Source of the DNA: a virus | Direction: 5' to 3' (one strand) | IMG/VR virus record: IMGVR_UViG_3300042465_007929 | Span: 1 to 64,000 of that record | DNA: 64,000 nucleotides | Shown: positions 1 through 64,000 of the stretch, piece by piece | Position numbering within the stretch: position 1 is the first letter of the stretch | Layout of the letters: each line of letters opens with the position of its first letter | Translations under genes and position numbers: made by a program | Notes under the pieces: model-generated | What the model saw: the letters and a program-made list of their open reading frames with translations, nothing else | What the model was told of the DNA's origin: nothing | Databases searched by the model: none

Positions 1-151
1 CAATAACTTCAGCTAAAGTTGTGCAGACGATTTTCACATCTGCCCAATCATCTTCGCCCTTTTTGCCGCTGACTTTTACTGCGTAACCATTGTCATAACG
101 GTAAATATTAAGTTCTTCGTTTACTTTTTTTAGTTTATTTGCTATTTTCAT
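1..151 (-). CDS. Hypothetical protein, C-terminus outside the window
   Basis: The gene starts with an ATG at 151 and runs off the left edge, so only about 50 N-terminal residues are visible. They begin MKIANKLKKVNEELN and include a lysine/glycine-rich stretch followed by DDWADVKIVCTTLAEVI. No domain is recognised. It follows the next minus-strand gene after only 4 nt, as is usual in this packed early-gene operon. Confidence 0.7.
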   Translation of the reverse strand, partial: MKIANKLKKVNEELNIYRYDNGYAVKVSGKKGEDDWADVKIVCTTLAEVI

Positions 152-155
152 ATTT

Positions 156-392
156 TTAATTAAATAGATTTTTTATTGGATTGTGAAAATTATATTCAGC
201 GCGAGTTCTAAGTATTTCTTTGAAGAGTTCAGAATCTTCTACTTCGTCAAGGGTATCCATATTGACAACTAGAGTATCTTTAATTCTTTGTTTGTTATCA
301 AGATAATCATGGATGCCATATGTTTTACCATCCATGCTGGTTAATTCATATTCAACAGCATCTTCATTGTAAGTCGTTAGTTCAATATTCAT
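156..392 (-). CDS. Small acidic hypothetical protein (78 aa)
   Basis: The 78-aa product is rich in Asp and Glu, with no membrane segment and no recognised motif. Its ATG overlaps the end of the 30-codon metallophosphoesterase remnant at 382-474 by 11 nt, so it may be translationally coupled to that remnant. Before the nearby endonuclease arrived, this gene probably lay directly downstream of the intact metallophosphoesterase gene. Confidence 0.65.
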   Translation of the reverse strand: MNIELTTYNEDAVEYELTSMDGKTYGIHDYLDNKQRIKDTLVVNMDTLDEVEDSELFKEILRTRAEYNFHNPIKNLFN

Positions 393-474
393 TTTTATGT
401 TCTACGATTTCTAGTTCGGCAAGTATTCTAGCACGACATCCATCAAAGTCAAGAATTATTTTGGCACTTTTCAT
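382..474 (-). pseudogene. Stranded copy of the metallophosphoesterase 3' end (30 codons)
   Basis: This short reading frame encodes FDGCRARILAELEIVEH near its end. The C-terminus of the metallophosphoesterase at 1199-1888 reads FNGCRARILGELEIIEH, which matches at 14 of 17 positions. The two copies flank the homing endonuclease at 496-1215. I infer that this is the original 3' end of the gene, displaced when the endonuclease arrived with a replacement 3' end. It has its own ATG at 474 and overlaps the following gene by 11 nt, so a 30-aa peptide could still be made. Confidence 0.7.
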
Positions 475-495
475 TTTTATTGTGTAAAATATAGG

Positions 496-1215
496 GTGAA
501 CTCATTAAATTCAAAAATTCAAAAAGATTATTCTCATTTAGACCATAAATACGGTTATGTTCCAAATTTTGATAAAACTCAAAGTTATGCATTAGGTTTA
601 TTATGGGCTGATGGATGGCTTACTAAACCAATTTGTAGATCTAGAAATCTTGCTATAGAAGTTTTAGAATCTGATTTTATTGATTTTGAAGAGTCATTAA
701 GTTCTTTAGGAAAAGTAACTGTTCGCAAAAGACATAGAAATGGAAGAAATCCTCAAGCTGGAGCTTTAATTACCAATAAAAATTTATGTGAATGGCTTTT
801 TGAAATAGGATTTAAAGATAAATCAATTATTTCTCCCAATAAATTAATGAGTTTTATTCCTGAAAAATGCAAAAAACATTTCATAAGAGGTTGGGTTGAT
901 GGCGATGGGTGTTTTTATGTTCATGAAAAAAATAATACATTTCAATTTATTATAGCAGGTTCTTACGAACAAGATTGGTCATCTTTTATAGAAATATTAA
1001 ACACATTAAAAATAAAATATACTTATAAACAAAAAACTCAAATCCAAAATGACAGAGCTAATAAATGTTCTATAATAAGAATTACAGGTTTAAAAAATTT
1101 AAAAGTTTTTATTGATTATATTTATGATGATGCAGATTTTTTTCTAAAAAGAAAATATCAAAAAGCATTAATAATTAAAAATAGAGAATTAAAATTTATT
1201 AAGAATGCTCAATAA
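496..1215 (+). CDS. LAGLIDADG homing endonuclease
   Basis: The 239-aa product carries two LAGLIDADG-type motifs: ALGLLWADGWL near residues 32-42, and FIRGWVDGDGCFYV near residues 128-141, each with the metal-binding Asp. This is the single-chain, two-motif layout of LAGLIDADG_3 enzymes, which cut long target sites and drive their own spread. The start is a GTG, as no ATG lies upstream in frame. It is one of few plus-strand genes here, opposes its neighbours, and its last 17 nt overlap antisense the 3' end of the metallophosphoesterase gene. Diverged copies of that 3' end lie on both sides, pointing to insertion with restoration of the target. Confidence 0.88.
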   Translation: MNSLNSKIQKDYSHLDHKYGYVPNFDKTQSYALGLLWADGWLTKPICRSRNLAIEVLESDFIDFEESLSSLGKVTVRKRHRNGRNPQAGALITNKNLCEWLFEIGFKDKSIISPNKLMSFIPEKCKKHFIRGWVDGDGCFYVHEKNNTFQFIIAGSYEQDWSSFIEILNTLKIKYTYKQKTQIQNDRANKCSIIRITGLKNLKVFIDYIYDDADFFLKRKYQKALIIKNRELKFIKNAQ

Positions 1216-1888
1216 TTTCCAACTCACCTAAAATTCTAGCTCTGCACCCATTAAATTCAGCAGAATAGTGACTATGGAAATGGCCGAGATACGCTTTTTT
1301 TGGTCTTGCCAACTTATAAAGAGCAGTAAGATCATCTCTTTCTTTTATGCAATCACGCCAAAGATATTCGTCTCTATCGCACCAGCCAAGAATTCCTTGC
1401 TTGTCAACAGGGCCAATCCAAATTGGTGCGGAATGAGTGATGAGAACATCACATTCAACAATAAAATCAGGCTTCAAAACAAAAATCTCATCTTCCCAGT
1501 AAGAAATATTTGGTTTTCTTATCTTACGATCAATAGAAATTGCTCCGCCAACAAACAAAAACTTTTTATCGTTTATAAATTCAACGTGATAATCAGGAAT
1601 TAATCGTAGATTAGAAAAAGTTTGAATTTCTTTGTTAAAAAAAGATGGCGCATCATGATTGCCCCTAATAGAAAGGAATTGAATATCACGTTTAACAAAA
1701 AACTCATTAGCAATTTCAAGAGAACGGATTTCTTTTGAATGACTGTCCTTAAATCCAACCCCTAGATCTCCTACGCAAATGAGATAACAATCTTTAATCT
1801 CGTAATTTTTAATTCGAGTAAATAATTCTTCCCATTTGCCGTGGACATCCCCAAGAATATAGACTGGTTTATTCAAGAAATTCTGCAT
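1199..1888 (-). CDS. Calcineurin-like metallophosphoesterase
   Basis: The 229-aa protein shows the metallophosphoesterase metal-ligand motifs in order: GDVHG (13-17), GDLGVG (about 41-46), RGNHD (about 75-79), THSAP (about 151-155) and GHFH (about 202-205). It should bind two metal ions and cleave phosphoesters; the substrate (nucleotide, RNA end or protein) cannot be told from sequence. It overlaps the upstream lipoprotein gene by 20 nt. Its last 17 or so residues are duplicated at 382-474, beyond the homing endonuclease, so the present 3' end is probably a replacement. Confidence 0.9.
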   Translation of the reverse strand: MQNFLNKPVYILGDVHGKWEELFTRIKNYEIKDCYLICVGDLGVGFKDSHSKEIRSLEIANEFFVKRDIQFLSIRGNHDAPSFFNKEIQTFSNLRLIPDYHVEFINDKKFLFVGGAISIDRKIRKPNISYWEDEIFVLKPDFIVECDVLITHSAPIWIGPVDKQGILGWCDRDEYLWRDCIKERDDLTALYKLARPKKAYLGHFHSHYSAEFNGCRARILGELEIIEHS

Positions 1889-2264
1889 AATGTACTACGT
1901 TTTTTGAGCGACCTCTTTGTGTTTCTGCAAGTTTAGCGATAGTTAATGGATCATTGATGTATGCGCGAGTGCGATAGCTTCCCATGCTATCATATACCCA
2001 CAATTGATTTTTACCAATTGGATACATAAACGCAACAATAGCATGGCCTTTAGGTTTGCTGTCTACAGCATCGATATAACCATAGACTACTACTTTACTC
2101 CATTTGCATTTGCTGGCCTTCAGACCCTCTTTAAAGGCTATTGCGGTGGGTAAGCAATTATTAGCGCCTTGCCATTCCATCCATTTTTGTGGATTTTGTG
2201 GCATAGATGAACATGACGCATGTATAAGAGCAACCAATACTATTAGTAGTTTTTTCATTATCAT
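1869..2264 (-). CDS. Lipoprotein candidate with papain/transglutaminase-like Cys-His-Asp pattern
   Basis: The product starts with a lysine pair and a hydrophobic segment ending IHASCSS, a signal peptide with an imperfect lipobox. The mature part has Cys in NNCLPTA, His in GHAIVAF and Asp in VYDSMG, spaced like the triad of papain-fold cysteine peptidases or transglutaminase-like enzymes. This is a pattern match only. The ATG at 2264 is preferred because it overlaps the upstream stop in an ATGA; an ATG at 2258 is equally usable. It may act in the periplasm. Confidence 0.65.
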   Translation of the reverse strand: MIMKKLLIVLVALIHASCSSMPQNPQKWMEWQGANNCLPTAIAFKEGLKASKCKWSKVVVYGYIDAVDSKPKGHAIVAFMYPIGKNQLWVYDSMGSYRTRAYINDPLTIAKLAETQRGRSKNVVHYAEFLE

Positions 2265-2821
2265 GTCCAAAGATATTTGCGATGCTTGATAATAATATTC
2301 ATTGTAAGAGTATCCATATCTTCTATCTGTTTATTGATGCGTATATTTTCGGCGTATGCTTCCTGAAATGACATACCATAACGCTCTTCACAAGAGAGCA
2401 TACGCCTATGACCACTATCATCTTCACATGGCACAAACCATTCCGCATGAGGCTTTAAGGGTTTAGGATGCGATTCATCCTCTTGCTTTTCTAGCTCAGG
2501 ACGTTCATTCTTAATATAGTGATAAGCTGTCCAGAGTTGATTTCTAACCTCGGAACGCTCATTCTTATATTCTTCGGTAATATACCCCTTTTCAAGATCA
2601 CCTGCATAAAGTTCGTCACTCCAGATGGAATCTAGCCCTTTATCAACTTCTACAAAATGAACTAAAATTTCAAATAAGACAATATCAATCAATCCATAAG
2701 CATCACAATAATGATTGCCTATTTTTTTGAATAGCCATTTATTTTTAGGAAAGAAATAGTCGCGGATATTCCATTTTAATTCGCGCCAAAAATAAGGATA
2801 GGTAAGTAATTTTAGTTTCAT
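2261..2821 (-). CDS. Hypothetical protein (186 aa)
   Basis: The product is soluble, Trp/Tyr-rich at its N-terminus and charged in the middle, including a Glu/Lys/Pro stretch (about 108-125). No catalytic motif is recognised. The context of small unknown genes suggests an early accessory role. Confidence 0.65.
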   Translation of the reverse strand: MKLKLLTYPYFWRELKWNIRDYFFPKNKWLFKKIGNHYCDAYGLIDIVLFEILVHFVEVDKGLDSIWSDELYAGDLEKGYITEEYKNERSEVRNQLWTAYHYIKNERPELEKQEDESHPKPLKPHAEWFVPCEDDSGHRRMLSCEERYGMSFQEAYAENIRINKQIEDMDTLTMNIIIKHRKYLWT

Positions 2822-2840
2822 ATTATTTTTAATAATTATA

Positions 2841-3089
2841 TTAAATCTTTTTCTTTTTGATTATAGCGTCAATAGGTCGTAGAAAATTACAGTCATCACA
2901 CACGCATTCTTCATCAACTTTCTGCCCACCATAACCTTCTCGAATACTACGGAGCGCGGAATAAGCTGCGTCACGCTCGCGCTCCATCTTTCGGGCAAAT
3001 TCTAACATTTTAGAATAGTCACAAGCTGTACTGCTCCATAACTCCATAAGGCGATTATCTTCTTCGTCTGTCTCTGGTGTGTCACTCAT
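2841..3089 (-). CDS. Small phage protein with CxxC pair (82 aa)
   Basis: It begins MSDTPETDEEDN and continues with a helical FARKMERERDAAYSALRS segment, a pattern common in small phage early proteins. A C-terminal CVCDDCNF could bind zinc. The ATG overlaps the stop of the 21-codon ORF upstream (ATGA) and has GGAG just before it. Function unknown. Confidence 0.7.
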   Translation of the reverse strand: MSDTPETDEEDNRLMELWSSTACDYSKMLEFARKMERERDAAYSALRSIREGYGGQKVDEECVCDDCNFLRPIDAIIKKKKI

Positions 3090-3151
3090 TCTCCAAATAC
3101 GATTAAAAGGCTAATAATAACTAAAAGGGTAAAAAAGATTTCATGTGTCAT
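3086..3151 (-). CDS. Very small hydrophobic peptide (21 aa)
   Basis: The reading frame encodes MTHEIFFTLLVIISLLIVFG plus one Glu, a single predicted membrane helix. Its stop overlaps the next ATG by 4 nt and its start follows the upstream gene by 3 nt, the same packing as confirmed neighbours. This tight fit is the main reason for calling it; it could also be chance. Confidence 0.45.
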   Translation of the reverse strand: MTHEIFFTLLVIISLLIVFGE

Positions 3152-3154
3152 AGT

Positions 3155-3367
3155 TTAATGAATATGGATAGCTTCACAGTCAAATGGATTATCATTACGA
3201 TCAGCAACTTCATGCTTACCATAATACCATTCAGTATGAACGTCAAGTTTAATTTTTACATTCACAGCGTATTTAACTTCATCTACACCATCTTCATAAC
3301 CACTAACGACTACCATGAGTTCTGGATCATATGATTGCAGCTTTTCTATTAATTCTTTAACTTTCAT
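3155..3367 (-). CDS. Conserved-type phage hypothetical protein (70 aa)
   Basis: The N-terminus MKVKELIEKLQSYDPELMVVV is typical of a widespread family of small phage proteins of unknown function, followed by SGYEDGVDEVKY. No catalytic residues are evident. It overlaps the upstream gene by 4 nt (ATGA). Confidence 0.75.
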   Translation of the reverse strand: MKVKELIEKLQSYDPELMVVVSGYEDGVDEVKYAVNVKIKLDVHTEWYYGKHEVADRNDNPFDCEAIHIH

Positions 3368-4416
3368 AAATTAGCTTTGCAGTGTTCTTCATGGTGGTAA
3401 TCCCAATACTCCCCGCAGTCATCGCACTGCATCAAAGAATTTACTTTTCCATGAAATGCTTTATTGATTACTGCTTTATTGATTACTGCTTCTAAATCTT
3501 CAATTTTCATCTTGAGTTTAAGGTTCTCTTCGATTAGCAACTCAGGTTGATACTCATCATCAGACAATAAGCCCAATGCTTTTTGTGCAATCAACCTGCA
3601 AGTTTCAGACTTTCGCGGTCGTTTAATAATCTCTTCAAGAGATTCTTTGTAAGATAAACAGTCAAGAATCCATAAGCCTACACTTTGATGTTTATCGCCT
3701 TCTTGATGCAGACATCTTAGATATTCTTGCCCATCTTGTGTGCTTTTAAATAGTCTACTTTTAACTTTTAATGCTTCAAGTTCTGCACGAAGAACCTGAG
3801 TTTCTCCACTGCCTAAGTTGTTCTTAAACAAAACATCTAGCATCTGAATAGCAGAAAGATGTTTGTTGGCTGCAAGTCCAGAGTAGTATTCGTAATGAGT
3901 CTTAATTGCCTTCTCAAGCGATTCCAAGTCTTCTCTATCTGCCCAAGCTTCAATCTTAGCCTTATCAGCTATACCAATTAATAGAGCGGTATTGTCAAGG
4001 ATGTAACCAGCACTAGGATGATCAAAGAAGTTGGGCATTGATTGAGAAATCAATTCATTGGCTTCATCTTGATTACTTTCTAGCAGAGCATTTTCTCTAA
4101 CATAATACTTAACACGTTCAGGAATGTTCTCATATGAATGAGAAGTGACATTGCCTACAGGAAGTTCAAAGAGAGTTTTATCGAGAATGTCTCTTTGTAT
4201 TTTGGAAACATCGGTCTCAGTCTCAAGTTCCTTTCGAAGCTTAAAGATTTCGTTTTGATACCAAAGGCAGTCTTGTTGGTATTGTTCGATAGTTTTTGTC
4301 ATAGTAGATTTTGTCATACTAGATTCATCATAAGCATCATACTTTTCAAAGCAGGTCATACATGTATCATATACTTCAGTAAAAAGTGTCTGGGTGCAAT
4401 GTTTACAGCGTTTCAT
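3364..4416 (-). CDS. Hypothetical protein with N- and C-terminal zinc-binding cysteines (350 aa)
   Basis: I place the start at 4416 (MKRCKHCTQTLF) because a good ribosome-binding site, AGGAG, precedes it and it leaves a short 14-nt overlap with the upstream gene. The N-terminus has CKHC and CMTC pairs, the C-terminus a CDDCGEYW pair plus His/Cys, suggesting two small zinc knuckles. The middle is helical with coiled-coil character. It resembles phage proteins built from common early-gene pieces; no function assigned. Confidence 0.6.
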   Translation of the reverse strand: MKRCKHCTQTLFTEVYDTCMTCFEKYDAYDESSMTKSTMTKTIEQYQQDCLWYQNEIFKLRKELETETDVSKIQRDILDKTLFELPVGNVTSHSYENIPERVKYYVRENALLESNQDEANELISQSMPNFFDHPSAGYILDNTALLIGIADKAKIEAWADREDLESLEKAIKTHYEYYSGLAANKHLSAIQMLDVLFKNNLGSGETQVLRAELEALKVKSRLFKSTQDGQEYLRCLHQEGDKHQSVGLWILDCLSYKESLEEIIKRPRKSETCRLIAQKALGLLSDDEYQPELLIEENLKLKMKIEDLEAVINKAVINKAFHGKVNSLMQCDDCGEYWDYHHEEHCKANL

Positions 4417-4750
4417 ATTCTTCTCCTTCACTTGGGGTACGATATATTTTATCAATTCTTTCAAGATTATCAAGGATTGTTTTTTGATCCATAGAGATAT
4501 TTCTGGCAATGTATATTTCACTACAGATTTGATTAAGCAAGAAGAGTCTTTCTTCTTGCGTATACTCATGAATCATTTTGGGCTTCAGCGGGAAGTCTGA
4601 TGTGAATTTTTTCTTTTTTAATTCTCTTTCTGGATCAGAATCTACTCGCATATTGCATTTATTGCAAGTGACTTTCCCATCCCAATCGTCGTAAATAGAA
4701 AGCTCCTGAAATTTACCACCACATTTGCATTTTTTATTCTTCATAGTCAT
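4403..4750 (-). CDS. Zinc-ribbon hypothetical protein (115 aa)
   Basis: The N-terminus carries CKCGGKF and CNKCN pairs about 20 residues apart, a zinc-ribbon pattern. The rest is helical with charged residues. Two possible ATGs lie two codons apart. It could bind nucleic acid, but nothing in the sequence specifies a target. Confidence 0.65.
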   Translation of the reverse strand: MTMKNKKCKCGGKFQELSIYDDWDGKVTCNKCNMRVDSDPERELKKKKFTSDFPLKPKMIHEYTQEERLFLLNQICSEIYIARNISMDQKTILDNLERIDKIYRTPSEGEEYETL

Positions 4751-4754
4751 GGTA

Positions 4755-5003
4755 TTATTTCTTCTTTGTCCAGATGCTTACAACCCTTTCGTTCTTGACT
4801 GTGATATACCAACGATCTTGATAGATTTCAGCACGATATTTTGTCCATTCAAGATTACTCTCAACCAAGTCAAGAGTTGATATACCGACAGGATTCCACG
4901 AGTCTCCAACTTTAAGATTTTCGATAAATTTAACCTTGTCTTGGAATTGTGCTTCATCACAACCGCAACACGCCAAGATTAAAATTAAAAGCAATCGTTT
5001 CAT
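4755..5003 (-). CDS. Putative small lipoprotein (82 aa)
   Basis: Starting at the ATG at 5003, the product begins MKRLLLILILACCGCDEAQF, a short signal peptide with a lipobox-like ILAC. Upstream in-frame codons exist, but this start gives a proper signal peptide, has AGAGAG before it and lies 1 nt after the upstream gene. The mature part is a small domain with Trp and basic/acidic strands. It may be an inner- or outer-membrane lipoprotein with a superinfection or lysis role; this is inference. Confidence 0.65.
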   Translation of the reverse strand: MKRLLLILILACCGCDEAQFQDKVKFIENLKVGDSWNPVGISTLDLVESNLEWTKYRAEIYQDRWYITVKNERVVSIWTKKK

Positions 5004-5004
5004 A

Positions 5005-5721
5005 TTATTCTCTCTGTTTACAAAGATATTCAGCAAACTGAATCATACCATAAATCTGCTCATCGCCCCCGTCAATATAAAAACGAAGACCTCCAAACTT
5101 AGATTTAACTTGAGCAATTTTAACTTCGGCTATTTCTTTTTTAAGATACTTATTCTTAATTCTCAGTCTATTATAGTAGAGGTTCTGAAGCCATTGTTGT
5201 ATTTTATATTTACGAGTGAGTTTGACGATTTCTGAAATATCAGATGGAATTACCCACCATTCTCCTTTATCTACAGGTCGATAGTTTTTATAAGGGTCGA
5301 GAGAGTTATATAGAAAATAATAGATTCTACTCCAAATAGGTTTAAAGATTTTATTACTCAAAAAGATTCTAGTTTTCTTCTTTGGATTTAGAATGCTAAC
5401 ATATCGATACTTCTGGTAATTTACGATAGAACCACAAAGACCGTCCACAATATCTTGCCACGGGCGCGGACAACCAATTCCACACTCGGCGTAAGCTGTA
5501 GTGCCGTCTTCGTTTTTATTAAAAAGAGACGGATATTTCTCCATAAGAGATTTTTCAAAATCATCTTCTTGCTTAATGATATTTGCTGGAGTAGAGAGTT
5601 CTTTATTGATTTCTATAGCATCATCAACTCTCTGTTTAAGTTGAAGGATTTGTTTTTCAAGATCAGCGATATGATCGCTAAACTTAATTCTCTTTGCGTT
5701 TGGATTTCCTTTGGGTGGCAT
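5005..5721 (-). CDS. Phage hypothetical protein with KFGGLRFY motif (238 aa)
   Basis: A basic N-terminus leads into a coiled coil (about 14-45) and then a region containing CGIGCPRPWQDIV. Near the C-terminus is VKSKFGGLRFYIDGG followed by a helix, a combination I recognise as recurrent in phage proteins of unknown function. The middle section (about 110-195) is basic and aromatic, and could be an insert. Confidence 0.65.
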   Translation of the reverse strand: MPPKGNPNAKRIKFSDHIADLEKQILQLKQRVDDAIEINKELSTPANIIKQEDDFEKSLMEKYPSLFNKNEDGTTAYAECGIGCPRPWQDIVDGLCGSIVNYQKYRYVSILNPKKKTRIFLSNKIFKPIWSRIYYFLYNSLDPYKNYRPVDKGEWWVIPSDISEIVKLTRKYKIQQWLQNLYYNRLRIKNKYLKKEIAEVKIAQVKSKFGGLRFYIDGGDEQIYGMIQFAEYLCKQRE

Positions 5722-5727
5722 ATTATT

Positions 5728-6111
5728 TTATAGTTTATTATCTCTTTGCTCTTCAAGCCATGATTTTGGCTTACCATCCCAACTAAAAGACCAAAGATTA
5801 AAGAATGGCAGATCGCGTTCTTCGTCGTATGGCTCCAATTCTTCTAACCAAATAAATGATGATGATGAATTAAGTTGCGTTTTGCGGACAGTGTATTCTT
5901 GACCAACACATAAATACCTTGATTGATCTTGTACTACATTTTGAAACCAATGAATTGTTATAGGTTCTTTAAAGATGACCTTCTGACCATCCTTTGGGAA
6001 ACCCATTTCTTCTTTACCTTTTTGTGTATTATGTATGCTCACTCCTTCTTTTCTTTCTTTACGAATTTTATTAAGATATCCAGCAAGTTCTATACTATCT
6101 TCTTCAGTCAT
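5728..6111 (-). CDS. Hypothetical protein with possible SH3-like barrel (127 aa)
   Basis: After a charged N-terminal helix, residues about 45-115 read as short beta strands (KVIFKEPITIHWFQN, LCVGQEYTVRKTQL, SFIWLEEL, FFNLWSFSW), reminiscent of small SH3-like phage proteins. No active site is visible. Function unknown. Confidence 0.6.
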   Translation of the reverse strand: MTEEDSIELAGYLNKIRKERKEGVSIHNTQKGKEEMGFPKDGQKVIFKEPITIHWFQNVVQDQSRYLCVGQEYTVRKTQLNSSSSFIWLEELEPYDEERDLPFFNLWSFSWDGKPKSWLEEQRDNKL

Positions 6112-6130
6112 ATTTTAATCTATAATTTAT

Positions 6131-6217
6131 TTATAAATTCAATGTCCCGCTGCCAATTTCTTTTTCAGATGGAGGCAGTGTGGATGGCAGTGTTTCTTTT
6201 CCTGTATATTCTTTCAT
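6131..6217 (-). CDS. Possible very small ORF (28 aa)
   Basis: The frame encodes MKEYTGKETLPSTLPPSEKE and eight more residues. It fills the gap between two firmer genes and has codon use like its neighbours, but there is no overlap, clear ribosome-binding site or motif. It is a weak call. Confidence 0.3.
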   Translation of the reverse strand: MKEYTGKETLPSTLPPSEKEIGSGTLNL

Positions 6218-6225
6218 AATGTATG

Positions 6226-6393
6226 TTACCAAAATTTTAAATTTCTTCCAGCATTAGCAATAATAAAAAAACAAGTAATAATATGTACTAACCACCAAAA
6301 TGTTCTGATTATTGCGGCAATATCTGATTCTTTATTTTCTTCAGATATTTTTTGCCCCATTGTTTTTGCCCAAATTCTCCAGATCTTATTCAT
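6226..6393 (-). CDS. Small membrane protein of a common phage type (55 aa)
   Basis: A charged N-terminal half (MNKIWRIWAKTMGQKISEEN) is followed by a single membrane helix, WWLVHIITCFFIIANAG. I recognise this layout from many phage genomes, where it is of unknown function. Its ATG overlaps the upstream stop (ATGA). Confidence 0.75.
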   Translation of the reverse strand: MNKIWRIWAKTMGQKISEENKESDIAAIIRTFWWLVHIITCFFIIANAGRNLKFW

Positions 6394-6563
6394 GGATTTT
6401 TAGAAGCGAGATAACCATCTCTCCATTTTAGAAAATCCAATAAAGATTCATCATTTTCAATAACTCTTTGAAGCCAAAGTTCTTGGAGTTCTTCATATGG
6501 ATCTCGATCAGAACGTTCTGCATAATAAAACCCTTTGCACCATAGATAGATATTTTTAATCAT
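6390..6563 (-). CDS. Small hypothetical protein (57 aa)
   Basis: The product is aromatic and acidic (MIKNIYLWCKGFYYAE, then DPYEELQELW). It overlaps genes on both sides by 4 nt, which strongly supports expression. No domain is recognised. Confidence 0.65.
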   Translation of the reverse strand: MIKNIYLWCKGFYYAERSDRDPYEELQELWLQRVIENDESLLDFLKWRDGYLASKNP

Positions 6564-6727
6564 TTGTTTCTAATATTTTCTAAAACTTGTTTTGCTTTTA
6601 TTTCTAGAGCTTCACGACAATTATTGTATGTTCCATCAGAACGTTTGGGGGCGGCAACTAATTCTGCGAACTGAAGAAGATCGATAAATGCTAGAATAAT
6701 TTCTTTTTCATTTTTTGATTCGCTCAT
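6560..6727 (-). CDS. Small hypothetical protein (55 aa)
   Basis: Two predicted helices surround a KRSDGTYNNCREAL segment, a pattern also seen in other small phage early proteins. It overlaps the downstream gene by 4 nt. Function unknown. Confidence 0.65.
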   Translation of the reverse strand: MSESKNEKEIILAFIDLLQFAELVAAPKRSDGTYNNCREALEIKAKQVLENIRNK

Positions 6728-6738
6728 TTTTTAATAGA

Positions 6739-6942
6739 TTATATCAAATCATCGTCTAACCATTCCATCTCAACTTCATAACCAAGATGCTCTAAAACCA
6801 TTTTTAATAAATGGTCTGGTGTGTCAAAAGCATTGCCGCCAATTTCTTTATCATCAACATAAATGTCTGATCCTGTTTCATAACAACAGTGATCTCCGCA
6901 TTCATATTCATATGGTTTGAAACCTATTTTAATTTTCTTCAT
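6739..6942 (-). CDS. Small acidic hypothetical protein (67 aa)
   Basis: The ATG at 6942 is chosen because it follows the dense-overlap pattern (14 nt into the upstream gene). The product has CGDHCCYET near residue 15 and an acidic C-terminus, EWLDDDLI. The Cys/His cluster may bind a metal. No known family. Confidence 0.6.
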   Translation of the reverse strand: MKKIKIGFKPYEYECGDHCCYETGSDIYVDDKEIGGNAFDTPDHLLKMVLEHLGYEVEMEWLDDDLI

Positions 6943-7156
6943 AAGCACTTAAAAATCCCGGAGTTCCTTCGCCTAACCAAGCTCCTGCTTGATTATATTC
7001 ATGAAATTCAATAGCTTCTTCCTCAGTCATGCCTTCATCCATTAATTTTTCGATGATAAGTTCTTTATCATAAACATAAAAAGGTTCTTGACTACATCTT
7101 TCCACAATTCCTAGTATGCAGTCATCATAACCATCCATTTTAAGTAGATTATTCAT
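6929..7156 (-). CDS. Small phage protein with EAIEFHEYN motif (75 aa)
   Basis: The C-terminal half, with GMTEEEAIEFHEYN then GAWLGEGTPGF, matches a recurrent small phage protein family of unknown function. It overlaps the cREC gene upstream by 8 nt. Confidence 0.72.
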   Translation of the reverse strand: MNNLLKMDGYDDCILGIVERCSQEPFYVYDKELIIEKLMDEGMTEEEAIEFHEYNQAGAWLGEGTPGFLSAYEEN

Positions 7157-7610
7157 TTGTTTTTAACTCATTATATGTTTTAAAAAAAGTTTCAATATAG
7201 TTTCTAATATTCTCTTGCCCCCATTTGTTGGCACTATGAATATAATATTTAGGAAATTTTGTATTAGTATCTATGCATTTTTGGCAAAGTAATTTAACAC
7301 AATGAAAACCACTATCTGGCTTTAGGTTGCCGTATTCAATGATTCCTATTTCCTGAGTAACTTTATAATAATGCTCTATGTATTCTTCAGATAGATCATG
7401 ATCTAAACTAACTACATCTGGAATTCCTACATATTCAAGATATTGTTGAAATTCATAATGACTTCTCACTATTGACCATTTATTAGATTCAATTCCAGAT
7501 AATTCAATCAATGATTTTTTGTAATGATCATGACCAGTACCAGTATGGACCCAAGCGTGTTCTACATTTCTTTGGTCATCCAAAAAAAGACAACGTAATT
7601 TATTGCTCAT
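7149..7610 (-). CDS. cREC-type receiver-like protein (cyclic-phosphate processing family)
   Basis: The 153-aa protein has a response-regulator-like fold signature: RCLFLDDQRN at the first strand, VVSLDHDLSEEY at the phospho-acceptor position, and YYIHSANKWGQENI near the end. This is the pattern of the 'cyclic-phosphate processing receiver' family (cREC), which by comparative genomics is linked to RNA or ligand phosphate chemistry and is often phage-borne. The ATG at 7610 gives an 11-nt overlap with the thioredoxin gene; an upstream ATG at 7637 is less likely. No output domain is present. Confidence 0.75.
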   Translation of the reverse strand: MSNKLRCLFLDDQRNVEHAWVHTGTGHDHYKKSLIELSGIESNKWSIVRSHYEFQQYLEYVGIPDVVSLDHDLSEEYIEHYYKVTQEIGIIEYGNLKPDSGFHCVKLLCQKCIDTNTKFPKYYIHSANKWGQENIRNYIETFFKTYNELKTNE

Positions 7611-7944
7611 TTTTAATTCGCGCAATGATTTCTTCACTTCCTTGGATTACTTCAAAAAGAGCATCTGAAGTCTCCACAACAAGCCTTGGCACAGATTTAA
7701 TTCCGTACTTCTTGAATGGAGCTTGGTCATCTTCCATATTAATCAATTCAATTTTATTAATCAAACCTTCTTTTGTTAGTTTTGACTTTAAAAGTTGGCA
7801 AGGTCCACAGAAATTTGCGGTTAGTAGTAATAGTTTATTCATTTTTTTATCTTTTTTAAAAATATTATCCCAATTATCTCTTCCTTGTTTAGAAAGACTT
7901 TTTGATTTAATCAAATCACCCGTAATATCATTCTTCGCTGCCAT
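7600..7944 (-). CDS. Thioredoxin-like protein with fused small phage N-terminal peptide
   Basis: Residues 35-114 form a thioredoxin-like domain with the redox motif CGPC (about 46-49) and the cis-proline strand SVPRLVV (about 84-90). Residues 1-34 (MAAKNDITGDLIKSKSLSKQ and following) resemble a separate small phage protein that is normally free-standing. The junction is a run of seven A just before an internal ATG at 7842; one A fewer would give a stop overlapping that ATG. It is therefore either a real fusion, or two genes joined by an indel or sequencing error. Role: disulfide reduction, perhaps supplying a reductase. Confidence 0.75.
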   Translation of the reverse strand: MAAKNDITGDLIKSKSLSKQGRDNWDNIFKKDKKMNKLLLLTANFCGPCQLLKSKLTKEGLINKIELINMEDDQAPFKKYGIKSVPRLVVETSDALFEVIQGSEEIIARIKNEQ

Positions 7945-7946
7945 TT

Positions 7947-8156
7947 TTATACGAAAGACATTAGTTGCTGTCTAAAATCATTAGATTCTGCAATTACAGA
8001 GTCAATAATCTCTCTTTTCATAACAACATATTTTTTTTCTTTATGGAGTGAGCAAAAGTATTCGAAATAATCTGTAACTTTTTTAAGAGATCCGTTGGTG
8101 TAAACAGTTACTGTTTTCCCATTAGGAAGGATTTGTTCTAAGTGGTATTCTATCAT
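7947..8156 (-). CDS. Small hypothetical protein (69 aa)
   Basis: A compact alpha/beta product (MIEYHLEQILPNGKTVTVYT and following) without recognised motifs. The hairpin at 8171-8196 lies 15 nt before its start codon, so expression may be shaped by that structure. Confidence 0.6.
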   Translation of the reverse strand: MIEYHLEQILPNGKTVTVYTNGSLKKVTDYFEYFCSLHKEKKYVVMKREIIDSVIAESNDFRQQLMSFV

Positions 8157-8170
8157 AATTTTAGAGAGTA

Positions 8171-8196
8171 AAATACCCGCCCTAAAGCGGGTATTT
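8171..8196. terminator. Strong hairpin, possible bidirectional terminator or leader hairpin
   Basis: AAATACCCGC pairs perfectly with GCGGGTATTT around a 6-nt loop. On the plus strand it is followed by a T-rich tract, and on the minus strand by a short TTTT. It sits between a minus-strand promoter (8247-8275) and the start of the gene at 7947-8156, so on the minus strand it is in a leader. Confidence 0.6.
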
Positions 8197-8246
8197 AATT
8201 TTTGTTTTTAATCTAAGATCTTTGATTCTGTGTCTTATATAGAGAT

Positions 8247-8275
8247 AATTTACTCTAGAAATAGCAATTAATCAA
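8247..8275 (-). promoter_or_regulatory. Putative sigma70-type promoter
   Basis: On the minus strand, TTGATT (8270-8275) and TAAATT (8247-8252) are separated by exactly 17 bp. It would drive the minus-strand operon below 8156. Confidence 0.5.
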
Positions 8276-8288
8276 GAACTTTTTAAGA

Positions 8289-8486
8289 TTATTTTCCAGT
8301 ATTTTTCGCCTTGCCAACATTAATGGCAAGAAGATCAATCACTTTATAAGCTTTAGCGAGTTTAGTCCCCTTTTTAGGAGTTGGAGTAACTGCTGCGATA
8401 GCTGAAGCTGCTGCAATAACAGCAGTGGCTGCATTAAACCAAGGTGAAGCTTGAGCCAATTGTATGAGGATAGATATATATTCCAT
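8289..8486 (-). CDS. Small membrane-associated phage protein (65 aa)
   Basis: The N-terminal half is a hydrophobic Ala-rich helix (AATAVIAAASAIAAVTPTP), followed by a basic helical tail ending VIDLLAINVGKAKNTGK. Similar small proteins recur in phage genomes, often near lysis genes, and may be accessory holin-like proteins, but that is inference. The gene ends just before a promoter for downstream genes. Confidence 0.65.
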   Translation of the reverse strand: MEYISILIQLAQASPWFNAATAVIAAASAIAAVTPTPKKGTKLAKAYKVIDLLAINVGKAKNTGK

Positions 8487-8494
8487 GTTATATA

Positions 8495-8752
8495 TTACAC
8501 TAAATTTTCATCTTGTTCAAAAATCGAACTTTCGATCATTTTATAATACTCGTTTGCGAATCTCCCAGTATTATGAATAAAATCAAAAATCCAATTAATA
8601 TCGGCATCATCTTCTATGCCCAACTTTTCAATAAGATCATTAAAAATCTCCTGCTCTTGATCGGCAAGATCAAGAATTTCTACTTTAGCTATCTCGACTA
8701 AAGCCCTGTTTTCTTTTGTTATTTTTTTAGTCATTGGTATAAAATCTGTCAT
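8495..8752 (-). CDS. Small acidic hypothetical protein (about 85 aa)
   Basis: Several starts are possible: TTG/ATG near 8773, ATG at 8752 (preceded by AGAGAAA) and ATG at 8731 (overlapping the upstream stop as ATGACTAA). I use 8752. The product is helical and acidic, with DADINWIFDFIHNTGRF near the middle. Function unknown. Confidence 0.55.
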   Translation of the reverse strand: MTDFIPMTKKITKENRALVEIAKVEILDLADQEQEIFNDLIEKLGIEDDADINWIFDFIHNTGRFANEYYKMIESSIFEQDENLV

Positions 8753-9383
8753 ATTTTTCTCTGTATTCATCAATTTGTGAGACGATTAAAGGATCTTGCG
8801 ATATTTTATAGATGGAGTCAATAAGTTTTTGCTCTTGTGTTGGCAATTCTCTGCGAGTTTTGCGGCAATTGTCTTGAATTTCATTTCGCTGCTTTGCCCA
8901 TACAACTCTTTTTGCTTCAAGTTCTTCATCTGTAAGCTTAACTGGCTTGTCATCTCTTACTAAATCAATAGAAATCATTTGCCCATCTTTAAATAGGGCG
9001 CAGTATTCGAGCCAACCCATTTCATAGCGTTGCCACTCTTTATTTTCGCCACTATTGAATTCAAATTTATCTTCTTTATGATCATATCCTTCATAGAAAT
9101 TAATAGTTCCATGAAAATTAATCTGCTTCCAAGTTCTTGAGATTGTTTCCATATGGCCCATTCGAGCCATAAATGATTCTGAATCTGGAGTCTGAGATTC
9201 AACCCATTCTTTCTCGCACTCTTCATACCAAAGTCTACCATCTGCATCAATCTTATAAAGACTCATGTATTGATCTGGAGTATCTTTTGTTTGGAAAACA
9301 ATATCATCTTTCCATTGATCAAGAAGATCTTGAGGTAAAACTGGAAGTGGATATTCACATTTTAAATAGTCAAACATGCCCAA
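8727..9383 (-). CDS. Conserved phage hypothetical protein (218 aa)
   Basis: The start MGMFDYLKCEYPLP is the hallmark of a widely distributed phage/prophage protein family of unknown function. The N-terminal half is beta-rich with TWKQINFHGTINFYEGY, and the C-terminal third is helical and charged. No catalytic residues are apparent. Confidence 0.75.
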   Translation of the reverse strand: MGMFDYLKCEYPLPVLPQDLLDQWKDDIVFQTKDTPDQYMSLYKIDADGRLWYEECEKEWVESQTPDSESFMARMGHMETISRTWKQINFHGTINFYEGYDHKEDKFEFNSGENKEWQRYEMGWLEYCALFKDGQMISIDLVRDDKPVKLTDEELEAKRVVWAKQRNEIQDNCRKTRRELPTQEQKLIDSIYKISQDPLIVSQIDEYREKYDRFYTND

Positions 9384-9420
9384 AATTACTTTTTCTTTCT
9401 ATTGTTTAGTTTTTGTTGTT

Positions 9421-9443
9421 TAGGTCAAGTCTGACTTGACCTA
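9421..9443. repeat. Perfect 10-bp inverted repeat
   Basis: TAGGTCAAGT and ACTTGACCTA flank a 3-nt centre. There is no U-tract on the proper side for either strand, so it does not look like an intrinsic terminator. It lies in the gap between a minus-strand membrane-protein gene and the MGMFDYL gene, and could be an operator or an mRNA hairpin. Confidence 0.6.
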
Positions 9444-9461
9444 TGATGTAAATTTCAAATA

Positions 9462-9617
9462 TTATTTTATTCTTGCCGCCAAAATTAATCCTAAATTAGC
9501 CATCGCATAGCTTGCCCAGACAATGAACCAAGGCCAATTACCTTTGAAAGCGTAACTTCCAGCTACATAAGCGTAGAGAAAGAAGACAATAAATACTATT
9601 TTTTCTTCTGAGTTCAT
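9462..9617 (-). CDS. Small two-helix membrane protein (51 aa)
   Basis: Two hydrophobic segments (IVFIVFFLYAYVAGSYAF and WFIVWASYAMANLGLILA) are joined by a short GNWPW turn, a layout common in small phage membrane proteins. Its ATG overlaps the stop of the 3D-domain gene by 4 nt. It may be an accessory lysis or membrane protein. Confidence 0.72.
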   Translation of the reverse strand: MNSEEKIVFIVFFLYAYVAGSYAFKGNWPWFIVWASYAMANLGLILAARIK

Positions 9618-9979
9618 TTGGAAACTTCGATTTTCATAAACATAGGGTATTTTCTAATGTATGTCAATGCTTCTTTTTTGTTTTTGCAATAAATATCTAC
9701 GACTATATTCCCCTTGCCAAGTTTGCGAGAAGCTTTACGAGATTTAACTGCTGATCCTGTATCTTGAGCAATAAATGTTTTGCCCATTTTAGGAATGAAT
9801 ATTTTGCTATGATAGCGTATGATCTTAGGATCAACAGCAATAGTTTTATTGCTTTTAGGTCTAGCTCCAGTAGAAGTTTTATGTCCATCCCAATAGTAAG
9901 TTACTCTAGCATTATATGTTTGACCGTAAGCGATATTTGCGCTCGCAAACATTACTAGGATTAATTTTAGTAATTTCAT
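9614..9979 (-). CDS. Secreted 3D-domain (double-psi beta-barrel) protein
   Basis: The ATG at 9979 gives a clear signal peptide, MKLLKLILVMFASANIAYG, with probable cleavage before Gln. It also lies about 36 nt downstream of the -10 box at 10015-10020, whereas an upstream in-frame codon at 10012 would fall before or at the transcription start. The mature part has TYYWDGHKTSTGARP, KTIAVDPKII and FIAQDTGSAV, the 3D-domain pattern related to RlpA and lytic transglycosylase MltA barrels. It probably acts on or binds peptidoglycan in the periplasm. Confidence 0.75.
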   Translation of the reverse strand: MKLLKLILVMFASANIAYGQTYNARVTYYWDGHKTSTGARPKSNKTIAVDPKIIRYHSKIFIPKMGKTFIAQDTGSAVKSRKASRKLGKGNIVVDIYCKNKKEALTYIRKYPMFMKIEVSK

Positions 9980-10014
9980 AATAGTTAATATAGAACACTC
10001 GCTCCATGGCAAAT

Positions 10015-10042
10015 ATTATAGAATACTTTGGGAGATTGTCAA
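10015..10042 (-). promoter_or_regulatory. Sigma70-type promoter, near consensus
   Basis: On the minus strand, TTGACA (10037-10042) and TATAAT (10015-10020) are separated by 16 bp; both hexamers are perfect. It drives the minus-strand operon starting with the 3D-domain gene at 9979. Confidence 0.8.
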
Positions 10043-10065
10043 GCTATTTCGTGTAATAAATTAAA

Positions 10066-10380
10066 ATGCCTCGTCATCTACAGTCTATAATTCATTCTGA
10101 AAAATCTCATTCTGGTTCGATTTGGAGTGGATATAATCAAGAAATTATTGATTTGTGGAATTCTAGCTCTGCACATGCAGATTTTAATGATCATTTAATT
10201 AGGGAATATAATAGAAAAATTGATTTATTCAACCAACCAACAGGTTTGTTTTTTGCTCCTTATGATGCTGGATATAGATTCATAGGATCTTCAATATCTG
10301 CATCCACTATTCCTTCAGATGCCATCTTATTCAACGGCGTAGCATTAACATATAACGGCGAATTTTTAGTATATAATTAA
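10066..10380 (+). CDS. Hypothetical protein ahead of LRR genes (104 aa)
   Basis: First gene of the plus-strand LRR cluster, 4 nt before the first LRR gene. The C-terminal half (YRFIGSSISASTIPSDAILF, then VALTYNGEFLVYN) reads as short beta strands, like a virion-surface tip or small fibre piece. No family recognised. Confidence 0.6.
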   Translation: MPRHLQSIIHSEKSHSGSIWSGYNQEIIDLWNSSSAHADFNDHLIREYNRKIDLFNQPTGLFFAPYDAGYRFIGSSISASTIPSDAILFNGVALTYNGEFLVYN

Positions 10381-10384
10381 TCTC

Positions 10385-11281
10385 ATGTCAATAGATCTTG
10401 GAAATACCCCAGTAGGAACACCGCCGAATCCAACACAGCAAGAACAAATTCGTCTGGCGTTGGACGCTATTACTGATGCTCCTAGTGATGGTGAAAAGTA
10501 TGTGATGCAGGATGGACAATGGGTCTATCTGACTCCTCCGCCAAACAGAGCATATGACATTGATAACATTGTTCTTTTTGAAGAAGCAAGTGACATTATT
10601 CCAAATAATTGGACGAATACTAATCCCGTAGCAGTCGCTAGTGTTGACTTTAAATCAACTCTGACCAGTATCGGAGATGAGGCGTTCTATAGCTGCTCTG
10701 CCCTGACGAGCGTGACGATCCCTAACAGCGTGACCAGCATCGGGGATGATGTGTTCAATAGCTGCTCTGGTTTGACGAGCTTAACCATCGGCAACGGCGT
10801 AACAACTATTGGTAGTGTAAATACAGCATATTCTGGTGCGTTCTATTTATGCACAAGCCTAACGAGCGTGACGATTCCTGACAGCGTCACAAGTCTCGGT
10901 AGTTATTCATTTTATGGCTGTTACGATTTAGTAAGCGTCGTGCTTGGAAATGGATTGACAACTATTAACAACGGTACGTTCCAGTACTGCTCCAGTCTGA
11001 CGAGCATCACGATCCCCAACAGCGTCACCAGCATAGGCAATTATGCGTTCCAAGCCTGCACTGTCTTGACGAGCGTGACGATCCCCAACAGCGTAACTAG
11101 CATCGGACTAAATGCGTTTGCATACAGCGGCCTAACAAGTATCTCTTGCTTGGCAACTACCGCACCAACAATCGGAACTGATGCTTTTTTAAATGTTCTG
11201 GCAACTGAGATTCACGTTCCATTTGGAGCCACTGGATACGGCACAACATATGGTGGCTTGACAGTAATTGCTAATCTTTAA
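10385..11281 (+). CDS. BspA-type leucine-rich-repeat protein, copy 1
   Basis: The 298-aa product has an N-terminal module (about 1-50, starting MSIDLGNTPVGTPP) shared with the next two genes. A DxxxxIIPNNWT linker follows, then 23-residue LRR_5 repeats of the type LTSVTIPNSVTSIGDYAF. A conserved C-terminal cap contains TEIHVPFGATGYGTTYGGLT. No signal peptide or membrane segment is present, so it fits a virion-attached binding protein better than a secreted one. The repeat region looks richer in G+C than the flanks. Function is inferred as host-surface or polymer binding. Confidence 0.8.
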   Translation: MSIDLGNTPVGTPPNPTQQEQIRLALDAITDAPSDGEKYVMQDGQWVYLTPPPNRAYDIDNIVLFEEASDIIPNNWTNTNPVAVASVDFKSTLTSIGDEAFYSCSALTSVTIPNSVTSIGDDVFNSCSGLTSLTIGNGVTTIGSVNTAYSGAFYLCTSLTSVTIPDSVTSLGSYSFYGCYDLVSVVLGNGLTTINNGTFQYCSSLTSITIPNSVTSIGNYAFQACTVLTSVTIPNSVTSIGLNAFAYSGLTSISCLATTAPTIGTDAFLNVLATEIHVPFGATGYGTTYGGLTVIANL

Positions 11282-11310
11282 CACATACAACAATTTTTAA
11301 TTAATTTATT

Positions 11311-12252
11311 ATGGCAATCGATTTAGGAAATACTCCAATAGGAACACCACCCACAACAGGACAAAAGCAACAGATGCGTCAAGCTCTAGTTGCAGTTGGT
11401 AATGCTCCTATTGATGATGAAAAGTATGTTATGTTAGATGGAGAATGGGTCTTCTTGATTCCTAATCAGGCATATGATATTAATAATGTTGTTCTTGTAG
11501 AAGAAACTAGTAATATAATTCCCGACAGTTGGACCAGTGATTATGCTGCTGATGTTACTAGTATACGTTTAATTCCTACATTAACAAGCATCGGAAGTTA
11601 TGCGTTTCAGTCCTGCATTGGCCTGACAAGCGTGACCCTTCCAAACAGCCTTACCAGCATCGGGAGTAATGCGTTCAACTACTGCATCAGCCTGACGAGC
11701 ATAACGATCCCCAATAGCGTCACTAGCATCGGGAGTGATGCGTTTAGTTACTGCGGTCTAACAAGTATCACTGTACCCGCTAGCGTAACTAGCATTGGGA
11801 GTACAGCGTTTGGATACAACCCCAGCCTAACAAGCGCAATTATTAATAATGGCGTTCCATATATTTCCGACGAAATGTTCGGAGGTTGTGGTAACTTAAC
11901 GAGTGTCACTATACCCAACAGCGTCACCTACATCGGAGATTATTCGTTCGGAGGCTGTGGTAGCTTGACGAGTGTGACGATACCAGCCAGTGTAACTATT
12001 CTCAGGTCACAGGCGTTCAAAAGCTGCACTGGCCTGACGAGCGTGACGATCCCTAACAGCGTCACTAGCATCGGACTAGATGCGTTCCAAAACTGCGCCA
12101 GTCTAAGCAGTATCTCTTGCTTGGCAACTACCGCACCAACAATCGGAACTGATGCTTTCTTTGGCGTTTTGGCAACTGAGATTCATGTCCCAATTGGAGC
12201 CACTGGATATGGAACAACGTATGGAGGACTAACAGTCATCGCAGATCTTTGA
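11311..12252 (+). CDS. BspA-type leucine-rich-repeat protein, copy 2
   Basis: The 313-aa product has the same three-part plan as its neighbours: shared N-terminal module (MAIDLGNTPIGTPP), LRR_5 repeats of about 23 residues, and the C-terminal cap. Repeat number and some repeat sequences differ from copy 1, including a non-consensus unit around ISDEMFGGCGNLTS. It is a tandem duplicate that has diverged by repeat gain, loss or exchange. Confidence 0.8.
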   Translation: MAIDLGNTPIGTPPTTGQKQQMRQALVAVGNAPIDDEKYVMLDGEWVFLIPNQAYDINNVVLVEETSNIIPDSWTSDYAADVTSIRLIPTLTSIGSYAFQSCIGLTSVTLPNSLTSIGSNAFNYCISLTSITIPNSVTSIGSDAFSYCGLTSITVPASVTSIGSTAFGYNPSLTSAIINNGVPYISDEMFGGCGNLTSVTIPNSVTYIGDYSFGGCGSLTSVTIPASVTILRSQAFKSCTGLTSVTIPNSVTSIGLDAFQNCASLSSISCLATTAPTIGTDAFFGVLATEIHVPIGATGYGTTYGGLTVIADL

Positions 12253-12283
12253 CGCACATAACAATTTTTAACTTATACTTATC

Positions 12284-13624
12284 ATGGCAATCGATTTAGG
12301 AAATACACCAGTAGGAACACCACCTACATTAGGACAGCAGCAGCAAATACGCGACGCGACTGGCATGATTACTTTTCCGCAAAATGACGGTAAGAAATAT
12401 GTTCGTCTAAATGAAGAATGGGTTCTATTGGCTGTTTATGCGGAGAGTACAGTCTATGACTCAGGCGATGCGGTTGTTTTCACGGAAGCAAGCAATGCTA
12501 TTCCAGATGCTTGGACGTTTAGTGATCGTGAGGCAGTCGCTAGTGTTGACTTTAAATCAACTCTGACCAGCATCGGGAATAATGCGTTCAACTACTGCTC
12601 TGGCCTGACGAGCATTACAATTCCTAATAGCGTGACCAGTCTCGGAGAGGGAGCGTTCTGGGGCTGCTCTGGCTTGACGAGTGTGACGATCCCTAATAGC
12701 GTGACCAGCCTTGGGAGTAGAGCGTTCTATGACTGTGGTGGCCTGACGAGTGTGACGATTGGCAGCGGCGTTACAACGATTAGCAGTAGTGCGTTTGGTT
12801 ACTGCGGCCTAACGAGCCTAACTATCCCCAACAGTGTCACTAGCATCGCGTATGGGGCGTTCTACAGTTGCACTTCCCTGACGAGCGTGACGATCCCGAA
12901 CAGCGTCACTAGCATCGGCGATTATGCATTCTATCGATGCTCTAGCCTGACGAGCGTGACAATCCCCGACAGCGTCACCAGCATCGGGAGTTATGCGTTC
13001 TATGCTTGCTCTGCCCTAACCAGCGTAACAATTCCTAGCAGCGTTACAACGATTGGCAGTAATGCGTTTGGTTACTGCAATAGCCTGACAAACGTGACCA
13101 TCGGTAGCGGCGTTACCAACATCGGGAGTTATTCATTCTATAATTGTGTTAGTCTAACTGCAATCACGGTTAGTTCACTTAATCTTATATATTCAAGTGT
13201 AGATGGAGTTTTATTCGACAAGGATCAAATTACTCTACTTCAATATCCAGAAGGCAACCCCGAATTAACATATTCTATACCCAATAGTGTCATAATTTTA
13301 GAAGGCAATGCTTTCGCTAATTGCCATAACCTGACGAGCGTGATAATTCCCAATAGCGTCACCACCATCGAGACTGCCGCGTTCTTCAACGCCTCTAGCC
13401 TGACAAGCGTGACGATTGGTAGCGGCGTGACCAGCATCGGGGGTCAGGCGTTCTATGGATGCACTAGTCTAAACTATATCGCTTGTTTGGCAACTAACGC
13501 TCCAACAATCCCAATCGACGATGGTGTTTTCGGCAATATTCTGGCAACTGAGATTCATGTTCCAATTGGAGCTACTGGATATGGTACAATTTATGGTGGA
13601 TTAAATGTAGTTCAGGACATATAA
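12284..13624 (+). CDS. BspA-type leucine-rich-repeat protein, copy 3 (longest)
   Basis: The 446-aa product keeps the shared N-terminal module and the C-terminal cap, with more LRR_5 units than copies 1 and 2. One interruption near residues 295-330 (SSVDGVLFDKDQITLLQYP) is the typical BspA insertion seen in bacterial and protist LRR_5 surface proteins. The gene lies 10 nt before the sulfotransferase gene, so the cluster may be one transcript. Confidence 0.8.
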   Translation: MAIDLGNTPVGTPPTLGQQQQIRDATGMITFPQNDGKKYVRLNEEWVLLAVYAESTVYDSGDAVVFTEASNAIPDAWTFSDREAVASVDFKSTLTSIGNNAFNYCSGLTSITIPNSVTSLGEGAFWGCSGLTSVTIPNSVTSLGSRAFYDCGGLTSVTIGSGVTTISSSAFGYCGLTSLTIPNSVTSIAYGAFYSCTSLTSVTIPNSVTSIGDYAFYRCSSLTSVTIPDSVTSIGSYAFYACSALTSVTIPSSVTTIGSNAFGYCNSLTNVTIGSGVTNIGSYSFYNCVSLTAITVSSLNLIYSSVDGVLFDKDQITLLQYPEGNPELTYSIPNSVIILEGNAFANCHNLTSVIIPNSVTTIETAAFFNASSLTSVTIGSGVTSIGGQAFYGCTSLNYIACLATNAPTIPIDDGVFGNILATEIHVPIGATGYGTIYGGLNVVQDI

Positions 13625-13633
13625 TATAAATAT

Positions 13634-14431
13634 ATGAATAAAAAAATACATTTTGTTAGCGGTCTTCCTCGTGCGTGTTCTACATTAGTCTGCAATCTTC
13701 TGGCTCAAAATCCAGAAGTTCATGCCACAGCGACTAGTCCTCTTCATGAGATTGGATATATCGCTAGAAAGGTATTCCAGACTGAAGAAGCTAAAGCAAT
13801 CGGCGGCAAGACTTTAGAGAAGATGTATTTTGATTATGTTCGCGGAGGTTGTTCTCACGCATTTGATTCGCTCACTGATCGTCCAATCGTCGCAGATAAA
13901 TGTCGTTCTTATATCGGTCATCTAGATCAACTATTTCAGATTTGGCCAGACGCAAAAGTAATCGTACCAGTGCGAGATGTGAGAGGTATCATTTGCTCCA
14001 TGGAAAAGATTCGCCGCAAACATCCTTCTCCGTTTAATGGCTTCGAAGAAGCAAACCCAGCGAACTTTACGACTATCGAGAAGCGAGTTCAAGGTTGGTT
14101 ATCTTCAGCCCCAGTCGGTATCGCCATCGAAAGACTTCATGAGGCAGTTACTCGCTTCAAAGATCGTTTACATTTTGTGAATGCCGATAAACTTACAGCA
14201 TCGCCTGATAAGGAAATGGCTAAAGTTTGGAGCTACTTAGGTCTAAACTTTAATGATCATGATTTCGAAAACGTCGAGCAATATACTGAAGAATATGATG
14301 TAGGATGGCCATATGGCGACCACAATATCAGATCAACTATTCGCCCACTTGAATTAGACTACAACGAAATTCTAGGAAAACAACTATCAACAACACTCAA
14401 AGAGAAATTTAACTGGATCAACACACTATGA
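13634..14431 (+). CDS. Sulfotransferase-family protein
   Basis: The 265-aa protein has the two PAPS-binding signatures of sulfotransferases: a 5'-phosphosulfate loop, SGLPRACSTLV (about 9-19), and a 3'-phosphate motif, VPVRDVRGIICSMEKI (about 114-129). It should move sulfate from PAPS to a hydroxyl or amine; phage members have no well-defined acceptor. It lies between the LRR genes and another plus-strand gene with 4-nt overlap. Together with the glycosyltransferases elsewhere here, it suggests modification of surface glycans or of a virion protein. Confidence 0.82.
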   Translation: MNKKIHFVSGLPRACSTLVCNLLAQNPEVHATATSPLHEIGYIARKVFQTEEAKAIGGKTLEKMYFDYVRGGCSHAFDSLTDRPIVADKCRSYIGHLDQLFQIWPDAKVIVPVRDVRGIICSMEKIRRKHPSPFNGFEEANPANFTTIEKRVQGWLSSAPVGIAIERLHEAVTRFKDRLHFVNADKLTASPDKEMAKVWSYLGLNFNDHDFENVEQYTEEYDVGWPYGDHNIRSTIRPLELDYNEILGKQLSTTLKEKFNWINTL

Positions 14432-14916
14432 AATTTGCAATATTAGGACCACAAGGAGCGGTATTAACCGTTAAAGACACAGCGCCAACATTATCAAGCG
14501 ACTCTCAACAGAGTTTTGTGAAGATATCATCAACATTAGCGACCACTATTCTAAAGGGTAAACAAGCTGAACCCAAAGTTCTTTATTTTTATGAAAATGG
14601 AAAATTCGTAACATTTCAAGAGCGTATGGAGTCAAGACGTTTGGCTGCTCAATTAAATTCATTAAATGCTATGCCTTTATCAAAAAAGATTGAACTTGGC
14701 GAATCACATGTTGAGAAACAAGGATTTGGTGCAGCTCGTCTAGTTACTTGTATGGATCTATTATTACAAGCAAAAGAAACTAATACTATTGCTCAAAAGC
14801 CTAAACTTGTTGCTGTTTATCAATGGTTACAAGAAGTTAAAGCTACAGCGCTTGCTGGATCAATTACTTTTACCTCATCTCCGTTTACGTTTGAGGAAGT
14901 ATTGTCCGAAGCATAA
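14428..14916 (+). CDS. Hypothetical protein (162 aa)
   Basis: It overlaps the sulfotransferase gene by 4 nt (ATGA), so it is co-translated with it. The product has a beta-rich N-terminus (MKFAILGPQGAVLTVKD) and a helical, charged middle. No domain recognised. It ends the plus-strand cluster. Confidence 0.65.
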   Translation: MKFAILGPQGAVLTVKDTAPTLSSDSQQSFVKISSTLATTILKGKQAEPKVLYFYENGKFVTFQERMESRRLAAQLNSLNAMPLSKKIELGESHVEKQGFGAARLVTCMDLLLQAKETNTIAQKPKLVAVYQWLQEVKATALAGSITFTSSPFTFEEVLSEA

Positions 14917-14938
14917 ATAAATAAAGTGGAGCGGAATG

Positions 14939-15595
14939 TCAGAGCAAGGTATAAGATTTGATGAAAATTATACATTTTTCAAGAAAAATCGGAAAATCAT
15001 TTCTTTTTTTATGATTTAAATCTTTAGATGAAATTCTCATTATATTCCAACCATTTTTTATTAAATTTGAATCTCTAATAGTATCTTTTGTTTTATCATG
15101 CCATTTTATACCATCATATTCTATATTTATTTTGTAATCTGGTAAAGCTATATCCAGATAAATATTATCGACTTTATATTCTTGTTGTAATTCTGGAAAT
15201 GTTTTCTTTAATTCTTCAAATAAGACATTTTGCCAATAAGATTTTTTGCCAGCACATTTTCTATTTGGATGCTTTTCAGGATTTAATTTAAAAAATTCTT
15301 TTTTTGATAAAGACATTTTTAATTTACTTTCATCGCTTCTTTTTGAACCAAGATTTTTTAAAGATAAAGATTTTTTTCTTTCAAGAGTCCAACCTTCTTT
15401 AAGTTTTTGCTTTCTATCTTCAGTACAAGGCAAAGTTTTTTTACCTTTCATTGGAGATATTCTGCCAGTTGCTTTTTGACTTCTTATCAAATTGATTTCT
15501 TCAGTCCAAATTCTTGAATTAGCGCAAGATCTGGAACAAAAAACACCACTACCAAATGTTCCATCATGATCTATATTACATTTTTTGCATTGCAT
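14939..15595 (-). CDS. Homing endonuclease, zinc finger plus VSR/EDxHD-like nuclease (218 aa)
   Basis: The N-terminus has a short treble-clef-like finger (CKKCN and CSRSCANS). A basic linker with repeated KK/SLK elements follows, then a nuclease-like C-terminus with DIALPDYKINIEYDGIKWH, NLIKNGWNIMRIS and a Lys/Arg tail. This is the layout of VSR-like PD-(D/E)XK or EDxHD phage homing endonucleases. It lies at the edge of the tRNA array, between the sulfotransferase cluster and tRNA-Gly. A related enzyme sits at 16580-17284. Confidence 0.7.
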   Translation of the reverse strand: MQCKKCNIDHDGTFGSGVFCSRSCANSRIWTEEINLIRSQKATGRISPMKGKKTLPCTEDRKQKLKEGWTLERKKSLSLKNLGSKRSDESKLKMSLSKKEFFKLNPEKHPNRKCAGKKSYWQNVLFEELKKTFPELQQEYKVDNIYLDIALPDYKINIEYDGIKWHDKTKDTIRDSNLIKNGWNIMRISSKDLNHKKRNDFPIFLEKCIIFIKSYTLL

Positions 15596-15637
15596 ATAAT
15601 TATTTACACAATCGAACTAACTTTATGAATTAAAAAA

Positions 15638-15712
15638 TGGTGCGTTATGTGGTAGTCGAAACCACGCTACTAGAGTGGAAGTCTAGTGTGCTACCGTAAC
15701 ACTTATAACGCA
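15638..15712 (-). tRNA. tRNA-Gly, anticodon TCC
   Basis: Acceptor TGCGTTA pairs with TAACGCA, the anticodon loop is CTTCCAC and the T-arm has GTGGT/ACCAC around TTCGACT. The CCA end is encoded. It reads GGA and probably GGG. Confidence 0.9.
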
Positions 15713-15716
15713 AAAT

Positions 15717-15785
15717 TGGTGGATGTTGGGGAATTGAACCCCGTCCGCAATAGTAAACTATTACGTCGAATCCCTATGGACACCC
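15717..15785 (-). ncRNA. Minimal tmRNA-like RNA: tRNA-like domain without a message domain
   Basis: The 69-nt RNA carries the two signatures of bacterial tmRNA: GGATTCGACG near the 5' end (15764-15773) and GGACGGGGTTCAATTCCCC leading to the 3' end. The acceptor begins GGGTGT and ends ACATCC-A-CCA. It keeps G1-C72, G2-C71 and a G3-U70 wobble, the identity element for alanyl-tRNA synthetase, with discriminator A and encoded CCA. It has no D-stem, as in tmRNA. Where tmRNA has helix 2 and roughly 300 nt of tag frame and pseudoknots, this RNA has only a hairpin (CGTAATAGT with ACTATTGCG). It follows a protein gene's stop by 1 nt and precedes tRNA-Gly. Confidence 0.65.
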
Positions 15786-15786
15786 A

Positions 15787-16254
15787 TTAATTTTCTTTAT
15801 TGAACATTACATAATTATGTACTGAAACAATGTAATCTTCTGCAACTGCAAGTTTTCCTTGCATCCATGTTTCTGTAAGATTATTTTGAACTTTTGAATC
15901 ATTTAAAGAATTTAAAATCGCATCACTATGCGATTTAATTGAAGCAAGTGATGAAATAGCCATGCCATAAAGATCTTTCTTAGTTTCAAGCAACTCATCT
16001 TCTGCACTTTCATCTTCCATCTCTGGCGCATTAAGATCAACTTCTTGAGCTTTACTAGTCACAAAATCAAGAAACTCATCATCTCCAGAGCCAACAACTA
16101 CATCAGCAGAAGCCTTGGCTTCATCATACTGAGTATAGCAAATTGCAATACGTTGTTGGTTCTCCTTGAACTTAGGATCTTTTGCAACTTCAGAAATACA
16201 ACGACTAACGAAGTCTTTCTTTTTCTCTTTTTTGCGCGGCTTTGGTAAAGGCAT
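15787..16254 (-). CDS. Phage hypothetical protein starting MPLPKPR (155 aa)
   Basis: The N-terminus MPLPKPRKKEKKKDFVSRC, followed by a KFKENQQRIAICYTQYDEAK segment, is a recurring phage pattern. In other phages such segments occur near head-maturation or portal-associated genes, but here it lies in the tRNA region. The C-terminal half is helical and acidic. Its stop is 1 nt from the 5' end of the tmRNA-like gene. Confidence 0.65.
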   Translation of the reverse strand: MPLPKPRKKEKKKDFVSRCISEVAKDPKFKENQQRIAICYTQYDEAKASADVVVGSGDDEFLDFVTSKAQEVDLNAPEMEDESAEDELLETKKDLYGMAISSLASIKSHSDAILNSLNDSKVQNNLTETWMQGKLAVAEDYIVSVHNYVMFNKEN

Positions 16255-16262
16255 AATGTTAT

Positions 16263-16517
16263 TTACACTTTATTGTTTAAAAAATTCAAAATGGTCTGTA
16301 AAGCAATCTCTTGATGATTTGCAGTTCTGATAGCAACATCTTCAGACCATGAATGAGAACCATGATAAATCTTCTTTCTCATCAAAACATTAGTATTCAA
16401 ACAAACAAAATCTTCATCCTCCCAACGAAGGACACTTTTTAAGTATTGAATAGTAATTTTACGTTGATTTTCAAAATCAATTTCGATTTCTTTAGGAACT
16501 GAGACTGTGATTTTCAT
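16263..16517 (-). CDS. Small hypothetical protein (84 aa)
   Basis: The product begins MKITVSVPKEIEIDFENQRK and continues with a basic, aromatic central part and a C-terminal helix. It resembles small phage proteins of unknown function and sits 8 nt upstream of the MPLPKPR gene, probably in the same operon. Confidence 0.65.
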   Translation of the reverse strand: MKITVSVPKEIEIDFENQRKITIQYLKSVLRWEDEDFVCLNTNVLMRKKIYHGSHSWSEDVAIRTANHQEIALQTILNFLNNKV

Positions 16518-16579
16518 GATAAAAAAGATGGCGGGTGATATAAGAATAGAAAAATACTATTTAAGTGTAATGATACTAT

Positions 16580-17284
16580 ATGAATGTATTATACACTGAG
16601 CTAGATTTTTCTCAAGCTAAATTAAGTGATAAATTAAAATTAAAGTGTTTAACGTGTAATGGTATTTTTTTAAAAAAGAAAAAATATATTATAGATATAA
16701 TAAATCGAGGAGGTCATTTTACTAAAGCTGGAACTGGAGATTTTTGCTCTCATAAATGCTCTTCTTTTTCAAAAGTAAAAGCAAAAGAATGTTCTTGTGT
16801 GAATTGTAATAAATCTTTTATTAAAAAACAAAGTCAAATTAAAAAAACTTCAAATCATTTCTGTTCTAGTTCTTGTGCCGCTTCTTATAATAATAAGAAT
16901 AAAACTCATGGAACTAGAAGATCTAAATTAGAAACTTGGTTAGAAGAAAAACTTACTAATCTTTATCCAAATTTAGAAATACATTTTAATCGTAAAGATA
17001 CAATTAATTCTGAATTAGACATTTATATACCATCTTTTAAATTGGCTGTAGAACTCAATGGAATTTTTCACTATGAACCAATACATGGGATAGAAAAATT
17101 AGAGAAAATACAAAATAATGATGAAAGAAAATTTCAAGCCTGTTTAGAACGAGGTATAGAATTTTGTATTATAGATACTTCTGGTCAAAAGTATTTTAAA
17201 GAATCAACATCTCAGAAATTTTTAAATATTATCTGTGATATAATAAAATCAAAAGAAATGAAGGCGGTGTCAGATTCGAACTGA
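16580..17284 (+). CDS. Homing endonuclease, multiple zinc fingers plus VSR-like nuclease (234 aa)
   Basis: Residues about 20-110 hold paired CxxC/CxxxC fingers (CLTCNGIF, CSHKCSS, CVNCNKSF, CSSSCAAS). The C-terminal part has ELDIYIPSFKLAVELNGIFH then ERKFQACLERGIEFCIID, matching the VSR/EDxHD-type nuclease plan seen in the enzyme at 14939-15595. It is the only plus-strand gene among minus-strand tRNAs. Its final codons (MKAVSDSN, stop) read into the 3' end of the tRNA-Ser gene on the other strand, showing insertion right at the tRNA. Confidence 0.72.
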   Translation: MNVLYTELDFSQAKLSDKLKLKCLTCNGIFLKKKKYIIDIINRGGHFTKAGTGDFCSHKCSSFSKVKAKECSCVNCNKSFIKKQSQIKKTSNHFCSSSCAASYNNKNKTHGTRRSKLETWLEEKLTNLYPNLEIHFNRKDTINSELDIYIPSFKLAVELNGIFHYEPIHGIEKLEKIQNNDERKFQACLERGIEFCIIDTSGQKYFKESTSQKFLNIICDIIKSKEMKAVSDSN

Positions 17285-17348
17285 CGGAAGGCTCGTCACC
17301 TTCTCTACTTTTCAAGAGTAGCGCATTAAACCGCTCTGCCAACCGCCC
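17262..17348 (-). tRNA. tRNA-Ser, anticodon TGA
   Basis: The anticodon loop CTTGAAA sits on CTACT/AGTAG. There is a long variable arm (GAAGG...CCTTC), and the T-arm is GTCAG/CTGAC around TTCGAAT. Acceptor GGGCGGT pairs with ACCGCCT; no CCA is encoded. The endonuclease gene at 16580-17284 ends within its 3' half, so the acceptor end may have been rebuilt by that insertion. Confidence 0.85.
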
Positions 17349-17357
17349 ATTTATATA

Positions 17358-17483
17358 TTATCCTTGTCCGCGATACTTTTTTCTATAATTTTTTGATTGT
17401 TTTAGATGAGAAGTCTTGCTTTTAGCATGAATTCCCGGACGCTTCTTGGACTTTACTCCGTTTTTTTGGTTCTTCTTGTTCAT
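17358..17483 (-). CDS. Very basic small phage protein (41 aa)
   Basis: The product is almost all Lys, Arg, Asn and Ser, with KSKKRPGIHAKSKTSHLK in the middle and YRKKYRGQG at the end. Closely similar basic mini-proteins occur in many phages, so I consider it real despite its size. It probably binds nucleic acid. It lies between tRNA-Ile and tRNA-Ser. Confidence 0.75.
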   Translation of the reverse strand: MNKKNQKNGVKSKKRPGIHAKSKTSHLKQSKNYRKKYRGQG

Positions 17484-17505
17484 TTATTTATGTTTAATTA
17501 GAAAT

Positions 17506-17580
17506 TGGTAGTCCGTCTGGGTTTCGATCCCAGTCTCTCTCACTTATAAGGCAAGTGCATTCCCATCCTGCTCACGGACA
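17506..17580 (-). tRNA. tRNA-Ile, anticodon TAT
   Basis: The anticodon loop CTTATAA closes on CTTGC/GTGAG, the T-arm is CTGGG/CCCAG around ATCGAAA, and CCA is encoded. It would read AUA, a codon common in this AT-rich genome. Confidence 0.85.
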
Positions 17581-17598
17581 TTTATATGATATAAAAAA

Positions 17599-17671
17599 TA
17601 GGGACGGAGGGAGTTGAACCCTCTATCTAAGGTTTATGAGACCCCCGCATTAACCGTTCTGCTACATCCCT
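17599..17671 (-). tRNA. tRNA with anticodon CAT (Met, or Ile if lysidine-modified)
   Basis: Acceptor AGGGATG pairs with CGTCCCT, the anticodon loop is CTCATAA and the T-arm is GAGGG/CCCTC around TTCAACT. No CCA is encoded. Sequence alone does not separate elongator Met from lysidine-modified Ile. Confidence 0.85.
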
Positions 17672-17676
17672 GAAAA

Positions 17677-17761
17677 TGGTACGAGTAGTCGGACTTGAAC
17701 CGACAAACCTTGCGGCGACAGATTTTAAGTCTGTAGTGTTTACCAATTTCACCATACTCGC
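17677..17761 (-). tRNA. tRNA-Leu, anticodon TAA
   Basis: The anticodon loop CTTAAAA sits on ACAGA/TCTGT. It has a long variable arm, T-arm GTCGG/CCGAC and an encoded CCA. It reads UUA, the most AT-rich Leu codon. Confidence 0.9.
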
Positions 17762-17795
17762 TTTTTGTCTCACTAACTTACTCAGTGATGTTTTT

Positions 17796-17824
17796 ATCTT
17801 ACTGTTAGTTGGCGGGATTGTCAA
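17796..17824 (-). promoter_or_regulatory. Sigma70-type promoter for tRNA operon (proximal)
   Basis: On the minus strand, TTGACA (17819-17824) and TAAGAT (17796-17801) are spaced by 17 bp. It lies just upstream of tRNA-Leu. Confidence 0.7.
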
Positions 17825-17881
17825 CTAGTTTTTTTATTTTCTTTTTTCCTCTTTGTCAGTGATTGTCTCGCTGATGTCCTT

Positions 17882-17909
17882 ATTATACAGGAATTTGTTG
17901 CTTGGTCAA
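17882..17909 (-). promoter_or_regulatory. Sigma70-type promoter for tRNA operon (distal)
   Basis: On the minus strand, TTGACC (17904-17909) and a perfect TATAAT (17882-17887) are spaced by 16 bp. It forms a tandem pair with the promoter at 17796-17824 and should drive the tRNA genes below. Confidence 0.72.
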
Positions 17910-17983
17910 GCAGTTTTTCATAAAAAATCAAAATAAATGTATTTGGTGTAATATTATGCAGAAAACAATAAAAACCCATAAAA

Positions 17984-19306
17984 ATGTCTTCCCCTGAATA
18001 TACTTTTAATCATCTTGGCCAATTATCTCATACTGCGGCAACAATGCCTTGCATATATGATCGTACAAATGATGTGTATAGACCTATAGAAAAAAGTGAT
18101 TTAAGTTTCACTAATTCAGAAGCGCCAACTAATTTTGATGCTTTTGGAAGAATGAGGGTTTGTGAACCATTAACTCTTTTTGAAAGTCAACACAGATATA
18201 GTGATAACGGAAAATGGAATAATCTAATTAGTGGCACTGCTGCAAGTAATTATTTAATAAATGAAAGCTCTGTTCAATTAACCGCTTCAAATGGTGGTTC
18301 AATCACAAGAGAAAGTAATTTAGTTTTCAATTATCAAGCTGGTAAAAGCTTATTGATAATGAGTAGCTTTGCATTTAGCGCATCAACTGTTGGTGTTGAA
18401 CAACGTATAGGATATTTTAATGCATCAAATGGAATTTATCTTTTACAAGATGGACACACAGATGGTGCTGCATTTGTTTTAAGAAGTTATGCTTCTGGCT
18501 CCGTAGTTGAAAGAACGATTCGCCAAAAAGATTGGAATTTTGATAAATTTGATGGAAATGGTGGTTCTGGCCGTGTATTGGATTTGACTAAAGCTAATAT
18601 ATTTTGGATGGACATAGAATGGTTGGGCGTAGGTGCAGTTCGTTGCGGTTTCGTTGTCGATGGAAAATTAATATTGGGTCATATATTTTATAATGATAAT
18701 CGCAATAATACTGTTTATATGACAACCGCAATTTTACCATTAAGGTATTCTTTGTCTAATTCAACAGCTACTAGTCCATTTATCAAACAAATATGTAATA
18801 CAGTAATTAGTGAAGGCGGACATAATCCTGAGTCAATTACATATAATCAAGAATCATCACCAATAACTATTCAACGTACTACATCGTCAGCCGCTGGAGA
18901 TAAAGGAAAATCATATAATGCTATTTCAATACGTTTGACATCTGGAAAATTAGATGGGATAATTATACCTAATGGAATTTCTTTATTAAGTGATAGCGCA
19001 AAATTATATCAATGGTCATTAATTAAAAATGCAACATTTGTTACATCACCAACTTGGCTGGATCATTCTGCATGTATAACTACTCAATATACAGTTACTG
19101 ATTCACAAGTCACTGGAGGTGTGATTGTCAAAGCTGGATATATTACAAATGCTTCCGATTCTTTAGTTTTGAGTGATTTTGGAAGTACTCATTTGCAATT
19201 AGGAAGAACGCTAAGTGGGGTATCTGATACATATACTTTTGCTATAGCATCAGATGCTACTAGCGCAAAATTTAATGCAATTTTAAGTTGGTATCAAATA
19301 ATTTAA
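17984..19306 (+). CDS. Phage virion structural protein (marine-phage type)
   Basis: The 440-aa product matches a family I know from many marine T4-like and other phages. Characteristic stretches include NFDAFGRMRVCEPLTLFESQ, NGKWNN, YQAGKSLLIMSSF, IFWMDIEWLGVGAVRCGFV and QICNTVISEGG. These proteins are annotated as virion or decoration proteins of unknown exact location. It is an isolated plus-strand gene among minus-strand tRNA operons and ends at a strong terminator (19383-19414), so it is its own transcription unit. Confidence 0.8.
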   Translation: MSSPEYTFNHLGQLSHTAATMPCIYDRTNDVYRPIEKSDLSFTNSEAPTNFDAFGRMRVCEPLTLFESQHRYSDNGKWNNLISGTAASNYLINESSVQLTASNGGSITRESNLVFNYQAGKSLLIMSSFAFSASTVGVEQRIGYFNASNGIYLLQDGHTDGAAFVLRSYASGSVVERTIRQKDWNFDKFDGNGGSGRVLDLTKANIFWMDIEWLGVGAVRCGFVVDGKLILGHIFYNDNRNNTVYMTTAILPLRYSLSNSTATSPFIKQICNTVISEGGHNPESITYNQESSPITIQRTTSSAAGDKGKSYNAISIRLTSGKLDGIIIPNGISLLSDSAKLYQWSLIKNATFVTSPTWLDHSACITTQYTVTDSQVTGGVIVKAGYITNASDSLVLSDFGSTHLQLGRTLSGVSDTYTFAIASDATSAKFNAILSWYQII

Positions 19307-19382
19307 ATTTTTAGTGTAATAACATATGATTCCGTGCGGTGCGGTTTTCAATCTTATCTTTTTGTATTTATTAGTCATAAAG

Positions 19383-19414
19383 AAAAAGCCTACCTTGAAA
19401 AAGGTAGGCTTTTT
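19383..19414. terminator. Bidirectional intrinsic terminator
   Basis: AAAAAGCCTACC and GGTAGGCTTTTT form a long stem with an 8-nt loop and T-tracts on both strands. It ends the virion-protein transcript on the plus strand and the tRNA-Thr/tRNA-Asn transcript on the minus strand. Confidence 0.88.
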
Positions 19415-19422
19415 TAATAAGA

Positions 19423-19497
19423 TGGAGCATCTTGTCCGATTCGAACGGACGACCTGCTCATTACAAATGAGCTGCACTACCACTGTGCTAAAGATGC
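19423..19497 (-). tRNA. tRNA-Thr, anticodon TGT
   Basis: Acceptor GCATCTT pairs with AAGATGC, the anticodon loop is TTTGTAA on GCTCA/TGAGC and CCA is encoded. It reads ACA. Confidence 0.92.
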
Positions 19498-19505
19498 ATA
19501 AAAAT

Positions 19506-19580
19506 TGGCTCCAAAGGTAGGGATCGAACCTACGACCTAGAAATTAACAGTTTCTCGCACTTCCGCTGTGCTACTTTGGA
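19506..19580 (-). tRNA. tRNA-Asn, anticodon GTT
   Basis: Acceptor TCCAAAG pairs with CTTTGGA, the anticodon loop is CTGTTAA on AGAAA/TTTCT, the discriminator is G and CCA is encoded. Confidence 0.93.
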
Positions 19581-19587
19581 TTTTTAT

Positions 19588-19821
19588 TTATAAAATTTCT
19601 GGATTATTGGAATTTCTTTTATTTCTTTGGATAGCTTTTCCAAGCTTTATAATCTCATTAATCACTTCTGGTGAAAAAGAATCTAAGCTGTTCTTTTGTC
19701 TTCTTTGAATGGCTTTTTCAGCTCTGCATTGCTTGCATCTATAATTTCCATTTCGTCCTAAAACAAAATCTTGCTCTCCGTGTTTTTCGCAAATCTGTTT
19801 AATAATTTTTGGTTGTTCCAT
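19588..19821 (-). CDS. Zinc-knuckle protein, probable N-terminal remnant of an HNH endonuclease (77 aa)
   Basis: The N-terminus has CEKHGEQDFVLGRNGNYRCK with CxxC, followed by KAIQRRQK. This is the zinc-binding start of phage HNH endonucleases that normally continue into a CxxC...HxxH nuclease core. Here the core is absent and the protein ends in a charged helix. It is either a truncated endonuclease or a small DNA-binding protein derived from one. It sits between tRNA-Asn and the giant RNA region. Confidence 0.6.
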   Translation of the reverse strand: MEQPKIIKQICEKHGEQDFVLGRNGNYRCKQCRAEKAIQRRQKNSLDSFSPEVINEIIKLGKAIQRNKRNSNNPEIL

Positions 19822-20293
19822 ACTATTATATACACACCAACTAAATTAATTAATTTTATTAAAAACAAAAAAAAAGCTAATCTATCGCTGAAGAAGTCCT
19901 CCATATCCACAGAGGTTAATGATCCTTCTTCACTTTTCTACAAATACTAACTCGCTGGAAATTTCCTGTCTGTTTTTTCTGAATACTTCGGGCGATCAAA
20001 CGCACGATAGAAATTGGATTTGCGGCTCAGGTCGCTATCACTCACAATGATTGACATTAAAGTCAGCTATATAAGATTGCTCCTTGTGAAAACGTCTTGG
20101 TTCACGATGACCCCTCAATGACCGCAAAAGTATTTATCTGTCAGACCTTTTACTAAAATATGCCCCTCGCGCATATATGACATCTTCGCTGGTTCACGGA
20201 TGGGCCACTTTGTAGCGATTCACATCGCCTCAGACGGATTCCCAGCATAGGTCTTCATAGCCGTATGTAGATATTCTCGACAGATAAAAAATG

Positions 20294-20402
20294 TAGAAGA
20301 AACTGGATTCGAACCAATATTGTATCATATTGCCTAAGCAATCAAGGAATCAAACCTTGTCGAACAACTGCCGTTGTTGCATTTCCATTATGCTATTCTT
20401 CT
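20294..20402 (-). tRNA. tRNA-like element with expanded, anticodon-less centre
   Basis: The ends look like a tRNA: acceptor AGAAGAA/TTCTTCT, D-arm GCAT...ATGC with a GG loop, T-arm ATTGG/CCAGT around TTCGAAT. Total length is 109 nt instead of about 75. In place of one anticodon arm there are three hairpins: AACAAC/GTTGTT, CAAGG/CCTTG (loop TTTGATT, itself T-arm-like) and ATTGC/GCAAT. No normal 7-nt anticodon loop can be assigned, and CCA is not encoded. It lies within the giant RNA region and is probably structural rather than a decoding tRNA. Confidence 0.5.
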
Positions 20403-20560
20403 GAAAGTTGTGCAGTACTCTCCTGCTGTCACACCCATAATCCATAGTTGCGACCTATAAGATCTAGCTGATGTTTCTAAAATTTAGAATGACTGAGATG
20501 TCTAATCTAGGACTCTCAAATAGCGGTCTTCATTAAAGATATGCCCTCAGCCATTCAGTT

Positions 20561-20597
20561 GTCCATAGGGTGTGCATCCCATCGCCTCAAGCAGGAC
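20561..20597 (-). repeat. Giant-RNA hairpin module, copy 3
   Basis: GTCC...GGAC encloses TGCTTGAGGCGA and an inner hairpin closed by GGG/CCC. The conserved outer text is GCCAGTCCTGCTTGA and TATGGAC, shared with the copies at 20728-20765 and 20801-20836. Confidence 0.65.
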
Positions 20598-20727
20598 TGG
20601 CTCTACCTAGTACTATAACCATTACCATAGGTGGTTTCTTTACGGTATATTCCTATTCGCCAAGGAAGTAAAGAACGGTTAGACGAAAGTAGACCAATTG
20701 CCCGCCTAAGCAGGCAATTGGAATGTT

Positions 20728-20765
20728 GTCCATGGCATCATTCGATGCTTACGTTCACGCAGGAC
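20728..20765 (-). repeat. Giant-RNA hairpin module, copy 2
   Basis: GTCC...GGAC encloses TGCGTGAACGTA and the inner hairpin GCATC-GAAT-GATGC. The conserved outer text is GCCAGTCCTGCGTGA and CATGGAC. Confidence 0.65.
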
Positions 20766-20800
20766 TGGCACTAGCTAATGGTTAGCCCACATTAGTCAGG

Positions 20801-20836
20801 GTCCATAGAGTATTCACTCTTCGATTCAAGCAGGAC
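20801..20836 (-). repeat. Giant-RNA hairpin module, copy 1
   Basis: GTCC...GGAC encloses TGCTTGAATCGA and the inner hairpin GAGT-GAAT-ACTC. The conserved outer text is GCCAGTCCTGCTTGA and TATGGAC. Inner hairpin sequences differ between copies while pairing is kept, which supports RNA structure. Confidence 0.65.
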
Positions 20837-21103
20837 TGGCATTATCTATGGATATCCTCATAGCAGGAGAAGGAAGCCCATAACCTTCGTAAGGCTTTTT
20901 GGTATCTACAATGTATGGTTATTGACCCACACGGAATTTCAAGCCTGTAAGCATAACTTAATATGCTCCTAACTCACCGATTTCCATTGTAAAAATAATC
21001 TCTACCGTTAAACCGACTTTCACTGGTCACGAATTCTTCGCAAATTAAATTTGCTTCACTGGTAGAGTCGCCAACGCATCGTAATCGAATACATTAGCAA
21101 AAT

Positions 21104-21178
21104 TGGCGAGCAGGCGGGAATCTAACCCGCGATCTTTAGCCTATGGGTCTAACGCTTTATACACTAAGCTACTGCTCC
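21104..21178 (-). tRNA. tRNA with anticodon CAT (second copy type)
   Basis: The T-arm is GCGGG/CCCGC around TTAGATT, the centre of the anticodon loop CCCATAG is CAT, and CCA is encoded. The acceptor has six clear pairs (GAGCAG/CTGCTC) plus an unpaired 5' G. An unpaired position 1 is an initiator feature, but the loop has C at position 33, so Met type is unsure. Confidence 0.78.
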
Positions 21179-21189
21179 TAAAAATTGAT

Positions 21190-21259
21190 TGCGGGTAGTA
21201 GATTCGAACTACTGTGAAATGCTTATGAGACACCTATCTGAACCACTCGATTAACCCGC
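21190..21259 (-). tRNA. tRNA with anticodon CAT (third)
   Basis: Acceptor GCGGGT pairs with ACCCGC, the anticodon loop is CTCATAA on GGTGT/GCATT, and the T-arm is AGTAG/CTACT around TTCGAAT. It is short (70 nt) with a weak D-stem and no encoded CCA. Confidence 0.75.
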
Positions 21260-21268
21260 GATTAAATA

Positions 21269-21375
21269 CTTTTTAATAGTAAGTCTTTGTCGTTTTCAAA
21301 TCCCTACCTGAATACACAGTTTAAGATTTTCCTACTTACAGAACGGAGCGTGAAGCTCCTTTTCCTATTAAAAAG
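21269..21375 (-). ncRNA. Compact structured RNA element (three-stem)
   Basis: CTTTTTAATAG and CTATTAAAAAG form a perfect 11-bp closing stem. Inside are a hairpin, GGAGC/GCTCC, and a second stem, GTAAGT/ACTTAC. On the minus strand it lies between the promoter at 21483-21511 and the first tRNA, so it would be the leader of the tRNA/giant-RNA transcript. It could guide processing or be a regulatory leader. Confidence 0.5.
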
Positions 21376-21482
21376 CAAAACTAATAATAAAAATAATAAT
21401 ATGAAAGAGCAAATTTTCCTCCAACCGATGATTTGAGGCAATCTTTTGAACCTGACTTAGCCCTGCTCAATTGATATAATTA

Positions 21483-21511
21483 GTTATAGACGATTTTGGG
21501 GTTTTTGTCAA
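21483..21511 (-). promoter_or_regulatory. Sigma70-type promoter for the tRNA/giant-RNA transcript
   Basis: On the minus strand, TTGACA (21506-21511) and TATAAC (21483-21488) are spaced by 17 bp. It lies just after the HNH gene and before a coding-free stretch, so it most likely transcribes the structured leader, two CAT tRNAs and the giant RNA. Confidence 0.75.
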
Positions 21512-21518
21512 CAGTTTT

Positions 21519-22082
21519 TTACAAAAACTTTTCCCACTCTTTTCTGATACTTGGAACATGAAGGAAAACGCTAGGAATACTAGGCGCTTTCACGATTTCA
21601 TTTTTTACATTATAGTAAGGAGTATGACTAGCCTTTTTTTGATTACATTGAAGACAGGCAAGAGTCCTATTATCATGTTCATCTGTGCCGCCTTTACTTT
21701 TTGGCTTGATATGATCAATAGTAAGATCTGCAACACTAAACTTCTCTAAGCAATATTGGCAAGTAGAATTATAAATTTTAGCTAATTCAACTAGAGAAAA
21801 CCTTTTCTTCTTTGGTCTTTTGAAAAATCTGCTAGTAACAACAATTACTGTTGGAATTGGCCATGATTTCTTTGCACTGCGAAGAACTGGTTGATCTCCA
21901 TAGAATTCAGCATTAGTATTCCACTTATCTACAGAATCAAATAAATTATAATTCTTATCTAGCGCCGAAATATTACCACTTAATAGATGCGCGAAAGCTG
22001 CTTTTGCTGTGATAGCAGTAACAGGTTGCCACGCATTATTAAGAAGAAGAGTTGTTTTAGTGTTGCAGTCTACGATATTCAT
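21519..22082 (-). CDS. HNH endonuclease (187 aa)
   Basis: Residues about 108-155 form an HNH core: CQYCLEKF, then LTIDHIKPKSKGGTDEHDNR, then CLQCNQKKA, with the Cys pairs binding zinc and the DH/H/N residues catalytic. The N-terminal 90 residues (LLNNAWQPVTAITAKAA) resemble the fixed N-terminus of stand-alone HNH proteins often found in bacteria and phages. It overlaps thyX by 4 nt. Its role may be homing, or DNA processing in packaging. Confidence 0.82.
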   Translation of the reverse strand: MNIVDCNTKTTLLLNNAWQPVTAITAKAAFAHLLSGNISALDKNYNLFDSVDKWNTNAEFYGDQPVLRSAKKSWPIPTVIVVTSRFFKRPKKKRFSLVELAKIYNSTCQYCLEKFSVADLTIDHIKPKSKGGTDEHDNRTLACLQCNQKKASHTPYYNVKNEIVKAPSIPSVFLHVPSIRKEWEKFL

Positions 22083-22705
22083 TGTCTAGCGTTTTCCCAA
22101 GCTTTGAGCGTATGCTCAAATGGATTACCCTCGATATTTGATACCAAGTCAAGCATTTCTGCGGCAATTTCTCTGATTTCTTTTTGAGCGTGTTCTGAAT
22201 TCCTAAGCTTCAAGAAATTAGCAAAACTCCTCATATTAAAAGAAACATCAGCTTGAATTTGCGAATTATACATTTTAAAAAACCTCGCTGATTCTTTTGC
22301 TCTCTTGCGACCAAGAGTTGGCTCAAGCTCTTTCAAACAACTATGGTAAAGATAATTAGTTACTCTGGAATGTTCTTCTAATTTATTCTTCCATTCTTCT
22401 GGCCAATCATCAGGAATAAAAGACTTATCTTCTTTTAATTCTTTGTATCGAGCCGATTCTGCATTCATAGAAGAAATCCTATGTTTGAGAAGATGAATAT
22501 GAGAAGCGATTTCGGTATCGACCAAGAAATGAACCATACCTTTTTCAAATGGTGTTTCATGGCCATCGCGCCAAAGCATATTAATTAACTTAGGAATACG
22601 AGACTTCTTATCTTCATCAAGATCGCGTGATGTTGATGTCCAAGCAGAGCAAGCGATAATTTCATCGCTACCATAAAATCCAAGCAATTGTATTTTGTTA
22701 TTCAT
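22079..22705 (-). CDS. thyX: FAD-dependent thymidylate synthase ThyX
   Basis: The 208-aa protein has the ThyX signature KHRISSMNAESARY (about 74-87), close to the family RHRxxSxNxxSxRY, which binds dUMP and FAD. It also has the C-terminal LKLRNSEHAQKEIR. It converts dUMP to dTMP with methylene-tetrahydrofolate and reduced flavin, supplying thymidine for an AT-rich genome. It sits with a MazG-like enzyme and an HNH nuclease in one minus-strand operon. The first position of the signature is Lys rather than Arg, a conservative change. Confidence 0.92.
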   Translation of the reverse strand: MNNKIQLLGFYGSDEIIACSAWTSTSRDLDEDKKSRIPKLINMLWRDGHETPFEKGMVHFLVDTEIASHIHLLKHRISSMNAESARYKELKEDKSFIPDDWPEEWKNKLEEHSRVTNYLYHSCLKELEPTLGRKRAKESARFFKMYNSQIQADVSFNMRSFANFLKLRNSEHAQKEIREIAAEMLDLVSNIEGNPFEHTLKAWENARQ

Positions 22706-22716
22706 TATTATTTAAT

Positions 22717-23568
22717 TTATAAATCTTCTTTTCTATTTAAGAAATATTTTTTCATATGATATTTTACAGGATATCTTACAAATTTATTCCATTGAAATAT
22801 TCCTTGATGATCCTTTTCAACATCATTGCACAAATCCATACCTCTTGTCAAGGTACTTCTTGACATATGTTGTCTATTTTCTCTAGAACCATGATATTCA
22901 TGGCAAATAACTCCAGACAAATGTCCAATTTTAGATCCTGTTAGTCTTGCACTCCATTGTTTAAATAATTCCAAATTAGATCCTACATTAAAATCTCTTT
23001 GGCTAGATGGAAATCCTAAAAATGCTTTAGCCATGCTTAAATCTCCACCACCAGCTATACATCTATCGTATAAACCATCTATATTTTTCCATAAATATCT
23101 TTTCATTGCCCAAGCATGACCTGAGCATCCTGATTTAATATTTTTTACTATAGAATCAGATTCATCAATTGATTTTCCATATACATCTAATCTATATACT
23201 TTTTCATATAGATGAAGAATATCATATTTTTGTAATTTTTGTATAGTATCATCAATCCAATTTCTATTAAAGAAAATAATATCAGCATCAATCCACGCAA
23301 TATTTTCATAATAACGAGGCACTAATTTTTCAGCCAAATTTAATAAGGCTTCTTTTTGCCACATTATATTAGATTCTGGATCTATTTCTATCTGCTTCCA
23401 ATTCGGAAGATTTTTTGTTTCTGATTTTTGATAAGGGAGTATTAATTCTATTCCATAGACAGGAATCCTATGATCTTCCATTCTTCCCAAAAAAGAATGT
23501 AAATTTTTTATAGGAAGTTGAAAATTATTAAAATTATAATGACAAGTAATACACGCTAAATTGCTCAT
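22717..23568 (-). CDS. GT-A type glycosyltransferase (283 aa)
   Basis: A DxD-type metal motif occurs in NIAWIDADIIFFNRNW (about 90-105). GGGDLSMAKAFLG follows near residue 188, and HEYHGSRENRQ lies near 224. This is a GT-A-fold transferase; the sugar and acceptor are unknown. Similar phage genes have been annotated as capsular or glycan-modifying. It sits upstream of thyX in the same operon. Confidence 0.72.
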   Translation of the reverse strand: MSNLACITCHYNFNNFQLPIKNLHSFLGRMEDHRIPVYGIELILPYQKSETKNLPNWKQIEIDPESNIMWQKEALLNLAEKLVPRYYENIAWIDADIIFFNRNWIDDTIQKLQKYDILHLYEKVYRLDVYGKSIDESDSIVKNIKSGCSGHAWAMKRYLWKNIDGLYDRCIAGGGDLSMAKAFLGFPSSQRDFNVGSNLELFKQWSARLTGSKIGHLSGVICHEYHGSRENRQHMSRSTLTRGMDLCNDVEKDHQGIFQWNKFVRYPVKYHMKKYFLNRKEDL

Positions 23569-23572
23569 TTAT

Positions 23573-23905
23573 TTACTCCTTCACAAACAAACCGTTAATC
23601 ATTTTACCTTTGCGATCTTTAATTACATCGTATGCACTTGCAAGACATTCAATAAAATCGACATCCATTTTGTGGCAAAGCATCAAAAGAGTTACGCCCA
23701 TATCTCCAATTCCATCAATGATAGCTTCAATTGCGTCCTGCTTGGCCTTGTCGGTCTTTGCATCAGCGAATTGAACGAGAGCTTGCATTGTTTCATCAAG
23801 CTCTTCCTGAGTCTTGTGAAGCTGTTTAATTGGGGTAGAAAATTCAAAGATATTTCTATCTTCTCCCCATTGAACGATTTTTTGTTTTAGTTCTGGGTAT
23901 TGCAT
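23573..23905 (-). CDS. MazG-like nucleotide pyrophosphohydrolase
   Basis: Start MQYPELKQKIVQWGEDRN at 23905 is chosen: it lies 1 nt after the upstream gene, whereas the earlier ATG overlaps it by 47 nt. The 110-aa product has KTQEELDETMQALVQF and DGIGDMGVTLLMLCHKMDVD, the E-x2-E...D motif set of the all-alpha MazG/dUTPase-like NTPase fold. It hydrolyses NTPs or dNTPs to monophosphates. Phage MazG-like proteins tune the nucleotide pool or (p)ppGpp; location beside thyX supports pool control. Confidence 0.78.
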   Translation of the reverse strand: MQYPELKQKIVQWGEDRNIFEFSTPIKQLHKTQEELDETMQALVQFADAKTDKAKQDAIEAIIDGIGDMGVTLLMLCHKMDVDFIECLASAYDVIKDRKGKMINGLFVKE

Positions 23906-23906
23906 A

Positions 23907-24200
23907 TTATCCAAGGTTAATTTCGCTAGGAGCAACTTCTGCAAGTTCATCACACAACATTTTGATTTCTCGCGGGTCCATTTCTTTAGAAATGGAACGA
24001 AGCTTACTTACTTCTGATGCGAAGTAAAGAAATTTTTCATCTTGTTTTAGGCTTTCTTTTTTTTGATTATCATAGATAGTGACATCGAAGATTTCAAAAC
24101 GAGTAGGATCGATACAGCGTTCGATTGGATCATAATTGCTGTTTCCAACAACATAATCGAAAATATCGTTTGCTGAGATCTTAATTTTATACGGATTCAT
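23907..24200 (-). CDS. Hypothetical protein (97 aa)
   Basis: First gene after the promoter at 24250-24278. The product has a beta-rich N-terminal half (KIKISANDIFDYVVGNSNYD) and a helical, charged C-terminal half. No family recognised. Confidence 0.65.
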   Translation of the reverse strand: MNPYKIKISANDIFDYVVGNSNYDPIERCIDPTRFEIFDVTIYDNQKKESLKQDEKFLYFASEVSKLRSISKEMDPREIKMLCDELAEVAPSEINLG

Positions 24201-24249
24201 TATTTGTTTTTATTTTATTTATATTAAACGTCACATTCAACGCTAGAAT

Positions 24250-24278
24250 ATAATAACAAATATTTTTGAATCCGTCAA
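24250..24278 (-). promoter_or_regulatory. Sigma70-type promoter for the thyX operon
   Basis: On the minus strand, TTGACG (24273-24278) and TATTAT (24250-24255) are spaced by 17 bp, in the only gap above the first gene of the operon. Confidence 0.7.
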
Positions 24279-24294
24279 GGCTTTTTTAAAAAAA

Positions 24295-25071
24295 TTAAGA
24301 ACAAGAAGAAATCAAACTTGCTTCATCATCTCTTCTGGTGAGAAGACCATCAAGCCCTTTACCAATCCAGAGTCTTTTCATCTTTTTAATTTCATTAGCG
24401 ATAGCTTCGTAATCTTTTGAAGGAATTAAATTGCGAATATTTAACATTTCTACTCTGCTAGCGCCAGAAACTGATCCTCCTCTGTTGAAGACAAGACTAA
24501 CTAATGCCCCAAAAGCATCTGGATGAAGGTTCTCTGAATTTGGAAATGCTCTTTTAGTTTCATTTATGAATCTTGGCAAAGTATTATTTTTAAAAACAAC
24601 TTCTGCTGACTCCCAAGGAATTTGAATATCTTTCACACTTGGAATAGCAGCTTTTGCACTTGAGCTTTTCTTACCAAGATGAAGGGCTAAACGAGCATAA
24701 GATGCTGCGTCAAGAACACTTTTCCAATCTGTCGCAAATTGTAAGGCAGTATTATAACCCATGTCATAACCAATGCCAATTGTAACTCCACTTTCTCCTC
24801 CGGGATACGAAGGATGTTTTAAACACTTATTATAATATCCAGCACCGCCGCCAACTTCGTATTCAAGAATAAGTTTATAAGCTTTATCTGATAATTGATT
24901 TTGAGAATTTCCTAATGACGGAAGAATAACTTCTGTATTTGAATTACTGATTTCTGGAATAATTTTAGCGATAATCGCCTTCCATGTATTTGGTCCATCA
25001 ATACCATCTGCATCTAAATTCAAAGCTTTTTGAACCTTGCTTACTAAGTTTTTTTTATTTGAAAATTCCAT
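24295..25071 (-). CDS. Endolysin: peptidoglycan-binding domain plus lysozyme-like domain (258 aa)
   Basis: Residues about 8-38 form a small peptidoglycan-binding motif (VQKALNLDADGIDGPNTWKA). After a Ser/Asn linker, the catalytic part starts at about 62. It has LILEYEVGG with a candidate catalytic Glu, SGVTIGIGYDMGYN, and FGALVSLVFNRG, as in the T4-lysozyme/pesticin family. There is no signal peptide, so a holin is expected; the candidate at 31688-32023 lies nearby. It degrades host peptidoglycan at lysis. Confidence 0.82.
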   Translation of the reverse strand: MEFSNKKNLVSKVQKALNLDADGIDGPNTWKAIIAKIIPEISNSNTEVILPSLGNSQNQLSDKAYKLILEYEVGGGAGYYNKCLKHPSYPGGESGVTIGIGYDMGYNTALQFATDWKSVLDAASYARLALHLGKKSSSAKAAIPSVKDIQIPWESAEVVFKNNTLPRFINETKRAFPNSENLHPDAFGALVSLVFNRGGSVSGASRVEMLNIRNLIPSKDYEAIANEIKKMKRLWIGKGLDGLLTRRDDEASLISSCS

Positions 25072-25097
25072 ATTTTATGATAGTTATTTTACTTTTA

Positions 25098-25289
25098 TTA
25101 CACTAAATCTTCAATAGGTATTTCAAAGAAGAAACGCGCTTGTTCTTCTGAATCGAACCAATACCAACCATCGATTGGATATCCATACGAGTCTTTATCT
25201 TGGGCTAATAATACATATCCATTACCTTCTATAGTATTTGGACCATAGAGTAATTGTTCATTTTGTTTTTTATAAAATCCTGCTGTCAT
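25098..25289 (-). CDS. Small hypothetical protein (63 aa)
   Basis: The short product is rich in aromatic residues, with GNGYVLLAQDKDSYGYP and GWYWFDSEEQARFFF, reading as a small beta-sheet domain. It lies between the endolysin and the large DUF285 protein. Function unknown. Confidence 0.6.
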   Translation of the reverse strand: MTAGFYKKQNEQLLYGPNTIEGNGYVLLAQDKDSYGYPIDGWYWFDSEEQARFFFEIPIEDLV

Positions 25290-25293
25290 AAAT

Positions 25294-27942
25294 TTATATT
25301 GTTACTGTCCAGCCTTTGAGTATAGCTGTGCCTGTTTTTAATTGTCTAAATGATAAGGTAGTCGCTCCTCCCGCTGACATTGGTCGAGAAACAACTATAT
25401 TTGTATTAGGAGTAATTGATACAATTTCAGTTCGGTGTCTCACTGTACCATAGCCAGTTCCGGTCAATGTCAATGCAACGCCACCTACGGAAGCTGCTAC
25501 TTGGAAAGTGCCAGAAGCTGCATTAACCACATAATATATCCTGTTTATTACAATACCTGTCGTAGTGACTATTGTAGCGAAGGATACTTCATCACCGTCG
25601 CTCAAGCCATGACTGGCAATAGTAACAACGCTTCCAGTAGTAAATGTAACTGCTCTTGCTGTAGTTAGAGGAGAATTTGTACCGAGAACCTGCATACCAA
25701 CCGCTAAACCTGTTGTACTTGCCATCGTTATTGTAGTACTATTTGCTGTTGTTGTAGCTGCTAAACTAATGTTGGTCAGCGCTCCCCAGTTGTTACTAAT
25801 TGTTAAGGTCTGACTTGCTGCGCCTATCGTACCCAAATTGGTAAAGATGGATTCTAACTCTTCTTTGGATAATTTACATCCAGAATAAGAAATCGTAAAT
25901 CTAGTTCCGCTCAATGCTCCACGAGTAAGTGAAGTACAACCCTGAAATGTATTAGTAAAATTGGCAGTTATAACTGATGATGAAACGAGTGGTGGAGCCG
26001 TAACCAAAGAAGTACAATTAAGAAACAAATTATTCATAGTTGCAACTAAAGATGTGTTAAGCTGTGGTACAGAGACAAGCTGACTACAAACCTGAAATGC
26101 ACTACTTATATCGGTAAGTAAAGAAGTATTGAATGATGGTATGGCAGTAAGTGAATAGCAAGTACTGAACATATTAGCCATAGTTGTAACTTTTGATGTA
26201 TCGAATAATGGTACGGTTTGAAGCGAATAACAATTCGTAAACATACCAGACATGTTCGTAACTTTAGCAGTATCAAATAGTGGCACACTAACTAGATTGT
26301 AACAACCGCTAAACATAGCGGCCATTAACGTAACATTTGATGTATTAAAAAAGGGTACAGAGACAAGATCGTTACAATTCTGAAACAAAGAAGTCATATT
26401 CGTAACGCTAGACGTATTAAATAGCGGAACACTGATAAGTGAATAGCAGAAGAAAAACATCTGCTGCATATTCGTAACTGCTGTTGTATTAAACAACGGC
26501 ACAGAGATGAGTGAAACACAACCATTAAACATAGCACCCATATTTAAAACTGATACTGTATTAAACAGCGGTACTGTAGTTAGTGAGGTGCATCCCTGAA
26601 ACATATAACTTATATCTGTTACTAACGATGTATTGAACAATGGTACAGATGCAAGTGTATTACAAGCATTAAACATCTGATTCATATTCGTAACCTTTGA
26701 GGTATCAAATAGCGGCACAGCAATAAGTGAACGACAGGTGTTAAAAAAGCTGTTCATTGCTGTAACTTTTGATGTATCGAACAACGGTACTATAGTTAGT
26801 GAGGTGCATGACTGAAACATACTACTCATAGTCGTAACCAATCCAGTATTAAACAGCGGTACAGAGATAAGCGAAGAACAACCAAAAAACATATTGTTCA
26901 TAGTCGTAACTTTCGACGTATCAAACAATGGTACACTACTTAATGAAACGCAACCATAAAACATAGTGGCGGTATTTGTCAGTGCTGGAGTATTGAATGC
27001 TGGAATAGCGACAAGTGAAGTACAGTTTTGAAATGCAGTATCCATGCTCGTAACTTTTGACGTATCAAATGGAGGTATACTGGTAAGTGCATGGCAACCA
27101 TTAAACGCATTAGCAATCGTTGTAACTGATGATGTGTTAAAAAATGGCACAGAGACAAGCGAATGGCAATTATTGAACATAGAACCCATGTTCGTAACTG
27201 ATGCTGTGTTAAATAGCGGCACTGAAATAAGTGACCGACAATTTAAAAACATACTGCTTGTATTGGTAATCGTAGCCGTAGTATAAAAATTTGATATCTG
27301 TTTTAGCGCAGCTAAATGCATAAATGCATTAGCAAAACTAGTAATTAGCCCCATATTGATTCCTGAAAAATGAATGAGACCTCTACAGTAAACTGATGGG
27401 GCATTAGTGCCGCCTAAAATTAAACTCGTTAAATTTGGACAAGAAAGTATTATTTCTAATATTGGCGATGAAGCAGGAAACGTCGAACCAGTAATCGCAT
27501 AGGGTTGGTTGAAGTTGACACTTGTTAAGTTCTGCCCAGCTTGTGGAGTAATCGTAACGATAGCCATCTTATAGCCATCGCCCGTAACTGTGGCATTTAA
27601 ATCGGAATCGGTATAATCGTATTCGTGTTGTGCTTTAACACCAGTAGCGACGTTTTCAGTATTACCGTCACCCCAATCAACCGTATATGCTCCCGCTATT
27701 GTAAAAGCCAAAAAATTAGATCCTTGCGGAAACACGGGCATCAACAGGGCTATCTTTTGCTCCGATGATGTTATGGTTGGCATAGTTAGCCAATCAGCAG
27801 GACGAGTCCATGCATTAGTACTAGTAGGGTTATCGGGGCGAGGCGGTTGTTTTATAACTGATCGATCAAATCTATTCTTTTTAAAAAAAGAAGATTTGCG
27901 AGAAGCCAATGGTGAAACTTTTTGTCCGTATCGAATACTCAT
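25294..27942 (-). CDS. Large DUF285 (BspA-like) repeat protein, probable virion adhesin (882 aa)
   Basis: After a basic N-terminus, residues about 90-110 have a PKD-like AYTVDWGDGNTENV strand. Then about 20 repeats of 24 residues follow, of the type LISVPLFNTSSVTNMSSMFN, the DUF285 or 'BspA-like' family. The C-terminal 150 residues (about 715-882) contain TANSTTITMASTTGLAVGMQ and SIVTIASHGLSDGDEV-like strands typical of phage fibre or adhesin tips. No signal peptide, so it is likely part of the particle. Its role is probably binding of host surface or polymer. Confidence 0.75.
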   Translation of the reverse strand: MSIRYGQKVSPLASRKSSFFKKNRFDRSVIKQPPRPDNPTSTNAWTRPADWLTMPTITSSEQKIALLMPVFPQGSNFLAFTIAGAYTVDWGDGNTENVATGVKAQHEYDYTDSDLNATVTGDGYKMAIVTITPQAGQNLTSVNFNQPYAITGSTFPASSPILEIILSCPNLTSLILGGTNAPSVYCRGLIHFSGINMGLITSFANAFMHLAALKQISNFYTTATITNTSSMFLNCRSLISVPLFNTASVTNMGSMFNNCHSLVSVPFFNTSSVTTIANAFNGCHALTSIPPFDTSKVTSMDTAFQNCTSLVAIPAFNTPALTNTATMFYGCVSLSSVPLFDTSKVTTMNNMFFGCSSLISVPLFNTGLVTTMSSMFQSCTSLTIVPLFDTSKVTAMNSFFNTCRSLIAVPLFDTSKVTNMNQMFNACNTLASVPLFNTSLVTDISYMFQGCTSLTTVPLFNTVSVLNMGAMFNGCVSLISVPLFNTTAVTNMQQMFFFCYSLISVPLFNTSSVTNMTSLFQNCNDLVSVPFFNTSNVTLMAAMFSGCYNLVSVPLFDTAKVTNMSGMFTNCYSLQTVPLFDTSKVTTMANMFSTCYSLTAIPSFNTSLLTDISSAFQVCSQLVSVPQLNTSLVATMNNLFLNCTSLVTAPPLVSSSVITANFTNTFQGCTSLTRGALSGTRFTISYSGCKLSKEELESIFTNLGTIGAASQTLTISNNWGALTNISLAATTTANSTTITMASTTGLAVGMQVLGTNSPLTTARAVTFTTGSVVTIASHGLSDGDEVSFATIVTTTGIVINRIYYVVNAASGTFQVAASVGGVALTLTGTGYGTVRHRTEIVSITPNTNIVVSRPMSAGGATTLSFRQLKTGTAILKGWTVTI

Positions 27943-27943
27943 A

Positions 27944-28309
27944 TCAACTAATTCTATTCACATAGCCAAACACATTAATCCCACTTGCGCTAGTAGCGTT
28001 GCCGTAAATTGATAACCCAGTAGCTCCATCTCCTTGTGCGATAAGACCCGGACATAATAATATATTTCCACCATATGCTTCAATTACTCCTTCAAATAAA
28101 ATATCATTCACAAAACCTGTTCCTCCATATAATACATTTAATAATATATCTGAAGTTGTTGCATTTGTTGCATATAACCATACTTCATCAAATGAAGTGG
28201 AACTAGTTTGAGTTGTATGTATAAGCGTAGTACTTGTGCCTGTGGCAGTTATATTAATGGCTTTTCCATTAGTGCTTGCTGATAATAATTGTTTTGAATA
28301 AGTTGCCAT
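27944..28309 (-). CDS. Small virion-associated hypothetical protein (121 aa)
   Basis: The ATG at 28309 (MATYSKQLLSASTNGKAI) is used, as it removes an implausible hydrophobic extension and leaves a 13-nt gap to the upstream gene. The product is Thr/Ser/Gly-rich and beta-strand-like (TTLIHTTQTSSTSFDEVWLY, then NVLYGGTGFVNDILFEG). It looks like a small surface or decoration protein of the tail cluster. Confidence 0.65.
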   Translation of the reverse strand: MATYSKQLLSASTNGKAINITATGTSTTLIHTTQTSSTSFDEVWLYATNATTSDILLNVLYGGTGFVNDILFEGVIEAYGGNILLCPGLIAQGDGATGLSIYGNATSASGINVFGYVNRIS

Positions 28310-28322
28310 AATTTTAATTATA

Positions 28323-29498
28323 TTATATAAAAACAGAAATACCAATTATTAAATTAGCATCATCTTGAATTGCATAATTTCCTGTTTGATTACTTAGGGA
28401 AGTTATTTGTACTTGAAGCGATCCACTTATGCCTGTAACATATGACTCAGTAACTCCTCCAGACGCTTCTCCACTAAGTAATATTCCAGTTCCATTAACT
28501 GTCGGTCGAGATATAAATGTTTTTACACCGCTTATAATTTGATCTCCAGTTATATAAACTGTTTGATTTTGAAGGTCAATAATTTGTGTTTGAAGTAATC
28601 CGCTTACTCCAGTTACATATTGAGTTGTTGCATATGTAGAAAGATCAACACCAGTAATGAATCCTGATGGATTTGATGTTGCATAAAATACTCCCGTCTC
28701 AGAATGAAGTGTATAATTGCCAGTTTGATCATTCAAGCTGGTGATTTGAGGTTGTAAATGTCCACTTAATCCTGTGATTTGCTCAACAGAACCAATTGTT
28801 GAGAGAGAAGATAAGTCGTTTGCTCTTGTCGAGATCCCAAATTTAAATTTATCAGAATGATCAAATCCAATAATCGCACCCGAATCATTGATTCCAGTTA
28901 ATCCAGAGCCTGTAACAAAGAAAATACCACCATCAACTGCCCCGCCAGTCAAATTCAATATTAAATATGGTGATTGAACATTTGAATTTGTAACATTTAC
29001 AAGTGTTTCACTGCCAGTAACATAAAGATGATTAATATAAACATCATTACTGAAATTTTTTGTTCCATATATTGTTTGAGTACTGCTCAGGTCAACATAC
29101 CTATTATCTGCCGCACCAGTTGTTAAAAATTCTCCAGTATTAGATTTTAAAACATAATCTCCTGTTTGATTATATAAATTAGTAATTTCGTCTTGAAGAA
29201 AACCACTTACTCCAGTTATATATTCTATTGTTCCATACGAAGAAAGATCAATTCCTGTAATAAATCCTGATGGGTTCGATGACGAATAAAATGCTCCTGT
29301 TTCAGAATGTAATGTATAATCTCCTGTTTGACCACTAAGAATATCAATTTGAGATTGTAAAAAACCACTAACTCCAGTTGCTTCAGATTGGGAAACAATT
29401 TCGCCACTTAAAAGAACGCCTGTTCCATTAACAAATGGTCTATTAGTTAAATTAAGATTTTCCGCATATAAATCGCGTACTCTGAAATTATTGGCCAT
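28323..29498 (-). CDS. Fibre-like virion protein with repeated modules (391 aa)
   Basis: Three repeats of a YTLHSETGAFYSSSNPSGFI type module alternate with TGVSGFLQSQIDILSGQTG coiled-coil-like segments. This is a trimeric-fibre style architecture. The same FYSASNPSGFITGVD module occurs in the gene at 30614-31309. The start MANNFRVRDLYAENLNL resembles fibre-shaft N-termini. No known receptor-binding tip is visible. Confidence 0.7.
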   Translation of the reverse strand: MANNFRVRDLYAENLNLTNRPFVNGTGVLLSGEIVSQSEATGVSGFLQSQIDILSGQTGDYTLHSETGAFYSSSNPSGFITGIDLSSYGTIEYITGVSGFLQDEITNLYNQTGDYVLKSNTGEFLTTGAADNRYVDLSSTQTIYGTKNFSNDVYINHLYVTGSETLVNVTNSNVQSPYLILNLTGGAVDGGIFFVTGSGLTGINDSGAIIGFDHSDKFKFGISTRANDLSSLSTIGSVEQITGLSGHLQPQITSLNDQTGNYTLHSETGVFYATSNPSGFITGVDLSTYATTQYVTGVSGLLQTQIIDLQNQTVYITGDQIISGVKTFISRPTVNGTGILLSGEASGGVTESYVTGISGSLQVQITSLSNQTGNYAIQDDANLIIGISVFI

Positions 29499-29563
29499 AT
29501 TATTGTTTACACTGTTTCTCCAATAGCCATTTCAAAAAATGAATATTCTTCTTTCTGATCGGA

Positions 29564-29761
29564 CTAATGCTCTTCGTTTAATTCGTATGACCAAGGTAAG
29601 TTCAATTCTTGAGCTTTTGATTCGCACTCTTCTTTTGTGCCACAAAATATATTTTCTTGGGTTGTTGTTATTCCAATTACTTCATGCAATAAGATTAAAC
29701 ATTTCTCATTATAGATTAATTGAAATGGACCTTTTTCTGTAATTGTATTAGTAATTGACAT
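29564..29761 (-). CDS. Small hypothetical protein (65 aa) ending at TAG
   Basis: The product (GPFQLIYNEKCLILLHEVIG and following) has no recognised family. It ends at a TAG, and the frame continues for 18 coding-like codons (SDQKEEYSFFEMAIGETV) to a TAA. That could be readthrough or an old gene end. It lies 1 nt after the autotransporter-repeat gene. Confidence 0.6.
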   Translation of the reverse strand: MSITNTITEKGPFQLIYNEKCLILLHEVIGITTTQENIFCGTKEECESKAQELNLPWSYELNEEH

Positions 29762-29762
29762 T

Positions 29763-30617
29763 TTAAGTTATAGTAAGAGTGCTATTAGACGAATTGTAAG
29801 ATCCAATAAGTCCGCCACCGTTTATTAAAGTCACAGAAATGTAGGGATCGACTGTAGATCCGGGAAAATATCTGAAAGTCATTCCAGACGTTGGTGGCGT
29901 ATTAAACGAAACTGAGAGTGATGAGTTTGTAAATGTTGCTGATGCTGTTACAGCTCCATTTGTTTTTGCGACTCTTAGCTGCCCAGCAGTGATGTGTGTT
30001 GATCCTAAGTAACTATTAGTGCCTTGTAAAACAAGAATACCATTAGAAGTTTTGTTAAGGCTTCCATTTCCAGAAATATTGTTTGGTATTGTTAGAATAT
30101 CTGTTTGGCTGGTCACGCGAAATTGCAGTGCGCCAGATGTAGTAAATGGGTTAGATAAAGTTATAATTTCGTCAGTGCGAATAATGGTTCCTGCACCACC
30201 CGCAGTCGAAGTAAACAATCCTGTTCCAAGAGCATTATTGGCATTACAAATTATTGTTATAGCAATATTTGCTTGGGAAGTTCCACCAGAATAAGTATTC
30301 ACTCCACGAAGGGTTAATGGCGTTGCAGTTCCGCTTTTTATTATGGAGCCTGATCCACTAATTATTCCGTTTAATGTAGAAGCGGAGGCTATGTTTATTG
30401 TGCCTTGATTTATTCTTGTTGGTCCTGTATAATTACAAATTGCAGTATAAGTTAATGTTCCAGCTCCATTTTTTACAACTCCTATCGCTCCAGTTATTGC
30501 AGATGTAATATTCATGGATACATAAACCATAAATTGATGAAAAGATACTGTTGAACTAGCGATAGCTCGTACTACGCTTGCTCCAACTCTTGCTGAACTA
30601 GAATCTGTTAAAGTCAT
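29763..30617 (-). CDS. Autotransporter-repeat-like protein (284 aa)
   Basis: Repeats of the form GTLTYTAICNYTGPTRINQG, TPLTLRGVNTYSGGTSQANI and GILVLQGTNSYLGSTHITAG match the passenger-associated transport repeat (autotransporter beta-strand repeat) seen in bacterial surface proteins. No signal peptide or beta-barrel is present, so this is a phage-particle use of the repeat, probably a beta-helix fibre. ATGA overlaps join it to the next gene. Confidence 0.72.
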   Translation of the reverse strand: MTLTDSSSARVGASVVRAIASSTVSFHQFMVYVSMNITSAITGAIGVVKNGAGTLTYTAICNYTGPTRINQGTINIASASTLNGIISGSGSIIKSGTATPLTLRGVNTYSGGTSQANIAITIICNANNALGTGLFTSTAGGAGTIIRTDEIITLSNPFTTSGALQFRVTSQTDILTIPNNISGNGSLNKTSNGILVLQGTNSYLGSTHITAGQLRVAKTNGAVTASATFTNSSLSVSFNTPPTSGMTFRYFPGSTVDPYISVTLINGGGLIGSYNSSNSTLTIT

Positions 30618-31309
30618 CCGACAATTATGTATAGTGTATTAGTCAAAGGAGTGTCGATAGCATTGTACCCAGCTTGTGTTATTTGAACAATATTTGATAA
30701 AGCAGTAGCTCCTGTGAGACCGCTAATATCACTCTGTACTTGTGAACTTACCGCTGATTGAATGGTTGTATCGACGTAACCCTTTGACGATGCATGCGTA
30801 GCAACTGTTGGAATTAATGGCACACTCGGCGACTGATTGAATGTTTTTATTCCAGATATTGATTGATCTCCAAGCGTATAAACCAAATTATCAACGCCAG
30901 TAATGAACCCCGACGGGTTCGACGCTGAGTAGAACGCACCCGTTTGACTGTTCGTAACGTAGCTGGATAAGTTTACGCCAGTGATGAACCCTGACGGGTT
31001 CGACGCTGCGTAGAACGCGCCCGTTTCAGATCTCAATGTATAAGACCCAGTAGAACTTATAATATTATTCAAACCAACATACTGCCCCGAATTTAAATGA
31101 TAATATTGATTATTTTGACCACCTTGCAATCCTAAAAGATCATTATGACCTAATGACGTTAGGTTTAATAAATTACCGCTGTTTTCAACTAATACTTGAA
31201 CATTTGCAGATCCTGATACTTGAATATTCGGAGACGTTGATACTTGGATATTCGGAAATGCTACTATTTGAACATTTGGAGTTGTTGATACTTGAACATT
31301 GATACTCAT
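30614..31309 (-). CDS. Fibre/structural protein with Q-x-x repeats and fibre modules (231 aa)
   Basis: The N-terminus has five short repeats of PNIQVSTSPN type. Then comes LGHNDLLGLQGGQNNQYYHL, a phrase common in phage tail-fibre and tail-spike proteins, and two copies of FYSASNPSGFITGV. The C-terminus has ATHASSKGYVDTTIQ and NTLYIIVG. It is probably a fibre or adaptor near the tail tip. The two module copies are almost identical in DNA (around 30890-31030). Confidence 0.7.
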   Translation of the reverse strand: MSINVQVSTTPNVQIVAFPNIQVSTSPNIQVSGSANVQVLVENSGNLLNLTSLGHNDLLGLQGGQNNQYYHLNSGQYVGLNNIISSTGSYTLRSETGAFYAASNPSGFITGVNLSSYVTNSQTGAFYSASNPSGFITGVDNLVYTLGDQSISGIKTFNQSPSVPLIPTVATHASSKGYVDTTIQSAVSSQVQSDISGLTGATALSNIVQITQAGYNAIDTPLTNTLYIIVG

Positions 31310-31656
31310 CTTGTTTTATTATCAATAATATTAACTGACCCATATATTAATTTATTAGTACATTCGTTGATATTATAATCGCCTGAATGATCAGCAAAAA
31401 TATCATATGAACTTGCCGCCACATCAAGAGCTAATGTCTGTTCTGAAGTTAAGGAGATGATTGCTGTGCCATTTCCAGTATTGAGTATCTGAGTATTAAA
31501 AACTGCTTGTAGCTGATTGTCGAAATCTCTTCTTATTTCGCCAGTCAAAGTAACTCCTGAAAGATTATAGGGAGAACCGTCTGTATTGGTGAATGTTAGT
31601 CCTAAGCTAAAACAAGCTCGTTTCTCAATTGATATATCATAAAGCGCAGCACTCAT
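31306..31656 (-). CDS. Baseplate/fibre-adaptor type protein (116 aa)
   Basis: The layout YDISIEKRACFSLGLTFTNT, then SGVTLTGEIRRDFD, then a beta sandwich to SSYDIFADHSG resembles the small N-terminal domain of baseplate upper proteins (BppU/DUF2479 type) and similar adaptors. It overlaps the next gene by 4 nt. It would attach a fibre to the tail. Confidence 0.6.
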   Translation of the reverse strand: MSAALYDISIEKRACFSLGLTFTNTDGSPYNLSGVTLTGEIRRDFDNQLQAVFNTQILNTGNGTAIISLTSEQTLALDVAASSYDIFADHSGDYNINECTNKLIYGSVNIIDNKTR

Positions 31657-31687
31657 CAAATGCTTTTACACTTACAGCTTGAATTAT

Positions 31688-32023
31688 TTATTTTTTAATA
31701 AATTTTTCAGGATTTTTCTCGAATTTCCTAGCTAAATTAACGATTCCGTTGATTATTTCTGGAGAAACAACACCCACAACTCCATAAATAATTGCTTTAT
31801 ATAATGATTTAATATCTGCCCCACTAAGCACTGCTCCCGAATCTATGATTATCCATGCTACCCCAGATAATATCGCTGCTGCCGAAATCTTTTTAAACTG
31901 TTCCAATAATGTTAACTTAACTGGACTTGAAATTAATCTTGTAGCCATAGTAAGCGCTCCAATCAATGGAATAATCCATCCTCCATTTATAAATTCCTTC
32001 ATTAAGGATTTTTCCGGTTCCAT
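31688..32023 (-). CDS. Putative holin (111 aa, several hydrophobic segments)
   Basis: Hydrophobic stretches around residues 13-27 (GGWIIPLIGALTMAT), 46-63 and 73-93 give two or three membrane helices, with a charged C-terminus (ARKFEKNPEKFIKK). This is the plan of a small phage holin, consistent with an endolysin that lacks a signal peptide (24295-25071). No specific holin family is recognised. Confidence 0.6.
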   Translation of the reverse strand: MEPEKSLMKEFINGGWIIPLIGALTMATRLISSPVKLTLLEQFKKISAAAILSGVAWIIIDSGAVLSGADIKSLYKAIIYGVVGVVSPEIINGIVNLARKFEKNPEKFIKK

Positions 32024-32101
32024 GATAATCTTGTTTACACATCTAACAGAAAAAATCTTATATAAATATAATATTATTTCATATTTAATATAAAATTTTA
32101 A

Positions 32102-32299
32102 TTACTTTTTTAATTCAAATTTAAATACGGTTTCTGGAGAGACTGGATCTTCTGATATATCGACCTTATCAACTCTCCCATTGACTCTATTAGCGCAATC
32201 ACAAGCCCATTTAAAACCCTGCTCATTGATTGAGCTGTACGATTGTGTATAATTATTTTTATAATCATATACGCGATAAATGATATTTTTATTAGTCAT
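32102..32299 (-). CDS. Small hypothetical protein (65 aa)
   Basis: A short basic/aromatic product (MTNKNIIYRVYDYKNNYTQ and following) with WACDCANRVNGRVD. No family recognised. Confidence 0.55.
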   Translation of the reverse strand: MTNKNIIYRVYDYKNNYTQSYSSINEQGFKWACDCANRVNGRVDKVDISEDPVSPETVFKFELKK

Positions 32300-32339
32300 A
32301 GCCTTTTTATTATAAAATATATTTTTTATTAATCAATAA

Positions 32340-32585
32340 TTATTTATTAGGATAAAACTCTAAAGCAATATTCCCAACAAAATCCGTATCATCACTAATC
32401 ATTCCAAAAACTAATAAGAAATTTTCATGGAAATAAGTTTCTTTAATATCCAAAAAGTATTTTTTATCATTCAAATATAAATCATGAATTTTTCCCTTTG
32501 TTTCTAAAAGACAATTTTCAAAAAGTATGTTTTGTAGATGTTTTGTCGTCGAATTAGTCCCTACTATCTTAATTGAGCCTTTCAT
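32340..32585 (-). CDS. Small hypothetical protein (81 aa)
   Basis: A beta-rich product with LLVFGMISDDTDFVGNI near the end. It overlaps the 3' end of the next minus-strand gene by 17 nt. Unknown function. Confidence 0.55.
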   Translation of the reverse strand: MKGSIKIVGTNSTTKHLQNILFENCLLETKGKIHDLYLNDKKYFLDIKETYFHENFLLVFGMISDDTDFVGNIALEFYPNK

Positions 32586-33051
32586 ATTTCCAAATGATTT
32601 GTGTGTCTTCTATATTATCTAAATCTTCAACTATTTCACATTTTTTATCATATTTTTTTATCCAGTTTAAATATTTTTCTTTTTTATATTTTCTTCTAAT
32701 TTCCGATTTTATAGTTTTTTTATTAAATTTATTTAATGCTTTTTTCATTAATTCATAAAAAGCAATCATACGAGAATTAAAAGAAAATTTAGAATTGCCG
32801 AAAACAAATACTAAATTTAAACCATCGAACTCTTCTTCAAAAAATATTGACCCAATCCATTCATCATCACAAAAAGCTTCTAAATGATAACAATCATTGA
32901 CTATAAATTTACAAAAATCATCAATTTTTGTTTTTCTTAATGAAAAGGATGACAAAGAACAAAAATCATAAGGTTTTGAATTTATACAAAATAAATAAAA
33001 CTTTTCATAAAATAAATCATAATCGTCAATTGTTTCTTTAATTTTAATCAT
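32569..33051 (-). CDS. Hypothetical protein, distantly GNAT-like (160 aa)
   Basis: The middle (AFCDDEWIGSIFFEEEFDGL, then VFGNSKFSFNSRMIAFYELM) recalls phage GNAT-like internal proteins, and the C-terminus is a basic helix. The similarity is slight. It diverges from the plus-strand tail-tip operon at 33089. Confidence 0.55.
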   Translation of the reverse strand: MIKIKETIDDYDLFYEKFYLFCINSKPYDFCSLSSFSLRKTKIDDFCKFIVNDCYHLEAFCDDEWIGSIFFEEEFDGLNLVFVFGNSKFSFNSRMIAFYELMKKALNKFNKKTIKSEIRRKYKKEKYLNWIKKYDKKCEIVEDLDNIEDTQIIWKYERLN

Positions 33052-33088
33052 TACTGTTTATTATAATCATAAAGGTGTAAATTTAAAT

Positions 33089-36052
33089 ATGGGTGAAGGT
33101 ATAGATAAAATGTCAAGAAGTTTGTTGGATTTGCAGCCAACTGCTGTCTTGGAATTTTATAGATTATACCCTGATACTTTAGAAAAACCAAATACTTTTA
33201 TCCCTATTCATAATGGATCAGCTTCAGAAAAAGATGTTGTATGGCAAGATGTTTTATATATGCCACTCCCTATCGAAGCAGAAGGTTTTGAAATAAATGG
33301 TGGGGGAAGATTATCTAGACCTAAAATTAGATTTGCTAATAAAGATTATTTAATAACTAATTTACTTCAAAATAATAAAGATTTTAAAAATGCTAAAGTA
33401 GTTAGGAAAAGGACATTTTTAAAGTTCATTGATGATATAAATTTTGATGGAGGAAATCCATTTGGAGATGAAGACTTTACCGCCGAAATTAGCAGCGAAG
33501 ATTTTTTAATTAGTCAAAAAACAGCAGAAAATAAATTATTTGTTGAATTTGAATTAACATCTCCTTTAGATTTAGAAAATTTTGAACTTAATCATCGTAA
33601 AATACTAGCTAAGTATTGTTATTGGCAATATAGAGGTCATGGCTGCAACTACATGGGGATGCCAGTAGAAAGAGAAAATGGCTTGGGTTTTGTTAAATCA
33701 GATGGTTTGGCTGTTGCTCCTTATAATTTAGATGCTCAAAATGGATTTAATTCAAACGCTAATTTAGAATGGACGGCAAATAAATCGTATACTATAGGAC
33801 AAATTGCTTATTTAGAAAATCCTAAAATAATCATTAACCCACTGCCAGATTCAAACGAACAACCAATGTTTATGAAAAATTGGTATGTGTGTGTTTTGGG
33901 GTCTACAAATCAACATCCAGAATCAAATTTAACATACTGGCAAAAAGATGGATGCAAGAAAACCATTGATGCTTGTAAAAAAAGATTTAACACACAGAAA
34001 TATGATCAATATATCATTGATAGCGCTTCAAGGAGCGAAGATTATATTGGTTTTCAAGGTAATGGGGCAGGAACATCTTTAGGTAAAATATATACAACAG
34101 ATAAAAATATTTTAAATAAATTAAATGGTAATTTTACAATTAATGGTTGGTTTAACATCAAAGTAAATAAAGATTTCGCCTGTATTTTAAGCACAACTCA
34201 AAAACCTACTACAGAAACTACTTATGCATTGGCTCAAATGCCAATAATAGATTTAAATGCGGATACTCATAAATCAGAAATAAGAGGTTTTCAATGGGGT
34301 GATGGTTTTGAGTCTTTTAATTTATCTACATCTTATGATGGAACTAATCAAAGAAATAATTTAGCATTACTCTATAAAGTAGATGGAGTTGGTTATTATG
34401 ATAGAAAAATGGTAATACTTACTAATACTTATCAAAATAATTCTTTAAATTTCATAAGCATTAATGCACAAAAAAATCTATCTGCCCCTCATAATTATTT
34501 AAGATATTCTGAAGATTTTAGATCGGGTGTCATGGGGACACAATGGGACAATATATTATGTTCAATTTCTACCGATGCTACTGGTCAAAAATTAGTTCCT
34601 TATGCAAATTCATCAAATTCATATTGCGGATTTAATATTTCAGAAAGTAGATTTTATAATGATTTTAATTTTTCAAAAACTTGGGCTGAATATGGACAAG
34701 GTTTAACATTTTCAATTCATGTTAAAAAACCAGCCACAAATAGCTATAGATATTTTTTTATTAAACATAGGGAATTTAGAAGATTAGATACTGTTCAATT
34801 TCAAATTATCCAAGGATCTTATACTTGGGATCAAGCAAATGCAGATGCCATAGCTAAAGGAGGAAGATTGGCCATTTTGGATACCCAAGTAAAAGTGAAC
34901 AGTGTTCCAGCTCATACATTTCCAGTATGGCTTGGAGCTACAGATAAATTTATAGAAGGGGATTGGAGATGGATTGATGGTTCTAAATTAAGTGATGGAT
35001 ATACTGCGCCAAACTGGGGAAATGGAGAACCGAGTAATGGTGGTGGTAATGAACATTATTTACAAAGATTATCAGCAGATAATGGATATATTTGGAATGA
35101 CATACCACTAAATTACAATTTAACTAATGATCCAAATTATAGCCCTAAAGGTTATGTGTTGGAAAAAGGATCAACAACTTTTGATGAATATGTGATATTT
35201 GATTTAGATACAAAAAGCATTGTACCCGGACAGAATTTTTGGGTTAATGGTCCAGAAATTCAAGATGTTGGTAATGGGTGGTTAAGATTAAAAGCGACAA
35301 TAGGTAATGGAAATGAAGTTGGAAGACATCTTGCAGGTCTTAATTTTGGTCCATTACCAAATTCCTCTCCAACTATATTACCATCAAAAACAACAGGTAT
35401 TTCATTTGATATAACTAGCAATTATGGAAATGGAACTAGCGGAATTTATATTTCTGGCGCACAACTTGAGAATGGACAATACGCGACAACATATAACCTT
35501 ACAACATCTAGTGCTTATAAACATAGAGATTTTAATCTAGATGGGGAAGATAAGATTGATGTTTATTTAAATAATGTTAATGTCCATTCTTGGACTTCTC
35601 AAAACCAAAATGAGTTATTAAGTTTTAAACCAGAAGAAATTGGATTCGGAATGTCATCTCATATAAGTAATAAAAACCTTTATTCAATTAGTGGATTTGT
35701 TGCTTCTTGGGCTTTGTGGGATAAAGTTATGTCTGAGTCAGATTTAAATACTTTATATAAAAAAGCTGTTAATACTTATGCTCCAATGAATTATGTGGAT
35801 TTAGATGGTTCATTTATTGGCCCTAACAGTAATTTAATTGCTTGGTGGGATATGCAATTAGATCCACTAAACTCAAATAAAATTTTAAACACACATAATA
35901 CAGGTTTATTTAATTTAACTAGGAGTGGCGTTACTATTGCTGGAGCCACAGGTTATAAAGAAGATGTATTTATAACTGCTGCAAAAAAAGCAGATGTAAG
36001 TAATTTACATTTTGGAGGATTTCCCGGAACAGATGGATTTGCGTATGGATAA
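33089..36052 (+). CDS. Lambda L-like tail-tip protein with inserted lectin and LamG-like domains (987 aa)
   Basis: The N-terminal 190 residues match phage minor tail protein L. Four cysteines have the spacing of the lambda L iron-sulfur site: CYWQYRGHGC (C-x8-C, about 183-192), and later CKKTIDAC (C-x6-C, about 291-298), with a carbohydrate-binding-like insert between the pairs. The rest (about 310-970) is extra: concanavalin/LamG-like strands, a C-type-lectin-like domain (about 565-710) with WLGATDKFIEGDWRWIDG, EPSNGG and WNDIP, and a second LamG-like part. AAGG before the ATG fits a ribosome-binding site. It assembles in the tail tip, and the added domains may bind host glycans. Confidence 0.8.
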   Translation: MGEGIDKMSRSLLDLQPTAVLEFYRLYPDTLEKPNTFIPIHNGSASEKDVVWQDVLYMPLPIEAEGFEINGGGRLSRPKIRFANKDYLITNLLQNNKDFKNAKVVRKRTFLKFIDDINFDGGNPFGDEDFTAEISSEDFLISQKTAENKLFVEFELTSPLDLENFELNHRKILAKYCYWQYRGHGCNYMGMPVERENGLGFVKSDGLAVAPYNLDAQNGFNSNANLEWTANKSYTIGQIAYLENPKIIINPLPDSNEQPMFMKNWYVCVLGSTNQHPESNLTYWQKDGCKKTIDACKKRFNTQKYDQYIIDSASRSEDYIGFQGNGAGTSLGKIYTTDKNILNKLNGNFTINGWFNIKVNKDFACILSTTQKPTTETTYALAQMPIIDLNADTHKSEIRGFQWGDGFESFNLSTSYDGTNQRNNLALLYKVDGVGYYDRKMVILTNTYQNNSLNFISINAQKNLSAPHNYLRYSEDFRSGVMGTQWDNILCSISTDATGQKLVPYANSSNSYCGFNISESRFYNDFNFSKTWAEYGQGLTFSIHVKKPATNSYRYFFIKHREFRRLDTVQFQIIQGSYTWDQANADAIAKGGRLAILDTQVKVNSVPAHTFPVWLGATDKFIEGDWRWIDGSKLSDGYTAPNWGNGEPSNGGGNEHYLQRLSADNGYIWNDIPLNYNLTNDPNYSPKGYVLEKGSTTFDEYVIFDLDTKSIVPGQNFWVNGPEIQDVGNGWLRLKATIGNGNEVGRHLAGLNFGPLPNSSPTILPSKTTGISFDITSNYGNGTSGIYISGAQLENGQYATTYNLTTSSAYKHRDFNLDGEDKIDVYLNNVNVHSWTSQNQNELLSFKPEEIGFGMSSHISNKNLYSISGFVASWALWDKVMSESDLNTLYKKAVNTYAPMNYVDLDGSFIGPNSNLIAWWDMQLDPLNSNKILNTHNTGLFNLTRSGVTIAGATGYKEDVFITAAKKADVSNLHFGGFPGTDGFAYG

Positions 36053-36452
36053 TATTTATAAATATAGAAGAGTAATAGATTGTTTAAATAAAATAAAACA
36101 ATTTTCAAAAATTTCACCACATATGGAAATTTGTGGATTTTTAGGATTTGATATTAATGAGGGAAAATTTGTGGCAAAATTAGAAAATAATTGTTCCACT
36201 GATCCAGTGAATTTTTTCGCAATAGATGCTTTAAAATATCTTTTATTTAAAGAAGAATATTCAATGGTTTGTGTTTTTCATAGTCATATCATTGGAGATG
36301 AGAATCCTTCTGAATTCGATATAAAAATGTCTGAAAATTGTTGCATACCATTTCTTGTGTATTCATTAAATACAGACAAGTTTAAAATTCATGAGCCAAT
36401 AAGTTCGGAATATAATAAAGAAATGTTAGATAAAATTAAAGATAAATTATGA
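36045..36452 (+). CDS. JAMM/MPN-domain tail-assembly protein (K-like)
   Basis: Start MDNIYKYRRV at 36045 overlaps the upstream stop by 8 nt. The 135-aa product has the JAMM metal motif: a Glu in EICGFLGFD, then FHSHIIGDENPSEFDIKMS (His-x-His, then Ser and Asp). Lambda K has this Mov34-like domain plus a C-terminal NlpC/P60 peptidase; here that second domain is missing. It is expected to be a metalloprotease-like tail-tip assembly factor. Confidence 0.8.
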   Translation: MDNIYKYRRVIDCLNKIKQFSKISPHMEICGFLGFDINEGKFVAKLENNCSTDPVNFFAIDALKYLLFKEEYSMVCVFHSHIIGDENPSEFDIKMSENCCIPFLVYSLNTDKFKIHEPISSEYNKEMLDKIKDKL

Positions 36453-37117
36453 CAAATATAATTTTACATGGAATATTAGCAAAAGAATTTGGCGAAAATT
36501 TTCAAATGAAAATTTATAAAGCAAAGAACGTTTTAAAAGCTATCGATGCTAATAGAATTAATTTTATCAATAGAATAAATGAATTATCTCAAGAAGGATT
36601 TAATTATACAGTTATTGTTGATGGTAAAAAAATTAATCAATTAGAGGAGTTAGACGCTCAAAAAGAACCTCAAAAAATTGATTTAGTTCCTTTGATTATT
36701 GGTGCTGGAGGAGTTGCTTTGGTATCTGTTATTACAGGAATAGCCACTAGCGCTATTACCGCTGGCACTGGAGCATTTTTTGCCGCATCAGTAATAAATG
36801 CGGTATTGCTTACTGTCGTTTCTGTGGGTCTTCAAATGTTATTAGCGCCCAAACCAGACGCTCCAGCAGCTATATCATCCACGACGAAAGCAATGCAGCA
36901 ATCATTTTCATTTTCAAATAAAAATAATGTAGCCTCACAAGGTTCTCCTGTTCCATTTGGTTATGGAAGATTAAAAATAGGAAGCCAAGTAATTCAAACA
37001 ACCTTAAAATCATTCCAGCAAAAATCAGATTCAGTAGAATCAATGAAAAGCAATGCGCTACAATCATTAAATAATATTGCTAGCAATTCTGGAGGCATTT
37101 CGAAAAGAAATATTTAA
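36449..37117 (+). CDS. Lambda I-like tail-assembly protein (222 aa)
   Basis: The N-terminus has the ubiquitin-like start of lambda I (NIILHGILAKEFGENF), followed by a hydrophobic central region (about 77-130) and SQGSPVPFGYGRLKIGSQVI near the end, a conserved signature. It overlaps the JAMM gene by 4 nt and the next start lies 1 nt downstream, the lambda L-K-I-J gene order. It assists tail-tip assembly and is probably not retained in the mature virion. Confidence 0.85.
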   Translation: MTNIILHGILAKEFGENFQMKIYKAKNVLKAIDANRINFINRINELSQEGFNYTVIVDGKKINQLEELDAQKEPQKIDLVPLIIGAGGVALVSVITGIATSAITAGTGAFFAASVINAVLLTVVSVGLQMLLAPKPDAPAAISSTTKAMQQSFSFSNKNNVASQGSPVPFGYGRLKIGSQVIQTTLKSFQQKSDSVESMKSNALQSLNNIASNSGGISKRNI

Positions 37118-37118
37118 T

Positions 37119-40100
37119 ATGAATCATTTATTTAAAAAATTATCTTTCGGCGGAGCTGGAGGAGGAAAAAAACCACAGGCAAAACCTGCAACATTAAAAC
37201 CTCCTATTGTTGGATCTTTTCAATTAGCCGCTTCTTATGATTATCTTGAAAGTGTTGAATTATTAAGTGATGGACCGATTGAAGGTTTGGTTAATCAGAA
37301 TGGATTAACATTAAGTGATAGAAGTTTATTACAAGGTGTGTACCTTAATGACACTCCAGTTATTGTAACAAACAACGATACTGTTTCCCCAAGAGAATCT
37401 TTCAGTCGAAATCCAACAAATATTGATTCTGGAAAAACGTTAAATGAAGCTTCAACTGCTGATCTAATTAGTACTTTTTTCTCTTCATTAAAAGCGCAAA
37501 GAAATGAAGCCCCACACCCTTCTCTTGGTGTGAATGTTAATACAGAAAGAGTTATTTCTTGCATCACTAATAATGCGTTTTCATCTAAATATGAAAATTG
37601 GATTTTAGACGGAACTATATTAAATACTTTAATAAATCAAGTAACAACCATTACGAATAAACCTAAAACTATAGCTCAATTATTAAGTAGTTGGCTCAAC
37701 GCTCCAGTTGTAAATAAAATTTTAATAGGAGGTAGATTATATAGTAAAGATTTAGATCCAGCTTCTTTAGGTGAATCTTTTGTAGTTAATTTAAATGATC
37801 CTTCATCTTTATACCTTGAAACATCTCCTTTAACGTATTCTTATAATGATAAAAATAAATCTCAATATACCGAAAATAGTTATAATAAATATGTAAAAGA
37901 TAATGCCCATTTAAGTAAAATTCTTGATATCTATCTTTTAAAAAGATATATAGGATTAAAAAAGATAATTGATATAGCATTAAGAAAATCTTTAACAGAT
38001 ATTAATCAAAAAGATTATTCGAAAGAATACGCTAAAACACTACTTGATGATAGATTAGGTATTAATTGGTCAAATTCTTCTAATTTAATTGATTTATTAA
38101 TGAATAAATTAAATATTGATAAGAATAATGATATGATTTTTATTATACCGTCTCCCCCTAAAGACGTATCGAGAGGAAGTCTTCCCTTAGTTAAGGAATA
38201 TATTGATCCAATTACCGGAATTAAAACTAAACAATTGAGAAAATGCCATGTAAAGATGTTTGATTCGTCAAATCAAGCATTTACAAATAGTGTCGATGGC
38301 ATATTTTTTCATGATTTTTTAGTTCCAACAATTAATGCGAATGGAAATTGGGAAGATTACGAATTAACAGGATTTGTCATATTGCAAATTAAAGGAAAAA
38401 ATGTAGAATCAGTTTCCGAAGTAAAAAAAGGAGAAAAACCAAAACAATTTAGAGGAGCTAATAATTGGGGTGTACCCGGAAAAAAAACTATTCGATATTT
38501 TAATCAAGCATTTTGTATCCCAGAGAAAGCTGCTACAAGATTGTCTCAAGCCTCACAGTTTAAATTAATTCCAGAAGATTACGCATTATCTAGTGCTAAT
38601 TTAGTATCTAACGGAAAAGATAAATTTAATTATACTGACATTTTTGTTGAATATAAAGAAGGAAAAGAGCATCAAGTTCCTTTAGAGTATTTTAGTAATA
38701 TTTGTATAGATCATATGTATGGTTCTCAATTAATAGGACCATTTAGAGTAAATGGTAACATACAAAGAATTAAAGAAGAAAAAAGCGTTTTTGATTTCAC
38801 TCAATATAAATCAAATTTAAATTTAGACATAAGCGCTGAAGGAAGTGAAGACGATAGAGAAGTAGGAAATTTTTCTGATTGGAATTATGCTAATACAAAT
38901 TTCAATGAATCTTTAATCCCTATAACACATATCATTTTAAATCCAAATGTTAGTCAATGTTATATAACATTACAAATTTCTCAATTATCAGATACTATTA
39001 GTAGAGATCTTAATACTAACTCTTATGGTCAAGCTGGCGCAGGAACTAATTATCCGACAACAGTTACTATAGAAGTTGAAGTTGGTCATATTGATGATAA
39101 TGGAACTCAAGTCCCTTTAAGCGTAAATAAAAGATTTGAAATTGTTTCTTTGATTCAGAGTCCTACTTATATAGATATTGGCAATCCAGATAATCAAAAA
39201 AATCAAAAGGACTACTTATTTATAATAAATAAAACACATAATGCAGAAGGAGTTTGGACACCATTTGATCTTCCATTAATAGAAATTAAAACAGCGCTCG
39301 ATAAAGAATTATCTTCTCCTATTTCTACTAATTTATCAGGATCATCAAAAAGATATATAAAAGTTTCAAAAATATCAACAGAAACAAACTCTACTTTAGT
39401 TAGAAAAGATGTTTCTTTAGCTAAAATTACTGAAATAATTAAAGGTAATTTAACATATCCATTTTCAGCTTTAGTTGCGACAAAAATAGACTCAAGAGCT
39501 TTTGGATCTGTGCCAACTAAAATTTATGATTGTAAATTAAAAAAAATAAAAGTTCCAAATAATTATTTTCCTTGTAGTCTAGATACAGGAAAAGATAAAA
39601 GATATTATAAAAATCAAACAGAATTTAATTCTGGAGATCGCCATGTATATCAAGGAGATTGGAATGGAGAATTTCATAATGAATTAGTTTGGACTGATAA
39701 TCCAGCATGGATTATATATGATATATTAACAAGCACTAGATATGGATTGGGTCAATATTTAGATATTGAACAAATTGATATTTGGGAATTATATAAAATC
39801 GGAAGATTTTGTGATGCAGTTGATGATTTTGGATATTTTCAAGGCGTTCCTGATGGATTTGGAGGTTTTGAACCAAGATTTTCTTGCAATGTTTTATTCA
39901 CTGAGGGAGAAAAAGTTTTTGATGTGATTAATATTATTTCTGCTTTATTTAGGGGGCAAACATATTATTATAATTCAGAAATTCATTTTGTAGATGATAG
40001 ACCCAAAACTCCTATCGCTTTATTTACTAATTCAAATATAAAAGATGGATTTTTTAATTACGCAAATTACAGAAGAGATGAACAATTTAATACTATCGAA

Positions 40101-41684
40101 GTAACTTATATTGATAGATTTGAAAACTTTCAAACTAAAATTGAATTCGCAGAAGATGAAGAAGATATAAGAAAAAGAGGTATATTTAAAAAAACAATTA
40201 ATGCTATAGGAGTATCATCTCCAGCTATGGCAAAAAGAATTGCTCAACATTTATTATTTCAAACTATCAAAGAAAATCAATCAGTAACATTTTCTGCTGG
40301 ATTAGAATCTTTATTATGTAGGCCCGGTGATTTAATTATAGTTGAAGATGAATTAAAAAGTTTAAAATCTAATTTTGGACGTATTTTAGATATAGATTCT
40401 AATAATGGATATATAAGAACTAATGATGTATTAAATACTACAGATTATGAAAGTTATATTACTGTTTATACGCCAACTGGACATCAAACTAGAGATGATT
40501 TAAGGGCTATAGTGAATACCAAAAGAAGTAGATTAGATTCATTTGTTTTAACCCAAGGAGGTTGGACTTCTCCGACTTATGATTATTTAACTGGTAATTA
40601 TAGATTTTCTGGTTATACTGCTGGTTTTGATAAACTCAAAACACAATTCCCATCCGTTCTTGAAGAGCAGTATGCTCTATATACAGGAAGAAATAGTAAT
40701 TTTTGTTATTTTTCAACTCAATATACTGGATGGGTTTTAGGGGTGGGAAATCCATACGCTTTAGACTCAAATGGTCGTTTCATATTTGATTCTGAAGATT
40801 TTAATTTTGATGATGTGAATAGAGGTTATGGGTATTTTTATAATACAGCAGTAGCAGATAGGAGAGGAAGTAAATTTGCTACAGCTTTAAATGGGCAACT
40901 TACTGGACCTAATTCTAAATTTAGAAATATAAATGGAACTGAATTGTATTTAACTGGAGGTTTACTTCCGTCGGATATTGAATTGACTAGTCCATCTCAT
41001 ATTAGTAAATTTAAAATTACTGGTTTTGAATCTATGGAATATGGATCATTATTATTAATTGATAAACTTGATAAAAATTTCGCTTTATTACCTCTCGTCC
41101 CAGAAGGATCTGTTTATCGTTTTCAACGAAAAAATGCTGATGATCAAATTTATAAAGTATTAAATATTCAAGAACAAAATCCAAACGAATATTTAGTAAC
41201 TGCTTCGTTATTTAATACTGGTAAATATAATTTTATAGAAAATTATCAATCAATTCAAAATCAAAATTCAACATATAGCCACACAGCTAGCCAAGTCATT
41301 AATAATCAAACATTTGAGACATTAAAATCTCCTATAATAACTAAATTGATCACTGGATATGATGATGCAAAAAATTTATATATAACTGGAAATTGGACTG
41401 GTTATTTCCCAAGCGATAGCAATAAATGTCTAGGCTATAACGTAAGACTAAAACAAGCCAATGGTTATTCAATAGAACAATTTTTCCCAATTGAAACATC
41501 TGGAGCTTCATTTTATGCCCCATCAGTTGGAAATTATGTTTTATCTGTACAAGCTAAAGGTGTAAAAACTAATAGCACTAAATACTTTGATTCAGAATTT
41601 AATTCTTCTGGAATATTTATACTATATAACGATGCAGTTTTAAAAGATAGAGCGTACATCACATCTTTAAGTATCTTATCATGA
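37119..41684 (+). CDS. Lambda J-like tail-tip host-specificity protein (1521 aa)
   Basis: The ATG at 37119 follows the previous stop by 1 nt; an upstream in-frame start would overlap that gene. Early residues SYDYLESVELLSDGPIEGLV and QGVYLNDTP are typical of J. The middle (about 865-1085) has the core DNPAWIIYDILTSTRYGLGQ, then FSCNVLFTEGEKVFDVINII, then TFSAGLESLLCRPGDLIIV. The C-terminal third is fibronectin/fibre-like. It forms the central tip that contacts the receptor. A long insert (about 130-330) and the tail end are phage-specific. Confidence 0.88.
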   Translation: MNHLFKKLSFGGAGGGKKPQAKPATLKPPIVGSFQLAASYDYLESVELLSDGPIEGLVNQNGLTLSDRSLLQGVYLNDTPVIVTNNDTVSPRESFSRNPTNIDSGKTLNEASTADLISTFFSSLKAQRNEAPHPSLGVNVNTERVISCITNNAFSSKYENWILDGTILNTLINQVTTITNKPKTIAQLLSSWLNAPVVNKILIGGRLYSKDLDPASLGESFVVNLNDPSSLYLETSPLTYSYNDKNKSQYTENSYNKYVKDNAHLSKILDIYLLKRYIGLKKIIDIALRKSLTDINQKDYSKEYAKTLLDDRLGINWSNSSNLIDLLMNKLNIDKNNDMIFIIPSPPKDVSRGSLPLVKEYIDPITGIKTKQLRKCHVKMFDSSNQAFTNSVDGIFFHDFLVPTINANGNWEDYELTGFVILQIKGKNVESVSEVKKGEKPKQFRGANNWGVPGKKTIRYFNQAFCIPEKAATRLSQASQFKLIPEDYALSSANLVSNGKDKFNYTDIFVEYKEGKEHQVPLEYFSNICIDHMYGSQLIGPFRVNGNIQRIKEEKSVFDFTQYKSNLNLDISAEGSEDDREVGNFSDWNYANTNFNESLIPITHIILNPNVSQCYITLQISQLSDTISRDLNTNSYGQAGAGTNYPTTVTIEVEVGHIDDNGTQVPLSVNKRFEIVSLIQSPTYIDIGNPDNQKNQKDYLFIINKTHNAEGVWTPFDLPLIEIKTALDKELSSPISTNLSGSSKRYIKVSKISTETNSTLVRKDVSLAKITEIIKGNLTYPFSALVATKIDSRAFGSVPTKIYDCKLKKIKVPNNYFPCSLDTGKDKRYYKNQTEFNSGDRHVYQGDWNGEFHNELVWTDNPAWIIYDILTSTRYGLGQYLDIEQIDIWELYKIGRFCDAVDDFGYFQGVPDGFGGFEPRFSCNVLFTEGEKVFDVINIISALFRGQTYYYNSEIHFVDDRPKTPIALFTNSNIKDGFFNYANYRRDEQFNTIEVTYIDRFENFQTKIEFAEDEEDIRKRGIFKKTINAIGVSSPAMAKRIAQHLLFQTIKENQSVTFSAGLESLLCRPGDLIIVEDELKSLKSNFGRILDIDSNNGYIRTNDVLNTTDYESYITVYTPTGHQTRDDLRAIVNTKRSRLDSFVLTQGGWTSPTYDYLTGNYRFSGYTAGFDKLKTQFPSVLEEQYALYTGRNSNFCYFSTQYTGWVLGVGNPYALDSNGRFIFDSEDFNFDDVNRGYGYFYNTAVADRRGSKFATALNGQLTGPNSKFRNINGTELYLTGGLLPSDIELTSPSHISKFKITGFESMEYGSLLLIDKLDKNFALLPLVPEGSVYRFQRKNADDQIYKVLNIQEQNPNEYLVTASLFNTGKYNFIENYQSIQNQNSTYSHTASQVINNQTFETLKSPIITKLITGYDDAKNLYITGNWTGYFPSDSNKCLGYNVRLKQANGYSIEQFFPIETSGASFYAPSVGNYVLSVQAKGVKTNSTKYFDSEFNSSGIFILYNDAVLKDRAYITSLSILS

Positions 41685-43396
41685 GCTATTACAATTACGA
41701 TAATTATTATAATAATACTATTGATGTCATCAATAACTGGGATTATGTGCATGACTATATAGATTATAGTCCATATTCTTTACAACCTGTTTATAGATTT
41801 CCTCCTTCATTTATTGTTGATGAAGAAGATTTGAATTTAGTAGCTAGTGGTATAGCTATTCACAATAATAAAGATGTAACATTCGATTTAAATTTATTTG
41901 ATCAAAATCAAAAACCATTAACATCTTTTAATGATGTTTCAGAAAATCCATTTGTTCAAGGCGTAAATGTATCTATTTTGGATAAATTTGGCAATACTGT
42001 TTCTTATCATTATATTAAAAATTCATTTCAAAAAACTTTTACTTTAACTGAACAAGATAATATAAAAGTTTTTGGATTCTATGAGCCTGATTTTGGTATT
42101 CAATTAGAAGTTCTTGATTTAAATTTAAATAGACATGTATCTCGTTTTCAAGTCTATTCAAATCAATTAGAAATTGAAAGTATATATGTAACAGATAGTA
42201 ATGGATATTGGCTTAATGAAGATCCAATAGGTTTTCAATCGTATATACCATATAAATATAACTATGAAGGTTTTGATGTTCAAGCAGTAACAAATAATGC
42301 ATATTATATTAATAAATATAATGCTTTATTAGATGCGTATGATATAAATGTAAATGCACAAATAACATTTGCCAAATCAGAAAATGAAAATATTTTTGTT
42401 GATTGGGGCGATGGAAATTCTGAATTAATTTTACAAAGATTTGGTGATTCTGTATTTAATGGAAATGTAATCCATGCTTTTACTGATACAGAAGATGAAT
42501 ATTTAATACCATATTATGAAAATATAGATGGTTATTTGTATGAATTTTCTTTATATCATAATTATTTAAATACAGGAAGATATAATGTAAGTTTTTATTA
42601 TAGTGGAAATGGATCTACAGGTCTTGAATCTATTAAATCTATAGATTTTTCAATGCCTTATGAATTGAAAGAAAATGGACTACCACAATTTGGTGATAGC
42701 ATTACTGGCGGAATAAATTTTGATATAAATTTTTTAAATGATCCTAATTATGTTAATTTTGATTATTTTGATATTTATGCAAGTACATCTAGTAATGTTT
42801 TATTAAATGAAGAAAATTTTATTAAAAAAATAGATATTCCAAATTCTTATAAAAGTTACGAGTTTAGTTTAGATCCTTCTAATTTTCAATCAAATTTAGA
42901 TTATTGGTTTGTTATTTTACCTTATAGTAAAATAAAAGCTGGATATCCTTGGAAAATTGGTCCATACCGTAAATATGAAGCGCCTGTTCCTGAAAGTATT
43001 ACATCTGCAAATAAATTAAATATTTCAAATGGTGCTGCTATTGTTCAAACACAAATAATAACTGGAATTATTACTGGATTCGAACCAATGATAATTGATC
43101 AGTCTATTAAAAATGGATCATATTTTGCACATGAATATCTTACAAGATTTGATGATCAATTAAACCATCATGCATCTTCTAAATTATTAGTTGTAGACAA
43201 TAGCTCAGGACAAGACATAATGAGAACTGGATTATCATTTACTGAATATAGTATTAGTGATAATTATTTTATATCCTTTGGAGTTCATGATGATGCTGAA
43301 AATATTTATTTAACAGCTCGTCATGATTATTCTAATTTTGAAAGCTCTCCAACTGATCCAAGTTCTTTCTATAAAATTCAAAAGGTATCTATTTGA
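41681..43396 (+). CDS. Tail-tip associated protein of unknown family (571 aa)
   Basis: It overlaps J by 4 nt. The N-terminus is very Tyr/Asn-rich (MSYYNYDNYYNNTIDVIN). The rest is beta-rich, with a PKD-like FVDWGDGNSELIL (about 239-251) and fibre-like strands. Position after J suggests a receptor-binding or side-fibre protein. No family recognised. Confidence 0.65.
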   Translation: MSYYNYDNYYNNTIDVINNWDYVHDYIDYSPYSLQPVYRFPPSFIVDEEDLNLVASGIAIHNNKDVTFDLNLFDQNQKPLTSFNDVSENPFVQGVNVSILDKFGNTVSYHYIKNSFQKTFTLTEQDNIKVFGFYEPDFGIQLEVLDLNLNRHVSRFQVYSNQLEIESIYVTDSNGYWLNEDPIGFQSYIPYKYNYEGFDVQAVTNNAYYINKYNALLDAYDINVNAQITFAKSENENIFVDWGDGNSELILQRFGDSVFNGNVIHAFTDTEDEYLIPYYENIDGYLYEFSLYHNYLNTGRYNVSFYYSGNGSTGLESIKSIDFSMPYELKENGLPQFGDSITGGINFDINFLNDPNYVNFDYFDIYASTSSNVLLNEENFIKKIDIPNSYKSYEFSLDPSNFQSNLDYWFVILPYSKIKAGYPWKIGPYRKYEAPVPESITSANKLNISNGAAIVQTQIITGIITGFEPMIIDQSIKNGSYFAHEYLTRFDDQLNHHASSKLLVVDNSSGQDIMRTGLSFTEYSISDNYFISFGVHDDAENIYLTARHDYSNFESSPTDPSSFYKIQKVSI

Positions 43397-43581
43397 TAGA
43401 TATTAAAATCTGGATTATTATCTTTTTTAAAATCATTTTTATAAACAGATAAATTTACTTTTTGAGTAGATCCATCTTTTAATTTTATTTCAATAACTCC
43501 AGAAAGATATTGTCGGTCAGCTTTTGTTTTTTTAATCCAAAAGCCGCCGATCTTTTTATTGCTCCAATTATTTTTCTCCAT
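43378..43581 (-). CDS. DUF736-like small protein (67 aa)
   Basis: The plan KKIGGFWIKKTKADRQYLSG, then VNLSVYKNDFKKDNNPDF resembles the phage and plasmid DUF736 family (small beta-barrel, function unknown). It overlaps the 3' end of the plus-strand gene upstream antisense by 19 nt. Confidence 0.65.
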   Translation of the reverse strand: MEKNNWSNKKIGGFWIKKTKADRQYLSGVIEIKLKDGSTQKVNLSVYKNDFKKDNNPDFNIYQIDTF

Positions 43582-43735
43582 TAAGAGTCTCTTTGGTCAT
43601 CTCAATAAAGATGGCTCGACTATCCTGTGGAACAAGATTATATTGTTTCTTTAGTCTTCTATAAACTCTGCGAGTAATTGGATTGCTAATATCTCCAACT
43701 ATTTTTCTCAATTTTTTTGCGGTTGTATTTCTCAT
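43568..43735 (-). CDS. Small basic phage protein (55 aa)
   Basis: A highly basic product, RNTTAKKLRKIVGDISNP, then TRRVYRRLKKQYNLVPQDSR. Very similar small proteins are found in other phages; function unknown. It overlaps genes on both sides by 4-14 nt, which supports expression. Confidence 0.75.
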   Translation of the reverse strand: MRNTTAKKLRKIVGDISNPITRRVYRRLKKQYNLVPQDSRAIFIEMTKETLNGEK

Positions 43736-44187
43736 AATTCTGCTATAAATGTTTCTGTATCTTTTATAAATCCCATTTTCTCATAGAATTTCATTACCCC
43801 ATGAGAATGTGGATGTTTCATCACTCTATTCATCATAATATATTTAAAACCTTTTTGTCGAGCAAATTTTGTAGCTTCTTGAAATAATTTATATCCAACT
43901 TTTGGATTTTTTGAAAGCCAAATATATTCGGAGAAAATTTGCTCATTAAATTTTGCATTTTTGTCATTTAAAAAAATAATAACAGCATCATACGATTGAC
44001 CATTATGGTTTGCCCATACAAAAATATCCCAAGCCAATAAATATTTATTAGCAAATGAAGTTTTGATTGTTTCTTTATTATGCTTTAAAAAGAAATGCCC
44101 TTGATTTTCATTTTCAAATTCATGTAATGAAAAAATATCATCAGCTAATTGTTTAAAATCTTCAGGATTTAAAATTCTTTTAATCAT
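43732..44187 (-). CDS. GNAT-family acetyltransferase-like protein (151 aa)
   Basis: A GNAT-like core is suggested by KVGYKLFQEATKFARQKGFK, then HSHGVMKFYEKMGFIKDTET. The acetyl-CoA loop is not a clean Q/RxxGxG. Phage proteins of this type may acetylate nucleic-acid-binding or host proteins. It lies in the cluster of small minus-strand genes. Confidence 0.68.
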   Translation of the reverse strand: MIKRILNPEDFKQLADDIFSLHEFENENQGHFFLKHNKETIKTSFANKYLLAWDIFVWANHNGQSYDAVIIFLNDKNAKFNEQIFSEYIWLSKNPKVGYKLFQEATKFARQKGFKYIMMNRVMKHPHSHGVMKFYEKMGFIKDTETFIAEL

Positions 44188-45011
44188 TTTTTATTAATCA
44201 AAGGAAGTAGGATTCTAGCTTCTTTAGCTGGGATATCTTCAAAATTCTTCCAATCTTTAATTCCTTCATAGCGATACTTCTCTGTAGTCCATAATTCTCT
44301 GAGGATCGCTCTGAAGCCTTCGAAATCTGTGATGCCAGACTTCTCGCGGAGAGTCTTCTCAAGGATGCCTGTTGGTGTTACAGGGACAATAGAGCTTTCA
44401 TATCCAGAAGATTCAATTGATGGGCTGAATGAATTCTTTGATTTATCAATTTCATCTGCTCCAACGATATGAATATTAAGAAAATTGCGAACACAACGAA
44501 CAAATGCTCGATTACAAGCAATGGTTTCGAGAAACTTCGCGCAGAAATCATCCGTATTAGCAAGTGTTGCATTGGCAACATCTTCATATGAAACAAAATG
44601 CTTAGAACCTGTCTCATAATTATGAATCCAATCAATTCGGCACTTGGCTACTACATAATTTTCATTAACATGATTGACTTCATAGGAAACAGAAGAAAAC
44701 CCACGAAGTTTCGCAATTTCTTTAATGCCACCAAGCATAATAAGAAGTTGGTTGTCTTTAAGACCATCAACAGAGGATGGCATCTCTTTCTTGCGGATAT
44801 CAAACCATCCTTTATTTGGGTAAAGGAATTCATCCTTAATCATCTTGCGCCAATTAACTGAGCCATCATCATTAAAATGATAATTAGTATTCTCAATCAA
44901 TCCCCATTCATTCCTCTTATAGAGTTGATGAAAAGATGGAGGCGGTGAAGAGTTGGTTTCTTCTGATTGTTCTGTAATTTGCGGATCTTCTGTTTTTTTA
45001 ATCTTGCTCAT
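44184..45011 (-). CDS. Hypothetical protein, possibly a DNA-annealing/recombination factor (275 aa)
   Basis: Start at 45011 (MSKIKKTEDPQ) gives a 14-nt overlap upstream. The segment FLETIACNRAFVRCVRNFLN then IHIVGADEID resembles phage Rad52/Erf-like or related DNA-annealing proteins in my reading, but the match is weak. The N-terminus is charged and probably flexible. Confidence 0.5.
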   Translation of the reverse strand: MSKIKKTEDPQITEQSEETNSSPPPSFHQLYKRNEWGLIENTNYHFNDDGSVNWRKMIKDEFLYPNKGWFDIRKKEMPSSVDGLKDNQLLIMLGGIKEIAKLRGFSSVSYEVNHVNENYVVAKCRIDWIHNYETGSKHFVSYEDVANATLANTDDFCAKFLETIACNRAFVRCVRNFLNIHIVGADEIDKSKNSFSPSIESSGYESSIVPVTPTGILEKTLREKSGITDFEGFRAILRELWTTEKYRYEGIKDWKNFEDIPAKEARILLPLINKK

Positions 45012-46152
45012 AAAAATAAAAATGTTCTTGGTCTTTCCAATATTCATTAGTATCTAATATTTTCATTTTATTGTCAACCATATTTTTATTTAAATCTAAA
45101 TGAGCTTTGCTCGCGTATTGTTTTCCATCTTTAAAAATTCTTTTATTAGAAAAGAAAAGTGTTTTTGTCGAAATGTTTTTAGGTTTTTCTGAATTAAATT
45201 CGTATAAATTAACATTTTGATCAAAATATTTATTTTTTACAAAGCCTAAATCATTCTCTTCTTTTATTAAAATTTGAAAAGCAATTCCCCATATTTTTAG
45301 TATTTCAAAATATTTTTCAGGAATAGTATCAGAATTTTTATTAAGAAATATTGATATTTTTTTAACATTATTTCTAATTTTTTCCAATGTAGATAATTGT
45401 ATTAATTGCTCAGTAACAATAGAAACTTTATATTTATTGCAATATTGCAAGAAGCTTATTTCATCAAATCCATAATCAATTCTTAAATAAATAATATCAT
45501 CATTTTGAACTTGAATATCATGGAAACTGGTTGGGACCACCTCGTAAATTTTATTTAAAAATAAATTACCAATTTCGATTGTTTTGAAATTAATTTTATT
45601 CTTAATATTAAGAAGATCTAAAAAAGCTTGAGCTATTTGTTCAGGTTTAATTAAATTAATTTCTGATTTTGGATCGTATAAATTTAAACATGGTTTTCCC
45701 GACCATGGTGCTGGTATATCTATTTTTTGTTTTTTATCTGACCAATATCCATTGGATATAGATGGGTAGATATTACCAAATAAATTAATAATAGGTATTT
45801 TTTTGCTACTTGCATAGTGCGAATACACACTATCAGAACCAATATATGCAATTGATTTTGATATGATATATGCGTATTGTTTGAATGATAAATTAGAAAT
45901 ACCTTTGTTTATTCCTGTAATTGTATTATTTTTAACATCAATTTGAATAACTTGAATATTTTGAGAATTTAAAATTGGACGCAAAAGATCTAATACTATA
46001 TTATAGTATTTATAATGTTTTGATTGGATATTTTCTTCAGAATAAATAACAATATATTTATTTTCTTTTATTGGGAAATAATGTTCAGAAATAATTGGTT
46101 CCGAAATTAAAACTCCTAAATTTTTAGCATACTCTTCTAAGATATGTGACAT
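44998..46152 (-). CDS. GT9-like glycosyltransferase half (384 aa)
   Basis: The sequence SIAYIGSDSVYSHYASSKKI, then NLFGNIYPSI and IKPEQIAQAFLDLL matches the C-terminal half of GT9/ADP-heptose:LPS heptosyltransferases. The matching N-terminal half (KKIAVIIPQSETDVLLINSL) is fused to the end of the upstream gene. The two frames are separated by a TAA and a single base before this ATG. Either the transferase works as two polypeptides or it was split by a frameshift. Confidence 0.68.
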   Translation of the reverse strand: MSHILEEYAKNLGVLISEPIISEHYFPIKENKYIVIYSEENIQSKHYKYYNIVLDLLRPILNSQNIQVIQIDVKNNTITGINKGISNLSFKQYAYIISKSIAYIGSDSVYSHYASSKKIPIINLFGNIYPSISNGYWSDKKQKIDIPAPWSGKPCLNLYDPKSEINLIKPEQIAQAFLDLLNIKNKINFKTIEIGNLFLNKIYEVVPTSFHDIQVQNDDIIYLRIDYGFDEISFLQYCNKYKVSIVTEQLIQLSTLEKIRNNVKKISIFLNKNSDTIPEKYFEILKIWGIAFQILIKEENDLGFVKNKYFDQNVNLYEFNSEKPKNISTKTLFFSNKRIFKDGKQYASKAHLDLNKNMVDNKMKILDTNEYWKDQEHFYFYEQD

Positions 46153-46153
46153 A

Positions 46154-48055
46154 TTATTCTAATAATGAAAATTGATTTTTATTTTTGCCATTGTGAACGT
46201 AACAAATACTTTTCTGTGTTGTGGTATGAGGATAAAAAGCCATTTCAAAAAAACCTTTATGATCTCCGCATCCTTCTAAGAAAATTGTATTTTCTAATAT
46301 TTCTGAATATTGAAAACATTTATATATATAAGGGTTGTCTTCTATATATGGAAAATACTCTTCTTTGGTGAAAATATAAATATTATGATCAGAATATTGT
46401 TTTTTTAAATTCTTCATTAAAGAATTAATCAATAAAACATCTGTCTCTGATTGGGGGATGATTACGGCAATTTTTTTATTATCATCTCCATGAAATAAAG
46501 ATTCAAATTCTATTTTTTTATTTTGTTGATTAGTTTGTTTTGCGACACTCACGAAATGATTCAGCAATCCATTCGCATCTATTTCTTTATTCAATAATTT
46601 GGAATCCCAGTATTTAAAGCCATTAGAATTTTTATCAATATCTTCTTTTAAAATATTTTTATATAGATCAATAATAAATTCATCTTTCGATAGATTATCT
46701 TTTGGTTTGTAATTTTCATCCAATAAAACATCATCATCATTAAAAGAAAAATCAATATCTGGCATATTATCAATAATGTCTTCGATTTTTTTACCAATAA
46801 TTTCAATGGAAAAATTATCGATAGCCCACTGCCTTGACATTTTTTCAATTTTTTGCTTTTGGATTTTATCCATTTTAAAAATATTTTCAATTTCTAAAGC
46901 GATACTATTTGCATCGGTAGATGCCTTAATAAACTGGGTTCCCGGCTCTCTATATTCATGCCACTTCAAAGAAACACCTCCACTGTCAATAGTACAATTA
47001 TCTTCTCCACATGAATAATTAGTAACAAGAGTAATTAATTCTGTTAATTTAGCCTCTTGAATTGGAATTTCCTGACCACCACTTGTGAATGGGTGGCAAT
47101 AAACATCCATCAAATTATAAACTTCATTTAATTGTTTCTCAGAAACTCCATGACTAATATTTGTTGTATTTAATGATTTCTCTGAACCGCACGATCTACA
47201 GTTTTGTTCTTGACCTGTAAATTGTCTTATTTCGTAAGAGTTACATTTGTTACAAAAATAAGTAGTTAAAATATCATTTGGATTAATTTCCTTTTCTTTC
47301 AAAAGATCGGGTATATTCCAACCTTCACTCCAATGAGTATGTAATAATAATTTAGCTTTAGAATTTGGATTAGAAATTTTAAATTTTTTGAATCCTTCTA
47401 AAATATTAGGCACAGATTTTCTTAATTGATTTCTAAAAACAAAACCAATAATAAAAGAATCTTGATCAATATTAAATTTTTGGCGAAGATTACTTCTTTC
47501 TTCATCTTTTAATCTGAAAAAGTTTTGGGTATCTACTGAACCTCTAAGGGTTTTTACATGATCATAACCCATTTTATTAAATGCTTTTTCGGCAAAAGAT
47601 GCCCATACATAATAATTTTTTATTTTAGGAGCAGATTCAATTGCTTGTGGTAATATCGGGAGACTATCTAATGTCGTCCATATCATACAATTAATTTTAT
47701 TCCACCAAGCTTTTTTATGAAAATCATTAAAAGCCCATATATCTTCAATGCCTATATAAACATCTGGTTTTACTTTTTTTATTATTTCATCAATTACTTC
47801 CCCACCATACCCAGCAGATCTTTGTTGGTCTGGAGCCATTGATTGAAGTTTTGACATAGGAGGTAAAGTGCCATAACACTCCCAAGGTACAGATTTTATT
47901 TGAGGATCATTTAATTGATGACCATTTGCTGCTTCTACAATATTATATTTACCTGTAGAATAAAGATATCTTAAAATATTTTTTTTATTTTTACCAAAAC
48001 CAGTGAAAGCTTTGCAAAAATTAGAATGAATTAAAATTGTTTTTTTATTTTGCAT
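46154..48055 (-). CDS. GT4-like glycosyltransferase with zinc ribbon, DUF4214-like and GT9 N-terminal parts (633 aa)
   Basis: The start MQNKKTILIHSNF at 48055 gives an 11-nt overlap with the upstream gene; 48085 is also open. Residues about 1-410 form a GT4-type transferase with GSVDTQNFFRL, FIIGFVFRNQLRKS and TSGGQEIPIQEAKL. A small CNKCN...CRSCG zinc ribbon is inserted (about 275-298). Then comes a phycobilisome-linker-like DUF4214 segment (DEFIIDLYKNILKEDIDKNS). The last 100 residues are the N-terminal half of a GT9 fold. Probably modifies surface glycans; sugar unknown. Confidence 0.7.
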   Translation of the reverse strand: MQNKKTILIHSNFCKAFTGFGKNKKNILRYLYSTGKYNIVEAANGHQLNDPQIKSVPWECYGTLPPMSKLQSMAPDQQRSAGYGGEVIDEIIKKVKPDVYIGIEDIWAFNDFHKKAWWNKINCMIWTTLDSLPILPQAIESAPKIKNYYVWASFAEKAFNKMGYDHVKTLRGSVDTQNFFRLKDEERSNLRQKFNIDQDSFIIGFVFRNQLRKSVPNILEGFKKFKISNPNSKAKLLLHTHWSEGWNIPDLLKEKEINPNDILTTYFCNKCNSYEIRQFTGQEQNCRSCGSEKSLNTTNISHGVSEKQLNEVYNLMDVYCHPFTSGGQEIPIQEAKLTELITLVTNYSCGEDNCTIDSGGVSLKWHEYREPGTQFIKASTDANSIALEIENIFKMDKIQKQKIEKMSRQWAIDNFSIEIIGKKIEDIIDNMPDIDFSFNDDDVLLDENYKPKDNLSKDEFIIDLYKNILKEDIDKNSNGFKYWDSKLLNKEIDANGLLNHFVSVAKQTNQQNKKIEFESLFHGDDNKKIAVIIPQSETDVLLINSLMKNLKKQYSDHNIYIFTKEEYFPYIEDNPYIYKCFQYSEILENTIFLEGCGDHKGFFEMAFYPHTTTQKSICYVHNGKNKNQFSLLE

Positions 48056-48509
48056 TTGCTTGTTGTCTAAAATAATAGATTTCATTTAAAGCGAATTTGA
48101 AAAATTGGCAAAGAGCATAAGCTTCTGACATCTCTACTCCCATGCCAAATTTATTTGCAGAGTTTCTAATTATAGAAAATGAAAAAGCTTTTTGTCCATT
48201 CTTTTTTGTATAAGGCTTGAATGAAATAGCAGTTTTATTTTCTTCGTAAGTATGAAAGGCTGAGAATTCAGCATATTGTTCGATAGCATAAATAAATCCT
48301 CCCAATTCGTTTTCATTTAATTTTAATGAAATTGATTTTTCAGGATTTTTAGAGTTTTCCGAAAAAGAACCGTTTTTTGTTTTATCATTCCAAGAAAATT
48401 GTTGAATTGCTGTAATATAAACATTAGGCTCTTTGGCTTTACTTCCGAGTCCAATTTGAAATCCAAATGCTGATCCAGTATTACTTGAGTTTGGTTTGTA
48501 TAAATGCAT
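48045..48509 (-). CDS. Hypothetical protein, possibly a Whirly/PC4-like ssDNA-binding protein (154 aa)
   Basis: Strands such as GSAFGFQIGLGSKAKEPNVY, then SISLKLNENELGGFIYAIEQ, then KAFSFSIIRNSANKFGMGVE give a curved beta-sheet plus helix plan like Whirly/PC4-type ssDNA-binding proteins seen in some phages. The assignment is by overall pattern only. Elsewhere in this window no other ssDNA-binding protein is seen, so this is a candidate for that role. Confidence 0.45.
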   Translation of the reverse strand: MHLYKPNSSNTGSAFGFQIGLGSKAKEPNVYITAIQQFSWNDKTKNGSFSENSKNPEKSISLKLNENELGGFIYAIEQYAEFSAFHTYEENKTAISFKPYTKKNGQKAFSFSIIRNSANKFGMGVEMSEAYALCQFFKFALNEIYYFRQQANAK

Positions 48510-48544
48510 ATTATGAAAGATTATAAATTTATAAACAATTTATT

Positions 48545-49621
48545 CTATAAAGTTTCGTCTTTTAATATAGGTTCAATTATTGTTTTAGTTAAAAAATCAC
48601 GATTTTTTTGAAAAGCTGAAATATCATAAAATCTTTCGTAACATAAAATAAATTTTTGACATAAATTAAAAATTTCTTTTTTTCTAAAGGATTCATAAAC
48701 ATATGTATCTTCCAGATATTGCACAATGAATTCCAAGATTTTTTTTCTTATTGTAGTTTGATAACAAACTTTATAAATTAAAGATGATTCTGCGTCTATT
48801 TTAATATTTAAATATTTACAAAATTTTTCAAATAAAAATTTTTCTGTTTCTCTATCTGCACCAATCTCTATAATCAATTCACAAAAATCAATAAAGCAAT
48901 GACCTTGAAAACTATTTTCGAAATTAATAAATTTAAAAGTATTGTCTCTGTAAATAATATTTTTTAAATTTAAATTACCGTGGCATATATGATTATATTT
49001 TATATTTTTAATGGAAACGACCCTAAGTAAGTCTGTTTTTATTTCTAATAAACATTTTAAAATATTATTTAAATCTGTATGGCTTTTTATATCACTCAAA
49101 ACTTCTTTATCGAATCTTTTTTCTATATCAATATATAAATAAAAATCATCCATAACGTCTTTGTGGGTTTTAATTAAAGACATTGATTTTTGCATTATTG
49201 AATATGAATAACAAAAATTATCAAAATTTTCTACCAAAATACCCTTACCAATTTCATTTATTGATTCTGCATCTTCATACGATGTGATGATATATCTAAT
49301 ATTATCTCCAATTTTTATCTTTCCATCATGAAGATATTTTGGCCTAATAAGTGGATTTATGTAATTTAAATATTTACTTTCGTATTCTATTTTTTTACAG
49401 TCTTCATCTAGTGATAATTTTAAAGTATATAATTGATTATTAGATGTGATTTTATAAGTATCGAATTCATTATCAATAGAAATTAATTCTGATTTTATAA
49501 CATTTATTGGATTCTTTAAAGATGAAAAAATTTTTTCTATAATTTTAATTTCATCATCACTGCATTCACTAATACCATTAGATAGATATGCATTTTGTTC
49601 AAAAATACTAGATAAGTTCAC
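48545..49621 (-). CDS. APH-like (aminoglycoside phosphotransferase-fold) pseudokinase (358 aa)
   Basis: The C-terminal half has ICHGNLNLKNIIYRDNTFKF then NFENSFQGHCFIDFCELIIE. This lines up with the APH/choline-kinase catalytic segment HGDxxxxN...(I)DFE. Both key Asp positions are Asn here (HGN, INFE), so catalytic activity is doubtful. N-terminal strands (KITSNNQLYTLKLSLDEDCK) fit the kinase N-lobe. It may be a pseudokinase. It ends at TAG and the terminator at 49639-49662 lies just upstream of its start. Confidence 0.68.
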   Translation of the reverse strand: MNLSSIFEQNAYLSNGISECSDDEIKIIEKIFSSLKNPINVIKSELISIDNEFDTYKITSNNQLYTLKLSLDEDCKKIEYESKYLNYINPLIRPKYLHDGKIKIGDNIRYIITSYEDAESINEIGKGILVENFDNFCYSYSIMQKSMSLIKTHKDVMDDFYLYIDIEKRFDKEVLSDIKSHTDLNNILKCLLEIKTDLLRVVSIKNIKYNHICHGNLNLKNIIYRDNTFKFINFENSFQGHCFIDFCELIIEIGADRETEKFLFEKFCKYLNIKIDAESSLIYKVCYQTTIRKKILEFIVQYLEDTYVYESFRKKEIFNLCQKFILCYERFYDISAFQKNRDFLTKTIIEPILKDETL

Positions 49622-49638
49622 TATTTATTATTACAAAT

Positions 49639-49662
49639 AAGCCCCATTTTTCAATGGGGCTT
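49639..49662 (-). terminator. Intrinsic-type hairpin after the 77-aa gene
   Basis: AAGCCCCAT and ATGGGGCTT form a 9-bp stem with a 6-nt loop, followed on the minus strand by a moderately T-rich tract. It separates the gene at 49694-49927 from the APH-like gene. Confidence 0.65.
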
Positions 49663-49693
49663 ACTTATACGGTTGATGTTTATTAAATAATTA

Positions 49694-49927
49694 TTAGATG
49701 ATCTGACCAATTGTCTGTCCAGAGATCTTAATACCCATTAGACTGGTCTTAGCTAGGCGACGATGAGCCTTCTTGTTGCGGTCATAAATAACCATGTACG
49801 ATGGACTCTCGCTAGAGAGTTGAGCATTAATGGATTCTCCTTGCTTGGTATAAATACCGAAGAAACGACCCTTGCTCTCACGAATTGCATTTAGCACCTT
49901 ACTGTTTGTTGTATTTGTATTACTCAT
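49694..49927 (-). CDS. Small hypothetical protein, SH3-like (77 aa)
   Basis: A compact beta-rich product (GRFFGIYTKQGESINAQL, then SYMVIYDRNKKAHRRLAK). It resembles small phage proteins found beside replication genes. Unknown function. Confidence 0.65.
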   Translation of the reverse strand: MSNTNTTNSKVLNAIRESKGRFFGIYTKQGESINAQLSSESPSYMVIYDRNKKAHRRLAKTSLMGIKISGQTIGQII

Positions 49928-49938
49928 ATAGATAGATA

Positions 49939-52371
49939 TTAGCTGATCTTCAGTTTATTGTCAATGATTTTTACTGAAATTTTTTGATTTTTTGAATTTT
50001 TAATTATAAATTTAGAAATTGGAACTTGAAACTCAGAACGGACAAGATCCTTAATATTGCGAGCATGAAGTTTGTCGATTTTAATTTTATTTAAAATGGA
50101 TTCTTTTGTTGATGGGTGAAAATTAATTTTGATATTCTTTTCTTTTAATTTTTCTTGAATATTTTTAATTTCAATAGAAACAATAGATTCAAGCTCTTTG
50201 CTGGATAGTTCATTAAATACTAAAATATTATTAATTCTAGCAACAAATTCTGGCTTTAAATATTTTTTTACAGCGTCTTGATAAATAGTCTCTGGTTCTT
50301 CTGTATCATTAATAAAGCCCATTGATTTTTTTTCTTTTTTATCATGACCAATATTACTAGTAAGAATCACGATAGAATTTGTAAATGAAATTTTATTATT
50401 AAGATTATCATTAACATAGCCTTCATCAAGAAGATGAAGCAGCAAATTTAGAATTTCTGGATCGCATTTTTCAACTTCATCAAAAAGAACCACACAATTA
50501 GGATTGCTTCTTACGAACTCAGTAAGAAGTCCTCCTTGCTCGAAACCAACATAACCAGCATTAGCCCCAATCAATTTACTTATGCCTGTTTTCTCTTGAT
50601 ACTCGCTCATGTTGATTTGAATAAAAGCTTTCTCATTACCATAAAAATGTTTTGCAATTTTCTTTGCAGTATATGTTTTACCAACACTCGTAGGTCCGAC
50701 AAAAAACAAACTACATAATGGTTTATTTGGATCATTAAGTCCTACTTTAGCACATGATAAAATATCGGTAATTTGCTCAATATTCTTAGATTGGCCAAAA
50801 ACTTCTTTTTCAATATTCTCTTGGAATGTGGAGAAATCATTGATATTGATCGAGATAGAATTCTTAGAAAGTCCACTTTTTTCAGAAATGACTTCAATCA
50901 CATCAGACAATTTAATTGTGAATTTTTTCTTAAATAAGTCTTCATTAAATATTTTGATTTTTTCAACATAAGAAATTAAAGCATTTTCACATGTGAATTC
51001 ATCTTCTTCATCATTGAATGGTTCATCACGCAATAATTTCTTCATAAGATAATTTTGTAAATCTTGAACTTCATCAGGAAGTTTAATGTTTTTAATTTTT
51101 ACCCTAGCACCAACCAAATCAACAATATCAAATGCTTTATCTGGAAAATTTTTATGAGGAATATAACTATCACAAAGATCAATAATAGCATCAATCACTT
51201 TTGATGGATACTGAACATGATGAAATAATTCATAATCCTCAATACAATTAGAGATGATTTCTTTAGTTTGTTTTTTAGATGGAGCTTCTATAGAGATAGC
51301 GTCAAATCTTCTTTTCATTGCGCCATCCTTTTCGAAATATTTTTTATATTCATTGCTTGTTGTTGCCCCAATACATTTAAAGTTCCCCCTAGCTAGGGCT
51401 GGCTTTAACATATTTGAAGCATCTAACGAACCCTCTGAGCTTCCTGCTCCTACGATGTTATGAATTTCATCAAAAAATAAAATAATATTCTTATGTTCTG
51501 ATGCAGCTTCAATAAGTTCTTTAAATCTTTCTTCAAATTCTCCTCTATATCTAGTACCAGAAATCATTGATGCAAGATCAACACTGTATATTTCTGCATT
51601 TAAAAGATTAGCTGGTACGTTATTATTAATAACTCTTTGCGCTAAACCTTCAATAATTGCTGTTTTTCCTACCCCACCTTCTCCAATAAGAATAGCATTA
51701 CTTTTGACTTTCTTAGAAAGAATTTCAATGAGTTCGTTGATTTCTTTATCCCTGCCAGAAATATTATTAAACACTCCAGAAAGAGCCTTAACATTTAAAA
51801 AAGTACAGTATTTTTCAAATGGTTTTGCTTTTTTCTTTGGTTCTTGATTTTTTAATTTTGATACTTCTTTTGGTTCTATATTTTTTTCTTGTGGTAATTT
51901 TTCCACTTCACAAAAAGATTCAATATGAGATTTAATGATTTTTTTAAATTCATTAGTATCAATATTCTCTTTTGACAGGAAAGCGCAAAACTCATCTGAG
52001 TTTTCTAAAATAGAATAAAAAATATGTTCTATCCCAATATAATCATGTTCATAAACTTCAGAAAGTTTTTGAGCATAAGAAATTACTGTTTCTGTTTCTT
52101 TATGCCAAGAACTTTTAAAAATTTCATCATAAAATTCATCTGGATTGTTTTTAGCATATTTTATAATTAAAGATTTGAAATCTATGTCTTCAATAATTAT
52201 TTCATTGATCTCTAACATCATAGTTAGATCTTCAGATAAATTTAATAAACACCCATAAAATAAATGTGAATTGTTGATGCGGCCATGCGAATATTCTACT
52301 GCAAATTCCTTGGCTGATTTATAAGCTTTTTTAGCTCTTGGTGTTAAATTGAAATTATTTATTCCCATCAT
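49939..52371 (-). CDS. ClpA/ClpC-like double AAA+ unfoldase (810 aa)
   Basis: The N-terminal 150 residues are a Clp N-domain ([20 protein letters not shown]). NBD1 has Walker A GEGGVGKT and Walker [12 protein letters not shown]2 has Walker A GPTSVGKT and Walker B VLFDEVEK. The linker between the two NBDs is short, so the ClpB/Hsp104 coiled-coil middle domain is absent, as in ClpA. At residues 684-686 is MGF, in the place of the IGL/IGF ClpP-docking loop of ClpA/ClpX. It probably unfolds proteins and may feed host ClpP. It lies upstream of the small 77-aa gene and directly downstream of the polymerase genes. Confidence 0.88.
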
Positions 52372-52382
52372 ATTTTTTACAC

Positions 52383-54944
52383 TTATTTAAGTTGTGAAAG
52401 TTTCATATAGATTTTGTCTTCAAGAGTTGTGATTTTATCAATAAAAATAATATCGTCCCCCTTAGTCCCTGTGATAATGACAATATTATCTTTGACTGGT
52501 AATTTTTTACCAGAGTTTACATACTCAGTCAATCTTTCTTTATTAGCGCTATCCATAAATAATCCACAAACAGAACCTACATCGTCCTGAAGATCCATTC
52601 TAGCGTATTTGTTTCCATTGGAACTTGTTCTCTTCATGATGTCGGTAATCACGCCCACGAACTGGATATTGCCTCTAGGCTCAACACCTTTGATCTGTTG
52701 AGAAGAAAGTAAATCAGTATGGTTATACCCACTAAAAATTTGTCTGATATTATAAGAGTAACTATAACCTAAAAGCTCTGATTCAAAAAACCAATTAGCA
52801 AACTTAATGTGGCTCCTATTCATTTCATAGATGCTTTTATAAGGCTCATATTTTTTCTTGAATGTCTCAAATCTCTTGGCAGTAAATAGTGGTTTATTAT
52901 CATCAGCAGGAAGAGAATCTTTTTGATATTCATGAATACAGCGAAGAATGTCATAATCGTATTTAGCGCCAAGCTCCACAATATTTCTCTTTTCTCTATC
53001 ACTAAGAATATTAAACGTTTGAGCCTCTAACACGAGTTTACATCGATCTTTAGTCACGAATGAGTCAAGCAGTCCAGCTTGAATAAGAGCTGAGAAGCAA
53101 CCAATATTTAAACTAGATTGTTTTGCCGCCATGAACGCTTCATACTTATTAGAAAACGAACCTTCTCTGAACTCCAGTAGAGCTTCTAGCGACTTATCCG
53201 ATACTCCTTTAATGCAATTTAATCCATAACGGATGTTCTTGCATTCTATCTTGAAATCAATATCTGATTTATTGAGATCAGGAGGAAGTAGTTTGATATC
53301 AAAAAACGATAGTTCTTGTGATATTTTACGAATCTCGTCAAGAGAATCTGGTTCAAATCTTGCAAATTTTAAAAGAGCAAGAAAGAATTCCTGCGGATAG
53401 TTGAATTTGAGATAAACTGTGATTGCGGCGAGATTAGCATAAGAAATACTGTGGCTCTTGTTGAATGAATAGTTAGCAGAATCTTCAGCAACTTTCCAGA
53501 GAACTTCTGCAATTTCAGAATCAAGATTATGTTCTTCGATTTTTTTAGAAATCTTCTCTTTCCACTCTCCCATTTGATCCACTTTCTTCTTGCCAACGAT
53601 GCGTCGAAGTTGTTCTGATTCATCAAGAGAGAATCCGACTTTTACCGCCATCTTCATCAACTGCTCCTGATAAAGTGGAATGCCGCCTGTATAACTAAGG
53701 ACATCATCAAAGAATGGATGAACAGATTGAAAGTCTCCAGTCCTTACATAATCAGCATACCTATCCTTAAAGTCTAATGCTCCGGGTCGAGCGATAGCTA
53801 CAACAGCAGAAAGCTCCTCTAGGCTCCGTGGAGCGATTAGCTTACATACTTTGAAGTTGGTATCTGCTTCAATCTGGAAGAGTCCCTGTGGCTGCTCTAG
53901 GCAAGCTAAAGCTGCGTAGATAGATGGGTGTTGAACGTCAATATCATCTACATTGATTCCGATGTTTTTACAAACAGAATGCACTACAGATAATGTACGA
54001 AGACCAAGAATATCAAATTTCACGCTAAGGCTTGCGACATCATTCATATCATAACCAGAAACCAAAGAATCGTCATTGGTTTTTTGCAATGGCATAATAT
54101 CTTCAACATCATAAAAACTAATACAAATGCCAGAAGGATGAACGCCTGTATTCTTATTTAGACCCTCAAGTTTTTTAGCAATATTATATGACTTAGGATA
54201 TTCATCAGCATACTTCTTGAACGTTTCACTCTCTTCGTATGCCACATCAAGCTTTGCGACCTTGCCAAACTTCTTTGGAATTGAATCACTAATTTCATTA
54301 ACTTGAGTTTCTGAAAGTTCATCTACGATCTTGCCGCATTCTTTAATACAGAGTTTACCACTTAGGGTATTCAACGTAAGAATCTTGCAGGTTCGACCTT
54401 TGTACTTGCGATTGATATAATCAATAACTTCTGCGCGACGATCATATGAAATATCATTGTCTACGTCAGCAAGAAGTCCGCCATCAAGATAGATTTCTCC
54501 GTTATGTTCAATCTTTCTAGCGCGACTTTTAGAGACAAATCTCTCGAAGAAAAGGTCATATTGAATAGGATCAATATTAGTTACTCCAATAACATAAAGA
54601 ACTAGAGATCCTGCGGCAGATCCACGACCCGCACCAGTAGGAATTCCATTTTCCTTACAGTAATTAAGTATATCCCAATTCAGAAGAATATAATCAATGA
54701 ACCCAAGATCATCGAGAACAGAAAGCTCTTCTTTTAAACGATCATAATATTTTTGAACATTATCTTTCTTATCGATTCCTCTGCCTAGAAGACCTTTATA
54801 GCAGAGTCTACGAAGAAAGTTAAAATTAGATTGATCCTCGGAACATCCGACATAATCATAATATTTCTTTTCAATTTTAATTTGAGGCAGTTTGACTCCA
54901 ACTGGAAATGGAGTATCATATTTTTTATAGTCAGAAAAATTCAT
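52383..54944 (-). CDS. dnaE: DNA polymerase III alpha, polymerase core and C-terminal domains (853 aa)
   Basis: The palm motifs are TGAGRGSAAGSLVLYVIGVT (about 99-118) and the catalytic Asp triad region LLADVDNDISYDRRAEVI (about 156-173). GGIPLYQEQLMKMAVKVGFS and FNKSHSISYANLAAITVYLK follow, and an OB fold (GVITDIMKRTSSNGNKYAR) lies near residue 772. The PHP domain that normally begins DnaE is absent; it is encoded two genes upstream at 55563-56324. The start overlaps the exonuclease stop by 4 nt. It is the replicative DNA polymerase of the phage. Confidence 0.92.
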   Translation of the reverse strand: MNFSDYKKYDTPFPVGVKLPQIKIEKKYYDYVGCSEDQSNFNFLRRLCYKGLLGRGIDKKDNVQKYYDRLKEELSVLDDLGFIDYILLNWDILNYCKENGIPTGAGRGSAAGSLVLYVIGVTNIDPIQYDLFFERFVSKSRARKIEHNGEIYLDGGLLADVDNDISYDRRAEVIDYINRKYKGRTCKILTLNTLSGKLCIKECGKIVDELSETQVNEISDSIPKKFGKVAKLDVAYEESETFKKYADEYPKSYNIAKKLEGLNKNTGVHPSGICISFYDVEDIMPLQKTNDDSLVSGYDMNDVASLSVKFDILGLRTLSVVHSVCKNIGINVDDIDVQHPSIYAALACLEQPQGLFQIEADTNFKVCKLIAPRSLEELSAVVAIARPGALDFKDRYADYVRTGDFQSVHPFFDDVLSYTGGIPLYQEQLMKMAVKVGFSLDESEQLRRIVGKKKVDQMGEWKEKISKKIEEHNLDSEIAEVLWKVAEDSANYSFNKSHSISYANLAAITVYLKFNYPQEFFLALLKFARFEPDSLDEIRKISQELSFFDIKLLPPDLNKSDIDFKIECKNIRYGLNCIKGVSDKSLEALLEFREGSFSNKYEAFMAAKQSSLNIGCFSALIQAGLLDSFVTKDRCKLVLEAQTFNILSDREKRNIVELGAKYDYDILRCIHEYQKDSLPADDNKPLFTAKRFETFKKKYEPYKSIYEMNRSHIKFANWFFESELLGYSYSYNIRQIFSGYNHTDLLSSQQIKGVEPRGNIQFVGVITDIMKRTSSNGNKYARMDLQDDVGSVCGLFMDSANKERLTEYVNSGKKLPVKDNIVIITGTKGDDIIFIDKITTLEDKIYMKLSQLK

Positions 54945-55573
54945 AATTCGATTTCAAAGAGTTGTTTTTTAAAGATTTTATAAGTCATTTCTACGTCGTA
55001 GAGCGCATCATGAAGTTTGCGTTCATCAAATGCAATTTCATATTTTTTCAAGAGAGCTAACTGCGAAGCTTTAACTGTTCTATCTCGATGATTAAGCAGT
55101 TTATATTGCCAGCTAATTAAATTATCTTTTTGCACTGGAATTTGTTTAGCGATAGCCATAGCAAGGCAACGAGTGTCAATAATACGATCAATAAAAGAAT
55201 AGTCGGGCTTTAAACCTATTAGCTTACGCCAAATATTAATCATATAAACATCAAAGCCAAGAACATTTTGTCCAATAAGCTTATATTGTGGATCGTAAAG
55301 ATATTTAGAAAATTTATTAAATGCTTCTGTAGCATCTATAGCTTTTCTTTCATAATATTCTTGAGAAAATCCAGTGACTTTCGCTGCGCCTTCAGAAACT
55401 TTAAGATCATCCCACTTGATATAAATATCAAACTTTTCAAGAATCTTATCTCCTTGGGCGACAATCCAAGCCATTTGCCAAGGCTTAGAATGAACTAAGT
55501 TTAAACCTTCAGTCTCACTATCAAAAATAATATATTTTTGCTGTTTATCGAATCTAAGTAGATCAGTTTGCAT
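54941..55573 (-). CDS. dnaQ: DnaQ-type 3'-5' proofreading exonuclease (210 aa)
   Basis: The DEDDh residues are visible: FDSETEGL (D, E, residues about 17-24), GQNVLGFD (D, about 102-109) and LHDALYD (H, D, about 189-195). It should supply proofreading for the alpha subunit. It sits between the PHP-like gene (11-nt overlap) and the polymerase core (4-nt overlap), the same linear order in which the exonuclease is embedded in PolC. Confidence 0.88.
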   Translation of the reverse strand: MQTDLLRFDKQQKYIIFDSETEGLNLVHSKPWQMAWIVAQGDKILEKFDIYIKWDDLKVSEGAAKVTGFSQEYYERKAIDATEAFNKFSKYLYDPQYKLIGQNVLGFDVYMINIWRKLIGLKPDYSFIDRIIDTRCLAMAIAKQIPVQKDNLISWQYKLLNHRDRTVKASQLALLKKYEIAFDERKLHDALYDVEMTYKIFKKQLFEIEL

Positions 55574-56324
55574 TTTGTTCTAGGTAACTTTCAAAGCTGA
55601 ATTCATCGCTTCCAAAGTGATTGAGATTGGGGCTTGATAAAGATGCCGCTTTTCCAAAGCTACGATTGCAAAGAATCTTATAGGTTTGAAGTGCTGCATA
55701 GTCTTTTTTGTCTTTATAATAAATAGACTTAACACGCTTTCTTTTGTAATCATATCCACTAGAAGCAAAGTGGTCAATATGATTTTCGATAATAGCATCA
55801 AAAGGAAGGCTATTGTTTTCCAAAAAGAATGAAGGCTTAATACTTGAGAAATCAGGAACGCAGTTCGCTAGATACATCTGATTATTAAAAATAAATGAAT
55901 CATAAAACGGAATCACCAAATCAACATCATCTTTTTCCCAAATTGAATTTAAATATTTAAAGTCAATTCTATTATTGCAGTTCATTGCAGAATGAGATGA
56001 AATCTTATTCAATAACTTGCATCCATTATCATTCTTAGAAAAGATAATAATCTTATGATTTGATGTTGCTGATTCATCAGAAACATCATTGCAGCATGTT
56101 AATCTTAGACCAAAGATTAATTGAATATCATTTTCTTTGCAAACGTTGTGAGCTTTAATAAAGCCTGTCATACGATCCTCTACCAATACAAGGGTTTTAA
56201 TATTGTGATCGTTGCAAATAGTGATGATGCTATCTGGACCTTCGGACTCTTCCGAAGTGTCTAAAGTCAAAATAGACTTCCCGATAGAATAAGTGCTTTT
56301 CCATATTGGAATAATAGGGGTCAT
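55563..56324 (-). CDS. Degenerate PHP-domain protein, N-terminal part of DNA polymerase III alpha (253 aa)
   Basis: The segment KSTYSIGKSILTLDTSEESE, then ITICNDHNIKTLVLVEDRMT, then DIQLIFGLRLTC aligns with the start of a DnaE PHP domain (HSxYSxxxG...DHGxxxG...PIIGxExY). The metal-binding His/Asp positions are mostly lost, so it is probably not a phosphatase. The C-terminal 60 residues (KDYAALQTYKILCNRSFGKA) match the PHP-to-palm connection. With the next two genes it makes a split DnaE. Confidence 0.72.
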   Translation of the reverse strand: MTPIIPIWKSTYSIGKSILTLDTSEESEGPDSIITICNDHNIKTLVLVEDRMTGFIKAHNVCKENDIQLIFGLRLTCCNDVSDESATSNHKIIIFSKNDNGCKLLNKISSHSAMNCNNRIDFKYLNSIWEKDDVDLVIPFYDSFIFNNQMYLANCVPDFSSIKPSFFLENNSLPFDAIIENHIDHFASSGYDYKRKRVKSIYYKDKKDYAALQTYKILCNRSFGKAASLSSPNLNHFGSDEFSFESYLEQNAN

Positions 56325-56371
56325 ACGTTCAGTATAACCCCTATCGAAATTTGGACAAGTAAAATTTTAAC

Positions 56372-57388
56372 TTATTTTTGAAATTTAGGACAACCTCCGT
56401 AGTATTTCATTTCAAAATTTCCACCTTCTGGAACTAGTTTCTCAGAAAATTCTTCTTCTCTAATAGAAGTTACAAATTCTTTGTTTTTATTAAAAATATG
56501 ATAATAAAAGAATGGGAATTTTGATGAACAATGCCACATTAATGATCCATCTTTTTTAAGATGCCCCTCATAATCAGCCCTGCCACAAACTAGTTTACCA
56601 GCGAATCCCTCATCCTTTGCAGGATAACCTTTATCATAAGCAAAATTAGATTTGCCAGTTTTTTCAGTAAACTTATTAAGCGTTTCTTGTATTCCTGTTA
56701 AGAAATATTCAAAACCTTCAAGTTCGTCATCTGAAAGTTGATCCATTTTTAAATGACCCTTACCTCTGCAATCAAACTTAATAAATAAGAACTCTGAGTT
56801 TCTTTTAATATACTCTGGATACAAATATTTGACTGCAAGACTGTACATTAAATCCTGCATATTATCTGAGGCTTCTTTACCTTCAAAAACTCCTTTGGAA
56901 GTTTTAAAATCTCTAATAAGAATTCGACTTTGTTTTTTAAATAGGAATAGTTTATCGATAAAACCTAAGATTCTATAATTTTTGCCATCCTCATTAATAT
57001 TTAAATCAAATTTTTCTTCGCTAAGAGCTTGAGACAATTCTTTATCCTCTTCACCGAAGAAATCAAAGTTTAACCCCTCAACTGTCATTGAATTAATAAG
57101 ATCAACATTTTCTTGGTCAGCAATGTTGTATTTTTTTACATAAGCCATCACCATTCTTTCTATAGGCTTTGACGCAAAGATATCTTGAGCTTTTACAATC
57201 GAATCATAATGATGCTTATGTTTTGGATTGCCAAGATTTTCAAAAATAGCATGGCATATACTGCCCCTTAAATTACCATGATTATTTTTATTGGGTAATT
57301 TAAGTTTATAATTTGTCCAGTAAAGCCAACTACATGTTTGCAGTGTTTTGATTCTGGATGCTGATAGTGGGGTATTAGGCTCGGTCAT
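56372..57388 (-). CDS. PD-(D/E)XK nuclease, Cas4/RecB-like (338 aa)
   Basis: The start LSASRIKTLQTCSWLYWTNY, then NLRGSICHAIFENLGNPK, is the N-terminal helix-loop of RecB/AddB/Cas4-type nucleases. The catalytic segment is RILGFIDKLFLFKKQSRILI then RDFKTSKG (D...DxK). A Cys in QTCSWLYW and three C-terminal Cys (VCGRADY, WHCSSK, GGCPKF) suggest an iron-sulfur site. It overlaps the primase gene by 14 nt. It probably trims replication or recombination intermediates. Confidence 0.8.
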   Translation of the reverse strand: MTEPNTPLSASRIKTLQTCSWLYWTNYKLKLPNKNNHGNLRGSICHAIFENLGNPKHKHHYDSIVKAQDIFASKPIERMVMAYVKKYNIADQENVDLINSMTVEGLNFDFFGEEDKELSQALSEEKFDLNINEDGKNYRILGFIDKLFLFKKQSRILIRDFKTSKGVFEGKEASDNMQDLMYSLAVKYLYPEYIKRNSEFLFIKFDCRGKGHLKMDQLSDDELEGFEYFLTGIQETLNKFTEKTGKSNFAYDKGYPAKDEGFAGKLVCGRADYEGHLKKDGSLMWHCSSKFPFFYYHIFNKNKEFVTSIREEEFSEKLVPEGGNFEMKYYGGCPKFQK

Positions 57389-58451
57389 TACAAAGTTTTG
57401 AAAATTTAGTTACATCTTTAGCATTGAAAAGCATGGGATTTTTTTCAACAAAACTTAGAATAGCTTTTATTTGCTTATCTTTGTCAATCTCCTGTGAGAG
57501 CCAGTCTTTAAGATTATATCCGCTTTCATGAGCAATTCCAAAGTCATTATGAGGCTTTGGCGGCAGCTTGATAACTAATTGATTAAGGTCGAAAAACTTA
57601 CTAAGATTCATGAAAATCTTAATGGATGAAATAAGTCCATGATTCTTTTCTGATTCTGAATCGTTATTATTGGAAATAATAATTCGATCAATCTCTTTGC
57701 CACTAAGGTATGAAATGATTTTTGGATTAATACCAAGACCGAAAGTAACTAGAGAATTCTTAATGCCTTGATCGAATAATGCCATACTATCACCAATGCT
57801 CTCTACAAGAATAACTTCTTTAGCTTGATCAATATATTCATCTACTATTGTAGGGGCTGGAACATATGCTGGATAAACCCAATTCTTTCTCTTGCCAAGA
57901 TGCTTCCATTTAGCGAAATCATTTTCATTGTCTACTTTTCGCCCAGAGAATCCAATAATTTGTTTATTCTCATCATAGATTGGAAAAACCATCCTGCGAT
58001 ACATTTGTCCCACACCAGCAAGACCAACTTTAAAAAACTTTTGAGTAGTTTCTGAAATTGATTTATTTTTATAAAAATTGTAATTAGGAAACAATCTTTC
58101 TAGCGCGGATTCTGGATAAATTTTTTCCATTTCAATTAATTCTTTGTTTTCTGTATAGGTATAAGTTTCGCCTTTTTGAATACTGCTGAGTATGGTCTTT
58201 AATTTACACTTATCATCTTTTAATGTAAGTTGAATCAAAGCCTCTAAGGGTTTAGATCCCTTATTCTCAATATAATCATTCCATACTCCAGTATTCTTGT
58301 AAATCTGAACTGCTGTTTTGTTATCGCCATTTCTATAAATAGCACTAGTTCTCCAATGATTGCCACAATCAATAAGTTTGTACCCTATCGATTCTAACAC
58401 TTCTTTAATGCTATTAGAATCTATCGAAGTTGGGGAGGTCGTCATTGTCAT
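57375..58451 (-). CDS. dnaG: DnaG-type primase, TOPRIM (358 aa)
   Basis: The TOPRIM core is EVILVESIGDSMALFDQGIK (Glu, about 208-227), then DRIIISNNNDSESEKNHGLI (Asn/Asp positions, about 249-268). An N-terminal WRTSAIYRNGDNKTAVQIYK segment stands where a CHC2 zinc finger lies in bacterial DnaG, without obvious Cys. FPNYNFYKNKSISETTQKFF then MVFPIYDENKQIIGFSGRKV is the RNA-polymerase domain. It overlaps the helicase gene by 38 nt. It lays down RNA primers. Confidence 0.85.
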   Translation of the reverse strand: MTMTTSPTSIDSNSIKEVLESIGYKLIDCGNHWRTSAIYRNGDNKTAVQIYKNTGVWNDYIENKGSKPLEALIQLTLKDDKCKLKTILSSIQKGETYTYTENKELIEMEKIYPESALERLFPNYNFYKNKSISETTQKFFKVGLAGVGQMYRRMVFPIYDENKQIIGFSGRKVDNENDFAKWKHLGKRKNWVYPAYVPAPTIVDEYIDQAKEVILVESIGDSMALFDQGIKNSLVTFGLGINPKIISYLSGKEIDRIIISNNNDSESEKNHGLISSIKIFMNLSKFFDLNQLVIKLPPKPHNDFGIAHESGYNLKDWLSQEIDKDKQIKAILSFVEKNPMLFNAKDVTKFSKLCNDRA

Positions 58452-59931
58452 CTGAATCTTCTAGTTCTTGATCTCCTTCTAGAGCTTTAGCAATATCTCT
58501 CAAATCACCACATTCTGCAATATTAAAATTAGCAAATTCTAAATTAACAAAATTCTTGCGAAGTGCATCTCCAATACGAACTGGCTCAACAGCGCCAGCA
58601 ATATCTTTTCCCAAATGTCGAGCTTTAACATTAATAAGCTTATGAGTACCAAATCGAACTCCTTCTGTTTGGATCTCATCAGCGGTTTTATTTCTAAGAA
58701 TAAACATATGAGAACAGAACTGAGTAATACGGTCAGAAAGAGATACAACGCTTTCATCATCAATAACATTAGCCGCCATTCGATTATTAGTAATACCACT
58801 TCGGTTAGATTGAACAGAAGTAATCATTGGGATAACTGGATTACCATCCTCAAGAATCTCTTTCTGAATGCATTTCTTAAACTTATCAACCATCTCACCA
58901 ACAGTTTGCCATTCGCTTTTTCCAGCTCCAGATTCTGAAGTAGTCTTAATATAATCGAATGAGAAAATCATTTGATTGCCACGGCCAACTTTGGAATAAT
59001 AGAAGCGCTTGAGGGTATCAATCATTGAGTCTACATCCATACCACCAACATTATAATAATAGAATTGAAGATCTTTAATTTTAGACCAAACACTGCGAAC
59101 CTTATCTACAACTTCTTGCCCAGCCCTACGCCAGTTACCACTTTCAATCAGATGCATTGGTACTCCTGATAGAGCAGCGCATTGACGCATTACAAGCTCT
59201 TCCTTGCTCATCTCTCCATTGTCAAAGTGAAGAACTGGAACATTGTATTTAGCGCTAACCTTAGTGGCGTAGTGCATACAAAACTGAGTCTTACCCACTC
59301 CAGAACGAGCTACAATAACTGTAATATTTCCCGGACGAAGAAGCGATCCATAAATCTCATTAACCTTTGGGTGTGGACCCATCATTCCAAATTCAGTAAT
59401 AGGATTATTACCCCGTTCTTCAATGATGTCTTCCATATCAGCATAGATATTCTCAGGGACATCCTTTCCGATCTCATAGAGATTAATCTTGGAATTATAA
59501 ATACCATCTGCACACTCAACAATTTGCTGATATGAAGATTCTGGCGACATAGACTTCATTGCCTTTGCCATTTCCTGAGATGAATTAAAAATCTCTCTAC
59601 GGATAGAGAATTTCTTCAACTCTTTAGCTGTCTTAACTAAATTACCTGCTGGAACTTTTCTTAAAGCCAAAGACTTGATATAGTCAGATGGGTTTAGATT
59701 ATCTTCAAAGGATAAACCAATAGAATTGATTCTTTGAGCAATAATAATCTCATCAATCTCATCACCAGCATCAATAGCTTGTTTAATAATTGTAAAAATA
59801 GCACTATGAAGATTACTCTGCTCAGAGTAAAAATCAGATGCATCAATAAAATTAGAAATCTGTGAAAAATGCTGTGACTCTTTAATAAGCCCAGCGAGGA
59901 GTTGTTTTTCTATTTCGAAGTTATAAATCAT
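58414..59931 (-). CDS. dnaB: DnaB-type replicative helicase (505 aa)
   Basis: An N-terminal DnaB domain (EKQLLAGLIKESQHFSQISN) leads to the RecA-like motor. The Walker A is ARSGVGKT (about 209-216), followed by HFDNGEMSKEELVMRQCAAL, QMIFSFDYIKTTSES (Walker B) and PVIPMITSVQSNRSGI (H3/H4). It forms a hexamer that unwinds DNA ahead of the polymerase and recruits the primase encoded just downstream. Confidence 0.92.
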   Translation of the reverse strand: MIYNFEIEKQLLAGLIKESQHFSQISNFIDASDFYSEQSNLHSAIFTIIKQAIDAGDEIDEIIIAQRINSIGLSFEDNLNPSDYIKSLALRKVPAGNLVKTAKELKKFSIRREIFNSSQEMAKAMKSMSPESSYQQIVECADGIYNSKINLYEIGKDVPENIYADMEDIIEERGNNPITEFGMMGPHPKVNEIYGSLLRPGNITVIVARSGVGKTQFCMHYATKVSAKYNVPVLHFDNGEMSKEELVMRQCAALSGVPMHLIESGNWRRAGQEVVDKVRSVWSKIKDLQFYYYNVGGMDVDSMIDTLKRFYYSKVGRGNQMIFSFDYIKTTSESGAGKSEWQTVGEMVDKFKKCIQKEILEDGNPVIPMITSVQSNRSGITNNRMAANVIDDESVVSLSDRITQFCSHMFILRNKTADEIQTEGVRFGTHKLINVKARHLGKDIAGAVEPVRIGDALRKNFVNLEFANFNIAECGDLRDIAKALEGDQELEDSDDNDDLPNFDRF

Positions 59932-59971
59932 CTCGTAGTTATTCTATCGTTCTATCTAAGGTATGCAAGCT

Positions 59972-60217
59972 TTATTCGTCAATCATTTCACTATCGCTAT
60001 CTGTCCTAATTAAATAATCAGACATTGCTTTTTTTAGACCAAGTTCAGTGATAACTGAATCGAATCTTGAATAAATCATTGGGCATCCCTTTTCAGTGAC
60101 ACACGCGATAATTAATCCTTTATATTTATCTGAATCACCACTCAATTCATAAAGTTTATTAACTAAGCTATCTGGGATGCTAAATTCTGGTTGTTCGTCT
60201 GGTTCAAATTCTTCCAT
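59972..60217 (-). CDS. Small acidic hypothetical protein (81 aa)
   Basis: The ATG at 60217 follows the upstream stop by 1 nt; an upstream in-frame ATG at 60244 would overlap it by 26 nt. The product is acidic (EEFEPDEQPEFSIPDSLV) with a helical C-terminus. It lies inside the replication operon, but no function is visible. Confidence 0.6.
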   Translation of the reverse strand: MEEFEPDEQPEFSIPDSLVNKLYELSGDSDKYKGLIIACVTEKGCPMIYSRFDSVITELGLKKAMSDYLIRTDSDSEMIDE

Positions 60218-60218
60218 A

Positions 60219-60626
60219 TTATAAATAAATTCCTTGGCTTTCAAAAAACTCTAAACAAACATGATCGTTTGGATAGATCTCTAGTAATTTTAAATTGTTG
60301 GTTTGACAAAATTCATATTTTTTATCATCCCTTTTTAATTGTTGTAAATATTTAAGGCGATTCCCATGAAAAAATTTTATAAATTTAGTATGTTGTGCGC
60401 CCTGCACTTCTATCATGATCTTTTTATTAGCATTATAAAAGTCGAAACTTAATCGTGTTCCAACTAATCTAAATTCTTCAAAAACAATGTCATGTTGCCA
60501 ATATGGTTGAAGAAATTGTTTTACCTCAAATTGAAATTTGCTCCTGCTTTTTAAATTCCAATCTATTAGATATTTTTTAGCATTTTTAAGATTTAATTCT
60601 CGACCATTAATGCCTATAAATCTCAT
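60219..60626 (-). CDS. PD-(D/E)XK endonuclease-like protein (135 aa)
   Basis: The core VFEEFRLVGTRLSFDFYNAN, then KKIMIEVQGAQHTKFIKFF, has the E...D...ExQ plan of small restriction-endonuclease-fold enzymes. KLLEIYPNDH follows. Similar proteins are common next to recA-like genes in phages and probably cut branched or damaged DNA. It overlaps the RecA gene by 4 nt. Confidence 0.75.
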   Translation of the reverse strand: MRFIGINGRELNLKNAKKYLIDWNLKSRSKFQFEVKQFLQPYWQHDIVFEEFRLVGTRLSFDFYNANKKIMIEVQGAQHTKFIKFFHGNRLKYLQQLKRDDKKYEFCQTNNLKLLEIYPNDHVCLEFFESQGIYL

Positions 60627-61771
60627 GCGTTTAGATTATTAATTGATGCTTTAAAGTAATTAACTAAAAATTCACAGAGCTTATTATCATCTTCAATAAT
60701 TTTGAAGAGATTATTATCTCCTTGGATAGTTTCTGGAAACTCAAAGCCATTCTCTACAAGAAGTTCTTTAAACTCCTCAACAGGTTTGATCCACGCACCC
60801 CTTTTTTCGATAAACTCCCAAGCATAAAGAAGATCAACAATTTCTTTTTGCACCCAAATTGAAGTACCATTTTTACGACCATATCGAATGGGGTAAGTAA
60901 TAGTCATATTGGTTTTTTCATTAGGTGACTTTTTAATAGTTGCTTTAGCAAAATGTCCAATAATTGGATTCTTTTTAATATCAATAGTTTTATTAGCTGA
61001 ATCCTGAAGAATAAGATCGCCCTTATAACGAGGTTCAAACTCTACAATATAATTTGCAAAGTGAAGAAGAGCATTTCCTCCAGTAGCACTAGTCTGACGA
61101 ATTGGGGCTTTCGAATATGGATCTAGTTTAATATCAGCACGAACTTGACTGATAAAAATTGCCATGTGACCACGCTTAGTCAAAGCAATAGAAAGTCGCT
61201 TCATAAAATTGGCAGCAATAACCGCGCCACCAGCAACCTTGTTGCTATCTTCAAATGATTTATCAAGATCACCTTTTGTGATGAGTCCATCAACAGAATC
61301 AAGCAGGAAGCAATATTTTGTTTTCTCGTCATTCTTAGCAACAAGCTCTCTCATTACATCTACAACAGTTTCATAGATATTGCTTTCAAAAACAAAACAA
61401 GTGCCAGCCACCCATTCTTCTGCCGAAAAGACAAATCTAACTCCAGATCGTTCTCTCATTTCTGGGGATAGCCTTCCTTCTGCTTTAATATAAAAGCCTT
61501 TGGCATTTGGAAGATTATTGCAAAAGTTCTTCATAACCTCCAATGACTCAGAAGTCTTTCCGCCTTCATTCATACCAACAAAACGATGCAGTCCGGGTCC
61601 AAATCCACCTCCCAGTTGCAGATCAAATTGAAGAGATCCGCTAGAGACTTTGTAGTCAATTTCATCTTCAAAATTATAATGATCTTCTTTATTAGTTTTC
61701 AAAAAAGAACCAAGAACACTTTGCGAACTTGGAATTTCTTTGCTGACTTTTTCTTCTTTAATTTTACTCAT
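60623..61771 (-). CDS. recA: RecA/UvsX-type recombinase (382 aa)
   Basis: The Walker A is GMNEGGKT (about 63-70), the Walker B YCFLLDSVDG (about 153-162), and the DNA-binding loop 2 region has ATGGNALLHFANYIVEF. It is slightly longer than bacterial RecA, with an extra C-terminal segment. It pairs homologous DNA in recombination-dependent replication and repair. It overlaps the genes on both sides by 4-8 nt. Confidence 0.9.
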   Translation of the reverse strand: MSKIKEEKVSKEIPSSQSVLGSFLKTNKEDHYNFEDEIDYKVSSGSLQFDLQLGGGFGPGLHRFVGMNEGGKTSESLEVMKNFCNNLPNAKGFYIKAEGRLSPEMRERSGVRFVFSAEEWVAGTCFVFESNIYETVVDVMRELVAKNDEKTKYCFLLDSVDGLITKGDLDKSFEDSNKVAGGAVIAANFMKRLSIALTKRGHMAIFISQVRADIKLDPYSKAPIRQTSATGGNALLHFANYIVEFEPRYKGDLILQDSANKTIDIKKNPIIGHFAKATIKKSPNEKTNMTITYPIRYGRKNGTSIWVQKEIVDLLYAWEFIEKRGAWIKPVEEFKELLVENGFEFPETIQGDNNLFKIIEDDNKLCEFLVNYFKASINNLNA

Positions 61772-62120
61772 TTAAAAATTGTTTTGTTGTTTTTTTTCTT
61801 TGTTTTACCTCTATGTCTTCACCTATCTTGTCTCCAATAGAATAACTCTCATACTTGCTAGAGTCAACCCTAAAGTTAAATGCTGTAAATTTTAAATCCA
61901 TCTTCATCTTTAATTTATCACATACAATATAAGCGAGAGATTCAAATTTCTGGTCGAAAGAAACAATATTCATAAATTCTTCAGAATATCTTTCACAAAG
62001 ATCATTTAAAATCTTCATTTCTCGCATATAAAAAAGACGCTTATCCTTCGTGGGAACAAGCGTCAGTCTAGAAAGAATATCTTTCTTGTTGATTTTTTTC
62101 TTTGCTTTCTTTTTAGCCAC
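61764..62120 (-). CDS. Basic hypothetical protein (118 aa)
   Basis: The N-terminus is a lysine-rich stretch (MAKKKAKKKINKKDILSRLT), followed by helices (RLFYMREMKILNDLCERYSE). It overlaps recA and the dehydratase gene by 8 nt. It may bind nucleic acid, perhaps as a recombination accessory factor, but this is only from position and charge. Confidence 0.6.
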   Translation of the reverse strand: MAKKKAKKKINKKDILSRLTLVPTKDKRLFYMREMKILNDLCERYSEEFMNIVSFDQKFESLAYIVCDKLKMKMDLKFTAFNFRVDSSKYESYSIGDKIGEDIEVKQRKKTTKQFLNE

Positions 62121-63159
62121 GCCCTATTTTAAGCTCTTCAATGTCATTGTCAATCATTTTTTTCACAAGACCTTTAAAGTCTGTTTTGGGTTCCCAATCA
62201 ATAAACGCTCTAGCGTTAGTTGAATCTCCCCATAAAAGCTCTACTTCTGCTGGTCTGTAAAATTTTGGATTAATTTTTACTACGGTTTTACTATTGACGA
62301 TAAACTCTTCATCTTCTGGGTGTCCGGTAGTATTTCTCCATGATCCATTCAAACCTGCATACCAAAAAGCTAACTCTACAAATTCTCTAATAGAATGAGT
62401 TTCATTGGATGATAGAACATATTCTTTTGGGGAATCTTGATTCAACATCAACCAAACTCCATTAATAAAATCTTCAGCATCGCTCCAATCTCTTTTCGCA
62501 TCTAAGTTGCCAAGCTCAAGAGAATTATAGTCTTGTCCATTATCAATTGCATTTTTAATACGAGCAACTGATTTTGTGATTTTACGAGTAACAAACTCTT
62601 CTCCCCTACGAGTGCCTTCGTGATTAAACAGCCAACCTTGGATTGCAAAAAGATTATAAGACTCCCTGTAAACCTTGACAAGGTGTCTTGCTGACGCTTT
62701 GGATGCTCCATAAGGGCTTCTTGGGCGAAGAGGATGAGCTTCATCCTGCGGTACATAAGCGACATCTCCAAACTCTTCAGAAGATCCTGCGTTATAATAA
62801 CGGCAATTCGGAGCAAACTTTCTGATAGCTTCTAATTGGTATAGAACTGCCATACAATTTGTATTCATATGATTAACTGGCATAGTCCAACTATTACCGA
62901 CAAATGAATTAGCAGCAAAATTAATAAAATAATCTGGTTGTTCGATACGAATAACTTCCTCTACGTTTTGTGAATCTGTAATGTCTAAATCAATTAATTT
63001 AAATCTTGGATTATTTTTAAGATGGTCTATATTTTTATGATTAACAACGCTTAATCTTCTAACTCCAGCAATAACTGTATGCTCGGTATTTTCAAGAAGA
63101 AAATCAGCCATAAAACTTCCGTCTTGCCCTGTAACTCCTGTAATAATTATTTTTTTCAT
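62113..63159 (-). CDS. gmd: GDP-mannose 4,6-dehydratase
   Basis: The 348-aa SDR enzyme has the NADP-binding loop ITGVTGQDGSFMADF (about 5-19), a Thr/Ser-Tyr-Lys active site (NAGSSEEFG, then SPYGASKASA), and the GMD phrase NHEGTRRGEEFVTRKITKSV. It makes GDP-4-keto-6-deoxymannose, the precursor of GDP-fucose, rhamnose-type and perosamine sugars. The start TAATG overlaps a 22-codon leader ORF. The downstream modifying reductase is not in the window, but a mannosyltransferase-type gene lies directly upstream. Confidence 0.93.
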   Translation of the reverse strand: MKKIIITGVTGQDGSFMADFLLENTEHTVIAGVRRLSVVNHKNIDHLKNNPRFKLIDLDITDSQNVEEVIRIEQPDYFINFAANSFVGNSWTMPVNHMNTNCMAVLYQLEAIRKFAPNCRYYNAGSSEEFGDVAYVPQDEAHPLRPRSPYGASKASARHLVKVYRESYNLFAIQGWLFNHEGTRRGEEFVTRKITKSVARIKNAIDNGQDYNSLELGNLDAKRDWSDAEDFINGVWLMLNQDSPKEYVLSSNETHSIREFVELAFWYAGLNGSWRNTTGHPEDEEFIVNSKTVVKINPKFYRPAEVELLWGDSTNARAFIDWEPKTDFKGLVKKMIDNDIEELKIGRG

Positions 63160-63227
63160 TATTTATTATACAGTATAATCATTTTATCTATTTGATTTTC
63201 TATATATTTTCTTAAATTTATAATCAT
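63159..63227 (-). CDS. Possible 22-codon leader ORF with strong ribosome-binding site
   Basis: The frame encodes MIINLRKYIENQIDKMIILY then NK, ending in TAATG so that its stop overlaps the gmd start. AAGGAGG lies 6 nt before its ATG, unusually good for this genome. The same site is within a hairpin (ATCCT/AGGAT), so translation could be controlled there. The peptide itself may be unimportant. Confidence 0.4.
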   Translation of the reverse strand: MIINLRKYIENQIDKMIILYNK

Positions 63228-63259
63228 CGCCATCCTCCTTGAAGGATAGATGTATTCGA

Positions 63260-64000
63260 TTAATAAGTATTTATAATTTCTGTGTTATGATAAATATTTC
63301 CGTGTTGATATATTATATCTTTGAAAAATAAAAACTTGTCCTTATTTTCTAGTGAATTTAAAGCTATATATCTTATTATATGATCTCCCCAACGATATTT
63401 ATAAATACCTGCTGTTTCATCTAAATATTTATAAAATAATTGATATTCACTCGAATTAAACCATTCTAAATTAAAAATTTCAAAATTAGTATAAAAAACT
63501 CTTCTATAATGAAATTCTTTTTCATTATTAAAAATTTTATCCTTATTAATTTTTTTGAAATATTTTTCTGAAATTTCCCATAAGTCTTTTATTACTGCTG
63601 GATGATCATGTTGTATATTAATGTATCCATAAATAGAATTATTTTTATTCATATCTAAAAATACATCTGATTTTATTTTATCTAAAATAAATGAATCAGT
63701 ATCTAATCTCCAAATATACTTATAGTCTTTAAGTATATCTTGTTTAAAAATTTCTCCAGTAAAAAAACGACACATATGTCTATATCCCATAGAAAATCCT
63801 ATATGATTTGAATCTTGTGGGTGAGGAAAGTATTCTGGTATTTCCGCTAAAATATCAGCATTATAATTTGGAATTTCAAAAGATATTTCTTGAAATATTA
63901 AATTAATTTTAAAAGTTTTAATTAAATTAGCTATTTCATATTTACAAAAGTCTTTTTCATGAAAACATATTACATCACATGGATAATCATCTAGATAAAA
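63260..64000 (-). CDS. GT15 (KRE2/MNT1-type) glycosyltransferase, N-terminus outside the window
   Basis: The frame is open from the right edge; an internal ATG at 63790 is not the start, because the upstream 70 codons read naturally (ISFEIPNYN and so on). Conserved stretches match the fungal alpha-1,2-mannosyltransferase family: MGYRHMCRFFTGEIF, YKYIWRLDTDSFIL, IYGYINIQHDHP, FYTNFEIFNLEWF and YKYRWGDHIIRYIAL, ending with a KDIIYQHGNIYH tail. The Asp in RLDTDS is the donor-metal DxD. It probably uses GDP-mannose, in line with the neighbouring gmd gene. Confidence 0.78.
   Translation of the reverse strand, partial: FYLDDYPCDVICFHEKDFCKYEIANLIKTFKINLIFQEISFEIPNYNADILAEIPEYFPHPQDSNHIGFSMGYRHMCRFFTGEIFKQDILKDYKYIWRLDTDSFILDKIKSDVFLDMNKNNSIYGYINIQHDHPAVIKDLWEISEKYFKKINKDKIFNNEKEFHYRRVFYTNFEIFNLEWFNSSEYQLFYKYLDETAGIYKYRWGDHIIRYIALNSLENKDKFLFFKDIIYQHGNIYHNTEIINTY

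Follow-up and report, generated by a model that had tools for sequence, protein, structure and literature searches.

Probable replacement of a phage metallophosphoesterase gene end by a free-standing LAGLIDADG homing endonuclease gene

Why should the last codons of a phage gene occur twice, once in place and once stranded on the far side of an endonuclease gene? This question arose from a 64,000-nt stretch of viral DNA (hereafter, the window), which comprises positions 1 to 64,000 of the 139990-base IMG/VR virus record IMGVR_UViG_3300042465_007929, a record that encodes phage polymerase, helicase, tail, and head proteins. Here, about the last 18 codons of a metallophosphoesterase (MPE) gene are present on both sides of a LAGLIDADG homing endonuclease gene (HEG), intact within the MPE gene and stranded beyond the HEG (Table 1). 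A first-pass annotation had proposed that the HEG carries a replacement 3' end for its target gene.

Table 1. Features of the MPE locus, with positions in the window.
Feature	Position	Strand	Remarks
Downstream gene, unknown function	156..392	-	78 aa; ORF; 5 of the 45 searched records of relatives have a distant homolog
Stranded, probably native MPE 3' end, inside ORF 382-474	382..453	-	DNA kinship of core
Junction between stranded end and HEG start	454..495	.	no MPE similarity upstream of duplicated core
LAGLIDADG HEG	496..1215	+	239 aa; two motifs, LLWADGW and RGWVDGDG
Probable replacement MPE 3' end, about codons 187-229 and stop	1199..1330	-	kinship shift vs L013, L018/L019
Intact MPE gene (calcineurin-like), the target gene	1199..1888	-	229 aa

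A minus-strand, operon-like run of genes (window 1-2300) terminates in the MPE gene, which matched Pfam Metallophos (2.1e-8) and phrog_1649 (1.5e-24). The HEG matched Pfam LAGLIDADG_3 (E 4.6e-6) and the endonuclease family phrog_4645 (3.4e-23). It converges on the MPE gene and, as first annotated, has its stop (1215, plus strand) antisense within the last 17 nt of that gene. The MPE ORF is uninterrupted, and a search of the window for group I introns (Intron_gpI, gathering score) found none. Without a splicing element, the endonuclease is not one borne by a group I intron or an intein. We infer that the gene now lying beyond the stranded end followed MPE before the insertion; a scan with this gene as query confirmed no homolog of it.

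The duplication was confirmed. The intact C-terminus (1205-1258, minus strand) reads EFNGCRARILGELEIIEH and the stranded one (397-450, minus strand) reads DFDGCRARILAELEIVEH, with 14 of 18 residues alike (14 of 17 counted from F) and a BLOSUM score of 80. At the DNA level, only 33 of 51 nt are alike. A 30-codon ORF closes with the stranded piece, and the stop codon of this ORF lies over the ATG of the downstream gene. It is the last 60 nt of the probable replacement tract that duplicate the stranded end. The 31 nt just beyond the duplicated core have no recognised similarity.

To place the two copies, we fetched 80 loci with related MPE genes (numbered with the prefix L) by alignment query, representing 60 distinct proteins, the window's included. 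Each of these loci has a single C-terminal end. None had a second copy of its own C-terminus (best score 33, versus 80 in the window), so uninterrupted relatives with two 3' ends, which would have refuted the initial proposal, were looked for and did not appear. The closest relative, L013 (75%), keeps the two genes upstream of MPE (84 and 87%), has one C-terminus, has no HEG adjoining MPE, and continues downstream with other genes. No exact empty site for the window was found, as even L013 is without the downstream gene. We also scanned IMG/VR with the MPE, HEG, and downstream-gene proteins, one at a time, and GTDB contigs with the HEG protein, and no match was confirmed. A degenerate DNA pattern for the C-terminus had no match.

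Kinship changes along the MPE gene itself. DNA identity to L013 was 73, 73, and 71% over successive parts of codons 1-186, then 47% over codons 187-210 and 63% over codons 211-229. Identity to L018/L019 rose from 53-62% before the break to 62-64 and 68% after it. Sites telling L013 from L019 divided 61:9 up to codon 185 versus 4:10 from codon 190 (Fisher 2e-5), with 0 of 401 permutations as extreme, or 2 of 401 when L018 was used. No significant break was present against L014, L017, or L069 (125, 95, and 168 of 401 permutations). We read this pattern as recombination near codon 187 in one lineage, but the break alone does not say which, and it may sit in L013 rather than in the window. It is consistent with co-conversion of flanks, where homing in a mixed infection is inferred. 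G+C content was 37.1% in the putatively imported tract versus 24.6% in the HEG, meaning that the tract is not AT-rich like the HEG, a point against the proposal.

The 3' ends of relatives were compared with each copy, a check suggested by the first-pass annotation. The stranded core matched L019 and L018 at 42 and 41 of 51 nt, and the intact core at 36 and 36. Over 59 relatives, the core DNA was nearer to the stranded copy in 31, nearer to the intact copy in 18, and equally near in 10. The comparison thus leans, weakly, toward the stranded copy being the native end in the window. For the window, we are less sure about the direction of replacement than at the sister locus described below, since its MPE relatives do not carry the downstream gene and none of them offered an exact empty site. 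In protein, both copies are of the L018/L019 type, and therefore the donor has not been identified.

The sister locus, L104, provided the clearer case. Its MPE gene (2987-3760, plus strand) has the C-terminal end DIDGCEFRLLGINEFYDPKIDYMNYLNKKYGD and is followed by a HEG (3806-4615, plus strand) that is 39% identical to the window's, beyond which lies the stranded copy NFEGTNFRLLGINEHYMYQNHNDYTPEWEKELK. The insertion occurred at the same MPE codon as in the window, with the duplicated part beginning about 5 residues after GHFH, before F/I-x-G, in both. Relative to MPE, the two HEGs have opposite orientations. Uninterrupted relatives L263 (75%), L264 (74%), and L267 (67%) scored 130, 115, and 115 against the stranded end and 56, 55, and 60 against the working end. 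L265/L266 were likewise nearer the stranded end (73 versus 32), and L268 (51%) did not discriminate (68 versus 66). Together, the stranded stretch and its terminator share 77% identity with L263's 3' end over 134 nt. Upstream flanking genes are kept in L263-L266, and a downstream DHFR gene is found in L264-L266 at varying distance. Since it is the stranded copy with its terminator, and not the working end, that resembles relatives without an insertion, this comparison shows directly that in L104/L105 the stranded end and terminator are original and the working gene's end is foreign. After the foreign end comes its own stem-loop, identified by eye, and the arrangement is identical in the separate contigs of L104 and L105.

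The model of the window's HEG (pLDDT 90.4) is ordered from about residue 21 to 230, and Foldseek returned bI3 maturase and I-AniI as the best matches (E down to 2.3e-10). The motif aspartates D39 and D135 were invariant in an alignment of 42 sequences. By motifs and predicted fold, the protein models as a two-motif LAGLIDADG monomer, with cleavage inferred. About 16 N-terminal and the last 10 or so residues are poorly ordered; as the latter are encoded over or next to the MPE end, the overlap of the two genes may cost little. The MPE model was confident nearly throughout (pLDDT 94.0) and places the last strands of the fold within the replaced stretch, so a truncation there would probably disrupt the protein.

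We consider it very probable that a free-standing LAGLIDADG HEG homed into the 3' end of a phage MPE gene, replacing the end and stranding the old one. The inferred enzyme activity would cut the HEG-free allele about 19 codons before the MPE stop, at a site we infer to be the [DE]-F-[DN]-G codons. Repair of the break from a donor, by an inferred route, would copy in the donor's gene end along with the HEG. The recipient would keep a complete, chimeric gene in which its own body is joined to a foreign end that is coded differently. This new end is presumably not cut by the enzyme, an inferred self-immunity that would follow from encoding a similar protein in different DNA. The old 3' end would be displaced to the far side of the HEG, surviving as an untranslated or leader scrap beside the start of the downstream gene. 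The initial proposal is thereby largely supported by the absence of a second C-terminus in relatives, the direction of replacement in L104/L105, and similar arrangements at other genes, with the reservations that direction is less certain in the window and cleavage is inferred.

To look for such arrangements, we ran two alignment scans for the HEG family, retaining the best 80 loci of each. These yielded 159 loci with 123 distinct HEG ORFs, or 124 with the window added, for which we compared translated flanks on the two sides of the HEG. With 250-nt flanks, a duplication score of at least 48 was reached by 11 of the 124 HEG ORFs among the matches listed, versus 0.64% of 2500 mismatched flank pairs. 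This cross-locus null is conservative because it includes some true homologs. Reading of individual cases added L106 (found with 900-nt flanks) and L141 and L142 (scores 43 and 44; further alleles of one site), and dropped L258. Among the matches listed, 13 of 124 distinct HEG ORFs were then accepted, the window included, at eight target sites. The targets are the window's MPE gene (duplicated 3' end), the MPE gene of another phage (L104, identical in L105), another calcineurin-like phosphoesterase gene (L106), a GMP reductase/IMPDH-like gene (L124/L125), the gene for a 293-aa protein (L143/L145), the 5' end of the gene for a 142-aa protein (L190/L191), the gene for the major capsid protein Gp23 (L242; the weakest, with 15 residues), and the 5' end of a DUF2201 gene (L120, L134, L141, L142, L154, and L167). 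In most accepted cases one of the copies touches or overlaps the HEG ORF at one of its ends. Two small genes separate the stranded copy from the HEG in L106, and neither copy touches the HEG ORF in L242.

A further point against the proposal is that duplication was not universal, given eight loci with HEGs adjoining MPE and no duplication detected. These comprise L069, L078, L135, L283, L302, and L323, where no N-terminal duplication was detected beside HEGs at the 5' side, and L275 and L279, where no C-terminal duplication was detected. Old scars may have decayed at such loci. Flanks of the other three endonuclease-like ORFs in the window showed no duplication. Several candidates were left out. 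At L258 (2300-4200), 111 nt are repeated at 76% on the two sides of the HEG ORF but are not a gene end; these are perhaps repeated intron cores, although they had no Rfam match. Matches at L127, L151, L140, L103, L174, L202, L238, L218, and L217 were due to chance or low complexity. Separately, related HEGs lie just 5' of the MPE genes in L069 (3269-3967), L078 (192-875), L283, L302, and L323, and the MPE gene looks like a hot spot for related endonuclease genes. L167 has a group I intron (1217-1642) near its DUF2201 gene, the one whose 5' end is duplicated around the endonuclease.

The main rival to replacement with rescue is homing that left a passive scar, whereby one-sided strand invasion upstream and illegitimate joining downstream would generate the duplication with no rescue function or immunity carried. 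It is mechanically sufficient for the anatomy, and both the unrecognised 31 nt beyond the core and the several HEGs beside MPE without a scar fit it. However, the layout recurs at eight target sites, and in the cases read the target gene is intact, which a passive scar does not readily explain. In addition, the stem-loop belonging to the foreign end of L104 suggests that this end arrived as a unit. We regard a passive scar as unlikely but still to be reckoned with. Considerably less credible is plain duplication, in which two MPE genes stood in tandem, the HEG landed between them or within the downstream copy, and that copy decayed until only its final codons were left. In its favor, only the end of a second copy is left, and translation of the gene beyond may rely on that DNA to start. 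Against this stand the 80 relatives lacking a second C-terminus, the core starting at the same MPE codon in L104, an independent case, and the duplicated gene ends that flank HEGs at other genes.

An artifact of assembly joining two strains at MPE seems the least plausible, and we give it hardly any weight. Its appeal is that the two ends of the record carry two strain variants of window 1-483. The record end (L002; 139274-139990) includes a third stranded copy, identical in DNA, at 139904-139960, and shares 114 identical nt up to base 483 of the window (counted by hand on the alignment). We rejected this third copy as a further insertion and read the record end as a variant of the record start: the two are probably the termini of one circular or permuted genome, with the assembly spanning a difference between two strains in the sample. 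Both variants nevertheless share the stranded end as well as the 31 nt that lie beyond it, and a like arrangement occurs in L104 and, identically, in the separate contig of L105. The record-end variant additionally has a 70-aa ORF and scattered substitutions.

Returning to replacement by homing, similar strategies exist in eukaryotes. Mobile ORFs (mORFs) of fungal mitochondria occur at atp6, atp9, cox2, and nad3 of Glomus and atp6 of Allomyces (PMC3630166). As in the phage case, an endonuclease, mostly LAGLIDADG, lies near a gene's 3' end, a foreign C-terminus is fused to the gene with the native one beyond the ORF, and the native end is nearer to relatives in DNA than is the foreign end (PMC3630166). 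A foreign end on the gene with the native end beyond it is clear in L104, while its direction only leans that way in the window. Unlike mORFs, which are mitochondrial and can share the strand and phase of the gene (PMC3630166), the window derives from a phage virus record and its ORF is antisense to the gene. The phage cases also affect 5' ends. WHO elements at yeast FBA1 sit beside, not inside, the host gene, and their homing likewise replaces the 3' end, makes a chimeric and resistant gene, and pushes the old end outward (PMC7282813). The phage locus matches in having a replaced 3' end and an old end kept outward as a fragment. However, WHO elements are nuclear, their cleavage and resistance were tested experimentally (PMC7282813) rather than inferred, and they have a zinc-finger domain (repeated Cys-X-X-Cys) after the endonuclease. 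No zinc finger was found in the window's HEG, where LAGLIDADG_3 was the only Pfam match and no CxxC was seen by eye in 239 residues.

Among phages, free-standing endonucleases of T4-like phages (intronless homing) also adjoin their presumed target gene and co-convert its flanks, but are of GIY-YIG or HNH types rather than LAGLIDADG (PMC2988022). The accessible text of that review of T4 mobile DNA contains neither 'duplicat' nor 'LAGLIDADG', and that of a study of phage nuclease genes at exchange boundaries does not describe a gene-end replacement layout (PMC10448857). By title and the start of the abstract, we recognised no phage description of such gene-end replacement in the one open library searched; subscription papers fell mostly outside this search, which is no proof of priority. 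Within these limits, the strategy is known from eukaryotes (mORFs and WHO), and what is new here is that it is phage-borne, has many targets, and involves both 3' and 5' ends.

Engineered home-and-rescue drives carry a recoded rescue. In these drives too, a nuclease homes into a needed gene that stays working, but they are synthetic, CRISPR-based, and operate in insects (PMC7968924, as far as accessible). We somewhat favor the broader interpretation that phage LAGLIDADG elements of a wide class spread in this way: they cut useful genes near either end and supply a recoded, uncuttable end, a natural cut-and-rescue at 3' or 5' ends that needs no intron or intein and rewrites gene ends across phages. 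If true, a homing strategy of fungal mitochondria and yeast nuclei would extend to phages, with replacement of 5' ends as an added form. Introns and inteins would then be joined by a third means through which an endonuclease can occupy a coding gene without killing it. The interpretation would also account for gene ends that are mosaic and for orphan scraps of genes in phages, and would offer natural models of cut-and-rescue drive that are testable in simple crosses.

Other features of the window were recorded in passing. In a megablast of window 1-25000 against phages, a tRNA stretch was the only match, and the DNA polymerase and a structural protein had only distant phage matches. A UvsX-like recombinase (60623-61771) had no tblastn match in 50,697 phage records. 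Three tandem genes at 10385-13624 share the start M[SA]IDLGNTP[VI]GTPP, the first having BspA-type leucine-rich repeats, and a sulfotransferase-like gene follows at 13634-14431. At 14939-22705, a cluster of tRNAs is interspersed with nuclease-like ORFs, and an HNH gene (21519-22082) runs into the end of thyX (22079-22705, minus strand).

Follow-up and report, generated by a model that had tools for sequence, protein, structure and literature searches.

Is a 69-nt RNA gene in the DNA of a phage a tmRNA reduced to its tRNA-like domain (TLD), and, if so, what could such an RNA do without a message of its own? Almost all bacteria carry out trans-translation, which is also a drug target. The gene lies in a 64,000-nucleotide stretch of viral DNA (hereafter, the window) that is part of a 139,990-base record, whose phage origin is attested by the phage proteins it encodes.

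Anatomy and Identity of the RNA

The minus strand of 15717–15785 reads GGGTGTCCATAGGGATTCGACGTAATAGTTTACTATTGCGGACGGGGTTCAATTCCCCAACATCCACCA (RNA nucleotide n corresponds to window position 15786 – n), and its elements are collected in Table 1. The pair G3-U70, A73 and an encoded CCA are all present, together with a D-loop lacking a D-stem, the GG..UUCGAC motif and GGAC before the T-arm. An initial annotation, made from the letters alone, had relied on these TLD hallmarks and on the 5' signature GGATTCGACG, which is likewise there. Its proposal of a tmRNA cut to the TLD agrees with the Rfam model RF00023 (374 positions), which aligned with the window RNA from end to end (model 1–374, 42.1 bits, E = 1.1e-16) and found no second match in the whole record. 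A gathering-threshold Rfam scan misses this RNA, because 42.1 bits falls below the gathering score of 47 bits.

Table 1. Elements of the mini-tmRNA locus (window coordinates)
Feature	Position	Strand	Basis
mini-tmRNA gene (TLD-only tmRNA), 69 nt	15717..15785	(-)	RF00023 42.1 bits, sequence, homologues
Acceptor stem, 5' strand GGGUGUC; G3 at 15783	15779..15785	(-)	pairs with AACAUCC; family covariation at positions 4–7
D-loop region without D-stem, CAUAGGGA-UUCGA (G18 G19 type)	15766..15778	(-)	tmRNA-type D-loop motif; 18-55 covariation
P2 hairpin CGUAAUAG-UUUA-CUAUUGCG, nt 21–40	15746..15765	(-)	fold; P2 covariation in 68 clusters
T-arm GGGG-UUCAAUU-CCCC, with the 4-bp stem characteristic of the window subfamily	15728..15742	(-)	
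Acceptor 3' strand AACAUCC, A73, encoded CCA; U70 at 15723	15717..15727	(-)	sequence
tRNA-Gly(UCC), 5 nt downstream of the mini-tmRNA	15638..15711	(-)	ARAGORN; same order in closest relative

The features required for trans-translation (tag reading frame, resume codon and pseudoknots) are missing, and the 20-nt P2 hairpin takes their place; the 5' half is encoded first, then the hairpin and then the 3' half, so that both TLD halves are joined without a message. The initial annotation was right that one hairpin replaces the tag frame and pseudoknots, but its length of 9 bp has to be corrected: a further pair would close a loop of only 2 nt, so the hairpin realistically has 8 bp and a UUUA loop. 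The predicted fold comprises the acceptor stem, the P2-type hairpin and the T-arm (z-score –2.1 versus shuffles). The acceptor pairs are G1-C72, G2-C71, G3-U70, U4-A69, G5-C68 and U6-A67, followed by a C7-A66 mismatch. This mismatch and the T-stem of 4 bp, both previously overlooked, imply an acceptor/T stack of about 11 bp in place of the canonical 12 bp (7 + 5).

Other identities fared worse. ARAGORN called eight tRNAs within the window, none at this locus, and the Rfam tRNA model likewise called neighbors and not the window RNA, which has no cloverleaf with D-stem and anticodon arm; an ordinary tRNA with a missed anticodon, an alternative that had been raised from the start, was thus rejected. 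(Two further tRNA genes, at 17509–17580 and 21106–21178, were called by Rfam and missed by ARAGORN.) The possibility that the message domain is encoded elsewhere, as in a two-piece tmRNA, was rejected too: no such piece and no alpha-type permuted tmRNA was found in the 140-kb record, where a single tRNA-Arg was the only such gene detected beyond the window, and the permuted model RF01849 matched in none of six records. The case for the absence of a message domain from the record is strong, not absolute, because the record, classified as linear, may lack part of the genome. No SmpB gene was found in the 140-kb record either. Chance assembly is ruled out because homologues exist, one of them syntenic in the closest relative. 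Overall, the sequence supports the identification of the window RNA as a tmRNA reduced to its TLD.

Relation to Known Forms

The initial annotation implied that such an RNA was without precedent, but a TLD-only tmRNA has been published for the mycobacteriophage DS6A (Mao et al. 2009), as related in PMC4131195 and PMC11915505. Like the window RNA, it is phage-encoded and comprises little beyond the tmRNA TLD. The two phages are unrelated, and DS6A is a single case, whereas the RNAs described here form a large family, some members of which have a 4-bp T-stem or an A18-G55 elbow. In E. coli, tmRNA is reported to be strongly inhibited by a DS6A-like RNA, regardless of whether that RNA can be charged, perhaps through titration of SmpB (PMC4131195, PMC11915505). 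No phage TLD-only tmRNA besides that of DS6A was named in the non-subscription papers that we searched.

Reduction to the TLD is also known from organelles (PMC11915505): the mitochondria of jakobids have tmRNAs without the mRNA-like region (MLR) (Jacob et al. 2004), and the plastids of Mallomonadaceae have CDS-less tmRNAs of about 65 bp. By their descriptions, these organellar forms replace the organelle's own tmRNA, whereas the phage form is added to a host expected to own tmRNA and SmpB. Full-length phage tmRNAs, both one-piece and permuted two-piece, are known as well, for example in Melnitz (PMC9004378). They share the TLD with the mini form and occur in virion relatives of the window phage, but they include a tag sequence and measure about 300–460 nt in these relatives, as against 62–91 nt and no tag. 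A laboratory construct, the T. thermophilus TLD with a UUCG loop (PDB 2CZJ), is cited in PMC3929946; it has the same design as the mini-tmRNA, 5' and 3' halves with a short loop-capped connection, except that it is engineered and not natural. The kind of RNA studied here is therefore already in print, from one phage and some organelles, and the window RNA is a further member. In the non-subscription literature searched, we found no mention of how broad the family is, of its universal charging signal or elbow variants, or of mini and full-length tmRNA existing side by side.

A Widespread Family of Phage mini-tmRNAs

That related phages might carry the same short form, as suggested initially, was borne out. 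A first motif scan (TTCGAC, 10–40 nt, a T-arm and CACCA) covered 2.9 million viral contigs and demanded neither a GGG start nor U70. With the window RNA and loci found earlier, it yielded at least 124 pattern matches, at least 56 of which had six or more of the seven acceptor pairs correctly placed; many of the remainder were tRNAs whose anticodon arm contains TTCGAC. G1-C72, G2-C71, G3-U70 and A73 occurred in 56 of the 56 matches listed, a constancy that the scan did not impose, and in the same matches acceptor pairs 4–7 took many combinations, with compensation.

In stricter and longer-gap scans, the genuine mini-tmRNAs formed a discrete size class of 62–91 nt among the matches listed; filter-passing matches longer than 100 nt resembled neighboring tRNAs or were isolated, and nothing genuine appeared up to about 120 nt among the matches listed. 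A last scan, without any T-loop requirement and with its matches listed in full, completed a merged total of at least 111 distinct RNAs (62–91 nt), defined by pattern scans and acceptor-pairing tests, on at least 172 viral contigs. The presence of G3-U70 in 111 of 111 members of this merged set is not independent evidence, because a GGG start had served as a filter. With the tightest comparable pattern, 84,980 prokaryote genomes gave 3 matches, versus 43 of the viral loci fetched; two of the three had proper acceptor pairing, and the contig of one of these carries a terminase, i.e., is phage.

RF00023 spanned positions 1–374 in all 50 family records tested, with 42 above the gathering score. 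ARAGORN, on which a 2021-era survey of phage tmRNAs relied (PMC9004378), called only 7 of the 111 loci in any form, and T-loop variants scored below search thresholds, which exposes a gap in annotation. Long-class members (e.g., L024, L047, L097 and L131) have a P2 of about 29–41 nt, often with an internal loop rich in A and an inner element of the type RCC..AAGUG.

Five cultured Streptomyces phages (LuckySocke, GiJojo, Alone3, pSt2308 and BRock) carry a mini-tmRNA, and none of the five records annotates an RNA gene at that place. RF00023 scores were above gathering in LuckySocke (57 bits) and pSt2308 (61 bits). In these two complete genomes CCA is not encoded in the mini-tmRNA, and neither a full-length tmRNA nor SmpB (0 of 2) was found. 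The TTCGAC motif varies in Alone3 and BRock (CACGAC and TTTTGAC, respectively), with GGG...TCC still kept. LuckySocke grows on S. lividans JI 1326 and hence offers a laboratory system. What had been a curiosity of DS6A thus becomes a family that occupies at least 172 viral contigs and extends to Streptomyces phages in culture, in which it can now be tested directly whether a phage RNA disables or rewires ribosome rescue.

Selection on Stems and Elbow

Covariation was assessed in 68 clusters (<88% identity), by shuffling pairing partners among sequences. The outer six pairs of P2 were formed at 5.53 of 6, versus 3.22 upon shuffling (maximum 3.62 in 2000 shuffles); the corresponding values were 5.0 of 5 versus 3.39 for the T-stem and 3.96 of 4 versus 2.42 for acceptor pairs 4–7. 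Clustering removes relatedness incompletely, but the margin over the shuffles is very large despite this residue. The T-stem has 5 bp in 64 of the 68 clusters.

The elbow covaries as well: U55 accompanies a D-loop GG in 69 clusters, and G55 accompanies AG in 5. Two more clusters with G55 have the ambiguous reading TAGG, and the combination of AG and U55 was never seen among the clusters (Fisher p = 1e-6, uncorrected for phylogeny). C56 is retained. This covariation indicates that a tRNA-like elbow is maintained, in a G18-U55 and an A18-G55 form.

Genomic Context and Coexistence with Full-Length tmRNA

Among the matches listed, the first scans found the 4-bp T-stem in the window RNA and in L001, L145, L156 and L192, and the last scan added L424 to this branch. 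The closest relative found (L269/L371) has a virion gene 88% identical to that of the window phage and carries its mini-tmRNA at the syntenic place, directly upstream of tRNA-Gly(UCC). In this homologue the acceptor is wholly recoded with compensation, G3-U70 is kept and the elbow is A18-G55; RF00023 missed this copy at E 1e-9. In the window, the mini-tmRNA and tRNA-Gly(UCC) are probably co-transcribed. Genes for homing or HNH-type endonucleases (14939–15595, 16580–17284 and 21519–22082) surround the tRNA/mini-tmRNA region and are a possible route for mobilizing these RNA genes. The window phage also encodes BspA-type leucine-rich-repeat proteins and a sulfotransferase-like protein (10385–12252 and 13634–14431).

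In the family at large, no tRNA was called within 1 kb at 88 of the 111 loci, so that the mini-tmRNA is no mere supplement to a tRNA array; at the other 23, the nearest tRNA invariably shares the strand of the mini-tmRNA. No neighbor gene is common to the family, only lineage-specific phage genes, and SmpB was found in none of 50 family records.

Of 49 records, 46 of them obtained by way of the virion protein and three more being those of L145, L156 and L192, nine contain a full-length tmRNA. Two records of the family hold both forms. The record of L145 has a full-length tmRNA at 24318–24622, with the tag GKNNVVDSGLALAA (ending in LALAA), and the mini-tmRNA at 32194–32262. The acceptor of this full-length tmRNA (L352 and L361), GGGCACG/CGTGTCC, closely matches the GGGCACT/GGTGTCC of its own mini-tmRNA, a similarity that hints at a common origin or co-evolution of the two RNAs. 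The record of L029 has a 392-nt full-length tmRNA (L267:789–1180) beside the mini form. The likely tag frame of this RNA ends in ...RVALSV, not the usual LAA-type degron; ARAGORN proposes another frame (SPEYRIRLLTNTKW).

Possible Function

Since an RNA of the DS6A type is known and a similar RNA inhibits tmRNA, interference with host trans-translation is our leading explanation: the alanine-charged mini-tmRNA would occupy host SmpB and stalled ribosomes and leave nascent chains untagged, a model to which we assign a probability of about 0.5. Decoy, competitor and tagless-release functions had all been suggested initially from the anatomy of the RNA, and the competitor reading gains outside support from the published inhibition. 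According to this model, the mini-tmRNA would be transcribed (in the window, just upstream of tRNA-Gly) and its ends trimmed as in a tRNA; host alanyl-tRNA synthetase would charge it by way of G3-U70, A73 and CCA, and host SmpB and EF-Tu-GTP would bind it through the elbow formed by D-loop, UUCGAC and T-arm. In favor of the model, TLD-SmpB passes for an entire tRNA at the ribosome and yields polyalanine in vitro (PMC3929946). Host SmpB must serve, given that none was found in the searched records. The RNA would then compete with host tmRNA for SmpB and stalled ribosomes; a ribosome accepting it would gain an alanine and find no resume codon, so that the chain would not be tagged for proteolysis. 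The net effect would be suppression of ssrA tagging during infection.

One point against the model is that passive titration of SmpB would need no alanine identity, yet this identity is invariant, so that something beyond titration is selected. The reported inhibition was independent of chargeability, yet the alanine pair never varies; we take this to mean that the RNA works at the ribosome in its charged state. Further observations speak against the model. The presence of mini and full-length tmRNA together in two records is odd if the goal is to turn trans-translation off; blocking rescue could hurt some phages, such as lambda-immP22, which needs host ribosome rescue (PMC2862035); and the 11-bp acceptor/T stack of the window RNA may weaken its use by EF-Tu.

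The main rival, which we consider unlikely, is rescue without a tag. The alanyl-mini-tmRNA, with host SmpB, would enter the stalled ribosome and accept the chain, after which the peptidyl-Ala-mini-tmRNA would drop off or be hydrolysed; ribosomes would be freed and their products left unmarked, to the benefit of the phage when mRNAs are degraded during infection. The invariant charging determinants and the maintained elbow and P2 are consistent with this, as are reports that phage growth can need ribosome rescue and alanine charging and not tag proteolysis (PMC2862035) and that the MLR-less mitochondrial tmRNA is thought to be still helpful (PMC11915505). However, no known step frees a peptidyl-TLD without a message, and a TLD-only RNA inhibited tmRNA in E. 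coli.

The mini-tmRNA might instead be a decoy for some other host protein that recognises tRNA or tmRNA, for example a ribonuclease or sensor involved in defence, or it might sequester AlaRS or EF-Tu. CoCoNuT systems have predicted SmpB-like OB folds (PMC11090510), the helices evolve fast (as between the window phage and its closest relative), and most loci have no tRNA nearby; but the tight retention of the SmpB-type D-loop, elbow and alanine identity points to the normal tmRNA partners and makes this reading improbable. Template-free alanine tailing, in which repeated cycles of Ala-mini-tmRNA-SmpB would put polyalanine on stalled chains, seems very unlikely. TLD-SmpB does make polyalanine without a template (cited in PMC3929946), but this happens in vitro only and no benefit to a phage is known. 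Phages often integrate in ssrA and most of these RNAs are not called by ARAGORN, yet a relic (a decaying tmRNA, or an ssrA 3'-end copy left as an attachment site) is scarcely credible, as both TLD halves are present, all stems show compensatory changes and the syntenic homologue has a recoded acceptor; as a general explanation it is refuted by the invariance of G3-U70 and the covariation of stems and elbow, and an att site or pseudogene is ruled out by covariation and by the discrete size class among the matches listed.

Returning to interference, a stripped-down form found in at least 111 RNAs and almost always unannotated is probably a common viral tool against, or short-cutting, the host rescue of stalled ribosomes. 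We see an even chance that these RNAs constitute a largely overlooked, widespread phage family that is alanine-charged and acts at the ribosome, as a dedicated antagonist or a tag-free bypass of host trans-translation, with structural variants of its own such as the A18-G55 elbow and the 11-bp stack, and sometimes beside the phage's full-length tmRNA.

Other T-Arm Elements

Several matches proved to be something else. L002 fits the pattern, but it is isolated, GC-rich and devoid of acceptor pairing. The matches in Xanthomonas phages Rb1 and XacN1, Acinetobacter phage BUCT628 and Alcaligenes phage QDWS595 (L463, L464, L465 and L467, respectively) are ordinary permuted two-piece tmRNA genes, with no RNA gene annotated at the match. 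Among the blastn matches in known phages that were confined to the T-arm, H14 is a tRNA-Phe gene, and H19, H30 and H31, from jumbo phages, are other T-arm elements.

Corynebacterium phage PSonyx (OR521085; L268:1484–1527) has an unannotated 44-nt minihelix made of an acceptor stem, a T-arm and ACCA, without TTCGAC. The gene for an RtcB-like RNA ligase lies about 40 nt downstream of it. The jumbo phages Serratia BF, Erwinia Kaldavass and Xanthomonas XbC2 (L005, L006 and L007) contain repeated, unannotated T-arm elements (GGTTCRATTCC), uncalled by ARAGORN and Rfam, that sit inside a flanking inverted repeat.

What the first reader, a model, noticed from the sequence alone, without database searches (positions are those of the whole stretch)
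19867..21100. About 1.2 kb with no gene but dense RNA structure: candidate giant phage RNA
Seen in sequence: no credible reading frame, many long perfect stems, a tRNA-like element, three diverged copies of one hairpin module, a nine-U end and a strong promoter plus two CAT tRNAs upstream on the same strand. Known: very large ornate RNAs (GOLLD, ROOL) lie beside phage tRNA genes. Inference: this is a member, or a new relative, of that kind of RNA.
Basis: partly seen in the sequence, partly recalled or inferred. Interest (0 to 1): 0.88.

Follow-up and report, generated by a model that had tools for sequence, protein, structure and literature searches.

The report
Small RNA genes in phage tRNA array
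This stretch of a virus that infects bacteria is not one giant RNA but a row of about ten different small folded RNA genes, packed between tRNA genes and shared in varying combinations by at least 17 viral DNA fragments; none of the non-tRNA ones matches a known RNA family, and what they do is still open.

Summary
The "giant RNA, GOLLD/ROOL relative" reading is not supported. No Rfam family except tRNA matches; GOLLD and ROOL give nothing even at E<=10, while ROOL was found in a positive control. Homologues in 16 other IMG/VR arrays show a string of autonomous modules (A, C, D, E x3, M, F, tRNA-like G, H, I, J), most closed by their own terminal helix, separated by a few A/U-rich bases. In relatives, single modules sit alone between complete tRNA genes (H between tRNA-Gln and tRNA-Ile in L260; I between tRNA-Ala and tRNA-Ile in L269), order can change, and tRNAs, tmRNA and protein ORFs lie between modules, not inside those traced. 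Covariation is strong within modules (H: 17 of 32 pairs with two-sided changes; I: 9 of 19) and not seen between them. Best reading: a polycistronic tRNA/small-RNA operon whose modules are cut out as separate stable RNAs, like T4 rnaC and rnaD but far more elaborate. The families were not found in Rfam, nor by blastn in phage and plasmid collections. Expression and function are untested.

The parts
21483..21511 (-). promoter-like sequence TTGACA-17-TATAAC; L124 has TTGACA and an AT-rich -10 at the same place
21376..21482 (-). leader, partly conserved in L124, L243 and L244
21269..21375 (-). module A (CTTTTTAATAGG..CTATTAAAAAG)
   Evidence: 6 homologues, 11 of 30 pairs with two-sided changes
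21187..21261 (-). tRNA-Met (CAT)
21106..21178 (-). CAU tRNA-like element with C33 and atypical T-loop
   Evidence: Rfam tRNA 48.9 bits; not called by ARAGORN; homologues in L122, L250
20997..21098 (-). module C
   Evidence: 4 homologues, consensus fold of 32 pairs fully kept but too uniform to test covariation
20905..20995 (-). module D (TACAATG..CATTGTA)
   Evidence: 11 homologues, inner hairpin 4 of 5 pairs with two-sided changes
20872..20900 (-). short stem-like conserved block following D (AAAAAGCC..GGGCTTCC)
20801..20866 (-). hairpin module E, copy 1
20728..20799 (-). hairpin module E, copy 2
20692..20725 (-). module M, short form (CCAATTGCC..GGGCAATTGG); longer forms with changed but still complementary stems in L250, L258, L260
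20561..20691 (-). hairpin module E, copy 3, with a 5' extension
20487..20557 (-). module F (GAATGGCTGAG..CTCAGTCATTC)
   Evidence: 3 homologues
20292..20402 (-). module G, tRNA-like with an extra T-arm-like hairpin and six-base anticodon loop
   Evidence: Rfam tRNA 40.9 bits; homologue in L246, absent from L122
20133..20288 (-). module H (TTTATCTGTC..GACAGATAAA)
   Evidence: 12 homologues, 17 of 32 pairs with two-sided changes; CM R1
20019..20129 (-). module I (TTTTGCGGTC..GAGCCGCAAA)
   Evidence: 13 homologues, 9 of 19 pairs with two-sided changes
19882..20010 (-). module J (CTATCG..CGATAG)
   Evidence: 8 homologues, 3 of 31 pairs with two-sided changes
19867..19875 (-). nine-T run, possible terminator
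   Evidence: not picked up by the terminator scan
19423..19580 (-). tRNA-Asn and tRNA-Thr downstream on the same strand

Best explanation
The region is a polycistronic tRNA/small-RNA operon of a tailed phage. Shown by comparison: about ten different small structured RNA modules (roughly 30 to 165 nt), most closed by their own terminal helix, are strung between tRNA and tRNA-like genes with short A/U-rich spacers, and are gained, lost and reordered as units among related phages. Inferred: a promoter at about 21500 drives one precursor RNA; host tRNA-processing enzymes (RNase P, RNase Z, RNase E-type cuts in the AU spacers) release the tRNAs and each module; the modules persist as separate stable RNAs acting in trans during infection, the way T4 rnaC and rnaD lie in the T4 tRNA cluster. 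Most likely role (weak inference, about 25% on its own): accessory RNAs that support or protect the phage's translation set; they travel with tRNAs, tmRNA and degenerate CAU tRNA-likes, so some may be decoys or partners for tRNA-binding or tRNA-cutting host factors.
For: Single modules lie between complete tRNA genes within a few bases: L260 tRNA-Gln/H/tRNA-Ile, 7 nt each side; L269 tRNA-Ala/I/tRNA-Ile, 6 and 3 nt; L258, L260, L263, L268 tRNA-Pro followed directly by I. Order changes: I precedes H in L260. Module lengths are rigid (H 161-167 nt in 12, D 84-94 in 11) while gaps between neighbouring modules run from 0 to 1704 nt. The gaps hold tRNAs, a GIY-YIG endonuclease ORF in L245, other ORFs and, in L122, an antisense 110-aa ORF. 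Strong within-module covariation: H 17/32, I 9/19, A 11/30, D inner hairpin 4/5; in L260 six of eight pairs of the H closing helix changed on both sides and all still pair. No between-module helix has two or more covarying pairs, and counts equal permuted controls. G-U pairs fit the minus strand, that of the tRNAs. Annotated precedent: T4 rnaC and rnaD, 139 and 119 nt, 6 nt apart, next to tRNA-Arg.
Against: No RNA-seq: transcription, processing and stability are not shown. The between-module test rests on 6-10 sequences per pair, so a few long-range contacts could be missed. The order A-C-D-E-F-H-I-J is the same in most arrays, which a single RNA would also give. Function has no direct evidence. 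J has weaker covariation; C and F vary too little to test.
Confidence: 0.8

Rival explanations
1. One giant ornate RNA of a new class, working like GOLLD or ROOL: the modules are domains of a single ~1.2-1.6 kb molecule, joined by flexible AU linkers that tolerate inserted tRNAs and genes.
For: All modules contiguous in the window between a promoter-like sequence and a nine-T run; order mostly conserved; GOLLD also has a variable linker that can hold tRNAs and lies near tRNA islands (PMC12286853).
Against: H and I occur alone between complete tRNA genes and in changed order; inserted tRNAs must be cut out; an antisense ORF and ORFs with their own promoter-like sequences lie between modules; no between-module covariation; no GOLLD/ROOL match.
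Confidence: 0.12
2. The modules are cis elements of the tRNA operon precursor: processing or stability structures that help cut or protect the tRNA transcript and are then degraded.
For: Always co-oriented with tRNAs and packed with the same spacers.
Against: Long, complex and highly conserved folds with distinct sequences, carried in different combinations next to different tRNAs; most tRNA-tRNA junctions in the same arrays have none.
Confidence: 0.05
3. DNA-level elements (packaging, recombination or homing sites) that happen to be palindromic.
For: Homing endonucleases in or next to the arrays.
Against: Compensatory changes over long, interrupted helices and G-U pairs that fit one strand only; no simple palindromes shared between modules other than E.
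Confidence: 0.03

Closest known systems
Phage T4 small stable RNAs rnaC and rnaD (species 1 and 2 RNA)
   Same: Small RNAs of 139 and 119 nt on the tRNA strand at the end of a phage tRNA cluster, a few bases apart and next to a tRNA gene; the cluster also holds a homing endonuclease gene, segB.
   Different: No match between the T4 region and any tested module profile at E<=10 or CM R1. Here about ten modules in the window's array rather than two, in varying combinations, in other phages.
GOLLD RNA (RF02032)
   Same: Large non-coding stretch near phage tRNAs, downstream of a Met tRNA, with a tRNA-like insert that is present or absent.
   Different: No match at E<=10 in the whole record nor at gathering score in 16 related loci. 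Modules are separable and can be reordered, unlike one RNA with a conserved 3' domain.
ROOL RNA (RF03087)
   Same: Phage-associated, near tRNA islands, structured.
   Different: No match at E<=10, while the same search finds ROOL in pMP118 at 130 bits.
ICP1 ~800-nt abundant non-coding transcript (PMC7567579)
   Same: Long ORF-less phage region compared by its authors with GOLLD and ROOL.
   Different: ICP1 has no tRNAs according to that paper; our region has no blastn match in 50,697 phage records.
Phage tRNA arrays with tmRNA
   Same: Same gene arrangement: many tRNAs, sometimes tmRNA, small ORFs between.
   Different: Here extra non-tRNA structured RNAs are packed as array members.

Membership tests
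GOLLD (RF02032) | Match to the covariance model | tested here: not met
   No match at E<=10 in own record; none at gathering score in relatives. No GOLLD-positive genome was run as control.
[quoted passage not shown]
   The 3'-most module J is missing from the L124 and L244 arrays, which still carry D and H; modules separable and reordered.
GOLLD (RF02032) | 14-mer RNA cage in cryo-EM | not testable with these tools
   needs RNA synthesis and cryo-EM
ROOL (RF03087) | Match to the covariance model | tested here: not met
   No match at E<=10; positive control pMP118 130.4 bits.
Small stable RNAs of phage tRNA clusters (T4 rnaC/rnaD type) | Encoded within or at the edge of a phage tRNA cluster, same strand, short spacers | tested here: met
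   T4 layout
Small stable RNAs of phage tRNA clusters (T4 rnaC/rnaD type) | Self-contained conserved fold of about 100-170 nt | tested here: met
   H, I, A, D covariation
Small stable RNAs of phage tRNA clusters (T4 rnaC/rnaD type) | Detected as free stable RNA in infected cells | not testable with these tools
   no transcriptome; uncultured phage
Small stable RNAs of phage tRNA clusters (T4 rnaC/rnaD type) | Sequence homology to T4 rnaC or rnaD | tested here: not met
   No nhmmer hit of module profiles A, C, D, F, H, I, J to T4 70000-74500 at E<=10, no R1 hit: an analogue in arrangement, not a demonstrated homologue.
tRNA | Canonical tRNA features in the CAU element 21106-21178 and in G | tested here: not met
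   Rfam tRNA model matches (48.9 and 40.9 bits), but C33 and a T-loop without C56 in the first, and a six-base anticodon loop and extra T-arm-like hairpin in G (read from the sequence).

The most novel reading that the evidence does not exclude
The arrays encode a multi-part RNA machine: about ten separately processed small RNAs, each with its own conserved fold, that work together in trans with the phage tRNAs and tmRNA, for instance as a remodelled translation apparatus or an RNA-based shield against tRNA-directed defences.
Probability: 0.12. Interest if true: 0.9.

Novelty: new variant of a known kind. Interest (0 to 1): 0.66.

Why it matters
Long ORF-less stretches beside phage tRNA genes tend to be read as one giant ornate RNA. 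These arrays show another arrangement: a toolkit of many different small structured RNAs, inherited as interchangeable units like tRNAs, at least four of them supported by compensatory changes and none found in Rfam. They give well-bounded RNAs that can be synthesised, probed and tested, and they suggest that T4 rnaC and rnaD may be simple examples of a broader class.

Tried and rejected
GOLLD and ROOL covariance models: no match. Any other Rfam family at E<=10 in 19700-21560: only tRNAs and chance-level sub-threshold hits. blastn of the region in 50,697 phages and 72,556 plasmids: none, nor of the L249 array in phages; a stretch with I plus a tRNA matched only at the tRNA and H gave only chance hits. 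An 18-base H pattern in 84,980 cellular genomes gave 10 hits without homology around them. Global MFE z-score as evidence for structure: rejected, coding controls reach the same values. RNAalifold alone missed helix P3 of H; the structure was set by hand from the alignment, so its fit is partly by construction, and was then tested against shuffles and slid partners. CM R1 for H found nothing beyond the window and L260 in 60 sources, 1 Mb, and one copy in the whole record. A k-turn reading of the internal loop of I was considered but not claimed. A paper search for T4-cluster stable RNAs found nothing usable; the T4 record's annotation was used.

Full report
What was checked. The window is bases 1-64000 of a 139,990-bp IMG/VR virus record with lambda-J-like tail fibre, DnaB helicase and DNA polymerase genes. 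Between 19822 and 21518 there is no ORF of 60 aa or more on either strand. ARAGORN and Rfam see only tRNA-type elements. The three hairpin copies, the tRNA-like element, the nine-T run and the promoter-like sequence are all present. Thermodynamics alone do not single the region out: z is -2.2 on the minus strand and -3.2 on the plus strand, against +0.9 to -2.9 for ten coding stretches.

Relatives. A gapped pattern for the hairpin module found L122, and a protein search with the neighbouring virion protein gene (17984-19306) found L124. Conserved words from those led to more arrays. After setting aside near-identical contigs there are 17 arrays including the window: W, L122, L124, L242, L243, L244, L245, L246, L247, L249, L250, L252, L258, L260, L263, L268 and L269. 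By blastn, no record of the phage or plasmid collections matches the region, and one exact 18-base scan of cellular genomes gave only chance hits.

Anatomy. Aligning the arrays breaks the region into modules, most closed by their own terminal helix and followed by a spacer such as AATTTT, the same kind of spacer that follows the tRNAs. In window order on the minus strand: A, tRNA-Met, CAU tRNA-like, C, D, E1, E2, M, E3, F, tRNA-like G, H, I, J, nine-U run, then tRNA-Asn and tRNA-Thr further on. L122 lacks G and I and has an antisense 110-aa ORF between H and J; L124 lacks C, I, J and two of the three E copies; L246 lacks I. In L242, L245, L249 and L250, ORFs lie between H and I. In three of these the ORF follows the same promoter-like sequence (TTTACA-17-TATAAT), and L245 and L250 carry the same small protein there (no Pfam match for the L250 copy).

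One RNA or many? Four facts favour many. First, single modules are array members on their own: in L260 module H sits 7 nt from tRNA-Gln and 7 nt from tRNA-Ile; in L269 module I sits 6 nt from tRNA-Ala and 3 nt from tRNA-Ile; in L258, L260, L263 and L268 module I follows tRNA-Pro directly. Second, order is not fixed, as I precedes H in L260. Third, most module lengths are rigid (H 161-167 nt, A 115-120, D 84-94; I and J vary more, 120-180 and 142-184, by small internal indels) while gaps vary from 0 to 1704 nt. Fourth, a test for helices between modules found none with two or more covarying pairs, and the helix counts match those with permuted partners, whereas H, I and J each contain such helices. 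The last test has low power, with 6-10 sequences per pair, and it found no such helix inside A or D either because it demanded that every sequence pair.

Structure. For H (12 sequences) a 32-pair model has 99.5% of cells paired and 17 pairs with two-sided changes, against 5.5 in shuffles and at most 2 when partners are slid. In L260 the closing helix UAUCUGUC/GACAGAUA is replaced by AUUACGCU/AGCGUAAU: six of eight pairs changed on both sides and all still paired. For I (13 sequences) 9 of 19 pairs show two-sided changes. A shows 11 of 30. D shows 4 of 5 in its inner hairpin with a nearly invariant terminal helix. J is weaker, 3 of 31. C and F are too uniform to test. The models were drawn on the same alignments, so the percentage paired is partly by construction; the two-sided changes are the stronger evidence. 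G-U pairs kept or alternating with Watson-Crick pairs fit the minus strand as the RNA strand, that of the tRNAs.

Comparison with known RNAs. GOLLD and ROOL models do not match. The ROOL search works on a known carrier, pMP118, at 130 bits. No GOLLD-positive control was run. The annotated T4 record shows rnaC (139 nt) and rnaD (119 nt), 6 nt apart at the end of its tRNA cluster, with the homing endonuclease gene segB in the cluster. That is the same layout in miniature, without a sequence match. So the arrays resemble a T4-type tRNA/small-RNA cluster in layout, while the RNAs themselves are new families as far as these searches reach.

Mechanism. Shown: conserved folds for H, I, A and D; modules that come, go and move as units; co-location and co-orientation with tRNAs. 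Inferred: one precursor from the promoter at 21483-21511; cutting by tRNA-processing enzymes; stable free RNAs. Weakly inferred: a role in keeping phage translation working, possibly including decoys. The CAU tRNA-like elements in W, L122 and L250 and, as a second type, in L242, L243, L245, L249 and L252 all carry the loop CCCAUAG, with C at position 33, and a T-loop without C56, unlike a working tRNA yet conserved.

Limits. All relatives are uncultured metagenomic contigs, mostly fragments. Arrays were found through patterns from E, H, D, J, A and I, so arrays lacking all of these would be missed. E-values of R1 are rough. No expression data exist here.

Noticed in passing
L249 886-1266; L260 5175-5563; L263 1740-2070; L268 5311-5641: tmRNA genes inside the same phage tRNA arrays (Rfam 118-135 bits).
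   Followed up: partly
L260 800-990: A group I intron (Rfam 65.2 bits) that appears to interrupt the anticodon loop of a tRNA-Asn gene; L249 carries a matching stretch after its module J, and L124 6637-6838 holds another group I intron (59.3 bits).
   Followed up: partly
L242 1600-1866 (-), L249 3233-3427 (+), L250 2177-2398 (-): Unrelated small ORFs between modules H and I share one upstream promoter-like sequence, TTTACAAAGTAGCAAAACTATRTTATAATAA, a few bases before the ATG: looks like a cassette slot for leaderless genes.
   Followed up: no
window 21106-21178 (-); L122 5454-5527; L250 4882-4955 (-); second type in L242, L243, L245, L249, L252: Conserved CAU tRNA-like elements with C33 and an atypical T-loop; possible decoys.
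   Followed up: partly
L245 4311-4961; window 21519-22082 (-); window 16580-17284 (+): Homing endonucleases in or next to the arrays: GIY-YIG/SegE-like, HNH, homing endonuclease-like.
   Followed up: no
window 10385-13624 (+): Three neighbouring ORFs share the families phrog_35892 and phrog_18805: tandem related proteins of unknown function.
   Followed up: no
window 17984-19306 (+): Virion protein (phrog_1645) with relatives in cyanophages and Puniceispirillum phage HMO-2011 at about 40% identity, although the window otherwise looks siphovirus-like.
   Followed up: no
L268 5776-6678 (+): A 300-aa ORF in a tRNA array with a sub-threshold match to the RAP domain (19.6 bits, cut-off 24.2), a domain linked to RNA handling.
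   Followed up: no
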